Assembly: GCA_947034885.2 (NCBI GenBank)
Contig: OX344751.2
Location: 15,438,001-15,502,000 of the forward strand
Direction of reading: 5' to 3'
From: Thuidium tamariscinum
Lineage: Eukaryota > Streptophyta > Bryopsida > Hypnales > Thuidiaceae
DNA length: 64,000 bases
How positions within the stretch are numbered: the first letter of the stretch is position 1; every line of letters starts with the position of its first letter. Below, piece by piece: positions 1-64,000 of this stretch. The notes under the pieces were generated by a model. That model saw only the letters and a list, made by a program, of their open reading frames with translations, made no database searches and was not told the DNA's origin. Position numbers and translations under genes: made by a program.

Positions 1-1231
1 TTTAGAACGTTGGGTTAGAACTTTAATTGTGGAAATCATCTTTTATGATACCATATGCATCACTTACTTCAATAAACCCATAATGACTCATTGGAGGCCA
101 AACTATTGTACAAGACCTTCTTTTTCTACACAAAATTCTAAAGATGAATATCCACACTTCTATCTTACATAGAAGGGTGTTGTGTCATCCATCACCCCCT
201 TAGTGTCCTCAGTGACATTACAAGATTAAATTAAGAATTAAAACACAACAAAAGAAATTAGATGCTTTGAAGTTGAAGAATATTGTTTAGTTATACTAAA
301 GCAGTCTCCTCTGAAATGTGTATCTTGCTTTAGCCCTTGACTAGATGTTTTTTTTCATTTTTTATGAAGTAAACCAAATAACAGTCACCATGAAGATGGG
401 CTTTGGCCTAATGGGCTTGTTATTTTGAATGGATAGTTTTGAAAGTCAGTTATGTCACAAATGGTGAGTTAAAAGTACTTTAATAATGACTAGTTTGATT
501 GGATCTAGTTCTCTGATGAGATGGTTAATCTAAGGATTTGCCTTAAATTCATTTATACATGTAAGTAAATATGCTTGTTGGACTAATTAGTATCAAATGT
601 TGATGCATATGAAGGCTACCATTATTGGTCATATCTTGAAGGTTTACACATGAGTTGATGAATATTTTTCTTTGCTTTATGTTTGATAAAACTTTGATGA
701 AAATGTCTTACTGCTAATACATATACTGGCAATTAACTTACCATGGTGTTACACAACAGCTTACAAGTTGTTGAATGTTTTGGTGCTTTATAAGTTACTT
801 TCACTATTTGTCGTTCTTTTTCTCTTCAACTTTGGAAGCTACTACACCTAATATTTACAGCATGCTTCTCTAAGCTATTTTATTGTGATGATGGCTTCTA
901 CCCAAACCAACTCTACACAAGTTTTTTTTGAATGATTGAGGATTTTATGTGCTTGTTGTTGTCTCTTTTTCTCCTTGTAAAAGCTATAAGAAGCATCGAT
1001 GGATTGTAAACACCTACTATATCTACACTAACAATACTTTTTGGTCTTGTTTTTGGCATAGGCACAAGTGAAGACGTCAACCTCTTGGAAAACCTATTGG
1101 ATTCAAAATTTGAACATTTTGTCCTCCTAATACTTATAGTTTTTTTAGCTCAAATGTTATAGAAAAGCTTACTATTTACAGTCATAGTACTTCACAGATA
1201 TTCTTGTTATTGTTGAAGTTAGTGTAACCTA
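1..1231. other. AT-rich intergenic DNA, no feature recognised
   Basis: Stop codons are dense in all frames and I see no exon-like stretch, transposon end or RNA gene. Short homopolymer runs are the only structure. Confidence 0.5.
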
Positions 1232-1273
1232 TCTTTTGGGTGGGTAGTGAGGCCTCACTACCCACCCAAAAGA
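1232..1273. repeat. Perfect 42-bp palindrome with no spacer
   Basis: The 21 bases 1232-1252 are followed immediately by their exact reverse complement at 1253-1273. The centre is GAGGCCTC and the outer part is GGGTGGG/CCCACCC. It could form a cruciform or RNA hairpin. It may be the joined inverted ends of a small mobile element, but I found no target duplication. Confidence 0.85.
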
Positions 1274-1925
1274 ATTTTAACTTAAGAAAAAACATTATTA
1301 ACTCTACCCACCGACCTCCACCTAAACAAACAAACAAAATTTTAATTTTAAAATTTGCATCCCCCCCCCTTGTAATTCTCATAAACCAATGTGATTGACA
1401 ATCAAAATGGGATTTTATCCATATCTTTATTTTATATACATATTCAATATTGTATCCACATCCATATCCAATATTTCAATACTATATCCATACTCAATAT
1501 TCATTTTTTCATTCATATCTATAATTTGTATCTGTATTTGTATTTGTGTTTGGACGGCTCAAATTAAATCTCATAAGATCAATGGCTTGTGATTTTTTGA
1601 GAAATCAATGGTGATTTCAAAGGTCACCATTTAAAAAAAAACTATCAACGACCCGTAAATTTTTAGAAAGGGGGGGGCAAATGTAAACCAAGGTGGTTGC
1701 ATCTTTTGATAGAATAGTCAAAACAATGTCTATTATTCGTGGCTTTTTTGTCTATTCTGGCTTACCCTTCATTGGATGTATTTTTATTACCAGATGGAGA
1801 ATTTGAGATATGCTTGTTTTAAAAATAAGTATACCTTGTGACTCAAACTTGAAGTGTTGAATGTTCTAAAAAAAAGTTTGATATTGCTTGGCTGATAACT
1901 CACTAGTTATTTATAACTATAACCC
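1274..1925. repeat. Low-complexity C-tract and (ATATCCATAT)-like segment, dispersed repeat F
   Basis: A run of C at about 1362-1370 is followed by TTGTAATT and then a long TATCCATAT/TATTTGTAT-type low-complexity tract ending near a GGCTC motif at 1556-1560. The same order (C/G tracts, TTGTAATT, ATCTGTAT-type tract, GGCTC) recurs at about 59440-59800. I treat the two as diverged copies of one repeat. Short reading frames here are low-complexity artefacts. Confidence 0.4.
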
Positions 1926-2962
1926 TTAAATATCGAGGCAGACATTTTGTGTTTGATGAACGACAAAGAATCTTTGCTTGTAGGACAAAAGTGCAACTAT
2001 TCATCCACAGTGTGAGGGGTAGAAGGCGAGATCTTTTAGAATACTTTGACTTCCAATGAGTATATTTGGCTTATTCAAAGTAGATGATGCCACACGGTAT
2101 CAAAATGCATGATTTCCATAGCCACCAATATGTTGTTCAAGTATTAAACAAAAAAAATTCCTATCTATCTACCAAATTATCACAGTGAGAAAAGTAAAAT
2201 ATTTTGACATGAACTTGCCAAAACAAACCTATGTGTACAATATGTTTACAGTATGTTGAGTTATTAAACTATTGCAGTAACGAGACATACTAGATGCAAC
2301 ATTAGTATAAAAAGCTTTACTGATTACTATGCTTAAACTCTAAACGACGCGCAGGCCATATTCAAGTCAATTCACAAGAGGGAATCTTTTTGTATAGGAC
2401 AGAAATACAATTATTCATCCTTTGAATTAGGGGTAGAAAGGGAAGATTTTCTATAGGGCTTTGACTTTCAATGAGAGCTTTTGAATTTTTTGGAACCAAT
2501 GATTCCCACGGTATCAAAATTTAGGATTTCCATGGCCACTAGCTCGTCATTTATGGGTTACAAGGTTGATGTTTTAGCTTGGAAGTGAATTAGAAGATTC
2601 TGGGATGTATCAGAAAAAGGCATTTTTTTCAAGTACTTTTTTGCAGAAGAAGTCTGACATTTCTTCAAATAATACTCATGTCAAGCTTGGGTGATATATA
2701 CTTGGTGATACCAAAATCAAAAACTAGGTGATACCTAAGGTATATTTTGGCAATTTGTCTTGAATTCCAGTAGTAATCTGGTTGTTTTGACCCCCACAAA
2801 CAAAAGAATTCTTTTACATACAAGAGCCAAATTCTTCGGCATGATTGTGGTCAAATGGCAAAAAATATGCTTAGCCCTTGAATGTAGACACAAATGTTCT
2901 ATGTTTGATAGATGATAGGGAATCTTTGTATGTAGAACAACAGTGCAACCATTCATCCTCAA
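1926..2962. repeat. Three diverged copies of dispersed repeat I
   Basis: A shared phrase (GAATCTTT, a TAGGACA-like word, CAACTATTCATCC, GGGGTAGAAGG, TTTGACTTCCAATGAG) occurs at about 1965-2060, 2380-2480 and 2910-2960. More copies lie near 3465-3530, at 11300-11480 (inverted) and at 29215-29600, where a CACTA miniature element sits inside. There is no coding capacity, so the element type is unknown. Confidence 0.55.
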
Positions 2963-3044
2963 AATTTTGAGTGTTCCCCAATTTGTGAACCAATCACTGC
3001 TGATCAGATTAAAAAATATTTTAAAAATAATTTAAAAATAATTT

Positions 3045-3088
3045 AATTAAACATTAATTAAACATTAATTAAATATTAATTAAATATT
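3045..3088. repeat. Tandem repeat, four units of 11 bp
   Basis: Two AATTAAACATT units are followed by two AATTAAATATT units, head to tail with no gaps. The tract lies inside a dispersed repeat (about 2960-3190) that shares segments with 24000-24110, 26040-26240 and 50830-50980. Confidence 0.9.
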
Positions 3089-3541
3089 ATTATCTGATGT
3101 GACAGTGTCTTGGCTACATCAGATTACTTGTAGAATAGATTTGAGCGAGTTCCTACAATTCGAGAACTCACACTCTTCCAATACGGCCAAAAAACCTCTT
3201 ATGATTAACATCTAGGATAGATATAGATTTTAGACATCTAGAATTAATGTAGATTTTCAAAAGTGTGATAGCTTTAGATTTCAAACTACATAGTCTGAAA
3301 CATCTAAGATTCTTATAGATTTTAGAAATTTAGGATAGATATAGATTTTAAAAATCTATGACATATTTTGTTTTCACATTATATGATCTAAATTGTAAAA
3401 AGTGTCAAAGTAATGGAATTTCACCATTTTGATGAAATTCACCATACTTCCAAAGAGTGTTTATAGATTCTTTTCAACCAATCATTCCCATGGTATCAAA
3501 AATTCAAAATGGATGATTTCACAATCACTAGGATCGATCTT
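3089..3541. other. AT-rich intergenic DNA with dispersed repeats G and H
   Basis: At 3110-3190 is the rest of repeat G. At 3205-3360 a phrase near TAGATTTTAGACATCTAG is repeated with variation; the same words occur inverted around 60640-60860. No gene is visible. Confidence 0.45.
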
Positions 3542-4215
3542 TTAACCCCTAAATGCCCAAGGCACCAAAAATTTGTGTTTGCAAAATATTGAAGTTAAAT
3601 AAAACCTAACCAAGTTTTTATTTTCAATAGTTTATATATTTGGAATTTTTTTTGGAAGTCTAATTTTATCATCAAAAAACTAATTTTTCTATTTTGATGC
3701 AAAAATTAGATTTTTGTGATTATGATTTTTCTAACCAAGATTTTGTGCAAGGTTGTCCATTGCAATCTTGACTTTTTGTAGTGTTGAGGGATCTTGGAAA
3801 TGAGCCTCAAATACACTAGATCTTGGAAAGGAAAACACATTAGAAATTCATTTAAGAAAATTGTAGAGTAGATTTTGAAATCCATAAATTGATTGGACTT
3901 ATGCATGTTAGGCCCTTTATACTTATATTTTTTGATGACCAAATTTTTAGATTTGACATGTCAAAAGAAAATTGAAATCCTTCAACTCACTTTTGCAATT
4001 TTAACATCCTCGTGATCAAAGATATAATCTTTGAATCTATAAGTGATATTGTTATATTTTCTCTTCCTAAGTGATCTCAAACATGTCTAGTTTGAATTTG
4101 TATAGTTACAATTAAAAAAATGATAGAACTTATCAAAATGTTGACTTTTTGTTCAATTTAGAGCAAATTCCCAAAAATTTTAAAAAGGCCTTGAGTGTTA
4201 GGAAATAACCCTTTA
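3542..4215. mobile_element. Degenerate TTAA-bounded miniature element (family B)
   Basis: The left end is TTAA followed by CCCCTAAATGCC. The right end, about AAGGCCTTGAGTGTTAGG, is a worn inverted version followed by AATAA rather than TTAA. Inverted partial copies occur at 12882-13093 (right half) and about 15618-16062 (left half), and a likely relative at 23923-24705. The CCCCTAAA start links it to family A. It has no coding capacity. The right boundary is approximate. Confidence 0.4.
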
Positions 4216-5615
4216 CGTCTTAAGAATTCATAATTTTACATTGCGGGCTTTGATTGATCATATTGTAGAAAGAATAATTTAAATAGATGTTTTTTTACAT
4301 AATTAGCTTGAGTAAAGAACATTGTATGCATTAGTTTAAATAAATAAACTAAAATTGTTTAAAAAAACATGAGGCCCAATTTGAGCTTCTTAGTCATTAT
4401 TCCTTCATTGCTTAAGGTCCAAACCTAAAAGCATCATAAATTTCACTAGGCTATGAAAATCTAAATTGTATAGTCTTGTAATGTGCATATTGTAGATACT
4501 TGGTTCAAATTTGGAGTCATTTGGCTACATAGATTGCAAGATCATAATGTTTTAGTGTTGAAAAAAGATATTGAAATTTTCCTAAAAACACATTTGGAGG
4601 TGAAATTCAATTTTCAAACCTACTCAAGTGAAAAACTTTAAACTAAAAAGTGATTCAAAAACAACATACAAACACGTTGGTGAAAAAACCCGTCATTCGA
4701 ATGTTTTGAGGTGTTTACAAAATGACTTTGAAATGTAAAAAAATAGCAAAAAAGGGTGTAGAAAACACATCTATAATTACACCTCCTTCTACTAAAATGC
4801 TTCTCAATCACTCATAACTTCTTGAATTGATATGAAATTTAGCCACACAAACTAGAATAGAATGCGCAACTTTTTTCTTAAATGATTAGAAATGGACACT
4901 ATATGAGAAGAAACAAGCTACCAAAGTTCCCTATAATCCAAAAATGTTTGATTTTTGAACTTTGAATTGCTCCCAACCATTCAAAACAACTTGGATTTCC
5001 ATGAAAATTTGATACAATAAGTAGACTTCTAGAGGAATGCAACACAACAAATTTTATTGATAACAAACATTGGATGAAGGAGATACAAGCCTCTAAAGTT
5101 GCAGCCATCAACTACAGTTTGGTGAATTCAAATTGAACCTATGAACTTTAATAGGCTCTCCAAAACTCATTACATCTTGGTTTGATATAAAAACTTTACC
5201 GCACAAACTAGACTAGTATGCACAACTTTCCCAATAAGTTTTATTGAATTTAGACATTGGATGCAAAAGCTACAACACTTTGAATTGAATTGTGAGGACA
5301 CTTTTTGTCCCCTTAGGTGATGAAGGTCAAAGTAGGGTCAAGGGTTAAGGAAAACATTCCCTTCCCTTCAATTTAGGTAGGTCAGAAAAATCATCCACAA
5401 TTTCTACACACTCCTCCATCACTTCTATCACTTGAATGACTCACATCAAGTCATTAAGTCTCCCACTCCCTTAGAATTGTTGTAGTATTGTTTTGGTGGT
5501 TTCACAGTCCAACCTTGAAATTATACTGTTACAAAGCTAAAGTAGTACTGCAACACATATGCTCCAATGGGAACACAATGCTTTTGTTGAAACAACATTG
5601 TTGTAGTACCGCTTC
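4216..5615. other. AT-rich intergenic DNA, partly repeated near 24.2-24.7 kb
   Basis: The segment around 4380-4830 resembles, in inverted orientation, 24240-24660 (shared words CTTCTACTAAAATGCTT, CACTCATAACTTCTT and CCAAATGACTCCAAATT-like sequence). No open frame of interest is seen, and the remainder is unremarkable. Confidence 0.4.
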
Positions 5616-5996
5616 TAAGGGCAAAACACCCATTTCCGCACCTGTTCCTTACAATGGACTGTAGATCCACCCAAATGCGTCAGTAGACTTCCCTTAATGT
5701 GTTCGCCACATGTATGATTGTAATTTGTTGACACAACTGAAGGACACATAGGAAAATTTGGTTGGCTGAGTGCTGATTTCAGTTTTGGAGGCACCTACAG
5801 GACGGTTCCACAGGTCTAGGGAGCCAACACTTTGAAAATTTGTAGAAATTACATACTATATCCGAAAAATCTAATTTTCTTTTTGAATATTCATGATTTT
5901 CACTTGCTAATAGTGGAAAAAATATCATTTTTAGAAAACGTTACCTCCAACTATGCCGAATTCCTTATTTGGACGGTTTTGGGTGTTTCCACTGTA
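5616..5996 (+). mobile_element. TA-flanked miniature element, family D copy 1 (empty-site reference copy)
   Basis: The left end AAGGGCAAAACACCCATTTC and right end GGACGGTTTTGGGTGTTTCC form imperfect inverted repeats (consensus near GAAACACCCAAAACCG), bordered by TA on both sides. Other copies are at 16065-16455, 26412-26797 and 26890-28227 (inverted). The TTAA at 5694-5697 is the uninterrupted equivalent of the site into which a family A element jumped in the 26890-28227 copy. TA borders suggest Tc1/mariner-type mobilisation, but no transposase is present to confirm that. Confidence 0.65.
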
Positions 5997-6506
5997 TATT
6001 GCAACTGTATAATTTCAGGGTTGGACTGTGAACCCATTGAAACAATACTGTTTCAACGGGGGGTTCCTTTCCTGATGGGGAGTTCTCTCCTTTCATTTTG
6101 AACAGTACTTGGAATGAGTAAACTTCATCCTGATCTCCACGCACATTTGATGCAGATGCTGTTGACAACTCCATCCACTTGCTTCCTCTTTTTCCCGAGT
6201 CCAACTTCCAAAGCCCAGTGAGTCTAGAGTTGTTGGCAAACCTTCGTCCGAAAAGAAACGCCGCCCCTCATTTCTGGCTGGCTAATTGATTGTGTCAATG
6301 GCCGGTCCCCGGAGAGAATGAAAAGCCGCAACAACTGTTGGACGATGCCACGTCGGTGAAGGCCCTGAAGGTGCACAAGATGAGGCAACGGATGACGTCG
6401 TCCCCAATGCATGTTGCATGAATTGGCTTTCGGCCTTGGAAAAGGGGATTGAATTGGGGGTTTGAATTGGGGGTCTCTCTTTAACTTTGAAAGGATAAAC
6501 ATGTCC
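5997..6506. other. Base-balanced unassigned segment
   Basis: Composition changes from AT-rich to nearly balanced. Several 80-90 codon frames overlap on the minus strand, but none has a recognisable motif and they contradict one another. It may be a captured or decayed gene fragment. Its identity is unknown. Confidence 0.35.
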
Positions 6507-6783
6507 TAAGGTAGGTACACCCAAAATGGCACCTGACCTTAAAGCACCATCTACATCATGTATACATTTTTAAAATCAGTCATGTACCCAGACTATAGAT
6601 GGCGCTTTCAGAAACAGACTTTGACTGTTAATAACTTTTGCATATGGTATCCAAATCTTGTGTTCTTTGGTGCGTTGGAACATGCTTTCACTCACTAACA
6701 AGATTGTATAAAAATCTGAACAACATGATAATAAGACCTAGGCGCAATAAGAATAAGTGGCACTTTTGGGTGTACCCACCTTA
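6507..6783. mobile_element. TA-flanked miniature inverted-repeat element, 277 bp
   Basis: The left end TA+AGGTAGGTACACCCAAAA and the right end TTTTGGGTGTACCCACCT+TA are inverted repeats, continuing into GGCAC/GTGCC. A TA at each border fits a Tc1/mariner or Stowaway-type target. The interior is non-coding. Confidence 0.65.
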
Positions 6784-7717
6784 CATGGAGACTTAGTTTG
6801 AGGGTCAAATCTGAATTTCATATGGTTCTTGATTTTATATGTCCTCAAGCTTCACTAAGAAAATGTAGTTCCAATAATCTATTGGGTTTCTTTCTTGGAT
6901 TTTTTTCCCCCTACAATTGTTAAAATTGTAGTTTTTGTGACACTTTGGAGGTAGCATCTAGAAAGTCTAACCCTTAACTCCTTAATGTAGCTAGTGCCAA
7001 TTTTTGGCTTTTAGATGACTGGAAGATGATTTGGCTCAGAGAGATTGAAAGCATTTTTTCATCCAATTTTTCCCTGTAATTGTCTTTTCATAGAGAGTTA
7101 TGAGGAGTACCTAATAGAGTTTGTATTCTTTTTGGTTGTTGTCTTCATATGAATGTGAAGTAAGTATAAAAATGAATAACAAAATATGCCATTTTAGTAT
7201 ATTTTGGGAAGTTTGTGTTCCTTGCTTTAATTTGAAATTTCTCTACAAGAATGACATTTTTTGAATTTGTGTCCAACCAACAAAATGAAGGTTGTCTATT
7301 CTAGTTTCCACTTCAATCTGAATTTTGAATTTTTTTTTAATAATATTGGATGTTTTATAGCATTTTGAACTTTGGATGTATTTTCAATGTCTATTGTGTT
7401 CTAATTATAGAGTGACACGGAAATTGAGTTTACACTATAATGTTTGTTAGTGTGAACATCCATGGTGTAATTTTTAGAGTTTTTGAAATAATTTTCCATC
7501 TGTTGTGATTTTTCTTTACTTTTTCTTCAAAAATTCTCAAAAGAATTAATTCTCAACAAAAAATATTTGAATTTTTGTAATGTGTAGAAGACATTGAATT
7601 TCATCTCTATTCTCTAAAAATTAAATATGAAAATTTTCATACATATTTAGTTCAAAAATGGCAACAAAGTGAGTGATAAGCAATGAGGTTGAAAACAAGT
7701 GGTTACAAGTATGTCCT
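6784..7717. other. AT-rich intergenic DNA, no feature recognised
   Basis: The stretch is AT-rich with long T runs. I found no exon, transposon end or structured RNA. Confidence 0.45.
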
Positions 7718-8297
7718 TTAATCCCTAAAGGTCAAAGACTATGTCTTCACCAAAAACACACCAAAACTACCATTTCTACTACAATCACCAAAACTTTGAA
7801 ATTTTTTTTTCTAACACATGTAATTGGAGGATCTTCTATTACACTAGCGTGAAAAGATGTGGAAAAAATTTCAGAAATTTCCACCATGTAGATTGTAAGA
7901 TTTTAGCATTTGAATTGACAAAAACCCTTTTTTGTCCCTGCAAAAAACTGGGCAGCTGCACTTCACAAGGTCACATTTCTATGAAAAAATGTCCAAAATG
8001 GTGGTGCTTCTTTGGATTCATTCTTCATGGCAAGTTGGCTATATGCTCAAGAAAATTCACATCATTTGGAATTGTACAACATATAGGAAAAAATTAATAA
8101 GTTGAAAGAAGTAGAGAGTGATTCAAAGTACTAAATTGTTAAAAATTTATTTATGGAATCAAAAAAAGGCCAATCCCAATGGTTGTAATGTTGTGACAAA
8201 CAATCAACATCCAAAATTTTAATTTTTTTTCAAAAATATTAAAAATTGAGTATAGTAAAGGCTTTCAATTTTTAAAAAAAGTAGAGAATCCATAACT

Positions 8298-9981
8298 CGG
8301 GGAGGATACTTCTTGTGTATTTGGGGGACCCACGTGCGGCGGTAGGGTATTTTTTGGGGGGCTCTTTACCTCCTAGAAAGCATTTAAAGGACCCCTATTA
8401 TTACGTAAAGCAAAAAAATTACCCATATTATCATATCTATCATTACTTATAATATGTAGGCCAAAGGAATATATTAGAGGCTATTTTCTTTGTAAGGAAA
8501 AAATCTAACAAACGAAATAATGAAAATGCAAGTGACTAACAAATACTTTATAAAAAAAAGATTCAAGTTATAACAATGCATGAATACAAATACAACACAA
8601 ATACATGCATGAAAAAGCAAGACATTAGGGTTGAAAAAGTATTGAAGAGATTTTAGGGACAAAAATGTGTTTAAAAACACAGACATGAAGTTCATCTGTG
8701 AACTATAACCACAAATATATGCCTCATATAAAAAAATTACATTAGAAATATGCCGTTCTAATGCCCTCCATCACATGTGAAAAAACAAAATCAAGCTCTA
8801 TGACATGGTGCTACCCAAACTTCAGAGAGGTCATTCATAGCACGAACTCCTGCACCCAACTAGATTGCAAACATCAATGGAGTTAGATATGACTTAACCC
8901 TTAAAGGACGGGCCTATGACCATTGGTTGGAAGCCCCCTTGCTGGTTACTCAATTTGATACCGTTTAAGAACCAATCAAGTATGAAAATTTTTATTTTTA
9001 TTTTTCAGAGATGAAAATACATGTCTTCTGCACTTCACAGAAATTTCAGATTTTTTTGAGTAAAATTGATTTTTATGAGATTTTTTGAAGAAAAAATGAA
9101 GAAAAAATCATAGAAAATAGAAAATTATCTCAGAAAATCTGAAAATTTCACGATGTGTGTTAATTGTAGTGACAAACATCATGGTGTAAACTCAACTTCC
9201 GTGTACAATTATTTATAGGTTGCAGTGGACATTAAAAATGCATCCAAAATTCAAATTGCAATAAAAGATTCAATTTTACAAATTTTCCCAAAATTCAAAT
9301 TGGAACAGAAACTAGAAGAAAAGACCTTCATTTCATTAGTTGCGCTCAAACTCAAAAAATGTCATTTTTAAGGAGAAATTTCAGATTATGTCAATTTCTC
9401 AAAATACACTAAAATGGTAAATTCTGCCATCCGTTTTCTCTAATTACTTCTCAACTACATGAAAACAAATAGTAGTTAGACTAAAAACTCAATTGGAGAC
9501 TCTTTACAACTGAACATGAAAGGTCATTAAAAAAAAGTGGATGAAAAAACTACTGTTCCGGTCTTCTGTTGTCCCTGCAAAGTCATCCGAATGCCTAAAA
9601 ATGGCATCGGCGTTGCTTAGGGGTTAAAGATATGACTTAAAGATATGCCATAGATGAGTTGTAGATATACCACAGTACCTGATGAGCTGTAGATACACTA
9701 TAGTATCTGTATCTTGAGCTGTATCTGACTAGTACTATAAATATTAATTGAACCTACTAAATTTTTTTCCTAGGATCCCATTCTTTTGCCCCTAATTTAT
9801 ATCTACCTAAATTCTAATGGACCATATTTTCCAGTTCCCTATATTACTTATAAAGGACATGCCACTTTTAATGTCCCCTAATTGATATGTAAATTTCTTA
9901 TAAATTTTACCTAAGATTATTTAAATGTACCCTATATTCCGCCGGATGTAGGTTATTAAAAAATGGGAAGTGTCCTCCCCG
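8298..9981. mobile_element. Nested TIR transposon with 9-10 bp target duplication (MULE-like, non-autonomous)
   Basis: The ends are CGGGGAGGATACTTC (8298-8312) and GAAGTGTCCTCCCCG (9967-9981), inverted repeats matching at 14 of 15 positions. The host word ATCCATAACT lies directly before the left end (8288-8297) and again after the right end (9984-9993), separated by GG. A 9-10 bp duplication suggests the Mutator-like superfamily. No transposase frame is seen inside. It carries a TTAA element at 8894-9627. Confidence 0.7.
8894..9627. mobile_element. TTAA-bounded miniature element, family C
   Basis: It starts TTAA+CCCTTAAAGGAC and ends GCTTAGGGG+TTAA, so it shares the piggyBac-type TTAA target and CCC start but has a different interior from family A. 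It lies within the 8298-9981 element, making it the innermost of three nested insertions. It is non-coding. Confidence 0.55.
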
Positions 9982-10345
9982 GGATCCATAACTACCCGCA
10001 AACTAAATCTCCTCATAACTTTCATCTCAAAATTCAAAATGGAATTATTCAAAGCTTTTTGCATTTATATACATCTAGAAAACCAATTTCAAATTATTAA
10101 TTTAAAAAAAATGTTTTTATAAGAATTTTTTGGACTGCCCACTAACCAATGAAAACTACATATCATGCAATAACTTTTTGACCATATAGTCAAAAGTTAT
10201 GAAAATTGTTGGGCCTTCAAGATATTCCTTGGGTACATATTGTGTGAACATTTCAAAGAAAAGAAACAAAAACTCCATCCGTAGTGAGTTGCCCAAAATC
10301 GCTATGTTGCCAAAAAACGCAATTTGGTCATTTAGGGGTTAAGGG

Positions 10346-11297
10346 TTAACCCCTAAAGGTTTTTGACTATGTTTTCACCAAAACCACTTCAAAACTGTCA
10401 TTTTTTAGACAACTATCAAATTTTTAGAAATAAACATTTTTTGACAAAAGTAACTGTAGGATATTTTAGAGAACAAGTTTAAGAATATGTGGAAAAAATT
10501 TCAGCCATTTCCGCCATGTAGATTGCAAGATATTAGTGTTTGAAGTGACAAAAATAATTTTTTTACCACTGCGGAAATCCGGGCAGCTGCACTTCAGAAG
10601 ACCATATTTGTGTGGAAAAATGTCCAAAATGATTGTAACTCTTTGGATTCATTTTTCAAGTGAAGTTGGCTACATGCTTGAAAATTTTCAGATCATTTGA
10701 AATTGTACAACATATAGGAAAAAAATAGTAAGTAGAAAGAAGTAGAAAATGAGCCAAAGTACTAAATTATCAACAATTTATTTATAGAATTAAAAAAAGA
10801 CAATCCCAATGGTTGTAATGTTGTGTTAAACAATATACACCCAATGTTTTTATTTTCTCTCAAAAATATTAAAAACTGAATTAAATAAAGAATTTCAAAC
10901 TTTTTTTGTAGTATAGAGATTTTATAACTAGCCAAAACTACCTCAAACTAAAAATCCTCATAACTTTTGACTCATTAATCAAAATGGAATGATTCAAAGG
11001 TTTCCACTTATATAAAAATCAAAGAAACCAATTTCAAATTTTAATTTCTTAAAAAAGTAATTTTTGAAGAAGTTTTTTTTGCTGCCCGGGCTGCCCACCG
11101 AGTAGAGAAATTACATATCAGCCAATAACTTTTTCACTATGTAGTCAAAAGTTATGAAAATTGTTGGGCCTTAAAGCTACTCCTTGGGCACATGTTGTGT
11201 AAAAATTTCAAAGAAAAAAACCAAAAACTCCATCTGTAATGAGCTGCCCGAAATCACTATGTTGCCAAAAAATGTAGTTTGGTCCTTTAGGGGTTAA
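10346..11297 (+). mobile_element. TTAA miniature element A2
   Basis: It runs TTAA (10346-10349)+CCCCTAAAGG through CCTTTAGGGG (ends 11293)+TTAA (11294-11297), with 944 bp between the target copies. It begins three bases after the right TTAA of A1, so the junction reads TTAAGGGTTAA. This is the cleanest family A copy. It has no coding capacity and must depend on a transposase in trans. Confidence 0.85.
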
Positions 11298-13093
11298 AGG
11301 ATGGATTGGTGACTATGAAAATCATCCCTGTGGATCTTTTTTGAATCATTGGGTTTACAAAATTGCAAAAATACTTATTCGAAGTGAAACTACTATAGAA
11401 GACTTCCTTTTTTTCACAACGAATCCCAAGGATGGATAGTTACACTTTTGTCCTACTAAAAAGATTCTTCATTGTCTACAAGAAACATCCTCATCATCTA
11501 ACCACTCTTGAACTTTCCTTGGTAATAGCTCCAAGAGTATGTGAACACTATAAGAAAATGAGTTTTTTTTAACATCTCAAAAATCATGCAATTGCATTAT
11601 TTTACTTTAAGGACATTGTCAACTTTGATGACTAAAAAAATCCGTTATAACCAACGAGCAAAAAACTTGGTAAAAACGTGCCTATTTGGAGCTTGTTTTT
11701 TTTCTAACATCACAAAAATTGTGGTCTTCCAAACTTCCCAAAATGAGACATGTGGATGCAACATAAGCACCATGTGGAATGTTTTTCATCTTATCCATCT
11801 ATGATATGCCATCTAACATGGTGGCAGGAAAAGTGACGTGGTATTTGACAATGATGATGTGGTATGTTTTGTCAATAGTCAACACACTTTTATGTCATTG
11901 GAAAATTTTGTTGTTGCTTTTTGAGACGTCAAGTTAGACATATTTTGAAACATCAATTAGTGCTTATCCTATCTATAAAGCAAAATAAACAAGCAAAATA
12001 TTTGAATTCAACAAAAATGGAAGAAAACTTACTATCTACCATCAAGAGAATTTTCATTCTTTGACTGTGGTGAAGCAAAGGATATGGGATAACTAGAATA
12101 TGGCAACTTGACCATTGTATATGTCAACATGGATTTTGACATCTAGATGTTGTTTTAGACATTGAACATTGAACATAATTCTTGCTTTATATATCCCATG
12201 GGGATTGTTCTCTTTCCTACCAATCCACTTGTATAAAGACCATTTTTTTCACCCATAGTGTACATCCATCCAATTCTTTTTTTTTTGCAAAGTATGCCAT
12301 GTGGCTATGCTTTCTCTAAATTTTTCATACATGGTCAACATTTTATATAGATTGTTGTAATTTTTATTAATTTATCTTTAGTCAAAATCGATCTATTTGC
12401 TAATGTCGTAGTCCATGTTTTAGAGATGTCACAAAAAACATGAACTTGTTTTCTTGAATACAATTAGAAACATGTTCGTCTATAGTGACATCTACTCGTT
12501 ATTTAACTTAGTTGTACATGTTTTCTACAACATCACATTGAATTCACACTTTCACAAGTCACAACTGTTCACTGTTCAATGCAATGACATCTCAAAAAAC
12601 ACATTATGTTTTTTGGTAACAACTTCAAAAACATAATTTTCTTATATTGCAATTACATTACAATGCTTATAATTTTCATCTACAATTTTGCTAAAAAAAT
12701 TCATATTATTTTAAGCATTTTCATAATTACTATGATTTTTACAAAGAAACACATTCAAAAGGTCTCATAAATTTCATTTGAATAGTTTAATGTTTTCAAC
12801 AAGGGCAGAACTAAAATTAAATATTTGATGTATATATTGCTATATAAGAAAAATACCGAAATTCTAGGAAGGTGCGTTTTTACCCCTAAATGCCTAAGGC
12901 CTTTTCTTACCTTCTATAAATTTGCTCTATATTAAAGAAAAAGTCAACATTTTCATAACTTCTATCATTTTAAAACAATTGTAACCATATAGATTCAAAA
13001 TAGACATGTAAATATGTAAGAGATCACTAAAGAAAATAAATATAACAATATGACTTATAGATTGAAAGATTATAATGTTTGATCATGAAGATG
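11298..13093. other. AT-rich intergenic DNA with repeat I (inverted) and half of a family B element
   Basis: At 11300-11480 is an inverted copy of repeat I. At 12882-13093 the sequence CCCCTAAATGCCTAAGGCC and what follows is the inverse of 4000-4215, i.e. one end of a family B element, broken by insertion of A3 at the TTAA at 13094. Frames at 11586-11804 and 12454-12636 show no protein-like pattern. Confidence 0.45.
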
Positions 13094-14031
13094 TTAACCC
13101 CTAAATTTTTTTGACTATGTTTTCACTAAAAACACTCTAAAATTGGGATTTCCAATACAAGTGCAAAATTTTAGAATTTTTTTTGACACATGTAACCATA
13201 GGATCTTGTAGTAAGATGGATTGAAAAGATGTGGAAAAAATTTCAGAAATTTTCACGGTGTAGATTGCAAGGTATTAACATTTGAATTGGCAAAAATCTT
13301 TTTTTTATCCTTACAAAAATCTAGGTAACTACACTTCACAAGGTCACATTTGTATGAAAAAATGTTCAAAATGGTGGTTACTCTTTGAATTCATCTTTCA
13401 ATACAAGTTAGCTACATGTTCAAAAATTTCAAATCATTTGGAATTGTACAACATATAGGAAAAAATAGTAAGTAGAAAGTAGTAGAAAATGATTCAAAAT
13501 ACTAAATTGTGAACAATTTATTTATGGAAATGAAAAATGCCAATTCCAATGGTTCAAATGTTGTGATAAATAATTTACAACAAATGTTTTTGTTCTTTTT
13601 CAAAAATATTAAAAATTGAATTAAATTAAGGACTTCAATGTTTATTTTAGAGTAGACATTCTATAACTTCCTATAAACTACCAACAAACTAAAACTCCCA
13701 TAACTTTCATTTCATTAATCAAAATGAAAGGGTTCAAAGATTTCCAGTCATATATAAATCTAAAAAAAAATTCCAATCTTTTATTTTTTTTAAAAGTGAT
13801 TTTTGAAAAAGTGTTTTTAGTTGCCCAAGTTGCTCACCAAACAATGAAAACTACATATCATGCAATATCTTTTGAATCATATAATCAAAAGTTATGAAAA
13901 TTATTTGGCCTTAAAGCTACTCCTTGGGCACATGTTTTGTGGAAATTTCAAACAAGAAAAATTCCATTCGCAGTGAGCTGCCCAAAATTTCTATGTTGCC
14001 AAAAAACACAATTTGGTCCTTGAGGGATTAA
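13094..14031 (+). mobile_element. TTAA miniature element A3
   Basis: The left end is TTAA (13094-13097)+CCCCTAAATT. The right end TTGAGGGA+TTAA (14028-14031) has two changes from the family end. The interior matches A2 throughout. It sits inside a family B half-element. Confidence 0.8.
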
Positions 14032-14149
14032 GGCTATTCTAGGGGAAAATGTTTTGTGAAAATTTCAATGAAGAAAACTAAAATCTCCATTCGTAACAAA
14101 CTACCCGAAATTGCTATATTGCCAAAAAATGCAATTTAGGGCTTTAGGG
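14032..14149 (+). repeat. Duplicated right-hand tail of family A
   Basis: Directly after A3 the last ~110 bp of a family A element appear again (words ATGTTTTGTGAAAATTTCAA, TCCATTCGTAACAAACTACC, GCAATTTAGGGCTTTAGG). The copy ends at the left border of the next element at 14150. It is probably the remnant of a second, overlapping insertion. Confidence 0.6.
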
Positions 14150-15617
14150 GGGTCATTGCAAGAAACACTTGGGTTGTTGCAAGAACACTTACTGGTTTTG
14201 TCTCAAAATGGCCTATTTCCATAAGTCCTATGACTTTTGAAATAATTTTTTTAAAATTAAATTAAATATGTATAATTTGAAGACCAATGAGAATATTATG
14301 TCTCTCAAAATTCAGACGTAAGAAAATTTACCTCTAAAAATTATGCACAAAAAAAGAACAATGGAAAATAGGCAATGAATATAGAAACTTTTTTCTTTGA
14401 TTTTTGAAAAATAGTAAAAAAATTCAAAAAAATTCAGTAAAACAATAGATTTTTTTTAACTTAAATATTCTCCTCTCCAACAATTTTCATTTTTGGAAAA
14501 AATAAATTGTATTCTCTACATTTGCGCAAAGGCAATGCACTTTGAGCACATGTGGAAGTTGGACAGTATATTATTTTCAAAAAATATCTTTTGGACTTGT
14601 GTAATTTTAGTAGAGGTACTTGCATGCCAATTTTGAAATCGTAATTTGAATTTTTGGGTCCAAAATAGGACTAAAACCCCCTAAAATGGCCAAGGTAGAC
14701 ATCCAATTGGGAGAAATTTAAAAATAGTAAAACAATTTTTTTTAAATTGAAAAAATTAGACAACATATAAAATTTTTTTTTACACCTTCATTCCAAATTT
14801 CAAGTCAAATTGACAAAAGATAAAGAAGTTATGAGCAAAAAACTACCTCATAAAGGTTAAGGGGACAAAAAAAAAGACAAGTGTTTCTTGCAATCATCCA
14901 CTTGTCAATTTTATTGCATTTTGCAACAATACTCATGACTTTTTTAGGAGTACTATAAAATGAGAAAAATAAATTAAAAAAGATTTAAAAAATACGAATA
15001 ATGTATACACCTCTAAGATGAAGGTTTTCATCAAAGGAAATGGATAGAAAAATTCTCTAAATAGGAGAACTTGAAAAGTGCTAAATCCTAAGGAAATAGG
15101 TATTTTGATTTTTTAATTAGAAAAAAATAGTAAAAATAAGTAAATACAAAAAACAAAATGTAACCATTTGCAACAACTTTATGGAGATGGTCATTCATTA
15201 CTAAACCCACCAAAATCATATTTTGTATGTTTCAAAATACAATAAAAAAGAAGCTCACTTTATAAACCTCCACGCGACTTAAAATTAACTATTTTTGAAA
15301 AACCTTCCTAAGAAAGCTATAAATCTACTAGAAGACTGTCTTGTCCAAACTTTATCTCAAAATCATTAAAAAAAAGGGTATTCCATAGTACTAACAATCC
15401 CTAAACTGCAAAGTGCGACATTCAATTGGGGTCTATTTTTGGATAGTAAAATATTTTTGAAAATTATGAAAAAATAAAGGAAGGTGTATGATAGTTATGA
15501 GTACCTTCCCTATAAATCTTGAGTCACTTGAAGCCAAAACACAAACGTTATGACCAAATAATAGATCAGCATGCAACGTGTGACACAAAACAGTACAAGT
15601 GTTTCTTGCAATGACCC
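14150..15617. mobile_element. Fold-back miniature element(s), family E copy 3
   Basis: The left end GGGTCATTGCAAGAAACACT and right end AGTGTTTCTTGCAATGACCC are perfect inverted repeats. An internal right end (AGTGTTTCTTGCAATCATCC, ending 14899) shows that this is two elements, 14150-14899 and a second one lacking a clear left end. Flanking words TAGGG (left) and AAGGG (right) may be a worn 5-bp duplication. It is AT-rich and non-coding. Confidence 0.65.
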
Positions 15618-16064
15618 AAGGGTTAAAACTACAAAAGTGAATTGTAGTCTTTCAATCATCTTTTCACATGTCAAATCTAAGATAATGATCACCAAAAAAT
15701 ATGAGGTAAAATTGTTAAAGGGACTAACATGCATAACCCCAATCAATTTATAGCTTCTCAAAATCTACTCTACAATTTTTTCAAATGAATTTCTAATGTG
15801 ATATTTTTTTCAAGATTTAGTGTATTTGAAGCTCATTTCCAAGAGCCCTAAACACTATGGAAAGTCAAGATTACAATGGACCCCCTTGGACAAAATCTTG
15901 AATAAAAAAATCATAATCAATCATTTTCAAGATCAAATTTTTAATGCTAAAACTAGACTTCAAAAGGAATTCTTTAAAAATATAAGATACTGAAAATAGC
16001 AAGTTGATTAGGTTTTCCTTTAACTATAAAGTCTTGCAAACACCAAATTTTGGTGCCTCATGCA
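15618..16064. repeat. Inverted partial copy of family B
   Basis: In inverted orientation this matches about 3545-3990: CAATCAATTTATAG, AAAATCTACTCTACAATTTT, GAAAGTCAAGATTACAATGG and the terminal TTTGGTGCC. It ends at the border of the next TA element. The 60-83 codon frames on both strands here are chance. Confidence 0.5.
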
Positions 16065-16455
16065 TAAAGGAGAAACATCCATTTTCGTCCCTGTACCTAT
16101 TCCAGGTCCCTAGAGTATCACTAAATCTATCCATGAGCGTCCATTAAAGTGTCTGACAAGTGTTTAACTCTAATTTTTTGATGTAGTTTGAAGACACATG
16201 TATAATTTTCATTCACTGACAACTGATTTCAGCAAAGTTCGGTTTAGGGTACACCTATAGGACGGTTCTAGTGGTCTAGGGAGCCAAGTCTTTGAAAATT
16301 TGTAGAAATTACATATTGATTCCGAAAAATTTAATTTTTTTTTTGAATATTCATGATTTCCTCTCGCTAATACTAGAAAAATATCAGTTTTAGAAAAATA
16401 TGCCTCCAACCATGCTAAATTCCTTATTCGGACGGTTTTGGGTGTTTCCACTGTA
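16065..16455 (+). mobile_element. TA-flanked miniature element, family D copy 2
   Basis: TA+AAGGAGAAACATCCATTTTCG at the left and GGACGGTTTTGGGTGTTTCCACTG+TA at the right. The interior matches copy 1 (words GGTCTAGGGAGCCAA, TTTGAAAATTTGTAGAAATT and TTCCTTATTCGGACGG). The 104-codon minus-strand frame overlapping it is non-coding repeat. Confidence 0.65.
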
Positions 16456-19400
16456 TGTGTTTTAATACAGAAAAGTAACGAAGTCAGTTGGTTTTTCTTT
16501 GCCACAAACGTGTTGAACAACATTCTGCGTCCTGCGGGAGTGCGAGGGTTTGAGGTTTGACCGTTTGAACGGGATCATGGAAGGGTTCCATCGCTGCACG
16601 CGGCGGCTGGTCGTCACCGGCCTCTTCGTTGAGTCAGCTACCTACCGACACCAGGTTAACCTGTCTGCCCGGAGCCCAGGACTCAGTCTGTGGCATGCCG
16701 TGCCTCGGTACAAATTAATTCGATGAAGGATTCCCTTCCAACACAAAGCAACTTCTCGTACTATACTGAGGCGGCAGACCTTTTCTCTTTCCCCTAGCTC
16801 CCGGCCCAGCCTTTGAATTAGCACTAGCTAGCTTGCAACAGTCTTCAATTCTTCAGATTAATAATTCCAGTATATTCAATTAATTCAGTGACTGGGCAGC
16901 AGTGTCCCATCGATCCGTAAACGGTAGTTCGATCACGTCGTCGATCGATCTCGATCAAACCCCGTCACCCGTTTGTCAAAATCAGCACTTCCCATATGAT
17001 ATCACAGTCCTGAGATCGATTTGCAACACTAGTTTAATCTCCTCAATACTGGTAGCTAGCTATCTAGGGAAAGTGGGGAAAGTCAGACCTAGCTCGGGGG
17101 ATTTGAGTGATCGATTTTATTAATTAAGAGGAGACATATACAGTATTTAGAATTTTCCCGAGATTTGTTCGTGAAATCCTAATAAAACCGGCCTGTTATC
17201 ACACACACGGGATACTAGGCGGATAGTTAGCTCTGTTTTCCCATTGATACACGTTCAGCTCACTTTTCGCCATTGGGCATTTTCTTTTCCTGTGCGCGCG
17301 CAAGGAGAATGTTCAGATCATTGCCGCCTTGAATGGCTTACTTCTTTATTAATTGTTTAATTAATATTCCAATCATCGATGTGCAGGCACCGACCTTTCG
17401 ACCAAACTGATCACTAGAACCAGCTTCGCTTGACTGCTTCAATCAAGAGCCAGAAATCAAAGCCTGGAGACTGCTACCCTGCTAGCAAGCTAGCTAGTGA
17501 TCGAGCCTGCATGGTTCTGTCTGCATGTACACCTGCATTGGAAGGTTCTAGACATGCTGGTCAACTTCCAAATGCGGATTTCAGTGAAATTGGCACAGTA
17601 TATAGTCGCTGGACTGAGCGATGAAACCATACGTCTAGATAAGACTTCGCTAGTTATCGCCTTGATCGATAATCTCAATTTCGGCTTTCTGAATCACGCC
17701 ATTTTAACAAATTATTAAATCGATCGTATACGCTATAGATAGTGATCTCCGTCAATCTCAATAGTGAGTCTAGCTTGACACAGCAACTTAACTTGACCTA
17801 GATAATTGTGTAGCTTGGATTAGATGCAAGAGCCTGCATATGTACAGTATATGGTCAGGGGTTAGCCATGTCGACGCCGAAGTCCCTGCCCTGTTTTGGG
17901 GCTTCAATTCATGCGAGATTGGTTCTTATCTCCCCGTCAGTGTTGGCTAATTCGCAGCCGACTCTAGGGCTTTGGCAAAGCCGCCCGAATTCCCGTTGTT
18001 TGCTTTACTTTGAATGCATCCAAGCCGAGCTTCAATGCTTTGTGGTTGCGTATTGCACAATTCAGGCTAGCTAGGGTGGGCACAGGTTTCTAGTTATCCA
18101 GCCCAATCATTCATAAATCTCACACAATTCTTGGTTCTACTTGCTTTACAAAAATCTGTGCTTAGCTAGGTTCTAGTGGGTTATCGATATTTCAACCCTT
18201 TTTCGGGACTTGATCATCAATCTGTGGGTGAAACCTAATGCTTTTCTCTAAAAGCAACCAGTGATTATCTCACTTGACTCCTTAAATTCTTGTGGTTGCA
18301 AAAGGAACTTTATAGAGATTTGTTAGTGAAAAGGTGAAAGCAGGATGAAAGGCATAATCATAGATGAATTTGTGACTTACTTTTCTGGGTACTCTAATTA
18401 ATATGTTAGGTAGAAAAGATAATAGTGATTAAGTTACGGCAAGTAACCCTTCTACTCCTAAAATGTAGGACGACAAAATCCTCCTCCTGGTGAAGACATA
18501 ATCAAGGTTTGACAACCTCAAATGCGTGCCATGTCCACTACTGCAAAATCCTTACTAACTAGTTGAACAATCAACTTAGGAGTGTTACTATATAGTATTG
18601 ATTGCACGTGTGTCTTCAGTTGTTTTGAAATCCGTTTGTCTCTTACAGAGGGGAGTTCGATCACATAATTCTGGGGGGAAAATAAATTAAGAATGGTAGA
18701 ATATGCGTTGACAGTGCTCGTAACAACTGAGTTTTCACTTGCCAGTACGTAAGTTATCGCACAATGATATTAGTGCTGGCCCTCAGTAGGTCTTCGTAAA
18801 TCCAGCACTTGTAACGCATCCCAAGTAACTGTAACTGTAATTGGAGTTTCATTTTGCAGTTGATTTTTTGAATTTGATTTTGACAATTTTGTAGTGGCCC
18901 AAGTTAAAAAGCTTGGGATGGCTACTCAGCACGGAGAGAATCTAGCTAGCCAGGCCTTTGAAGGTTCCAAATAGCGACCAAGAACGAAGTGACACCTCTG
19001 CAGACCTATTCTAAAGTCGATTTGACCAATAATTCTTCCTAGAAGGATAGCTGGTGACAAGCAGAGAAAAAAAGGGAGGAAGCGCAGGAGTCGATACGGA
19101 CAAGCCTAAAGCCATCTTGGAGACAGCAACCAGTGGTTGGACTGAGCATTGCATATGGGGTCTTGGGGAGCCAGAACCAGCTTTGGCAGACGGAAAAGAC
19201 TATATTTAACTTCCTCAATCAATAGGCACTGATGAAGCCATGAAGAAAGGTCTGTTTTCGTACCAGCCAACCGGTATCTAGGGTCTGCCTCTGATCTGCC
19301 CGAACTCGAAATCTGGGCTTCTGGTGAATTCATACAATGGGAGCTTACTTTCAAGCTATCGATCTCGTCTATCCAGCTAAAACTTGTTGGAAGTTAACTT

Positions 19401-21960
19401 TCATGCCACGGTCAGGTAGACATGTGCACTGGAACTGTCAGGTAGTGTTGAGAGGTATATATCTTACAATCTGTTCTTACAATCAAGAGGAACAAACTTG
19501 ATGCAAACACTGTATACGTGGTTTCTAGGGTTTAGGATTTTAGGGTTTAGAGTTTAGGAACCAGTTCTAAACTGGAATCTTGGACTAGTGCAGTGATTGA
19601 ATTGAAACTGGAATGATCTTGGATTAGAGAAGTTTAGAAACGTTTGTTCATTGCACAAGAGAACTGCGAACTTAGAGCTCGTCCTCAAGCTCGGTCCATC
19701 CTAGCTTCAGAGATATTACGGCCGGGGTGACCAAAATAGAGTGGGCTTGCCAAGGTAAGATGGCGAGTTTGTGATAGCAAGCGTGCGAATCCTTTCACCA
19801 ATCAATGAGACTGAACAATTGTTTTAATTTATTTCGGTCTGCCGAGTGAGCACATGACTACGAATATCCCACCTAATATATATTTCCACCTAATATATAA
19901 TATGGGTATGATGAAGGGTCACCAAAAATGATCGAGATGCATGGGGCAAGCTAAATAAGTGTGGTCAGTTAGTCGCTTAGAAAGTTAGAATGTACTGCTG
20001 GTTTCGTAGTATGGAGATCACTGCAAATTATTCTTAGGTTTACAAGTCAATTGCAAGCTGTACGTCAATTTCATTACCTTGTAAACTCCACCCGAGTTGA
20101 ATCAGTTGATCTCAAATCTTGCGTGTTTGGGCCGTCATGCAAGCCGGACTGGTAGTTAAAGAGACCAGGCCAGCTTGTTGCGTCACTATTTGTAAGATCT
20201 TAGTGTACCGGTCGGCATTGGCTCGATTCTCCAGTTCGAGCTGCATGACCTAATTGACATTTGTAAGAAAAGAATGGTATGCATGCCCTCAGTTTGAACA
20301 ATATCGATCAGCCATGCATACCCTTTGAAGTCTCAGCTCAAATAACTTCAGATTGAAGGAACCCGTGGCCAGATATTTTCAACCGAATCAGCTTCCGAAC
20401 TGGCATGGACGGCCTGTCCGTTTTGAGCTCAGTCTCAGCTTCAAGTCCTGAAGACGGTCCCAATGTGCTTGTGATGGACGCTTTCTCAACCTAACGGATG
20501 AGGATCGGAGAAGCGGTGAGTACGTACGTATGCTTAATATTCTCAAGTCCGGACATGCTGCAAGCTGAAACTGACCTACAAGTGGAGGACCCACAAGTGA
20601 AACCAACCTAGTGTTACGCCAATCAGAAGTGGAGACCGTAACAACTGAATCAGTCCAAGTCCAGCAGTTGGTTACTAGCTTGGTATAGTCTCGATTAATT
20701 GTCAATCTCGAACTCTGTGTGTAATGTTGCGTCATCATTAATATCGTTGGAAGTAAATAACTATATAATGATCACCACTTGCAGGAGTCAAGGACCCGGC
20801 TCGCTCCAGGTTTGACCCCAGCCGGCTTCCGACACATATTGATGCATCACACACCGTGGATAAGATCGATACAAGAAACTTTTTTTAAGAAGTACTCAAA
20901 TAAGACAGTTCGATTATTTGCCCGATGAAGCTAGCTCCGGGATGCACACACCAAGTGTCTGACTGACAGTCACAACAAGTGCGGTGCCCAAAGCTTGTTG
21001 ATATTCACAGCTTTATGACGAACCATCGGCCATGGACACAAGGAAACTTCGGATGACTTGCGTGCTCTGCCAAAAGCCTGGAGAGGAGGCTTTCGTTATT
21101 AATTCGAGTGGGGCTGGAAAGTGTAAACTAAAGTGTTCACCAATATCTACAGTCTATCGAATAAAAAGGTTACTTATTCCTCGCAACCATCTTTGCTGGA
21201 AATGAATGGACCATGGAGGTAGCCAATTGAGGCATAAATCATGTTTTGCTGTCTGTGGAGGGGAGTCCAGCCGCCTCTAAATTTGGGAGGCTCCAAGGCT
21301 TTTGGTCGGCTTAAAGATAGGTACTTAAAGCATTCTACATGACGCGCCTAGCTCCTGCACCGGCTATTGCATTGTCGCTGAGGCCTGGGCGGGGAAGTCC
21401 AGAGTCCCACTGAATTTTACGAATTTATATCCAATATACCTCTCCAGGCAATTTGGTTCTTCTGTGTCAAGCTTATGAATGCAATCCTTATGCAATCCTG
21501 AACTGCAGAGTCCTTCCAACTTATCGAAGTGCGGACCTGTCGGTTGGTCTGTCTGATGTCTGAAGTTTAGCGCACACATTTCCTGTTTTGGGGGTTTGTT
21601 GGGGAACTGCCTGTGGGGAACTTATAAATTATTGAATGGATTTATTGAAAGAAAATTAGTACCGGTCTGAGGAACAGACTGACGACCTTTTCCAGTTCCT
21701 GGCTCCTGATCGATCCCACCAGCAGGATTTGGCTGAATCGATTATAGAATTGGTTTTTATTTGAAGCGAAACCAAAACAATTGTGTGCTGAGGGGCAAGT
21801 CGGAGACAAGGCAGGGTTCCGGTCTTGATTCGTAGGTACACCACTAGTGTTGAGCAGAGTATGATATTGATCTGCAAGCAGTGACATTTTGGTTGGTTGA
21901 TTGGCGAATAATCACCCAAATCTCACTTGATTCTCGAGCTGGCTCTCGTCACTGACAGTA
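16456..21960. other. Base-balanced island without a recognisable gene
   Basis: Composition changes sharply at about 16.48 kb and back at about 21.96 kb. The island resembles the gene region at 36-49 kb: frequent GCTAGCTAGC and GATCGATC words and scattered GTAAG/TGCAG splice-like words. All open frames are under 120 codons, overlap on both strands and show no motif. Telomere-like words (TTTAGGATTTTAGGGTTTAG) lie at about 19530-19558. It could be a long non-coding transcript, a regulatory region, a large-intron portion of a gene, or a decayed gene. I see nothing that decides. Confidence 0.4.
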
Positions 21961-23922
21961 CTGACACGAGGGAAAAAAAAGAGACAAAAAAAAATGGATG
22001 GAATCGCCAAATATGAGATTTGCCCATATTTGGATGAAGTTTATTGTTTGTAGGTAAAATTGGATGAGTGAAGGATGGATAATCAAAGTTGGAGAATTTA
22101 TCTATCCTACTTGTATCCCAGGGGAGGCATCATGCTTTCACACAGAAAATTTTAAAAATTCAATGCATTTTTTAATTTAAAGTAAAGATGAAATTTATGC
22201 AATACTACTACATTGAGTAGTAAACTTTAGAACAATCTTTTTACAAATGGAAGATGATGGGTGACACCAGTCCTATTTCCCGTCACAATTGGAATGACGT
22301 TGTTCTTTTCTACTATAACTTTTGAATTAAAATATTCAAGAATATGAAATAATTATTGGATCTCTCTAACTTGGTGGTTTTTGCATCCCTTATTTTTCAG
22401 AAATTAAAAAAAATCATTTTATATTTAAAATTAATTTTTGTTAATTTGTCACAAACTGAGGTTTAGGGTTTTTTATTACATTAGGAGTCCCCAAATTTAA
22501 TGATCTAAAGTTGAAATTTTCATGGTGCATTTGTATAGTAAGAAAGCATATTTCTACCAAAGGGAATCTAAAAATACATTATTTTATGTCCTCCACATGC
22601 GTGCAAACAACACTCCTATTGCAAGCAATTTCTAACCATTGATGATGGTATCAAGATTATTATTTTCATGAAATCTCATCGATGTCAACTCTTCCCAAAT
22701 GGAAATCTTTTAAATTTGAGAAAAATAACTTTTCCTATTTTTTACAAATTAAAATGTAAATACGTCCATTTTCATGAAATTTTCTACTTTTCTAATTCTC
22801 CTACTTAGAGAATTTTCCTAAGTTTTTCCCTCATAGGGTACCTTCTTCTTCAAGGTGTATACATTTCACATATTTTCTTATTTGTTAAAATTGATTTTCT
22901 AATTAAATAGTACTCCCAAAGAAAAAAACATCCATTTCCAAAACACTACGAAAAATGGATGGTGTTTCTTGCAATGACCCTAATACCTTTACAAATAGAA
23001 AGGGTTGAATTAAGTGAACAAATTAGATTATGTATATGACCATTTATTAGAATGAAAATGTGATAGAGTTTTCACTAGGGGCTTTTTTGAGTTTACGTAT
23101 TTTCCCTTTCCGCCTTTCCCTCATATGAACAACCTTGTTACTTTTTCCTTTGTCACATAATTGTGACAAGTAGAAAAGTCACAAGATTGTTGCTTGATGC
23201 TTACACATAGGAAAGTGAGACATAGAAACTAAAAGAAAGTCCCTCATGTTTGCAACACTATGCATGAATACAATAGATAATTGATGCATCATGAGAATTG
23301 GTAAAGTTGGTTTAATTACTATAGTGACTTGTAATCCAGTGTTCAATATTGTTTGAAGTGGTCCTAAAGATAAATCAATGTTCAATAGACTTAGATCTTA
23401 TTTATTTCTAAACACCCTAAGGGACCAAAAGTATCCTTATATAGTTTCAAGTCCAATTCAAAGTGTTGTGACTTTTACATCTGGATATGATGATCTGATG
23501 TCTGATTTCAATAAAACTTATTGGAAAATTTGCGCATTTTCTTTTAGTTTTGGTAGTAACATTTTCAAATCAATCCAAGATGTATTGGTTTTTAGAAGCC
23601 AATCAAAGTTCACAAGTTCAAATTGACTTAACCAAACTACATTTGATGGTTGCAACTTTGGGGACTTCTATCTCCTTCATCCAATGTTTTTTTAAATAAA
23701 ATTTGATGGACTTTGTTTCCCTTGAAGTTTAGTTATTTTGGTAAAAATTTCATGTCAATCTAAATAGTTTTGAATATTTGTGAGCCATTCAATTTTCAAA
23801 ATATTGACATTTTTGGATTATAGTCATTAGATGAAATTTTAGGGTACTGGAGGGCCGTTTTCGGGTTTGTTCCCAAAATGGTTCCCAATATCTCTAGCCG
23901 TTGTCAAAATGTTAGGTGAGCA
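21961..23922. other. AT-rich DNA with a probable family E element (22259-22980)
   Basis: A family E right end (TGTTTCTTGCAATGACCC, ending 22980) is clear. The matching left end GGGTGACACCAGTCC at about 22259 is poor. The interior carries family E words (CTATAACTTTTGAATTAAA, TTAATTTGTCACA). From 22981 to 23922 I recognise nothing; frames at 23179-23385 and 23378-23626 lack protein character. Confidence 0.45.
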
Positions 23923-24705
23923 TTAACCCCAAAAAATAAATAAATAAATAAAATTTTGGGTCTTCAAATATGAAAAAATTCCAAATTTTTTTTATGTTTA
24001 AAAAAAAATTAATGATGTGGCAATGTCTCAACCACATAGGATTCCTATTCTCGTGGCAGAAACTACGTTCCCACAATCCAAGAACTCGCAATCTTCCAAT
24101 GCCCTCAAAATTTCATCTTATGCAACTTTGGTGACTTGTTTCTTCTTCATACAATGTCTAATTTGAATAATTTTGGAGAGAAAAGTTGCACATACAAGTC
24201 TAGTTTATGTCATTAAAATTTCATATTAATCTAAAAAGAAGTTATGAGTAACTAAGACTAAGAAGTATTTTAGTAGAGGGAGGTTCAACCTTAGATGTGT
24301 CTTGCAACTTTTTTTGCAATTTTTTGACAAATTGAAGCCATTTTAAAGACACGATGAGTGAATTGAATGATACTTTTTCACCAATGTGTTTGGTATATTG
24401 ATTTTGAATCACTTTATAATTTAGAACTTTTTTCATTTGAATAGGTTTAGACTTTAGAAATCAAAATTAACCTCCAAATGTCTTTCTAGGATGATTTTTA
24501 TTAGCATCTTTTTTGAACACCAAAACATTTTAATCTTACAATCTATATGGCCAAATGACTCCAAATTGATTTTTGTCATCTACAACACATACACTATAAG
24601 ATTGTATAGTTGAGATTTCTATACCTGAGTCACATTTAAACTTATAAGACTTCAAAAGCAATGATCTTCTTAAACCTAAAAATACTCTAGGCCTTTAGGG
24701 ATTAA
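23923..24705. mobile_element. Degenerate TTAA-bounded element, B-like
   Basis: TTAA (23923-23926)+CCCC at the left and CTTTAGGGA+TTAA (24702-24705) at the right. The right end resembles family A/B ends; the left matches only in CCCC. An (AAAT)n tract lies at about 23936-23953. Part of the interior is repeated inverted at 4380-4830. It could be a chance pairing of TTAA words. Confidence 0.35.
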
Positions 24706-26411
24706 TGTGTTTTGCAACAAGTTTAGAATCCTATCTATGATTTTTAATTTAGAAAGGCAAGTATACCTCTAGCAACCTTCAATTGATTGCACTACATGTG
24801 TACCCCAATCTTTTCATTATAGAATTTGAATTTAAAACAGTCTTCTTTGTGAAGCCTTAGATTTGTATCCTATGAAGAAGAGATGAATACAACTCTACAT
24901 TTAGATTAATAATGACAAGGGAAGAATGATGTCCATGTACTAACATTGTTGATTAGGTGGGAGTCGCAATGAGGTTTATTTGACTTTATTAGCTTAAAAA
25001 TAAAACAAATGCCACTTTAACTAATCATTATAAATTCAATCAAAAATATTTCTTTGATACAATGTTGAGGGATAGTGAAGTAACTATACTGACCTAATTC
25101 AGAGCCCTTCCTACAGTTGCTCCTACAAAGTCTCACCTAAAATATATTGAATATAAAGGTCTAGGGTTGTTTTATGGAACTACTATTTCAACACTTTAAA
25201 AATTCATAGTTTATTCTTATAGAGTCAAAAATGTGCATATAAAAAAAAAATCTGAAATTTTATTTTTACTTCAAAAAAGATTCAACAAAAAAAAATCCTT
25301 ATATTGCTTGAATGCTTATTCAAGAGCAATTATGTATAGTTAATCCTTGAAGTCAAGTCGAAATCCAAATATAATGATACTTTGTATTCATACAAATTTT
25401 ACACAATGTAAACAATAATTAGAATTTGTAGTTATGTAAAATTATAATTGCACTTTTATACAAACTCAATCGAATATTAAAAAATTTATTTAAAAAACAG
25501 AAAATTAATTCTATTTTAGGTAGATCTTATTAGGTAAATTTTGTGGTTTTACACAATAGCTTGAATTGCATAGGTATCAATATAGAAAAAATTAATATGC
25601 ACACCTTTTATGTCATAAATAATGTCATTATGTAACAAAAATTTATTTTAAGGAGAGTCTAATATCAGGGTGTAACATGCCAAGTTTTGTAAATACATAT
25701 TTCTAAATTGTAACTAGATTTTTGTATTTTTGTATTGTAACTATCATCTAGAAACTTCATACTACAATAGACAATAGACATACACATTTTAAGCGGAGAT
25801 TTTTTAAGTTTCAAAATGGGGTAGCAATAATTCATAGAGTGTTCAAAAGAAAATTGAAAAAAACACCTTCAATATTAAAATAAAGTTTTAAGAAGACAAG
25901 GCCTAGACAAGTTCAAAAGTTTAAAAAAAATACAAAAATAGTTATTATATTTGTTCTCAAACTAAATCTCATATTAATAAAAAAACAAACTACATATATA
26001 AGGCAAGTTCATTAGATGTTTTTTTGGCATTTAGAAGATTGTGGGTTCCCAAGTTGTGTAATGTGACATGGGAAGAGACTACCATGTCAGATAATATTAA
26101 TGAACTAATCTTTAAATTACTTATTAAATAAAATTTTAATTAAAAATAAATAAATGATCAATTTTTATTTACTTTTTGAAATTTTAATGTTTATTTTTTA
26201 TTTTTTCAAAAATTCAGACCATTAGTTGTTGGTTCACTATGTGGGGAACAATTTTGGAAAACAACCTCAAAACAATCTCTTGTGAGGCTAAAAAATATCT
26301 AATAAGTTTGGAATTTTGTTTTTCTAAAAACAACAAGTGTGAGTTTGGTTATCAAATTTTGTAAATACATATTTCTAGAAAATAAGAAAATCATTAATTT
26401 CTTTGGTTGTC
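24706..26411. other. AT-rich intergenic DNA with repeat G near 26.04-26.24 kb
   Basis: Very AT-rich. Repeat G (ATGTGACATGGGAAG..., GTTGGTTCACTATGTGGGG) lies near the right side. Nothing else is recognised. Confidence 0.4.
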
Positions 26412-26797
26412 TAAGGAAGAAACACCCAATACTACACTTGTACCTTGCATTGGACCCTAGACACATTTAATTGCATTTCTAGACTTCAGTGAATGTATTC
26501 ACCAAATGCTTGATTCTAACTCGTTGATGCATATTAAGGACACATACCAAAATTTGATTGGCTCAGTGCTAATTTTATCAAGGTTCAAATTTGGAAGCAT
26601 CTATTGAATAGTTTCAGTGGTCTAGGGAGCCAACACTTTAGAAAATTATAGAAATTTACATATGGCATCCGATTATTTATTTATTTGAATATTGATGATT
26701 TTTACTCACTAATATTAGAAAAGTATTAATTCTAGAGAAAGATGCCTCCAACTATACTAAATTCTTTATTTGGATGGTTTTGGGTGTTTCCACCATA
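26412..26797 (+). mobile_element. TA-flanked miniature element, family D copy 3
   Basis: TA+AGGAAGAAACACCCAATAC at the left and GGATGGTTTTGGGTGTTTCCACCA+TA at the right. It is more diverged than copies 1 and 2. It faces copy 4 across a 92-bp spacer in opposite orientation, giving a potential ~390-bp inverted pair. Confidence 0.6.
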
Positions 26798-26889
26798 GGT
26801 TCACTTTCAATTGTTAGAAGGATGTGCACTTGGTTGTGCCAAGTGTCTCAAGGCCAAATCTGTAGGTAGTCTTTCCTTTTATATCTTCT

Positions 26890-28227
26890 TACAGTGGAAA
26901 CACCCAAAATCGTCCAAATAAGGAATTCAGCATAGTTGGAGGCAACGTTTTCTAAAAATGATATTTTTCTAGTATTAGCGAGTGAAAATCGTGAATATAT
27001 TAAAAAAAATAGATTTTTCAGATATAGTATGTAATTTCTACAAATTTTCAAAGTGGTGGCTCTCTAAACCCGTGGAACCGTCCTGTAGGTGCCCCCCAAA
27101 CTGAACCTTGCGAAAATCAGCACTGAGCCAACTAAATTTCCCTATGTGTCCTTCAATTATGTCAGCAAATTACAATCACACATGTAGTGAACACATTAAC
27201 CCCTAAACCCCTAACAGCGTTTTCACCAAAAAAAAGTGCTCCAAAACTGCCATTTCTAATACAAGAGCAATTTTTTTTTAAAAACATATTTTTGACTCAT
27301 GTAACCGTAGGATCTTGTAGTAAGGTGGTTTGTTAACATGTGGAAAAAAATTCAGAAATTTCCACCATGTAGATTGCAATATATTAGCATTTGAATTGAC
27401 AAAAACTGTTTTTTTATCCCTGCGAAAATCCGGGCAGCTGCACTTCACAAGGTCACATTTGTGTGAAAAAAAATTCAAAATGGTGGTTACTTTTTGAATT
27501 CATACTTCAATGCAAGTTGGCTACATTCTCAAAAAATTTCAAACCATTTGGAATTGTACAACATATAGGAAAAAATAAGTAAGTAGAAAGAAGTAAAAAA
27601 TGAGCCAAAATACTAAATTGTGAACATTTTATTCATGGAATTGAAAATTTTCAATCCCAATGGTTAAAATGTTGAAATAAACAATCTACACCTTTTGTTT
27701 TTATTTTTTTCCAAAAATATGAAAAATTGAATTAAATGAAGAATTTCAAACTTTTTTTGTGCTGTGGAGATTCTGTAACTGGCCACAAACTACCCCAAAC
27801 TCAAAATCTTCATAACTTTTGACTCATTGATCGGAATGGATTGATTCAAAGCTTCCCATGTCTGTATAAACCTAAAGAACCAATTTGAAATTTCACTTTT
27901 CAAAAAAAGTTTTTTTGAAAAAGTTTTTTCAGCTGCCAGGGATGCCCGCCGAGCAAACAAAGTGACATATCATGCCATAACTTTTTATCCACAAAGTCAA
28001 AAGTTATGAAAATTGTTGGGCCTTAAAGCTACTCCTTGGACACACATTGTATCAAAATTTCAAAGAAAAAAAAGAAAAACTCCATCAGTAGTGAGCTGCC
28101 CAAAAAATCTATAATCTCAAAAAACGTTGTTTAGGGATTTAGGGGTTAAGGGAAGTCTACTGACGCATTTGGGTGAATCTACAGTCCATTACAAGGAACA
28201 TGTGTGGGAATGAGTATTTTGCCCTTA
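26890..28227 (-). mobile_element. TA-flanked miniature element, family D copy 4, containing TTAA element A4
   Basis: It starts TA+CAGTGGAAACACCCAAAATCG and ends GAATGAGTATTTTGCCCT+TA, the reverse of copy 1. The match to copy 1 breaks at the TTAA 27196-27199 and resumes after the TTAA 28146-28149 with GGGAAGTCTACTGACGCATT, exactly where copy 1 has a single TTAA (5694-5697). A 67-codon minus-strand frame at the left is repeat sequence, not a gene. Confidence 0.75.
27196..28149 (+). mobile_element. TTAA miniature element A4
   Basis: TTAA+CCCCTAAA at the left; GATTTAGGGG+TTAA at the right; 946 bp between target copies. It has the same interior as A2 and A6. Comparison with the empty host copy at 5694 shows insertion at a single TTAA with no other change to host sequence, the defining piggyBac behaviour. 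Confidence 0.9.
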
Positions 28228-29214
28228 GTTGTGTCATTTTTCCAAGTAACTTACATGCTCTTGACCACTGGTCGTCGATTTGAATTTTCAGCATATGACA
28301 ATGCAACCAAATATTTTACCATTAGTTTTCAACTTTGGGAATCATTGAGCAATAACCCTACTATATTATATTAATTTTCTAAGTTCGATTCAAATGATGA
28401 AGTTTTGGGGGGAGGCATACAAAGCAGTATTTTAATTACACAAGTTGAATTTTTTTTAAGGCAACCATGTAAGCATTTATTTGCAAAAGTTGCAATAAGT
28501 TACAGTTAAAGCTTGGGCTTGGCTTGAGGAATGGACCTTGGAAACTGAGCAGGCCTTGTAAATGGGCTTTGCAGGTGAGAAAGATCACAAGTTGAGGAAG
28601 GAGAAATTAGAAAGTGAAAAGCACCGACATGACGGAGGGCTTTAATGGACAAGGACGTTTGTGTCTTTCGGATGACAGAGAATCTTTGCATGTAAGATAC
28701 GGGGACATTAAACCCGTCCTACAAAGTGGAACCAATCAGTGTTTTCTTTCCGGCGATTTGGAGCAAAATTGCACCAACTTTTTTTGCCTAGCACCACACC
28801 TATAGAAAATAAACAGTAAAATTTTGGATGAAATCGCGAAATAATGGATGAAAATAGGATGATATATATGTATTATATATTAATATGATATTTTCTATCT
28901 AATATATAGATGAATGTTGAAATTTGGAGGACCACAATAAAATGAAGTATCGTCACTTTGACACTTCACAAGAAATGAAAAAAAACAAAACACTGGAACC
29001 AATTACTCCGTAGATAAAATTCGAAATTTTTTATCTTTTGCACAAAATTTTTTTTGCAAATTTTGAATTCATATTTGCAATCATAGACTCCAAATTAGCT
29101 ATAGGGGCTTAGAACATACCCTAAAATACGGCACAAGAATAGAGGATTTTTTTTACTTTTATCCCTGGGTAACATGAGTTTTACTTTGCTAGACCCACTT
29201 CATGGGATAGATTT
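28228..29214. other. Intergenic DNA with a small base-balanced patch (28500-28850)
   Basis: The patch carries two overlapping 60-codon frames in opposite directions, with no motif. The rest is AT-rich. Nothing is recognised. Confidence 0.35.
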
Positions 29215-29600
29215 ATCGTCATGTGTAAGATAGAAGTGCAACTATTCAAGTATTCATCCTTAATATCACTACAAGAGAAAGGGGTATTTGAACTTTGAAG
29301 TATAAATATAGAGATAAGACTTAAATAAGTACTGACCTTTTCATGAGATTTTTAGTAAGAAAGACGTTTTTTTTTAGTAAATTTTACTAGAAAGACACCT
29401 ATTTCTTACTTAAAATCTCCTAGAAAGGTCATTAGTTAAAATTTTATCTCTAGGACTATACTTAAAACACTCCTTTCTCTTGTAGTGTATTTTGAATGAA
29501 AAGGGAGATCTTCTATAGTGCTTTAACTTCTAATGAGTCCTTTTGGATTTTTTTTTTAACCATTGATTCCTACAATATTAAAATAAATGATTTCATAGTT
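29215..29600. repeat. Dispersed repeat I, interrupted by a CACTA miniature element
   Basis: Phrases before (GTGCAACTATTCAAGTATTCATCC) and after (AAAGGGAGATCTTCTATAGTG, CTTCTAATGAG) the insertion match the copies at 1965-2060 and 2380-2480. Confidence 0.55.
29267..29487. mobile_element. CACTA-type miniature element, 221 bp, TSD TAT
   Basis: The ends CACTACAAGAGAAAGG and CCTTTCTCTTGTAGTG are near-perfect inverted repeats. TAT (29264-29266 and 29488-29490) is duplicated on both sides. CACTA ends plus a 3-bp duplication are the signature of the CACTA (En/Spm) superfamily. The interior is largely self-complementary and non-coding. Confidence 0.85.
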
Positions 29601-30858
29601 GTCCTTCAAGGATTATTCTTTTGGAGAAATTCTTGCTAAAAATCTTTATTTGATTCTTCCCTAATTTTGCTTTCATATTCGTTACCATAGTATGACTAGA
29701 CTTTTGTTTTGTTTTATTAACTATTGTAAACACACTACTAACTATGCAACACCACTTATTGTACATGTCACCAAATAATACAAGAAATGTCTAATTATCT
29801 AATTAAAATGTCTTGCAACTATGCTTAGAAAGAAAAGGGCTATAATTGTAAATCCTACAATAAAACCTAACATACATGGTTATTAAATAGCACATTGATC
29901 ACACATTGATGCATATTGTTGTAACCTTGATTGTACAAAGGTCACAACTCTTCAAATACAATTGTCATTTCATTTTAATATAACATTCTCATTTCATTTA
30001 CTAATTAAATTTTTTTTTAAATAGTAAAAAAATGGTATCTATCACTTTTGGAAAACCATTTGAAACCCAAATGTAAATGGTTAAGAGCATGTCTATGATG
30101 ATCAATATCAAAAAAAAAATAATAAAAGGCTAAGAAACAACCAATGAAATTTTGTTGAATACAAGTAAGAGTTATGTTGAAATCTTCACTAATAAAGGGC
30201 CAATGTTGAAAAATATATTCAAATGAGTTTGGCCAGGCATCAAAAGGAAATAAATGAACCACTACCTTGCCTTGTTAACATTGATGCAATTAAAACATAT
30301 TACACAAAGTCTACTTCTATGCATGCATATTTAACAAAATTATATGGAATAATAATTAAATTATCTCCACTTCCATGATATTCTTAAATTTGAAAAGACA
30401 TAATATTTTGTTCATTATAAATATATGATAATTTGTGAAATAATTCAATGATTACAAATCTGAAACCATCTTAAGTACTTACTAGTATGTCTTGTGCTGT
30501 TGCCACAGCTAAAACTAAAATAAAAATAATTTTGTAATTTTTTAGAACCAAAAATAACTCAAAAATTCATAACTTTCTCACCATGAGTCAGAATGCCACG
30601 AAACAAAGTCCGTGCATCCCTCCTTGCCAAGAGCTTTCCAATGATACCAAAAACATGACTTAGGGCGTACAATCCAAGAGATCTCAACGTGATAAACGAA
30701 ATAAAACAAACATACAAACAAACAATGTCAATATCTTAAGGTATAGATATCAAATGTAAACAAACTATTTTGGATGAAAGAAATAATATTTTCACCATTC
30801 TCTTGCGAAGACATGCTACAATAATGCTACACCAAAAAAACTAACCTATGAAGGACAA
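29601..30858. other. AT-rich intergenic DNA, no feature recognised
   Basis: No exon-like pattern, transposon end or RNA gene is seen. The 81-codon minus-strand frame at 30017-30262 shows no protein-like composition. Confidence 0.4.
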
Positions 30859-30861
30859 TGT

Positions 30862-31017
30862 CACTACAGGAAAATGGGGGTACAAATGACTTGTCCATAA
30901 TGACTACATTGATAACAATGATTGCAAAATGACTACAAAATGATTGTTTTGCAATCATTGTTGTCACTGCAGTCATTGTAGACAAGTCATTCATATAGAC
31001 CCCATTTTCTTGTAGTG
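30862..31017. mobile_element. CACTA-type hairpin miniature element, 156 bp, TSD TGT
   Basis: It starts CACTACAGGAAAATGGGG and ends CCCCATTTTCTTGTAGTG, flanked by TGT at 30859-30861 and 31018-31020. Both arms are complementary almost to the centre (AAATGACTTGTC / GACAAGTCATT; GCAAAATGA / TGATTGTTTTGC), so a transcript would fold into one long hairpin. Confidence 0.9.
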
Positions 31018-31020
31018 TGT

Positions 31021-32760
31021 TCTTTTCTTTGTCCAAAAAGTTATCACTCAAAATAGCCATTTCTATTGCAAAGAGCAAAAAAAGTACAAACATCAATCTT
31101 TCTACATATCAAGCTAAGTGTAGGATTTTGTAGCAAGGCAATAGAGAAATGAGTAGAAGAAATTTTAGTAACTTTGGCCACATAGATTGCAAGAAATTTT
31201 TGTTTAAAGTGAAAAAATAAGTTCTTTAATTTGTACCTTGTATGACTAGACTATTTGGCTTTGAACCTTCTTATCCTAATTTTTTTGCACTATGGAGTTT
31301 GAATATTTTTAAATTTATCGTGAAGAATTGAGTTGAGAGTCTAAAAAAATGAAAATGAAAACACTAATTTTCATTTATAAATTTAAGAAAAAAATAGAAG
31401 TAGGCATGAAATCAAAAGGAATATCTAAAATTTTAATATCTCTAAGATGGAATCAAAACCTACTATTCCTAATGGTGAGATTATTTTAGCAAGCAACTAA
31501 TCCTTCGGGAAGATCTCTTATTGAAAAATTAAGAAAATTTGTGTATTAAAATGAAATTTCATACATTAATTTCTAAAAAAGATGATGTGGTTGCTCAAGA
31601 AACAAGATGTTCATAACTCTTACATTACTAATCCAAATGGAATAAATCAAAACTTTTCATGTAAATAAAAATATAACCTATGAAAGAATTTAGGTATATT
31701 TAAAGTTGTGTGGATTTTTTTTGCTGCCCAATAAGGTGAAATTTGTGCTTAGGATGGCATAACATTTGCTAATTGCTTCCAAGCATTGATTTAAATAAAA
31801 ATGAAATTCTTCAAGAGCTAATATATTTTTCTATCTTTAAAACTTTTTTCAAAAAACCTAAACAAAAATTGAGATTGTAAGGCCCCTACCCCAAATTTGG
31901 TTTGCCCTCTTTGATTCTTTTACGGTTATACAAAGGTTTGGATGAAATTGTTAAGGTTGTTTTCAATAAATAGAAGATTAGTTGAATTGTAGACAAAGTT
32001 TATTGTTTTTAAATAATACTATGGATGAAAGTACATGAGTGTAGATGATTAGATGGATTAGGTATAGTGTCTACTAAATGGTTGATTATTTAAATCACCC
32101 TACAATTTAAAATGTGCATTGTGTTATTAGCTAGAAAACAAAAGTTAAATATTTCTTTTTTTTGTAATTAATTTTAATTTGTTATACCTCAATTGATCAC
32201 TCACTATGTACTATGCAACTCTTTGATAAAAAAAACATAGATTTGCAACTAATAGTTTATATTTGGAATATTTAAATTCAAATTTCAATTTTTGGAACCA
32301 AAATTACTTGTGAATTCATATTTAATGAATCTACACCTATCACATAGTCATTTTGGTAAGGATGGTAAATGTACCATTCCTCACTTCTATAAGTGTTATA
32401 AATTTTCAATTAGTAGCAGAAGATACACAAGATAAAAATATCTACACCCCTGTGAATTGCCAAAAGTGCTAGAGTGGTTTTTGACATAGCTAGAGTATTT
32501 GAAAATTTTCATTGGTGATGTACTAATGGAAAAATAAATAAATAAATAATCTATTCATTAGATTTGATCACTAATCATTTATTTTTTTATCTAATTGTTA
32601 AATAGAAAATGAGATTTTTGGATTTCAAATAATTCTTATATCCTTTCTACAACCATAGTACCCCACCAATTATTCCTTTGAAGATATTTATTCCAAAAAT
32701 TAAAAATCCCTCTTCCAACCCTTCTAAGGACTAACTTATGCTTCTTATATTTTTACTTCT
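31021..32760. other. AT-rich intergenic DNA, no feature recognised
   Basis: The stretch is very AT-rich, with an (AAAT)n tract near 32530-32550. No gene or transposon end is recognised. Confidence 0.4.
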
Positions 32761-33328
32761 GGATGATTGCAAGAAACACTTGCTAGTTTTGTTGCGTTTC
32801 AATTTTGGAATGCTATAACTTTTGAATTATGAACTAAATGTCCAAACCAAAAAATTCTTTCTAAATATCATGATTTTAATTGTAATCCTTATTTTTCAAA
32901 AAAAATGTAAATTTTTTATATATTTAAAATTCAATTTTGTTAATTTGTCACACTTTGACATTGAAGGGTTTTCAATACTATTGAGTGGTTTAAACTATTG
33001 GTTTGGAGTTGAAATTTATGTTGTATATTTTCCTAGTAGGCACACAAGTTTCTACCGAAGGAAAATATACCACAAAAATTTCAACTCCAAACCAATAATT
33101 TAAACCACTCAATAGTAAGAAAAAATCCTTAATGTCAAAGTGTGACAAATTACAAAATTGAATTTTAAATATAATTTTTTTTTTAAAATTCTGAAAATGA
33201 AGTATACAATTAAAATCAAGATATCTAGAAATAGTTATTTGGTTTTGGCATTTAATTTATAGTTCAAAAGTTATAGTGTTCCAAAATTGAAGCACAACGA
33301 AACTGGCACGTGTTTCTTGCAGTCACCC
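32761..33328. mobile_element. Fold-back miniature element, family E copy 1 (long hairpin)
   Basis: The ends GGATGATTGCAAGAAACACT and GTGTTTCTTGCAGTCACCC are inverted repeats, and complementarity extends through both ~265-bp arms to a short loop near 33030-33060 (for example GGTTTGGAGTTGAAATTTAT pairs with AAATTTCAACTCCAAACC). TTCT occurs on both sides and may be the target duplication. The 93-codon frame across the left arm is incidental. Confidence 0.75.
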
Positions 33329-34217
33329 TTCTCTACCTTTCTCTTTCTTCTTTTCCTTGTGTGCATGGAAAAGAAAAGAAAGGCTTTCTAAAAAGATGGC
33401 ATAGAGGACATTGCTTTCATATCTATTTATAGAATAGTAAGAAGGCATGTGCTACATAGTGAACATTTTTAAACATTTGTTATTAGAGCATTTGATATGA
33501 AACTAGTGACATACATCCAAGCTTGTTAAAAAATGGTCAATTTTGTTCAAATCATAGTATTCCAATAGAATGGTACATCATTCCATTAAAATGGCACAAA
33601 CACAATCTACTTGAAGAAGAAGATCCATGAAAGATGGCAATCCAAGCATGTATGTTTGTGAGTGGAGGGTGTAGAATGTAGCTATCATATAATTGGAATT
33701 CAACCTAAGACACAATAGACGACTGTAGAGCACACCTTCCTCCTCCGCTTCTAGGCTTCTATATATGTCAAAATGGCACATAGAATACCACCATTTTAAT
33801 GAAATTGACCATAAAAGTAATTTTTATTTATTCTATAGTGATGTAATTAGCTTGTTTGATCACTCATTTATCCAAGATTTTCATACAAGATTATAAATCA
33901 ATTAGTGTAGAGAAAAAAAGAATAGGAAAACTTCTAACAATGAAGATAATTTGAATAGTGGATTACTTTACCATGTCATAATTTGTTTTGCCTCAATTTC
34001 TCAAAATATTTAGGTTTACATTGCTTGACCCTCTAAACTCTCTAAATGGGCTTCTGGAAATCAAACGATCTAATTAGTTGAATCCATACCTTGAGATTAC
34101 CAAAATAAAAACCAACGAGATTAAAACCAATAATGGTCCAATTATTTTTATGTAGTGGATATGAAGTTGTTTAGATATTTCAAGTGTAGTTTTCACTAGT
34201 GCAATGATTGTGGAAAA
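33329..34217. other. AT-rich intergenic DNA with probable miniature repeat H (about 33560-33815)
   Basis: CATTCCATTAAAATGGCAC on the left and AAAATGGCACATAGAATACC then CCATTTTAATGAAATTGACC on the right make a loose inverted pair shared with 60589-60903. Nothing else is recognised. Confidence 0.4.
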
Positions 34218-34952
34218 GGGTGATTGCAAGAATGACTTATCCTATTTAGTTGTCCTGGCTCCTAGGACTTGGACAAGTGTTTTTTTGCTTATAACTTTTG
34301 CATAGTATGTTCATTTTATATGAAATTTGAAATGAAGGTACACACAATAGTTTTAGACATTATTTAATTTTTTGAAATTTTTAAAAATTATTTTACTATT
34401 TTTAAACTGCCCCCAATTGGATGTCTACCTTGGCCATTTTGATGGTTTTTAGTGCTATTTTCAACCCTAAATTGAAAATTTGAAGGTGAAAATTGGGATA
34501 CAAAGACTTCTATTATATTTACACAAGATTGTGAAGATATTTTCTAAAAAAAATAAAGTATTTACCTTCCACATGTGTTCAAAGTGCACTACCAAGGTAC
34601 ACTTGTAGGAAACACAATATTTTTTTTGAAGATGGAAATGGACAAGAAGAAGCACCTTCAAGTTAGGAAAAACAATTTTTTTTGTTTATTTTTTTGAATT
34701 TTTAAAATATTTTCTAAAAATTAAATTCCAAACTATCTATTTTCTTATATTTTTTCATCATTGTTTGAGAGAGCATAACTTTTAGAGATAAATTTTTCTG
34801 AGCTGGAATTTTCACCCATACACTATTTAGAGTGCTATTTAGATTATCCATATTTTATTTCATCAAAAAAAGATTATTCCAAAAGTCATAATACTGCAAT
34901 ACTCGGACCATTTTGAGACAAAATCATTAAGTCATTCTTGCAAGATTCATCC
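34218..34952. mobile_element. Fold-back miniature element, family E copy 2
   Basis: GGGTGATTGCAAGAATGACTTA at 34218 pairs with TAAGTCATTCTTGCAAGATTCATCC at the right end. AAAA borders both ends. The interior shares words with family E copy 3 (CCAATTGGATGTCTACCTTGG, TCCACATGTG, AAAGTGCA) in inverted orientation. It is non-coding. Confidence 0.65.
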
Positions 34953-35339
34953 AAAACTAGCAATTAACTAGTTTATTATGAATAGCACCCATTTGAGTTC
35001 AGAATGTATTGAATGAAAAGCAGTGTAAGTATAAATAGAGCTATTGCGATGCAACTTGTATTTCATGCTTTTAGTATGCTACCTTCAAAATATCACAAAA
35101 GATACAACTTTAAACAACTTTGAAAAAAATAATATGAAGTAAAAAGCATATGATAGAAACTACATGTTTATAATTAAGTTTAGATTTAAAATTTAAAACC
35201 ATTTAAAATTGAGAACTATGTAACAATTGAGGTTGACTTTCCAAATGTTCCCTTCAATTTGTAATGTCCTTTACATATTAATATACTAGATAGGGTCCAT
35301 GATTGGGGCCATGATATTTGTAGTAGGTAAAATTATATA
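34953..35339. other. AT-rich intergenic DNA, no feature recognised
   Basis: This is the transition from the AT-rich repeat field to the gene region. No motif is seen. Confidence 0.4.
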
Positions 35340-35837
35340 TTATAATAGTAGCTTTGAGGATAGTAATGGTGCCCATGATATTGAAGGAACAACTTGAAAA
35401 AGTATTCTACTGCAATCACTATTGGTCCTTCTCTCTTTATTCTTAACCCCTCCATGCTCCTCTCCAAACTTGTCGAGTTGGCAAAATTCAAAGAGCATGC
35501 ATGCAACTTGACTCATAATAGAAAGATTCATAATTGCCATACCTTTTGAAGCATTGTTGTATGTGCCAATAAATTGAACCTTCCTTTTTAGGCAAGAAAC
35601 CCATTTCTTTAATGTAGAATCTCTCCCTCTACTTCTTTTCGACTTCTTTTCATAAGGTGGAAAAGTCTTTTTAAGGTTTGGATTGCCGCCTTCACATTGG
35701 GTGAATTCTTTTAAAAAGGTCACCCAAAAAGAAATGAGGTGGCCGCAACCCTCCACTTGCAAGTTCCGGTACTGTCTCTGGTCCCGGGCACGCGCTGAGG
35801 ATGCTAACCCCTTACTTAAGCCGGTTAAACCACCCAT
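35340..35837 (-). CDS. Hypothetical 165-codon open frame of unknown function
   Basis: An ATG-initiated frame of 165 codons runs on the minus strand with no competing long frame. The product would be basic, Lys/Arg/Ser-rich (a KKSKRSRGRDSTLKKW patch in the middle), with no signal peptide, membrane segment or domain I recognise. It is divergent from the metallopeptidase gene, with the start codons about 80 bp apart. It may be a small lineage-specific gene, a fragment of a decayed gene or chance; its C-terminal third falls in AT-rich DNA, which argues against coding. I do not assign a function. Confidence 0.22.
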   Translation of the reverse strand: MGGLTGLSKGLASSARARDQRQYRNLQVEGCGHLISFWVTFLKEFTQCEGGNPNLKKTFPPYEKKSKRSRGRDSTLKKWVSCLKRKVQFIGTYNNASKGMAIMNLSIMSQVACMLFEFCQLDKFGEEHGGVKNKERRTNSDCSRILFQVVPSISWAPLLSSKLLL

Positions 35838-35863
35838 AAAATTGAATGCAGTGGAAAAGCAGA

Positions 35864-35920
35864 AGAAAAGTCACGGATAGTAATAAAAGTCACGGATAAT
35901 AATAAAAGTCACGGATAATG
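35864..35920. repeat. Three tandem ~20-bp units upstream of the metallopeptidase gene
   Basis: AAAAGTCACGGATAGTAAT, AAAAGTCACGGATAATAAT and AAAAGTCACGGATAATGAG follow one another with almost no variation. The third contains the ATG that opens the upstream exon frame. TCACGGAT could be a repeated protein-binding word in a promoter or 5' leader. Confidence 0.8.
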
Positions 35921-36258
35921 AGAAGTAATAATATCCTCATAATTCTCATCAAAAGACTGACGCAGCTCTCCTGCTCCCGGCTCCCCTCCCGCAGGCCGGA
36001 CCTCCGAGTCCATGGCCGGGGGCTTTTCGATTCCCTCCGTCTCGGAAAGCTTCGGTACGGAGCCTCGAGAGCTGCGTCTCTTCGGACTCGATCATCATCA
36101 CATCATCGCAAAGCCATCGATCCAGTTGCGAAACAAAATTCAAGAGCATTCAAGTCGACCTTACACTACGTTGAGCTAGAAGACCGGAAGCTAGGATTCT
36201 CGCTCTTCACCATGGGCGGAAAGGAGCACATTGAGATCGATTGGCGAACTCGATCAAG
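35918..36258 (+). other. Candidate upstream exon of the M16A metallopeptidase, transit-peptide-like
   Basis: A frame opens with ATG at 35918 and runs open to a consensus donor AAG|GTAAGA at 36258/36259. Joining it to the acceptor TGATTCTAG at 38400 gives 119 codons leading into the main ATG at 38417 in the same frame. The peptide is rich in Arg, Ser and Leu and poor in acidic residues until its last third, as in mitochondrial or plastid transit peptides. A second in-frame ATG in a good context (CACCATGG) lies at 36212 and would add only 21 residues. The region may also be plain 5' untranslated leader. The frame agreement is seen; targeting is inferred. Confidence 0.42.
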
Positions 36259-38400
36259 GTAAGACTTGCTTAGTCGTGGAGCTAGCCAAACTGATTATCG
36301 TGACTGGGTACCGTCACATTCTACACATTGCGCGCCTCGAATTGGGAAACCATCGATTTGGGATCGATTCAGGTCCATGTCTTCCGACCAGGCGAGGCGA
36401 GGCTAGGATCGGATGGATGGGTCGAGATCAAATGAAATCAGAAAAGCAGCTGGTTAATTGGATTGGGGCACACCCCAGCTAGCCTCCGTTGTCAACTAAA
36501 GAGAGCCGGGGATCACGTCTGCCATGCATCATGTGTGCCCCAAGTCCCGGCTCATGGCCTCCTCCAGCCACGGCTCCCATGAATGCGGCCTGCCTGCGCG
36601 CGCAGAGAAAAAGGGTTTAAAAAGCTGCTCTGGTCGATTCAGTTCTCCCTTTTCTGCTGCGAATGGCGGACGAATGGAGGGAAGCTAAGCTTAGCTTCAA
36701 GGTTAGCTAGCTGCTCCGGCCTGTGCTAATAACTCCGCATGTTACAGATTGCAGCCTTTAAACTTTTCCCAGGCTGCAAAGAGGTCCGGCCTAGGCCTGC
36801 ACGCTGTCCTAGGCCGGCCATTCAAGTCGAGCGTCACCTTCCGCGTCCAGCTAGTTTTTTGATTGATTCAGGACTACTCGTAGTATCACGGGGCAAAGCA
36901 GGATCGGACATGTATACGAACCTCCCGGCCTGCAGGGAGTACTTACTTCGCTAGTATGGGATCGATCTGTGACATGTACTCACGAACTTCGCACACTTGG
37001 AAACTCTCACTGCTGCCGTGTTGCACTGCCATGCCATGCAATTCGATCAAGGTGCATGCCTGCTAGCTTAGCTAAGCTTGCAGGAGTGTCAATAAATCCA
37101 ATGTCTAGTCAGCTAGTTGTGGACTTGGAAAAGTTTCTTCCAGAACTGCAATTTGGGTGTGCGCGCTTGCTTTCGAATCTCGCTTTTCTTCATGCAGTCC
37201 ACAGCAAGCAAGGTCCGGCCTGCAGTGCTGCTGCTGCAAGGAAGCGGTGGATTTGTCATGTGCTAATAACTACGTTAGCTGGTCTCATATCTCTTAGCGT
37301 ACCTCAGGATCCTCGCTGCAATTCGAAAGCGTCTAGACGTACTAGCGTATTTGTTTATTGTATGCAGATCTGGAGCCAGCTCGGCAGCTATCCAGGGAAT
37401 GATTGTGTACAGGACAAGCTCACCTTGTGCGTGGTACCTCTAGTTTCAGACTTTTCCAGGTGACTCCGTGACTGTACGAGAGATAACAAGATTTCTGAAC
37501 CTAAGATTTCTGTTTAGAACTTAAAAACCTTTCTAGCTAGCTCATTCTCCCAGCCCAGCCCCAGCCCAGCCAGCAGCCTTAGGCCTCAATTATAACTTAC
37601 ATGGCCCTGCCTGGTTGAAAGAGGTGAAATGTCAACATAATCAAGAGACGTGTCCTGGAAGCTCCAGATTGGGCGGGGATTTGGTATGGAGCTGTCATTC
37701 CTTCCATCCACCTTTTGCTTCATGTCCACGCATCACGCTTGCCCCGTGACAGGCAGTGGGGAAGGGGCGCGCTAGTCTGGACGACCATGTCTTTACAGCA
37801 CTTGAAAGACCGTCAGGCTTATCAGCTTTGAATTTTGCATGGTTGTGACTTGTGGTTTGAACGAAAGCGAGTTTTCAGACTATAATAACTTCAGTTAAGA
37901 ATCATTGGAAGCGTAAGAGAGGGTTGATCAGGTAGCAAGCTAGCAGCTCCCCCCCTGCTCCTCGATCACTAGCCGAACTAGCTGGCAGCCTTGTCCATGC
38001 CATCTACGTTCGAGAAAGTTCGCCTAGCGGGTCATTTCAGCTTCATGTGTGCAGGATTTTCGGCAATCTGAGCAGGTTCACGATTTTAGTACTTGCTTGC
38101 TGCAATGACTTGAAAATAATATCCAAACTGTTCTCAAAGCTTTCGCAACCACCTAACCATACTTGCAAGGATTTGAATTAGTACTGTCTACCGCCATTAA
38201 TTTCAGCTTCATGTGTGTAGGATCTGAGGAGGTTCCCGGTCTTAGGACTTGTTGCAATGACTTGAAATGTTCACAAACCGTTCACAACCAGCTTAATTAT
38301 CAATCAAACTTGCAGCAATTACTGTCAGCAGCCAGCTGAGTGCATGTGCTTACTAGGAATTTAACGTGGTGTCCGACTGAATTGGTTGGTCTGATTCTAG
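36259..38400 (+). other. Probable large first intron of the metallopeptidase gene
   Basis: It is bounded by GTAAGA at 36259 and TGATTCTAG ending at 38400. Composition is balanced with many GCTAGCTAG and GATCGAT words. Open frames of up to 164 codons inside (36969-37463) show no domain and are crossed by stops in neighbouring copies of the same words. A promoter internal to this intron is possible. Confidence 0.4.
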
Positions 38401-38416
38401 TGGGAAGGAGAGCGAC

Positions 38417-41400
38417 ATGGTGAGTGGAGGCGGGGAGAGTCCTGCAATTGTGAAGCCTCGCAATGACGACAGGGAATACAAGAGGGTGCTTCTTTCGAAC
38501 GGTCTCCAGGTTCTCCTCGTCAGTGACCCAGACACAGACAAGGTAAATTAGCCAGTTCGGAGTACTACTAGTCTGTAAAGGCCGGCATTCACTTCTAATT
38601 TCTCATCTCTCTCTGCGAGCTCCTGTTTCATTCTCTGATTGCTTTCTTTCAGGCTGTAGAGCTAATAAAACAGAATCGGACAAGCCCGAAACGTAGTGCC
38701 GGTAGCGGACGTTTCGGGGCTGTCTAAGTGAGAGAGGTTGTGTCGGTGAATTAGATGGCGCCTTAATTAGTTCAAACATCTTTCAATTTAATCTCTCCGC
38801 ATGCAGAACGTGTCTAAAAATGCGCTTCAATTTAACTCCCGTCTCACTGAAAACTTATATAATCTGAGTACTAGGAGATTATTGAACTACTGGACTCACA
38901 GTTGAAAGGAGATTTGTGTCGAAGGGTCTGATTTCTGCATTTCTGCGGTGTTAATTATGCTGAGGCTTGTGCACCCAGAATCACCACCTGAAACGTGCGT
39001 GAAGACTGCATTGCTTTCATTTCAAGTGGCGATTCTAGGTGCACATACACAGGAGAAAATATATCATGTTCTGTTGCTATTTCGACAAGGAATCCACCCA
39101 AGTTGTTCACTAATGACGGCCTGTCTGAGTTGATTGTGGCTCCCTCAATTGCAGGCAGCTGCAGCGATGGATGTTCATGTGGGATCATTCAGTGACCCAG
39201 ACGGTTTACAGGGCTTGGCTCACTTCCTAGGTAACAATCAATAGGACTGCTTGCCAACGACTCTCGTCCCTCTACAAACAAGCCAAATTGGTTGATTGAT
39301 TGATTGATTGGTTACTTTATTTAAATTCCGAGTGACCTTCCTGTTGATGAATATATCAAATCACCAGGATACTTAATATATTATACAGATCTCACTGTTT
39401 GGATACGAGCAGCCAGATGCAGATTTTTTTCCACTGCTAGCAGATCCGTGCAGCAGTCACTTATAAATTATTTATTAGCTCCGAGTCCCTTTCTCACTTA
39501 GGTAAATCATTTTGAGGACTTACAGTCTGCTCTACATAATCTCCGCACAGGGAGATGATCTCTGGTTCCCAATCAAAGAAAATCTGCGCCACTGATTTGT
39601 GCAGTTTGAGGCTTTTCCGTGGTCCCCAGCTTCTGTTCCAAGTGCATAATCATCTGGGAAATTTTTTATATTCCTTTAAGAGAAACAAGGATAATATATT
39701 TCTTTGTGCTCTGCGAGTCTGGGTTCCAGATACGAGTCTGTGTCGTAGTGTCAACCTCCGGAAAGAGGCCTCTAGAAGGGTAGCACAAATAGTTTTCTCT
39801 GCTCTAATACCCTAAACTGAGCAATGTTTGTAGCAGCGTTTGAACGTTGAAAACAAAAAGGATAACTTCATAATTGGCATTCAACTTTGCTACGTGAACA
39901 ACGTTTTTGAACATATTTGCTGAAAATTGTTGCGTGCTTATTGAAGTGCATTCAAAATTTTACGCTAACAATGATTCCCACGTTGCTAAAACGTTGCTAA
40001 AGCCTCCAAATTCTAGTAGTGGATTAATGTAGTGGACAAATTATCGAGATTGTTATATCCCACTGTGCATTTAATTCCGTTTTCTTTTGAATGCAGAGCA
40101 TATGCTGTTTTATGCAAGCGAGAAGTACCCCAACGAGGGGATGTACAAAAAGTTTCTCAGCGAGGTATTATTTTATGGCAATTGTATATTCTTCATCCTA
40201 CATGAAGTATTGGAGTCCAGAGATTGTCTAACACGTACATCTGGTGTTTGGATATCCATACCGTGAGTTACAACCAACGAAATGTCATTGACTGATCAAA
40301 TATGAAGCCTTTTAATTTGCTACAGAGAAGGGAGAGTAACTCTGCGCTTCAATTTCGTTCAATTGGAGCCTAAATTCGCCTACTGAGAATAACACTTTCA
40401 GGACGTTAAGCCTGACTCTGAAACAAATTCAGTGTAGTTTGTTTCGCATTATACTAATGAATCGTAAATTTTGTTAAAGATAATCATCGGCGTGATTCTG
40501 GCCCAAAGACTAGTGAAAATAAGGACATTGATGCTCACTTCTACTAACCACACCACATCGACACAGATAGCGAGTGAGTGCTGGTCTACTTGATAAACAT
40601 GGACATCATGTAACTAATAAAGTTAGACAGCCAGGGAAGTAATATTAAAAGAGACTTAGAGTTTTAATTAGTACTACCCATCCGGAGAGTTTTCTGTTAA
40701 GATTTCACGAAATTTTGACTCTTGACTCCATGTGGGTGGCTTCAGCACGGAGGCTATGCAAATGCTTACACCGGACATGAGCACACCAATTTTCATTTTG
40801 ATGTCAATGCCAGTCATTTGGAGGAAGCGTTGGACAGGTCCGTCTCGATTTCGAGTTCCGGCCTCTGTGAATTGGTTCTGGCCATTAATTTTTGGCATAA
40901 TCCCGAAGTCTTGAAATGCGTACTTATGGAAGCGTTGTCCAACGTTCACTGGTTTAATTTTCACTTCAGCTGAACTTTCAGATAAAAAAAATTTGTGTGT
41001 GTAGGTTCGCGCAGTTCTTTATTTCCCCATTGCTATCCCAGGAAGCGACCTCCAGGGAGATTCATGCTGTCGACTCTGGTATGTTGTAACTTGCCGTGTT
41101 AATCCAATCCAAGCGCTGGCTTGCTCTTCCTACACGGCTTCAATGAAAAGTTCGGTAGTTGAGAAAACAAATATAAATTTCAGCCCCCATAAGTTTCGGG
41201 CAAGTTGTAAGAGCAGTAAATTCGACAGACTCACCTGGCTATCAGTACTGTACTGATGCGTAGGCCTATGGATATTGATTCTTTTCAGAGAACAGTAAGA
41301 ACCTCTTATCTGATTCCTGGCGGCTTTGTCAGGTTAGTACAAGCTCATCCATTGCTGTACAAACTCATACTCTTTACAAGTGTGCAATGAACCGGAAAAA

Positions 41401-44400
41401 TTTATGTCAAAAAACGAACTTACAGTCAAGCACTAATAATTTCTCTATTGAAGCCAGTCAGCCAGCCGATCAATAACCATTTTTCTAGCTATGGAAATGA
41501 TTCAAAAACGTTTTTCTTGTCAAGTTACAGTCCAAGCTTGTCTGCAATTGATTCGCTTATTACATCAGGAGCCTGAACTGAGTGCCATCTGATCTGAATT
41601 TGCAGCTACAGAAGCATTTCAGCGCCAAAGATCATCCTTATCACAAGTACGAAACAGGTAACTTAATTGTGAAATCTTCAACTGTTGACAGAAACTGTCA
41701 GGCGTTCTAAACGTTTGTAATCCAAGCGGCAACTTAACCCTGGAAATTCCGAATGAGTCAAAATAGCTTACGAGTTTCACTCCAAATGCATGATTTCGTG
41801 GGTCACAGGTAACAAGATTACACTCCACACAAGACCAAATGCAAGAGGCATAGATGTCCGGGAAGAATTGCTCCGCTTCTACGACAAATATTACTCAGCT
41901 GGGCTGATGGCTCTCACCGTTTATGGCAAAGGTAAGACAGGTCTTAAGCTTTCAGCTATCAATGAGGGAAAAAAACATTCAGTTATTCAGACGCTAGCCA
42001 CCCATTTGTCAGCAGTTCACGTACCACAAGCTCAAAGCCTGAGTCAACAAGGTACATGTTTTGGTTGCTGAGTGCAATTTATAATGCAATTTAACCTTTA
42101 GTTCTTCAATCAGGAACTTAAGATGAATATGGAAGTCCTGAAAAAGACTTGTGGATCGACAAATGAGTCATTTCTATGGAATTTCTTCTGCTGTAATGGA
42201 AGTTCATCACCCAATGTTAATCTTAATGTGAATTAATGAGTGATCCCTATTTGATTGATCCCTATGTGATCCGTATTTTGCAGAGTCCGTAAGTAAGCTT
42301 GAGGCTCTGGTACGGGAAAAATTCTCTAGTCTGAAAAACAAGAGAATTGAAGTACCCAGATTTCCGAGTCAACCATGTTTTCCAGAGCACTTGAAGGTGA
42401 GAAAGTCTGGACATGCACCATGCTCCTGCACTTGGCTTGCTACGCTGAGTTGTCTTATATTTAGTGCGTGTGGCGTGGCACTACTTTACCAGCGTCGCAC
42501 TATTTTTAAGTTAGTGCACGCTGAAATATTACTGTATTGAACTAATTTTTATTTTTTTTCCCTTAAATCTTAGTTACTGTATAGACACCAATTTTACAGG
42601 GATTTAACAAGAATTCTACGCCCTCAATGTACCTCGTGCAAGTTTTTAAGGTTAAGTAGATGAGGTCTTATGTGAGCCTGACTGTTGGTTGTTGCGAAGG
42701 AACCGTGTGCGTGCTAGCCAGAAGAAAAGAAAAAAATTAACTATCCATTCAGTGTTTGATTGGTTAAGAGTTTCTAATTTCAGATCATGGTGAAGAGCGT
42801 CCCAGTGCAAGACCAAAATGTGTTGGCGGTCACGTGGCCAGTTACGTCAAGTATTCGGAAATACAAGAAGGGCGCATCACCATATGTCCAGCACTTTCTG
42901 GAGAGTGAAGCTGAAGGATCCCTCATTGCCCTCCTTAAAAGATTGGGTAATTTGCCATAAAAAAACTTTCGCCCACGAAGCCTCTGCTTCTGGTTCTATC
43001 AATCCATTTCAGTCTTCAGTCTAATGGAATTGATGTATGGTTGTTTTAAAAACTAAAAACCAAGAAATGGGTAATCATGTCAGATGTACTAGACATTCAC
43101 CATGTCCAACATCCAAGACATACTGTTCAATGTCTGGAGGGGAAAACCCTAAGCCTGCAATGTGCCAGAAGCGTGTGTTTCAATAGCACTATTTTGCTCT
43201 CTGTAATTCCAAGTTGCTGCTAAATTTGGCTTTTGATCTGTATGCCATGGCTGCAACGCAGGCTGGGCCAACAGTCTCTCAGCAAGTGAAGATGGGACTC
43301 TGGATTTTGCTTTCTTCAGCATCTACATGGAGCTTACCAATGCAGGTCAAGGTATGTGGTGATCGGCCATTCTTCAATTTACATCAGCTCGCATAATTTG
43401 ACCAAGCGCTAAGCTCGCTCCAGAGCTCATTCAGAATCGGCTGGCGTTCTGCAGAACATGTGGCAGAAGTCCTCGACTTTTTGTTTCAGTACATTCGGCT
43501 ATTACAAGTGCGAGGAGTGGTGGCCTGGATTTTCGAAGAGGTATCCCGTGAATTTTCCACATAACTCTCGTCGATGTTTACATTGCTTCTTTTCTTCAGC
43601 GGTTTGCGAGAATCTCGATCCAGGCTTTTTCTTTGCTCTAATTCCTGGCTATGTCGCTTTCTTCAGAAACGGGCCATGAATGCGACGTGGTTCCATTTTA
43701 AAGATAAGACAGATCCCATGGAGTATGTTATTGGACTCTCAGACTCCATGCAGGTAACGAAACTTAGCCCTTGAAGTTCAGTTGAGCCCACATTGGTAAA
43801 GTTCTCATTTAAAATTCATTACCTCTTGGTGCAGTAGGGTTCTTGACTAGTGTCTATTGATACAGAACTATCCAGTTCAAGACTGGTTGGCTACGGACGC
43901 ATTGTTTTCAGATTTCGACATGGAGACAATCTCGGCACTTGCAAATCAGTTGCAGCCTCAGCAAGTCAGGTCTGACACCAGATCAACATCAATAAATAAT
44001 TAGAATTGTTTCCAAAAGAATTTTTACCTTAGTGCTGAATACCTTCCTTTTTCTGCTAGACCCTAAACCCTAAATCATGGTGTAGATGATTATGAATATG
44101 TAACTATATTGGGTATGTTTTTAACAACATCCTTTCAGGGTAACAGAATTTTCAGCTCTTCCAAGACATACGAGATGGAAGCAACAGATGCTGAGCCGTG
44201 GTACACTACACCGTACAGCGTTGACAGGATTGATGATCTGTCTGTCAAGGTGTGTGTGTACCCCCGCTTAAGTTAAGGACCAAAAAATCTCATGTTTTTT
44301 TTGCAGTTTTGAGTAGATTATATGGAAACTTCACTTTGTCCAATTTGATTTAGTTTCTGACTAAAACATTCAATTTTCTTCACTGATTCTGAAAAAATAT

Positions 44401-47400
44401 TTGGTCCTATCAGACTTAAACCTTTCACGATATGATCAATCGCATTGGTCATCATTCTGAAAACCATGAATCCTTGTCTGGGTGTCAGCTTTATGAGTTA
44501 ATGCGATGTAATAAAGATCACGCCATAACTCGGATCTGCTAGTGATTGTGAACAATTTGTTGATTTTATTGTTGTCTTTCAGCGATGGGCGGAGACGGCT
44601 ATAGATGGGAGACTATTCTTGCCTTCACCCAATCTGTTTCTGCCCTCTGATTTCAGCATTAAAAATCCAGAACTAGAGGTGAGAATATTTCTTTGATGGA
44701 CTCCTGTTTTAGGGTTTTAGAGTTTTAGGGTTAAAGGTTTAGATTGTACTGTTTGCGTCAAGTTAACCATTTGAACAATGTGTAGCAGATGTGTGATTTT
44801 TGGATACAAGATCCAGAGCTGTTGAATGAAATGGCTATTACTATGAATGTGTGGATTTCTTAATATGCAATTTCAAACAAGGAGGTTAATTGCAGACCAC
44901 TCGAATTGCAAGTGACAGTAGATAGCCCCGTTTGCACTTAAAGATGAGTGCCAATAGACAGCCAAGTCATGCACACATGCGGGCAACTTGCTAATTGAAG
45001 CCCAACCAATTGTTGATTGGAAGAGTGGAGCTGCTGTTGTTAACTTAACAGGTTGGTCAGTCAATAGGAGATGGGATCAGGTCCCTTCCGTTTTTTATCA
45101 GTATCCTCTCCCTTATTGTATATTTGAATGAGGCCTAGGTCTTCAATCAAAAGTCCTAATTCAACAGGTCTGACTCTTTTTTTCTATATATGTGTTACTA
45201 AGTTTTCTCAACTGGACAGAAAGGGCATCCAGTCATGATACGGAAGACGAGTCTGTCGAAGCTATGGTACAAGAATGGAATGGAAATCAAAACTCCCAAG
45301 GCTTACGTGTACTTAAGTTTTAATTGCCCTGAATCAAATAACTCGCCGGAGGCCACGATTCTCACTTACATCTTCACCTGTCTCCTGGCTGATGAAACGA
45401 CAGAGTATGGTACGTGGAATACAGCTGCATGCATTCCTTCTCTTACATAATGTTCAATCGCATTCGCTTTCACATCAATTCAAGGCTTGGTTGCTGTATA
45501 TACATTTTGGTTGATAGTGTCAAGCCTTGGTTACTTTGCAGCTTATTATACTAGTCAAGCTGGGCTGTACTACACTGTTTCCGCCAGTAAAGATGGACTG
45601 GAGGTACATCCATCCCCTCGCTGATGACTTTGTTGTAACAGAAGCGCTAGATGTGCCTAAATGCATGAATTGTGTGTGGAAATCAAATCAGAAGTGTGCT
45701 GCATATTCAAAGCGAGTCTCTCATTCTGAATCCTCCAACTTCTGCAGTGTTTTTGTTCACCAGAGTGTCTGCGTGATGTTCAGGTTGTGGTTGAGGGCTA
45801 TCATGACAAGTTGATGTCTTTGACGGAGAAGATTGTGGAGAAAATTGTGAATTTTCAAATGAAGGAGGATCGGTTCGCTTTCGTGAAAGTAAGATCCAGT
45901 CAATAATTTGCTTCTACGAACGTGTTTCGTTTTTAGTACATCATGTGAATTTTGAAAAACGAATAGTGCGCACATGAAGCATTATAAATTCTTATCAAGT
46001 GAGATTTGCAAATCACCGAAGAGTACATACTAGAAAAGCAAGGAGAAGGAGAGACCATTTCGCCCTCCAACGTTTATTCCCTTGGGAGAAGCAGTGCCCA
46101 CGAATGAATGTTTGCACAGCAATTAGAACCAGTGGCCTCTTCTGACTTGCTTATTTTGTGCTTATAAATTTCTGGTTTGTAATGACTTGCCAACAGGAAA
46201 AAGTAGCGAAGGATTACACAAATATGCGATTTATGCAACCGCATGGGCAGGCTCATTACGAAATCAATCACATCCTCTCGCATGGAACATGGCACTTAAC
46301 TGAGTGCTTGGAGGTTCTGCCGTCAATTGACGCCCAGGCTTTCACTGCATTCTTTCCTCGCCTTCTCTCTCGAATGTTTGTTGAGGCTCTCATCGGAGGT
46401 TCATCTCATTTCTCACACAGATAGATGCCACCTGCCCTCAAAGTTTGATAGACAATATTAAAGGCTTTTTGGTGAGGTATTCCCCTGCATGTGTACGGTT
46501 TTAGATTTTAGGTTCTTTTCTTTTAGTTTTTAAGGTTTTATAATTTTAGGTTTTAAGGTTTTAGGATTTAGGGTCTAATCTGCTTTTGAGCTTCTATTGA
46601 TTCTTCTTTCATGTTGTAGTCTTCAGTGCGTGACTGTGTTTTTGTGGCTGAATTTTGGGTGGTGCCTTCTCATGAATTCCTCTGTATTTAATCTGCAGGT
46701 AATATCACAAAAAGTGAGGCCGTCTCCCTCTTGGAACATGTTGAAGACACTCTCTCAGTGGGGTCACTGGTCCACATTCGAGCTCCCTCTTTGTCACAAT
46801 TGCCTGAGAGAAGGATCATGTGCCTGGAGGCTGGCTCAGAATGGTTATATCCCACTGCTGGATTCAACCCAGATGATGAGAATTCCGCCGTTGGCATCTT
46901 TTTTCAGGTTCATAATCAAAGCCTCCTTAACCGTCACACGTTAGTGGATAAAATATGATGAAACAAATTAACCGGATTTTTATTGACAATTAAATGGCAA
47001 TTCTATTTTAACAAATAAAGGCACATAAATTGCTCTCTTCTGGCAATTCCGCCTTTGCACTGATGATGAAATCCTGCAGGCTGAAAGGGACTGCTCAAGG
47101 TCAAACGTGTTGCTTGAGCTTTTTACTTCGACGGCCAAAGAGCAACATTTCAACCAACTTCGAACCGTGGAGCAACTTGGCTACTTCGTTGACCTTTATG
47201 AGACGTAAATTTTTTATTGCCTGGAAGTTTCAATTTGAAAATGGCTGCCCATTTGTTCTTATGTGCGCTACGGTCTTCTTATATGTAGACACTAGGCTGG
47301 ACTAACTAGAAGATCGCAGTAATGGCATGGTGTTGTAAAGAACAAATTTCAGGTTTGGCTTGTTTGATAAATATTGCATTATTAACTCAGCAAGTCAAGG

Positions 47401-48833
47401 TATTCCCGACAGTAAGTGTCTAGAGACAGAATAATTTGCGATTGTTAGACTCTTTCACTGAAGCAAAGAGAAATTAACAAGCTACACTTGTCTCAACTAC
47501 ATTGTTCATCAAGGACAGTCTCACCTACATGGATCAAAAATGTTGTGAATTAGCGAATTCTTCAGTATTTATAGTATGTTTTTTCTTACAATTTCAAATG
47601 TTTTCCTGGAATTTTAGACATTATGAGAACATTCGGGGAGTTCAGATCACCATCCAGTCAACAATAAAGGTGAGTTAGTTTGCAAGAGCTTCAACTGCGG
47701 CCTTTTTTACGTTAAAGATGAGATTTCTCCCTTGGTCACGTTTTTGATTAACTGGATTGAACACTTTTGTTTTCTTGCCTTCCCCAGGATCCCACGCAAC
47801 TTGATCAAAGGACAGAAGCATTTTTTCTTCAGTTTGAGAGGGAACTCCAGAGGATGTCAGATGAGGAGTTCAAGGTAACTAACCTGTCTTTTGGAAATAT
47901 ATCTAAGCGGAGTATATGACGTTGTTTTCATTGTCTGCCTATTGATGGTTCTTCGTTGTAGTCCGCATTCATTTGCTGCTCTTAAAAAACTTGCTCTCAC
48001 CACGTGAAGGTTCAAAGTTCTTATTACTAAAAACCCAATTGTGGTTGTGTAGAACCATGTGAATATTTTAATGGATTTAAAGATGGAAAAGTACAAAAAT
48101 TTATGGGAAGAGAGTGACTTCTATTGGAGAGAAATCAACGACGGATCCTTGCAATTCGACAGAAGAGACATCGAGGTGAGCTGGCCATATCTTTGCATCC
48201 TAAGTTATCCGTTGTGACACAGACTCTTGTTTTGGTTTCACATTAATTTTTCTATGTAATTACTACTAAGTAATTTGCAAGAGCATGCAGGATGTAGTCT
48301 GTATCTATGGACTTTTTGAATTTCTCTGGCGGTTAATGGACTATGAGAATCAAAGTACCACAGTTATATTAAGAACGGAGATCCTATATAATTATACTTG
48401 TTGATTGATGACCCTCCATGACTGTACTGTACAATGTCAGGGGAAAGCATTGAAATCGTTGAAGAAGGAAGATCTTATGACATTCTTCAACCAAAAGATC
48501 AGACGCAACGGCGCCGAGCGGCGAAAGCTCAGTGTGCACGTCTTCGGCAGCCAACATCACCGACAACTGGCCATAGCCAAAGGCGAGGTCACCCAAAAGC
48601 CGGGGCTCGGCCTCGCGCAACCCAATCACGTGAACGGCCTGGACGTCGTCACGGAATGGAAGCTGCCTGACAACAACACTCACAACATCGTCACTGACAA
48701 ACTCTCGGACAAACTAGGAAACCATCTGCTAATCCACGATCAGCAGTCTTTGAAATTGCCCAAGCGGATCGACAATGTACAAGTCTTCAAAAGATCACAG
48801 TCCTTTTACTGCTCTCCCAAGCTGGCTCTCTGA
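38417..48833 (+). CDS. M16A zinc metallopeptidase (insulin-degrading-enzyme type), 26 coding exons
   Basis: It is predicted to degrade short unfolded peptides, including cleaved targeting peptides and peptide fragments, inside a closed two-bowl chamber. Exons: 38417-38542, 39155-39230, 40097-40164, 40746-40837, 41005-41078, 41289-41332, 41606-41657, 41809-41931, 42284-42396, 42784-42946, 43262-43351, 43455-43540, 43667-43753, 43866-43969, 44147-44249, 44583-44678, 45220-45409, 45542-45603, 45784-45888, 46197-46398, 46699-46907, 47080-47204, 47618-47669, 47788-47874, 48053-48175, 48441-48833. They sum to 3045 nt and 1014 aa with no frame break, and all introns are GT-AG. The inverted zinc motif HFLEH (H65, E68, H69) is split across the exon 2/3 junction; the third ligand is E146 in HAVDSE. 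The spacing equals human IDE (H108, E111, H112, E189). R783 and Y790 in LRTVEQLGY match the conserved C-terminal-half substrate residues. Four M16 repeats are expected at roughly 45-240, 250-490, 500-740 and 750-980. The C-terminus, PKLAL, is not a canonical peroxisomal SKL-type tail. Exon 4 has a weak donor (GTCCGT). Confidence 0.95.
44051..44066 (+). repeat. Telomere-like CCCTAAA repeats in intron 14
   Basis: ACCCTAAACCCTAAAT sits in the intron between exons 14 and 15. Similar TTTAGGG-type words lie at about 44710-44740 (intron 16) and 46500-46580 (intron 20). They are short and degenerate, and indicate a plant-type telomere word rather than a chromosome end. Confidence 0.6.
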
Positions 48834-49480
48834 ACTGAAGTACGTACTTCTTTCTCTCTAGCTCAATTAATTGATTGAATTGCAATTAAACCCAGCTCTC
48901 ATCATTCAATGTTTGTGTGATGGATTCGGATTGGATCGGATCGGAAGTCGTATTAGAAAACACGCTGTCAATGTTCGGGTGTAAATTTCATTCTTTTCTA
49001 GTTAGGGAAAAAGAAAAAGAAAGCAAGTCCAATGACTGAATGGATCGATGGAGAGTGGCCTGGCATCACGGTAGCTAAGTAGCTTCTGGATATACATAGT
49101 GTATGTGCATAGAACTTATAGCCAGTTGCAACATTGGTTGTAGAAGGGGAGCCTCTGCTAATTTAGATGCAAGCAAAACAATTCTTCCTTGTAACAGTAT
49201 TTCAAACATTCATATCTCAGGAGTGTATCATATTATCCCATGTCCAGTGAGATCCTCCCGTTGGAAATGGCTGTTGAAGTGGCTGTCCATCTGCAATGCA
49301 ATATTATCAGTTTCATAACCGGTTGTTGACTTTTTCAATGCTAACGTGGCACCATCCCATTGGCAACCCAATTTCATCATGATTGCCATTACAAGTTGCA
49401 ACTCATAACTTTCTTTCCTTTCAACTTGTTTCTTACACTCTTGGACCATGAAGATCAAAGGTTGTGATTGAAAATGTACA
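48834..49480 (+). other. 3' flank of the metallopeptidase gene
   Basis: This probably includes the 3' untranslated region; base composition stays gene-like until about 49.3 kb. No unambiguous polyadenylation signal could be fixed. No further exon is seen. Confidence 0.4.
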
Positions 49481-51206
49481 AGAAGTTATGTACAATAACC
49501 TATTTGTTGCTAGAGTGCCTCATAGGTTATCTGATACACATCTTTTATAACTTGTAGTCTTTGAAAGATCAAAGCTTTGCATACCTTGGGGTATTGATTT
49601 TTTTTTTTAAAATTCTAGTTGTAATAGAGTGGCATACACCTTGGAATGTTCGGTTGGATGGATGTTTAGAACAATCAACCTTTTTGTACATTCATTTATC
49701 ACTCCAACTAATAAACTTCTTTTGAAATTTGACAAGTCTAATATATCCTCCATTCCAAAACAATCCGCCAATTTTCCCTAATTTTATTGCAATAAGCTCC
49801 ATACTACATTGTGAAAAGGACTTTGAAACCCAAAGTCTCAAGAGAATAAGAAAGAATTGATCATTTGATCTCTACTTAGTACTTACAACTCAAAATAAAT
49901 TGAAATAATGTTGTTTGTAGCCTCAGGTTTGTAGCCTTATATCTGACTAGAAGATCATTTCAAGATAGAGAGAATATTTCTTTTCAAATGATTTTATATA
50001 CTTTTATACTTGTAATGTGGCTCATTTGTATCAAAATATTCAATTATATTGGGTGGTGCTCAACATTCTTGGTAAGGTAAAGCATCTCTGCCAAATAAAT
50101 ATCAATAATGCTATAATAATGGATTAAAAACTAATGGAAATTCATTTACAAACAAAATCTACCTTTTGAAGGAAGAAGCAAATTAGGTGAAGCTTATCCA
50201 AGAGTGTTAAATACACATCCTCATATATCTTTGATTGAAGAATGAAGAAATCCTTCAATTGCTCCTTCACAATGAATCTTTACGAACATTTGTAAACAAG
50301 CACAATTAGTATGATGTTTTGTATGCCTTCAATCCAATTCAAATATTATTGGTTTTAGAACAAAAAGGTAGAAGCTTTGCATTGACAAATGTTAAAAAAA
50401 GCATAGACGATTATGAGACCTTCTATTCTAGAACATCTATAAAGTGGACTGGAATGAATACTTTGATGGCTTAAAACCTCGACAACTTAAATCTTCAAAA
50501 GCAATCAATAAGAAGTGAGGAGCTTTAGGAAGCAACCAATGAGAGATGAGGCATTTTATAGCTTCAAGGGTGTCTATTCAAGGTGAGTCTAGTGTTGTGC
50601 ATAACCCATTCTATATTCTAAACTTTGGTAATTTGTAAAATATTATTAGAGTGTTGAAAAATTACAAAACCACTTGGCTAGAATTTTTATTGAGCTCACT
50701 TATAATCACATCAATTTTTGGAATCAAATTCAAAGATAGTGAACCAAAAAAATTGTCACATTTAGATGCTCCTACCTTATATGTGACAAAGTTTGAATCA
50801 TTAAATGTCTTTTCACACCATTAAGAGACTAGTTTGGGGTTGTTTCCTAAGCTATAAGTTATCGTACTAGTGGTCAGATTTTTAAATAATAAAAAATTAT
50901 TTTTAAATATTTAAAATATATATATATATATACTACATCAGATTCTAATGTACTAAAGTTCCTTATCAATTGTAAACAAAGAGGGGGGTTCACCACTTTC
51001 TTTTTAAATTCTAGTCATAAAATTGTCTTGTGAAGTTCAAGCCCTATAGTTTGGTGGATTTTTATTATGTTTTTTTGTTTTTTTTAAATTTTGAATAAAT
51101 TCTAGTTGTTATTTCCTCTCGTGTTCCTTGTAGTTTGGGAACTTTCAATCTTATTGACTACTGAAAAATTATCTCCTAAACACTTCATTTGAAAACCAAG
51201 TTAGCA
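49481..51206. other. AT-rich intergenic DNA with (TA)n and repeat G
   Basis: A (TA)8 tract lies at about 50917-50932 within a copy of repeat G (50830-50980). No gene or transposon end is recognised otherwise. Confidence 0.4.
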
Positions 51207-51957
51207 TTAACCCCTAAAGTCTTGAACAACGTTTTTTGAGATTATAAATTTTTTAGGCAGCTCACTACGGATGAAGTTTTTATTTTTTTTCTTTGAAATT
51301 TTAACACAATGTGTGTCCAAGGAGTAGCTTTAAGGCCCAACAATTTTCATAACTTTTGACTTCATGGTAAAAAAGTTATGGCAAGATATGTTGTTTTCTT
51401 GACTCGGAAGGCAGCCCGGGCAGCTGAAAGAACTTCTTCAGCTGCAAAAACTTTTAAGAAAAATGAAATTTCAAATTGATTTTGTAGGTTGATACCAACA
51501 TGCGAAGCTTCAAATGTTTCCATTTGAATTAATGAGTCAAAAGTTATGAGGTTTTTTAGTTTGCGGGTAGGTATGGAGTCAAATGACTTCATACCTACCT
51601 GCAAACTAAAAAACCTCATAACTTTTGACTCATTACTTCAAATGGAAACATTTGAAGCTTCGCATGTTGGTATCAACCTACAAAATCAATTTGAAATTTC
51701 ATTTTTCTTAAAAGTATTTTCAGCTGAAGAAGTTCTTTCAGCTACCTAGGCTGCCCGCCGAGTGAAGAAAACAACATATCTTGCTATAACTTTTAACTGT
51801 GAAGTCAAAAGTTATAAAAACTGTTGGGCCTTAAAGCTACTCCTTGGGAACACATTGTATCAAAATTTCAAAGAAAAGAAATAAAAACTCCATCTGTAGT
51901 GAGCTGCCCAAAAAATTTATAATCTCAAAAAAAGTTGTTCAAGGCTTTAGGGGTTAA
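51207..51957. mobile_element. TTAA element A5: head-to-head fold-back, near-perfect 375-bp arms
   Basis: TTAA (51207-51210)+CCCCTAAAG at the left and GGCTTTAGGGG+TTAA (51954-51957) at the right. Both halves are the right half of a family A element, in opposite orientation, meeting at GGAGTCAAATGACTTC near 51582. Arm pairs include GCAGCTCACTACGGATG / CATCTGTAGTGAGCTGC and GAAGCTTCAAATGTTTCC / GGAAACATTTGAAGCTTC. A transcript would be one long double-stranded hairpin. The 67- and 85-codon frames on opposite strands encode almost the same peptide because of the symmetry and are not genes. Confidence 0.88.
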
Positions 51958-52063
51958 AGAATAGAATCTTTGGCCCTTTAGTAGGTGACTTTTTATTATA
52001 TTAGATAAATATTAATTAAATGTGAGTGTACTCAAACCATTAATTTATCTTTAAACCCCTTAA

Positions 52064-52084
52064 CCCATTAACGACCGTGGTCGA
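52064..52084 (+). repeat. Left terminal inverted repeat of the piggyBac element
   Basis: CCCATTAACGACCGTGGTCG; pairs with 57837-57855 with small gaps. CGACC-GT-GGTCG forms a subterminal palindrome. It is bordered outside by TTAA. Confidence 0.85.
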
Positions 52085-52326
52085 TTTGGGGGGCGGGCAA
52101 CCCATTTTCTGTGAAAACGACATATGTGGAAATAAGTTATTGTAGGGACCTTTTTATTGAAATTTGACCGTACAGATGTAATGCGCGCATGGTGCTTTCA
52201 CTGACAGTATCAATTTTTCCTAATAATAAGGCTCAATATGTGCATTTTATAATAGATCTTTGATTTCGTATGAGCTGAGGTGTTCTCCATACAGTAGGAA
52301 TACGTGATTGGGGAGTATTTCTTTCC

Positions 52327-52793
52327 ATGAAATTCTTTTTCGTGGACAGGTTGACACGTCTCTCATCCTTCAATGACATGATGAAAGATATGAAGTACGC
52401 ATTCTCACGGGAACGCCAATCTGGAGTTCCCCAACTGAACACTTGGACACCACATGTAAGATATCTGGACATGGCAGGGCGTGGAATTACTTGGCCAGAG
52501 ATCCCAAGGAAGTTACGAGGAATTGTGTAAAGGTGCTCAGTCCCGAAGTGCGCTCAGTCCCGATCGCTGGCTGGGTGCGCCAGGACCCCAACTCGCAGGT
52601 GCTTTCGGCTCGCTGTGGCGCGCGCTGCCACTCCCGTTCTTTGCAAGTGCTGGATTTCCCTCCCATTCATACCCTACGGAACCCTGAGAATAATTCCCCA
52701 ATTATCTCTGTGAACAGGACACTGGCGGTCCAGATTGGAGGAAGCTGTTCGACCGGTTCCAGTGCAAGAGGGGGTTCAGCTGAAGTGTGGTAG
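52327..52793 (+). other. Unassigned plus-strand open frames inside the piggyBac element
   Basis: Two overlapping plus-strand frames, 52327-52530 (67 codons, starts MKFFFVDRLTRL) and 52443-52793 (116 codons, ends GGSAEVW), run opposite to the transposase in its downstream third. GTAAGA at 52457 could be a splice donor. The segment has balanced, gene-like composition. It may be a second gene of the element, part of an intron-containing host gene picked up by the transposon, or 3' untranslated sequence. I recognise no domain. Confidence 0.25.
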
Positions 52794-53956
52794 TTGTATA
52801 ACTACTCCCAACAAAGTAGCAAAAAGGAAAACAGATTCAAACAGTCACAGACACACCACAACCACAACGCTCAAATAAATGGCTCATCCGTTGCGATTAG
52901 AGCGAAGAATGCAGACCATATAACCGAAATTCAAATGGGTAGCAAAAAAGAGAGCAGTTTAGGTAGGTTTAGGATTACAACCGAATAGAGACCACAACCT
53001 GAATAGGACATTCATGCTCCCCAAACAGAGTGACAACTTCGCCTGCTTTACAGACAATCAACGGCGTGCACATTCTTGTCCAACTAATGAAGACACATAA
53101 ACGTGGGCTAATCTCAATACATCACCAACATTACAAAACAAAACATGGGCGGCCATGAGGACAAAAGCCCATAATGAAAATGCCATCACGAAAATGTGAA
53201 TACCGAGTCTCTCACAGTAATGTGGAACCAAAAAACTTCATGACGGCAGCTTGCTTCCCCGTCCCTTGCTTCTTCGTCCCTGCATGCACATAGCCCGAGT
53301 AAAGGTAAGCAACCTCAACAAGTTCCCATCAACTACAGTCAGGTCATTCAAACATGCCACGATCCCTGCAATACCAACGTTGAGCTGACAAAGCATGGCT
53401 TCCTCTCACTGTGACCAATCGATCTCCTGCATCAGACGTTCCTTGGCTGGCCTGACCTCACATTACACTTTCAATATACTCATGATAGCCTACAGAGAGC
53501 AAACTGAATTGATCAATTGAATTCATGAAAAGGCTGTGTGGGTTACCAAACCTGTAAACTAGCTAGTCCTAACAAATGAATATGACAAAATCAACGATGG
53601 TTGCATAATGAAAGCCAAGTAAATTTGCATGCCAGGAATACAAGCACCTCTGAACTTGCCGTATATACACTCCACTACCTACAAACTTCACATAAAGAAA
53701 AACGGTAGCCATGGTGCAGCAAACATTTCAAAGTCATACACATCTCAGGCAAAAAATTTAGTGTCAAAGTAATTTACCTAACAACAAGTATTGCCTACGA
53801 TGCCAATGTGAAAGCAAACAACAAAATTTGTGAATGGAATGGCACATGATTCACCGCATGCAAGCTTCTCAATCCCAAGGGTCGCTTACTGCACCTCACT
53901 CCAAACGGCAAATGTGGAAGGAGCACTCACCACATTGAAAGAAGCCAATTTCAACC
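52794..53956. other. Downstream non-coding part of the piggyBac element
   Basis: It lies between the unassigned frames and the transposase stop codon. No motif is seen; it is probably transposase 3' untranslated region plus subterminal DNA. Confidence 0.4.
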
Positions 53957-56900
53957 CTACACACGTCGGCTATGAGTGTGAAAGAAGTCGAAGCAGTCAG
54001 TTGTGCACAGTCGCGTCCCCTTGCACGTTGGGCATACAAAGAACGTTCGTTTCTTGCAGATGTGGCAGACTCTACGAAGGTTTGTCTTCCGAGGGAAATG
54101 AACTCCGCCATCTTCACGTAATGGCAACGAAGTTTTACGGTTTGCCATCTGGCGGCGGGTGGCATTCTCAACCTTGTAAGGACGTCCCATAAGAGAGAAA
54201 GCAACACGGAGTTGGAACTCCTTGTGCGTAAGCGGTTTCTCTCCAAGTCGCTTGGATGTTTCCTTATGAATTGTAAAGGCGTTTGCAATTGATGAGTCCA
54301 AGCAAAAAAAGAACACTCGGTGCCACCACTTCTTCGTAGCAATCTGTGTGCTATAGTAGGATCGATTTTGGTCACCAATGTCGACTCCACCCATTTTCTG
54401 TGAGTATAGGATCTGAATTGGAGACGTCTGCACTTGCACCACCCTTTGGCCTGAAATACGATTTGTGACAACTCCACCAGGCACCATGGGATCTGCTGCA
54501 GTGGCCAAAAAATAAACTCCTTTGGTATCTTGCCAGTGGATTGCTGCCATTTTCTGGTCCCGGTGTACTCGAATGTGGAGCGTACCTCTGGGTTGGTCAC
54601 GAGAGATGTTCAAGCTTGTTGGAAAACCTTTGCGTTGTTTCCTTGCAGTCCCAACAGCATACAAACCACGATTGAGCAAATCATCAAACAAATAAGGGGA
54701 GGTGAAGTAGTTGTCCATGGTTACAGTGTACCATTGTCCTTCCAGCCCCTTCGTCAGGCGACTCACGACCCCACCTGCCATGCCAATGTGTGCTGTAGCC
54801 GCTTCAAAATCACCTTGTTTGTTGTCTTTCCCAACATAAACCTCCAACTTGTAAACATAACTAGTAACTGAGCACGCCAATGCCCAAATTTTTATTCCAT
54901 GAGTGATGGGCTTTGCTGGAAGGTACTGTTTGAAGGAGCAGAAGCGCCCATTGTAGGCCACCATGCATTCATCAACTGTAACATAGGGTGACAAGTTCCA
55001 ATACTGTTGAAAACGCGCCTCCACATGCTCCAAAATCCATCTGCACTTGCCAATAGGGTCATAGAAAGGACTTTTCTTGTCTGTAACAAAGTCATGTCTT
55101 GATGTTATGTGAAGGCATCTCAAAATGTACTCAAAGCGCCATCGGGACATGGTGGTAGCCACATCTGCACAGAATAGAGCACCACTGCCACGACACCAAT
55201 AGTCTCGAATGCATGGCTGGTCTCGTACGCCCATGAGACAACAAATCCCTGTGAATTGCCTAAATTCTTCTAAAGTGATGGATTGAGCAACAGACTGTCC
55301 ACCTTTTCGCCTTCCAGTTTTGGGATCAATGAAATCTGCATAAGAATTGCTCTCTACAACTACTTTGCGTTGCAAAACGTTGTCCCAGAAAAGGAGAAAA
55401 TATTGTACAGGCTCTAACAGAACATTGGCCGGAAGATGCTCACTTGCCCCAGGCGAATCGCCCTGGAAAGGTTGTCGGGGCTGTAGCGACCACGTACAGG
55501 CGTGCCAATTTGCCTCGCAGTACTTGTGTTCTAAATCATCCGTCTCAAGCTGCGGTCCTGTTGTATAAATTCCTAATTCACCGAGTACTGCGATGGGATG
55601 ATCCGCTTGCGCATCCATTGAGCTTGCCCCACTGGAGTAACCATCGTCGTTGGTCCCAAGGTCTGAAAGTGCAGGGTCCCAATCATGGGCGGAATCACTG
55701 TCAGAGAGCTCCCATCCTGCCAAACCATGTGTCTCCACAGTCGAAGGAGAATTGCGTTCTGGAGCTGCGGTGGGTGAATCCACACCTCCTTCAAGTGGAT
55801 AGCCTCCCTGCTCTTCTACCTCGGTGCAGACAGCGCGCGACAAGGTTTGAATGCCGAGGTGAGCTCCAAAGTCAACCCGCAGCATGGCATTCCCCTCGTT
55901 GCCTTCTTCCACGTCGAGCACGATCCCTGTCGCATGCGGACATGGGATCGGCAAGATTTCTCCTCCCCAGAGAAGGTCGCGTAAATACACTTGCACTCGC
56001 CACGGGAAACAATCACGCGGTCTTCTAGTTGGAGGGACGTACGTAGTGGAGTCCATGAGCTGTGGCTCCGGAGACTGTTCCTTGCCTGAATCGCAATCTC
56101 TGACATCGTTGCTACGATTGTTGCTGCGACATCCTCGGCCTCGGCCCCGACCCCGACCCCGGCTTGGAGGACGGCCTCGTTTGCAGCTTCTCTCGCAAGT
56201 TGCCGCCTGATCGTCTCTCAATGCCAATGTGTTGTCGTTGCATGCAGGTGGTGTCGGAGATGGATTGGAGCTATCCCCGTTGCATGCGGACACGGGATTA
56301 GCAAGAGGGGTGCAGTGCGCCCGAGTTGAGTGCCGCTTTCTCCGTGGCGAAGATGTCGAGGGTGTACAGATGGGCCCCGCCATGTCTCCACCGTCGGGAA
56401 TGCCTTGCAGATCGCCTTGTTTCCCGTCATTCCTAATGGTCTCCACTTTTTTCCGAATGTACTTTCGCTTGCTCCGCACAGGCATCGCACTCTCGATTTG
56501 GGAAGGGAGGTCGTTCTTTTTGTTGCCAACGCCTCGTTGCCTCGCACCTTCATGTACATGCGTTGGTTGAACGTGAGGCTGGAATAATGTAGGTTCTTGT
56601 GGCGTGCCCAACGCCATGGCAATGCACAAGTCGGGCATATCAGCAAGGCTTCTATTGCCATGAGCACAAGGTTGGACACCCACAATGAGGACATCACGGA
56701 AAGACGGACGTCCGCAAGTGGGCATGAAGCTCGCTGGGGAATCCATCTTCAGTACCCTCTTCTCGCCTCGGACCCCAACCGAGCAATTTTGCAGAGTGCC
56801 GGTAAAATAGATATCGTAATTGCGCCCCTGACAAGTTTTGCAAGTCGTTGTAGCCCCTGGCCCCAGCCGGAATTGGATGAGAGACCAAGTACGCCCGATC

Positions 56901-57028
56901 CAGGAAGCCCAAAAGTACTCGCTTCTTCTCGGGGTGAAATTGGTGGCTCCTTGCCCAATTGACCAAGATTGCGGCTGTTGTAGCAAATTCCTGTGGTGGA
57001 GGCGGAGGTGGAGGCCAAACATATCCAT
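53957..57028 (-). CDS. piggyBac-family transposase (DDD, DDE_Tnp_1_7 type), 1023 aa
   Basis: It catalyses cut-and-paste transposition into TTAA. The open frame extends upstream to 57079 but starts there with TTG right after a stop; the first in-frame ATG is at 57028, used here. Residues 1-530 are a long, mostly disordered extension carrying a CxxC pair (C63, C66) and an AT-hook-like KRGRPPSRGRGRGRG tract near 283-297. The transposase domain starts near 533. Catalytic aspartates are D686 (in VDECM), D772 (in MDNYF) and D883 (in GGVDIGD), with spacing similar to the insect enzyme. The tail has the Cys-rich zinc domain (C988, C991, C999, C1002, C1008, C1012, H1017, H1019), needed for end binding in this family. 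Typical piggyBac transposases are about 600 aa, so this one is unusually long. No stop or frameshift was found, so it may be active. The start is uncertain. Confidence 0.88.
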   Translation of the reverse strand: MDMFGLHLRLHHRNLLQQPQSWSIGQGATNFTPRRSEYFWASWIGRTWSLIQFRLGPGATTTCKTCQGRNYDIYFTGTLQNCSVGVRGEKRVLKMDSPASFMPTCGRPSFRDVLIVGVQPCAHGNRSLADMPDLCIAMALGTPQEPTLFQPHVQPTHVHEGARQRGVGNKKNDLPSQIESAMPVRSKRKYIRKKVETIRNDGKQGDLQGIPDGGDMAGPICTPSTSSPRRKRHSTRAHCTPLANPVSACNGDSSNPSPTPPACNDNTLALRDDQAATCERSCKRGRPPSRGRGRGRGRGCRSNNRSNDVRDCDSGKEQSPEPQLMDSTTYVPPTRRPRDCFPWRVQVYLRDLLWGGEILPIPCPHATGIVLDVEEGNEGNAMLRVDFGAHLGIQTLSRAVCTEVEEQGGYPLEGGVDSPTAAPERNSPSTVETHGLAGWELSDSDSAHDWDPALSDLGTNDDGYSSGASSMDAQADHPIAVLGELGIYTTGPQLETDDLEHKYCEANWHACTWSLQPRQPFQGDSPGASEHLPANVLLEPVQYFLLFWDNVLQRKVVVESNSYADFIDPKTGRRKGGQSVAQSITLEEFRQFTGICCLMGVRDQPCIRDYWCRGSGALFCADVATTMSRWRFEYILRCLHITSRHDFVTDKKSPFYDPIGKCRWILEHVEARFQQYWNLSPYVTVDECMVAYNGRFCSFKQYLPAKPITHGIKIWALACSVTSYVYKLEVYVGKDNKQGDFEAATAHIGMAGGVVSRLTKGLEGQWYTVTMDNYFTSPYLFDDLLNRGLYAVGTARKQRKGFPTSLNISRDQPRGTLHIRVHRDQKMAAIHWQDTKGVYFLATAADPMVPGGVVTNRISGQRVVQVQTSPIQILYSQKMGGVDIGDQNRSYYSTQIATKKWWHRVFFFCLDSSIANAFTIHKETSKRLGEKPLTHKEFQLRVAFSLMGRPYKVENATRRQMANRKTSLPLREDGGVHFPRKTNLRRVCHICKKRTFFVCPTCKGTRLCTTDCFDFFHTHSRRV

Positions 57029-57065
57029 CTCGACGTCCTCTGGATCGCTTTCCTCCGCCGGCCAT
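56694..57065 (-). other. Alternative-frame ORF overlapping the transposase 5' end
   Basis: This is an ATG-initiated 123-codon frame (starts MAGGGKRSRGRRD, then a run of eight prolines) offset by one base from the transposase frame. Its composition is protein-like (for example LLGFLDRAYLVSHPIPAG). It begins 37 bp upstream of the transposase's first ATG. It may be the true first exon, spliced into the main frame, or a separate small product. No splice pair could be fixed. Confidence 0.3.
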
Positions 57066-57079
57066 ACTCCCGTACGCAA

Positions 57080-57820
57080 TCAAAACGGCCTTTGATTCAC
57101 CCTAAGCTTCACACTTGCAGCAATGAACACCCCTATTGTTCTCACCTGATGGCGGGTGTCTAACCCTACAGTTTGTGGTGGACGGAGAGAGCTGCCACAG
57201 CTTCGATTGTTGCAGCTGCGGTCTTGAGTGCTGCAATTTGAAGTTCCCTCGCAAAGTGAGCTCCCTGTAGTGCTTGGAACATGCCCTCGGATCCCAAACC
57301 GCCCCTCTCATTACCAAAAGCCTCCATTTCAGCACCCTAATCTCTTGAACCTCCCTCGTCACTGCGTGCGTAGGTCAACAATCGATTCTTCAACTTCGAT
57401 TGCGCCTTGGATTCGTGAAGCTGCATCGTGGAGCATCGAAAGCAAAACGGTGAAGGACCTTGGATCCGTCACGGGCCTTTGCTTCCTGCTCAAGTTGCGT
57501 CCAGCTTGGCAAGCCACCAACGGCAACTTCATCGTTCCCATACCTTGTTCCAAGTTCCCAAAGGATCATGCATACGTCATAAAAGCCTTGTCAGCGCGTA
57601 CACTGTCCCCGTCTTTAGCATTTATGGCCATCTTTAGCCATTTATTTCCGTATGTACATCTCTAGTTTTGGTGGTTTATTCAATGCTATTTCCTCATGAC
57701 AGCATGGATTGCTCTCATATTTGTCCCAGTGCATGCAGAGGCTAATTTCCCACACCCGTTTCCTTTGGGCCTTTCCCCAATTCAAACTAGAATTTTCCCT
57801 ACCCCTCAAAAGAGGCCCAT
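57080..57820 (-). promoter_or_regulatory. Upstream (promoter/5' leader) region of the piggyBac transposase
   Basis: This stretch of the element lies between the transposase frame and its right end and must contain the promoter. Composition is balanced. Frames on both strands (up to 145 codons on the plus strand) show no domain. No confident TATA box was located. Confidence 0.35.
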
Positions 57821-57855
57821 GTCGACCACAAAGTGGTCGACCAGTCCTTAATGGG
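57821..57855 (-). repeat. Right terminal inverted repeat and subterminal palindrome of the piggyBac element
   Basis: GTCGACCAC-AAA-GTGGTCGAC (57821-57841) is a perfect palindrome with a 3-base loop, followed by CAGTCCTTAATGGG at the tip. It is bordered outside by TTAA at 57856-57859. Confidence 0.85.
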
Positions 57856-58796
57856 TTAACCCCTAAAAAGGGTATTGACTATGTTTTCAACAAAAATGCT
57901 CCAAAACTGTCATTTCTAATGCAAGTACAAAATTTCAGAAAAAAACATCTTTGAACATTTGTAACCATAGGATCTTGTATTACACTAGTTTAAAGAGATG
58001 TGGAAAAAATTTCAAAAATTTCCACCATGTAGATTGCAAGATATTAGTGTTTGAATTGTCAAAGAACCATTTTTTGACCCTGCGAAAATCTGGGCAGCTC
58101 CACTTCAGTAGCTCACATTTATATGAAAAAATATTCAAAATGTTTGTAACTCTTTGGTTTCATTCTTCAATTCAAGTTGGCTACATGCTTGAAAATTTTC
58201 AAATAATTTGGAGTTGTACAAGATGTAGGAAAAAATAAATAAGTAGAAAGAAGTAGAAAATGATCCAAAATACTAAATTGTTAACTATTTTTTTATGATA
58301 TTGAAAAAATGACAATTCCAATGGTTGTAATTTTGTAATAAACAATATACACCCATTTTTTTTGTTTTTATTCAAAAAAAATTTTAAATTGAGTAAAATA
58401 AATGATTTCAAAGTTTATTTTAGCATAAGTACCCATAAACTACCCACAAACTAAAACTCCTATAACTTTCATCTCATTAATCAAGATGGAATAATTCAAA
58501 GCTTTACAAGTAGATAAAAATCTAAATAAAAAATTTGAAATTTGAAAATTCAAAAAAAGTGATTTTTAAAAAAGTTTTTTAATGCCTAGGCTGCCCGTTG
58601 AGTAGAGAAACTACATATCATACAATAACTTTTTCACTATGTAGTCAAAAGTTATGAAAATTGTTGGGCCTTAAAGCTACTCCTTGGATAGATGTTCTAT
58701 GAAAATTTCAAAGAAAAAAAATAAAAACTCCATTCGTAGTGAGCTACCCAAAATTGCTATGTTGACAAGAATACAATTTGGTCCTTTAGGGGTTAA
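57856..58796 (+). mobile_element. TTAA miniature element A6, abutting the piggyBac element
   Basis: TTAA (57856-57859)+CCCCTAAAAAGG at the left; CCTTTAGGGG (ends 58792)+TTAA (58793-58796) at the right. The 933-bp interior matches A2 and A4 throughout. Its left TTAA is also the right target copy of the full-length piggyBac element, so one inserted exactly at the end of the other. The 95-codon frame at 57951-58238 is repeat sequence. Confidence 0.88.
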
Positions 58797-59439
58797 TGTT
58801 CAAGCATCCTCAAAGTGGATGCATCCTAGTCAAATTTGATATTAAATTTCAAAATATCTATTATGAATATTTGATTTCTACTAAGAAAATGAAGCTTGGT
58901 GAATTTTATTTCTACTCCAATTTATAAGATTCAAAAAATTGAAAATTTGTTCAAAGCCTAAAGCCTTCACTGGTTAGTATCCACTTATGCAATATTGTAT
59001 AACCAATATTTAATTAGTAATTATCTTCTTTGAAAATGATTTTTAAATGTTGTAAGAAACTACCTTTCATTCTAACCTTCATTTTCAATCAAAATCCCAA
59101 ACTACTGTATCATATATACTATTTAATTTAGTTTTATATACACATCCAACTTTTGAAAGTACAACAAATATATTTTCCATAAAAAATTATGAAAAATCAA
59201 CACCGACAAAAAAGAATTCTATACATGAAAGTATAAAACTTCAATAATTGTTTATATTAATGCTAGACTTAGAGTTGTAGTTTGACGTTAAAAATACTCA
59301 TGGTTGAGAGTGTTTTGGATTTAAAATATAATATAAATACCTTTAAACATTTTCACAATATTATAGTGAGGTTGGCTGTTACAGCCACTTCATGGTGCAT
59401 AGGCATAGTGAGAAACTATGCACCATGATTAATTTTAAA
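58797..59439. other. AT-rich intergenic DNA with a short hairpin
   Basis: CATGGTGCATAG (59391-59402) and CTATGCACCATG (59416-59427) form a 12-bp stem with a 13-base loop. No gene is seen. Confidence 0.5.
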
Positions 59440-59860
59440 ATTTTTAATTTTTAATTCACCCCTTCTCCCCCCTCCCAAAAAATTTTAAAATTTTAATTTT
59501 GGGGGGGAGGGGGAGTGAATTTTAAATTTTAAATTTTAAAATTATTTTTTTACTTGTCCACCTCCCCTCTTGTAATTTTCAGGGTGTGTGGGGAGTTGCA
59601 AACATTATGGGATAAATGTATATCTGTATTCATATATGTATCTATATTTGTATTTTGTATTTGTATATGTATATATATCTGTGTCTATATTTGTATTATG
59701 TATACGTATACATGTACATATCTCCATCCAATGGCTCCTAATTTTTCGTTGAAGGGGGGGGGGGAAATTTTTTTTCCCCCATCCAACGGCTCTTAATTTT
59801 TGGGGAGGGGGGACCACAAATTGAAAACCTGGAGGTGACAAGCAAGTCACCCCAGATAGT
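59440..59860. repeat. Low-complexity repeat F with opposed C- and G-tracts
   Basis: A CCCCTTCTCCCCCCTCCC tract faces GGGGGGGAGGGGG across an AT core (about 59458-59515), making a strong imperfect palindrome. It is followed by TTGTAATT and a TATATCTGTAT-like tract, then a G-run and GGCTC, in the order seen at 1362-1560. Confidence 0.55.
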
Positions 59861-61697
59861 CATTTTCAATCGTCCTTTTAGAAGAAATATGAAATTCACT
59901 CTTTCAATCTTCAAGAAACAAGAAGTTTAAATTTCAAAGAGCAATTGAACGCAAATATTTTCAAGCATGCACAAATGCATTTTTTCATCTAGCAAATTTC
60001 TTATGTTAGTTCTCCAACATTTATACATTATATATTAAAATGGATTTGCTTTACAAATATTTTGTAATTCAAAGGCTTATAAATTGACCTAAAAAAATAA
60101 TTCTTTTAGTTTACAAATTGATCCTTCAAAAATAACTTCAATTGAATAAAAAATAAAATAAAAATCTTCTAAAATCATTATGATTACGTTTTAACATTTT
60201 AAACTTAAAAGAAAAAAATTCTTGTGAAAATAAAAAATATTTGATCTACAATTGATGTTAGATAAAACTTTTAATTGTTGGATTTAAATTCAAATTTGAA
60301 AACTATTGGTTTGTAAATTGGTTGATCTAACCATATGGATATAAATGATCTTTGGATCATAGTTTACAAATATTTTTTTAATAGTCATCATTTATTTATT
60401 ATTCTAAATTGCATTTTATAACACTGTACATCTTCACAATTCAAAAAAATTTGGACTACCCCTTATTCTTCACTAGTTACATAGATTTATTTATTTCTAG
60501 TTGTATCACCAATTTATTTTTACTTATAGCTATAGAAAAAATAGTAATTCATTACAAAAGCAATGGTGATGTTCATGTTGATATCTAACATATGGTGAAT
60601 TTCATTAAAATGGCAGTATTCCATTAGGTTGACACTTTTTAAAGTTTAGACTGTGTGGCCTGAAACCTAAATATGTCATAGATTTTTAAAATCTACACTT
60701 ATTGTATATTTCTAAAATCTATACTTGTCCAAGATGTTTCAGACTATGCACTTTGAAATCTAAATCTATCGTAAAATTTTGAAATCTATGCATGTCCTAG
60801 ATGTTTGATAATCTATATCTTTCCTAGATGTCAATTTTCAATTTAGACCGTGCACTCTAAAAATGGCATTTGGAATAACACCATTTTAACAAGATTTGCT
60901 ATACACATACTTTCATGTATTCAATTCTATAACAATATGTTTATTTATGAATAAAAACTTGGAATCATACAAGCTAAGAGATGGTTTGGAAACTCTTTAG
61001 AGCTTTACTACCCATCATCTTTAATTGGCTTAAAACAACAAATGGCTCAAGCAACCTTTGCAACTTTTTTCGTTGTTGGAGTTGGGACCATCAAATTTAA
61101 CTCACTAAACTCCCAAATTTTTTCTCACTTTAGAGAGCCTTGGCATTTCCTAAGTATGTTCAAAATAAAGTTTATTTTTGCCAAAGTTCACTAGTTGCAT
61201 CTCACATTCTAAAAAAGAACTAAACAAAGAACTAAATCAAATTTAAAAATTGGTCATTTTAGAAGATTTTTTGGTGATGAGATTTGAACAAAAAACCACT
61301 AAAATAATGTTCCATACGTTTCAAAAAGCAAGCAATACAAAATTCTCTTTGTAGACTTCTAAACCACATAAAATTAACTATTAGTAAAATTCCTTTGGTC
61401 AATAGCTATAAGTATATTATGAAACCATCCCCTCTAAATTTCACCTCTAAATTCATTTTTTTGGATTCAAAATAGCACTAAAAACTCCTAAATTGGAATG
61501 TGTGACAAATTAACAAAATTGACTTTAAATATGAAATGAATTTTTAAATTGAAAAGAAGAAGAATATCAATAAGAATTAAGATATCTAAAAACAATTTTT
61601 TTGTTTTTTACATTGAGTTTATTATTCAAAAGTTAGAGTCTTGTTAAAGAGGTAAAAAAAACGCAACAAATAGTACAAGTGTTTCTTGCAATTGCCC
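59861..61697. other. AT-rich intergenic DNA with repeat H and a family E right end
   Basis: Repeat H at about 60589-60903 has inverted ends (GGTGAATTTCATTAAAATGG / ACACCATTTTAACAAGATTTGC). A family E right end (AGTGTTTCTTGCAATTGCCC) lies at 61678-61697; its left end could not be found. The rest is unremarkable. Confidence 0.45.
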
Positions 61698-62269
61698 AAT
61701 ATCAATACTCCCTCTCAATTTGTAATCGTTGTATATAGTCGTTTGTCAGAATTTTTTGTATTATAGAGTGAAGAATGGTGCGTGCAAGAATTTCAAGTTT
61801 ACAACATATGCAAATGTACGTTGGCAATTTGTCAATTGTTGGTGTCCTAAGCTTTATCTTGTGGTGCTGATATAGTCTAGTGGCTCGAGTAGCTAGTTGG
61901 TACGATAATTTTCTCGATCCAATGCTAGCAGAAGAGTTGGAGTTGTATGGCACAAGTTGTTGCAAAGCTTGTGGAGCAAGTAGCTCTCACCATTGCATGG
62001 TGTATGATTCAATGATTGGTACTAAATTTGGAGAGGCTTCAAGGGTGGTGATCAATTTGGGTGAAGGTTTTGTCTCAAATTCTAAATTTTTATGTTGTGT
62101 ACAAAGGACGTAGGCCAAGTTTATACTTTTCTTAGGTTGATTGTTCCAAAGAGGTAATGGGCTATAGGGTTGTTCAACATAAGAGTTTCAAATCTTTAGT
62201 TGAAGCAGAGGAGTATTTTTTTAAGGCTCCGTTATTGTAAGGGAATCCTAGAGTTGGCTTGGAGTAACT
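61698..62269 (-). other. Probable 3' non-coding/LTR-proximal region of the copia element
   Basis: It lies downstream (minus strand) of the copia polyprotein remnant. A long terminal repeat would be expected here, but no second copy exists in the window, so its borders cannot be fixed. Confidence 0.3.
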
Positions 62270-64000
62270 AGAGTTTGCTAGATTTATGTAGTTCATTCAA
62301 ACAATGTAGTCCTAGTGAGGTTCTATATTGGGCAAACTTAATTTTGCCAAATGGCTTTGTAAGTGCATCTGTTGGCTGACTAGTTGTAGGAATATATTTC
62401 ACTTGGATTTCCCCCCCTAAAATTCTTTCTCTCATGAAATGGTAATGGATTTCAATGTGTTTTGAGTATGCATGAAAGATAGGATTCTAAAAGAGTTTTA
62501 ATGCACTTTAGTTGTCGCAGTGAAGTACAATGCTTGAATTTGTGTTGGTAGAAGGAATGTTAATTGTAGTAGGGTTGGGTGTAGGTGGTTGCAATTCTTT
62601 GAGCAGTCAATGGAACCATACTGCTTCTTATAATACATCACTTAATGCTTTGTACTCTAATTCAAGTGAAGACCTAGATTTTGTTGGTTGTTGTTTGCTT
62701 TTTCAACTAAATGGACCATCAGCGAGTGTGAAAATATAGGCACCTTCTGATTGGCGAGTTTCTGGATATGATCTGAGCTTGTCAGCATCAGCATAGCTTG
62801 AAATTTGGATTGCAGCATCAAACCAATATAAAATACCAAGATCTAATGTACCTTGTAAGTATCTAAATACCTGTTTGGCATCTTTGAGGTGTGATTATTA
62901 GGGTTGGGCCATGTAGCTACTAAGGTGGCTGACAATATATACAATATTTGGATGTATCACAATGAAAAAGATTAATTTGCAATAGTGAGTTTGGTCGACA
63001 AGTTTGGATTTCATATCGGTTAGCAATACTTGATTGTCAAGTAAAAGTGTGTTGGTAGGTTGGCAGTTTGCCATTCCAAAATATTTAAGTATCGAAGTTG
63101 TGTAATCACATTGGTGTAGGAAGATGCCTGATAGGGTGTGCTCAAACAAATTTTCAAGGTAACATTTGATTTGTTCTAGATCTTTCATGTCGAATTCAAT
63201 ATGTAGAAATTTCTTGAACTAGGATACAAATCAGTTGGAGTAGCTAGTGATGAAGAGATCATCAACGTAGAATATAAGAATAATAATTTTACCTTTGGAA
63301 TGCATGTAATACATGTTACCATCGAATTTGTTGTGCTTTAATCCAATTCGTTTAAGAGCAACATCAATTCTATCATACCATGTACCTAGACTTTGCTTAA
63401 TATATAGAGTAATTTGTTGAGGTGATATATGAAATGTTCTTGTCCACAAACATGAAATCCGGGAGGAGGGTAGATCATGCTGGTCTAATGTAGTCCGATC
63501 TATGCCAAAGACGGGTGTTGTACTAGAAGGTTGGGGAAGCAAGTATAAACTACCGGATGTGTTAGACAGGGATGCAGGTAAAGGAAGTTGTCTATTAATT
63601 AGTAAAGTATCTAACAAGGGCCCTATGGTTTTGGAATTGGGAAGTCCTAGGTTATGTTCATCAAAGCAAATGTCTCGACTCACTAGTATTTTGCAAATTG
63701 ACAAGTCATAGCAGTGATAAGCCTTACTATGTTCATCATAGCCTAATAGTATCGTGGAAACGGCTTTTGGATTAAATTTTTGACATTTATTGTCTAGGAT
63801 ATGGAAATAGGTAACACATCCTATAGTATATAGATGACTTATATGAGGTGTAATACCTATAAATGTCTCCTTAGGAGTTTTGAGCTAGCTTGAGAGTTTT
63901 TTTTGTAGGAGACCACTTTTGAAGGTAGCTTATTGTTGTTGCTATTTCATTCCAAAGTAATTTGGGAATTTCCATCTCTGTGACAATGCTATATATTCCT
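62270..64000 (-). pseudogene. Decayed Ty1-copia polyprotein (integrase C-terminal part, reverse transcriptase, RNase H)
   Basis: Read on the minus strand from the window edge: the end of the integrase region (KLLWNE near 63950, then a GCV.YFHI and LLGYDEHSKAYHCYD block at about 63830-63700, the typical copia join leading to VSRDICFDE), reverse transcriptase with the catalytic FYVDDLF (about 63245-63265), the thumb-region YFGM..C.PTNTLL block (about 63050-63080), then RNase H (YLQGTLDLGILYW near 62850; SYADAD; SWKSKQQ with an in-frame stop just before; SLELEYKALSD) and the C-terminal IPTTSQPTDALTKPFG at about 62340-62390. Several stops and frame changes break it, so it is non-functional. The 5' half lies beyond the window. 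Confidence 0.85.

Follow-up and report, generated by a model that had tools for sequence, protein, structure and literature searches.

A structurally complete piggyBac-type element with a second conserved coding block in a land-plant genome

Organization of the element and its ends

The window under study is a stretch of 64,000 nucleotides in which positions 52060-57859 are occupied by a piggyBac-type element that is bounded by TTAA, carries matching terminal repeats and is structurally complete. The TTAA target duplications lie at 52060-52063 on the left and at 57856-57859 on the right, the latter also forming the left TTAA of a neighbouring MITE. The left outer terminal repeat CCCATTAACGAC (52064-52075, plus strand) is separated by 1 bp from an inner sub-terminal repeat GTGGTCGATTTGGG (52077-52090, plus strand) that is similar in the related loci L005, L006, L016 and L017. 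On the right, the outer repeat, which is CCCATTAAGGAC in minus-strand reading (57844-57855), lies 14 bp from the inner repeat GTGGTCGACATGGG (57816-57829, minus strand). The element ends agree over 15 of 16 bases. An earlier note on this DNA, which had described an apparently complete piggyBac element in a land plant with TTAA on both sides and a characteristic sequence at the ends, was borne out on each of these points; the asymmetric sub-terminal repeat at both ends was absent from it. The outer repeat begins with CCC and is accompanied by the sub-terminal repeat, as is characteristic of the piggyBac superfamily, and much of this arrangement is kept in relatives.

The inner repeat has the consensus GTGGTCGA[T/C][T/A]TGGG with agreement between the ends at 12 of 14 bases, a score reached by 6 of 2,961 random pairs. 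The outer repeats match at 11 of 12 bases, a value equalled by the best pair in 7 of 500 randomisations with TTAA-anchored 12-mers, and another pair in the real sequence (51330/58674) scores 12/12 because inverted MITE copies flank the element on both sides. Therefore, the outer repeat by itself is modest evidence, and the case for the ends is strengthened by the inner repeat and above all by the like ends in the relatives L003-L006, L016 and L017. When translated in six frames, the left non-coding part of the element (52091-53956) gave no credible match to Pfam. A captured host gene was considered here as the region at 52.3-52.5 kb appeared protein-like by eye, and was rejected because the one six-frame Pfam match (E 0.24; 11.8 bits, where the cut-off is 25) was regarded as a chance hit.

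The transposase coding block

A stop-free frame of 1,023 codons extends on the minus strand from 57028 to 53957. The approximately 1020 open codons noted earlier thus are real, but the first ~320 of these are outside the conserved coding frame, and a 1,023-aa protein as read from the open frame was abandoned after a codon-position test against L003 and L004. The third-position excess of changes starts near 56069, and the conserved transposase block occupies 53957-56070 (minus strand), corresponding roughly to residues 320-1023 in the long frame. Codon-usage scores were too weak for choosing the N-terminal frame. Residues 540-918 match the Pfam family DDE_Tnp_1_7 (PF13843) with an E-value of 1.3e-73 and a score of 248.7 bits (cut-off 22.4). 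A PDB search at E 0.01 returned two distinct sequences, which are the Trichoplusia ni (T. ni) piggyBac transposase (6x67, E 4.7e-27) and piggyBat (9c0f, E 4.8e-25).

The aspartates D686 (54971-54973), D772 (54713-54715) and D883 (54380-54382), all on the minus strand, correspond to the predicted catalytic DDD triad of the piggyBac superfamily, and each of them, as well as D886 (54371-54373), is positioned within the right motif. Conservation was counted over 30 loci with a match, using the loci covered at each site as denominators: aspartate is present at position 686 in 28/29, at 772 in 27/28, and at both 883 and 886 in 28/28. The C-terminal motif C988-C991-C999-C1002-C1008-C1012-H1017 (53978-54067, minus strand) is kept residue by residue in 19-21 of the 21 covered loci, nine loci being uncovered, and is likely to constitute a zinc domain. 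Both the DDD aspartates and the C-terminal zinc-type cysteines of the earlier note therefore were confirmed. Constraint between relatives also is evident, with pS of 0.784 and pN of 0.165 for the window copy and L005.

A second conserved coding block

Substitutions relative to L003 and L004 concentrate in a different frame from about 57084 to 56700, and it is here that ORF1 (56694-57065, minus strand) is located, a conserved sequence of 123 codons plus TGA whose frame differs from that of the long open frame. The first ~110 codons of the latter are an out-of-frame reading of ORF1. The two conserved blocks are separated by a spacer (56071-56693, minus strand) that is open in the long frame and unconstrained. 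ORF1 shows a dN/dS of 0.074 against L039, produced 134 match rows in the genome, and has copies upstream of transposases in at least three divergent lineages of the same genome. The stop after ORF1 is TAA instead of TGA in L059.

A transposase lies downstream of ORF1 in all seven copies for which 4 kb of downstream sequence was examined. Conversely, distances were determined with 45 of the 134 ORF1 rows, about one third, and with a query that was distant. Of the top 25 transposase rows, 17 had an ORF1 match no more than 5 kb upstream, seven had their nearest same-strand ORF1 9-39 kb away, and one had none within 60 kb. Among the lower transposase rows, 3/21 had ORF1 within 5 kb. Searches of Pfam and PDB with ORF1 returned nothing credible: the best profile match in PDB had an E-value of 0.31, and in Pfam two families each matched a single ORF1 member (E 0.011 and 0.092). 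A single-sequence structure model was of low confidence (pLDDT 51.8).

ORF1 probably specifies a separate partner protein of the transposase. Alternatively, ORF1 could be the first exon of a single spliced transposase with an intron of 0.5-3 kb, and thereby the N-terminal domain of one protein. The unconstrained spacer varies in length, from about 0.6 kb here to about 3.1 kb in L005-L008, and GT is found exactly at the ORF1 end in 13 of 16 lineage-1 sequences, as might be anticipated for an intron. Moreover, L011 reads on beyond the ORF1 end point without a stop, and the ORF1 frame likewise extends past the conserved end in the distant copies L041-L046. However, 16 of the 17 lineage-1 sequences examined retain the stop that directly follows residue 123, a count which includes near-identical or decayed copies that thus are not independent, and L060 that was read by eye. 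Three of these stop-keeping sequences (L055, L060 and L063) have lost the GT, and in five lineage-2 copies (L064-L068) the stop occurs two codons later with no GT at that point. The first-exon reading accordingly has an appreciable chance of being correct, but is considered less likely than a separate partner protein.

Relatives in the genome and flanking DNA

The genome searched comprises 363 Mb, and the LEAFY sequence of this genome is closest to structure 4bhk, which we take to be moss LEAFY. The transposase yielded 46 match rows that fall into several deep lineages in a comparison that included two animal references. One relative, L002 on contig C5, is a twin of the window copy with 48 differences in 5,800 aligned bases (99.2% identity), of which 44 are transitions. 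Its ends carry TTAA at one side and TGAA at the other. Divergence between the two copies is near-neutral, with a dN/dS of 1.43 that derives from few changes. The presence of this twin on another contig supports fairly recent movement of the element. Three further groups (L005-L008, L029-L030 and L051-L052) also include copies that are about 99% identical.

The element sits exactly at the edge of the neighbouring TTAA-flanked MITE, which is 941 bp in length (57856-58796, plus strand) with ends CCCCTAAA. At 51207-51957 lies a TTAA fold-back element of 751 bp that belongs to this MITE group and has arms that are 92% alike. The piggyBac-type MITEs in the window are 69-85% alike in pairs, compared with 93% for the two arms of one fold-back. 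These values, together with the many transposase lineages and the groups of ~99% identity, point to long residence and repeated bursts: the piggyBac population in the moss is large and old, with some families recently mobile. The proposal that intact structure points to recent invasion thus is correct insofar as transposition was fairly recent, but the element does not stand alone, and its reading as a rare newcomer is not supported. CG and CHG are depleted in the flanks, and the element itself is high in both. High CG in the element is not necessarily a sign of youth, as there is similarly little depletion (CpG 0.66, CAG 1.10) at 36-50 kb, where the window is rich in genes. Also found in the window are a Copia fragment and CACTA MITEs that have 3-bp duplications; the latter, the depleted flanks and the LEAFY sequence fit a plant, most likely moss, host.

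Discussion

The element very probably is an autonomous piggyBac-superfamily DNA transposon that moves by cut-and-paste and resides in the nuclear genome of a plant, most likely a moss. It belongs to a population that is large, old and made up of multiple lineages, and may be active at present. Its transposase is predicted to bind the double repeats, which are arranged asymmetrically at the two ends, to cleave at TTAA by means of its DDD site, and to reinsert the element into another TTAA, which here would double as the edge of a MITE. The conserved coding blocks are those of a transposase of about 700 aa and of the 123-aa ORF1. Any order assigned to the MITE and piggyBac insertions is conjectural, as is the manner in which these two blocks would be expressed.

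The element resembles T. ni piggyBac in its homologous DDD transposase, TTAA insertion, C-terminal zinc-type motif, and short outer and inner repeats with unequal spacing at the two ends, which is 1 and 14 bp in the moss element and 3 and 31 bp in the sections of PMC10140906 that describe T. ni piggyBac. In contrast to the latter, for which the same text gives 2.47 kb, the moss element is 5.8 kb with long non-coding ends and the extra conserved block ORF1. According to PMC7351741, the N-terminal region in T. ni is disordered and acidic. The moss transposase is 27% identical to that of T. ni and 26% identical to piggyBat, with which it also shares homology and, by eye in a weak second alignment, a similar C-terminal Cys/His order.

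PIF/Harbinger and En/Spm (CACTA) elements encode a second protein in addition to a transposase, although these transposases are unrelated to that of piggyBac and the target duplications differ. By analogy, we tentatively suggest, at somewhat less than even chance, that the moss piggyBacs are a two-protein branch in which each of at least three deep lineages has a separate conserved ORF1-type protein (123 aa here) that has no credible Pfam or PDB match and would be needed for, or regulate, transposition.

The earlier note regarded piggyBac as rarely reported from land plants. The pertinent passage of a 2008 grapevine paper agrees, listing five superfamilies then described in plants without piggyBac (PMC2528002), but the corresponding passage of a 2015 survey includes PiggyBac in all groups studied, land plants among them (PMC4438587), and a C-fern table gives 1,230 for PiggyBac (PMC6890710). 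Non-autonomous piggyBac-type MITEs are mentioned for angiosperms (PMC10004981). These share the superfamily label and plant hosts with the moss element but, in the passages cited, consist of counts or non-autonomous names, whereas the moss case comprises a full element, a twin and lineages. No description of a complete moss piggyBac was found in searches of open-licence literature and the passages retrieved from it; a Niphotrichum paper was discarded as its text merely contains the word 'piggybacking'. The piggyBac transposon is a workhorse of genome engineering, and the numerous lineages and several near-identical families of this moss genome make it a natural system for studying the superfamily in a plant, where the end structure and the possible partner protein ORF1 are open to direct testing.

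As the moss element shows, a piggyBac can be intact in a plant without having arrived there recently from another organism. A recent horizontal transfer, with an animal, fungus or alga as donor, would fit with the high CG and CHG of the element against decayed flanks and with the 99.2% twin, both as marks of a young insertion. However, an element acquired in this way should lack older relatives in its host, and instead there are many divergent transposase lineages, diverged MITEs in the window, and an ORF1 common to at least three lineages. Pattern scans of viral_contigs and genome_contigs and tblastn searches in phages revealed no relatives. Horizontal invasion of a newcomer, raised in the earlier note, was dropped as the default reading when the genome search disclosed the many relatives; it is improbable, and neither needed to explain the element nor shown, although the origin may have been horizontal at an earlier time.

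Descent of a domesticated host gene from piggyBac would accord with the intact coding frame that is strongly constrained against relatives, but is very unlikely given that the ends are intact and each is bordered by TTAA, that a near-identical copy sharing these ends occurs elsewhere, and that divergence between the two copies is near-neutral. Non-plant contamination of the assembly, which the earlier note had named as a potential refutation, was looked for without finding support and is scarcely credible: the flanks have plant-type CG and CHG depletion, CACTA MITEs and a Copia fragment accompany the element, and the window is situated 15.4 Mb into a contig of 47.4 Mb.

Structure of the piggyBac element

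The element occupies window positions 52060–57859, with TTAA at each edge and ends that are alike over 15 of 16 bases, and its G+C content is 0.49 compared to 0.28–0.31 in its flanks. The minus strand has a long frame (57028–53957; 1,023 codons), within which lies the piggyBac transposase domain (Pfam DDE_Tnp_1_7, residues 540–918, E 1.3e-73). A PDB search with the transposase at a cut-off of E 0.01 retrieved two distinct sequences, T. ni piggyBac and piggyBat. Residues D686, D772, D883 and D886 are present, as is the cysteine pattern close to the C-terminus. Among relatives in the same genome, D883 and D886 are aspartate in every locus covering them, D686 and D772 in all covering loci except one each, and the C-terminal Cys/His positions are conserved in 19 to 21 of 21 covering loci. 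The earlier note's observation of TTAA flanks, matching ends, DDD aspartates, C-terminal cysteines and about 1020 stop-free codons holds, and so do the elements of its title, a complete, apparently intact piggyBac element in a land-plant genome.

Each end also carries an inner repeat (GTGGTCGATTTGGG left, GTGGTCGACATGGG right; 12 of 14 positions alike), separated from the outer repeat by 1 bp on the left and 14 bp on the right. The unequal spacing at the two ends resembles that of T. ni piggyBac, for which the published account gives 3 and 31 bp (PMC10140906). The 8-mer GTGGTCGA occurs at three places in the window when both strands are searched, and is confined to the two ends of the element. 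An outer repeat of equal quality arose in 7 of 500 randomizations, and the real sequence contains one better pair which is produced by inverted MITE copies; an inner repeat of equal quality was found in 6 of 2,961 random pairs. Much of the end layout is kept at the 5′ end of L003 and L004 and at the 3′ end of L005, L006, L016 and L017, relatives elsewhere in the genome that are 50–65% identical in protein, and this retention is stronger evidence than the chance rates of the repeats.

The established piggyBac chemistry has a transposase dimer binding the ends, DDD cutting, TTAA hairpins and insertion at TTAA (PMC7351741). By analogy, a dimer of the element's transposase would bind both ends, the DDD site would cut the element with formation of TTAA hairpins, and the element would insert at TTAA. 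The element has the parts known to be necessary for transposition, and from the analogy we infer that it may be active.

A second conserved coding block

Compared with L003 and L004, changes within about 57084–56700 cluster at the long frame's second codon position. The conserved frame here differs from the long frame and specifies ORF1, a 123-residue block on the minus strand with ATG at 57065 and TGA at 56694–56696. From 56699 to about 56070 the same comparison favors no reading frame; the long frame's third-position pattern begins near 56069 (against L003) or 55979 (against L004). ORF1 and its counterpart at L039 yield a dN/dS of 0.074. Searches of Pfam and PDB with ORF1 gave no credible match, and a single-sequence structure model is all-helical with low confidence; binding to DNA or to the transposase may be guessed.

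The genome contains at least 134 ORF1 match rows (150 of 266 candidates scored). Transposase match rows number at least 46, from the scoring of 45 among 758 first-look candidates, and in some cases are pieces of a single element. With 45 of the 134 ORF1 rows used for distances, a same-strand ORF1 match lies within 5 kb upstream in 17 of the best 25 transposase rows, overlapping the row in four because the long-frame query takes in the ORF1 stretch; seven have a match at 9–39 kb and one has none within 60 kb. The count is 20 for all 46 rows. Same-strand transposase is found in the downstream 4 kb of all seven ORF1 copies examined, six chosen before downstream inspection plus L041/L047.

ORF1 is somewhat more probably than not a separate protein. 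The stop that follows residue 123 is conserved in 16 of 17 sequences of lineage 1, which includes the element (the element itself, L002, L003, L004, L039, L040 and L054–L063, with L060 read by eye), but the 16 are not independent because several are near-identical or decayed; the stop is TAA in L059. A GT overlapping the stop, a candidate splice donor, is present in 13 of the 16. The other, less probable possibility is that ORF1 is an exon joined to the transposase: the variable length of the spacer (56071–56693) is most simply seen as an intron, and both L011, the 17th sequence, and the distant copies L041–L046 read on beyond the lineage-1 stop position. However, L055, L060 and L063 retain the stop despite loss of the GT, L055 being the ORF1 that belongs to L006, a copy with a stop-free transposase match, and the five lineage-2 copies (L064–L068) stop two codons later without a GT at that point. 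Conservation of the stop in lineage 1, loss of the GT in three copies and the lineage-2 stop therefore favor a separate protein.

Copies and lineages

The twin of the element, L002 on contig C5, differs at 48 of 5,800 aligned bases, 44 of them transitions, has an 18-bp insertion within the spacer and one stop in the long frame, and in transposase orientation carries the duplication TGAA on the left and TTAA on the right. Five of six pairs among L005–L008 are 99.1–99.6% identical over about 3.7 kb, the sixth is 97.3% identical over 4.4 kb, and the matched frame is stop-free in three of the four. L029–L030 (99.2%) and L051–L052 (another piggyBac lineage on separate contigs; 99.3% over 3,990 bases) are additional recent pairs; long pieces of L016–L017 are about 95–97% alike. 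In a tree built from 24 of the 30 loci plus two animal references, the genome's transposases fall into at least three deep lineages; having two references and long branches, the tree is mute on origin. The lone recent invader suggested earlier finds no support, given these divergent lineages. The element instead is a fairly young insertion from one of several divergent resident piggyBac lineages. Separately, C1, C2, C5, C8 and C9 carry a run of equal-scoring ORF1-domain matches, 30% identical to ORF1 and with an open frame of 285 aa, probably another young multi-copy piggyBac family; the member examined, L041/L047, sits upstream of transposase.

Neighboring MITEs

A 941-bp MITE (57856–58796) shares its left TTAA with the right TTAA of the element, which accords with TTAA targeting. 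The same MITE group includes a 751-bp fold-back at 51207–51957. Copies in the window are pairwise 69–85% alike, except the two arms of the fold-back (93%). The genome holds at least 46 match rows (40 of 11,166 candidates scored); pieces of >800 bases besides the window copy, among the matches listed, comprise 37 at 86–90% identity and one at 78%. Over 16 bases, eleven MITE ends in the window share 10 to 14 with the right end of the element and 11 to 15 with the corresponding end of L026, a divergent copy. The MITEs look like older non-autonomous relatives of piggyBac. Transitions at consensus C or G in the copies rank CG (27/99) > CHG (22/156) > CHH (138/1,355).

Host genome and base composition

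The window is a piece of a 47.4-Mb contig in a 363-Mb assembly. Its TE-rich DNA is depleted in CG (observed/expected 0.27–0.31) and CAG/CTG (0.32–0.55), which we interpret as the imprint of CG and CHG methylation of the plant type. Two MITEs with CACTA ends, at 29267–29487 and 30862–31017, are flanked by target duplications of 3 bp (TAT and TGT). The genome encodes LEAFY, the DNA-binding part of which best matches PDB entry 4bhk (236.8 bits; 6 differences over about 105 positions), which we take to be the Physcomitrella protein, followed by 9fwy (175.3) and Arabidopsis-type 2vy1 (173.9), presumably the Arabidopsis protein. The methylation signature, CACTA MITEs and LEAFY matches therefore indicate a land-plant host, most likely a moss.

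The element is undepleted (CG 0.74; CAG/CTG about 0.8), which is compatible with youth but no proof of it because the gene-rich part at 36–50 kb is likewise undepleted (0.66; about 1.1). Upstream of the element is a host gene with exon-like matches to peptidase M16 domains of insulin-degrading-enzyme type (about 39152–47200, plus strand), the outermost of which fall under Pfam cut-offs. A Copia-type retrotransposon fragment with SH3_retrovirus and RVT_2 matches occupies 62901–63884 on the minus strand. The stretch 16201–21100, without a match in a six-frame Pfam search, is richer in G+C with slight CG depletion, and may represent a further young element or else a gene of short exons.
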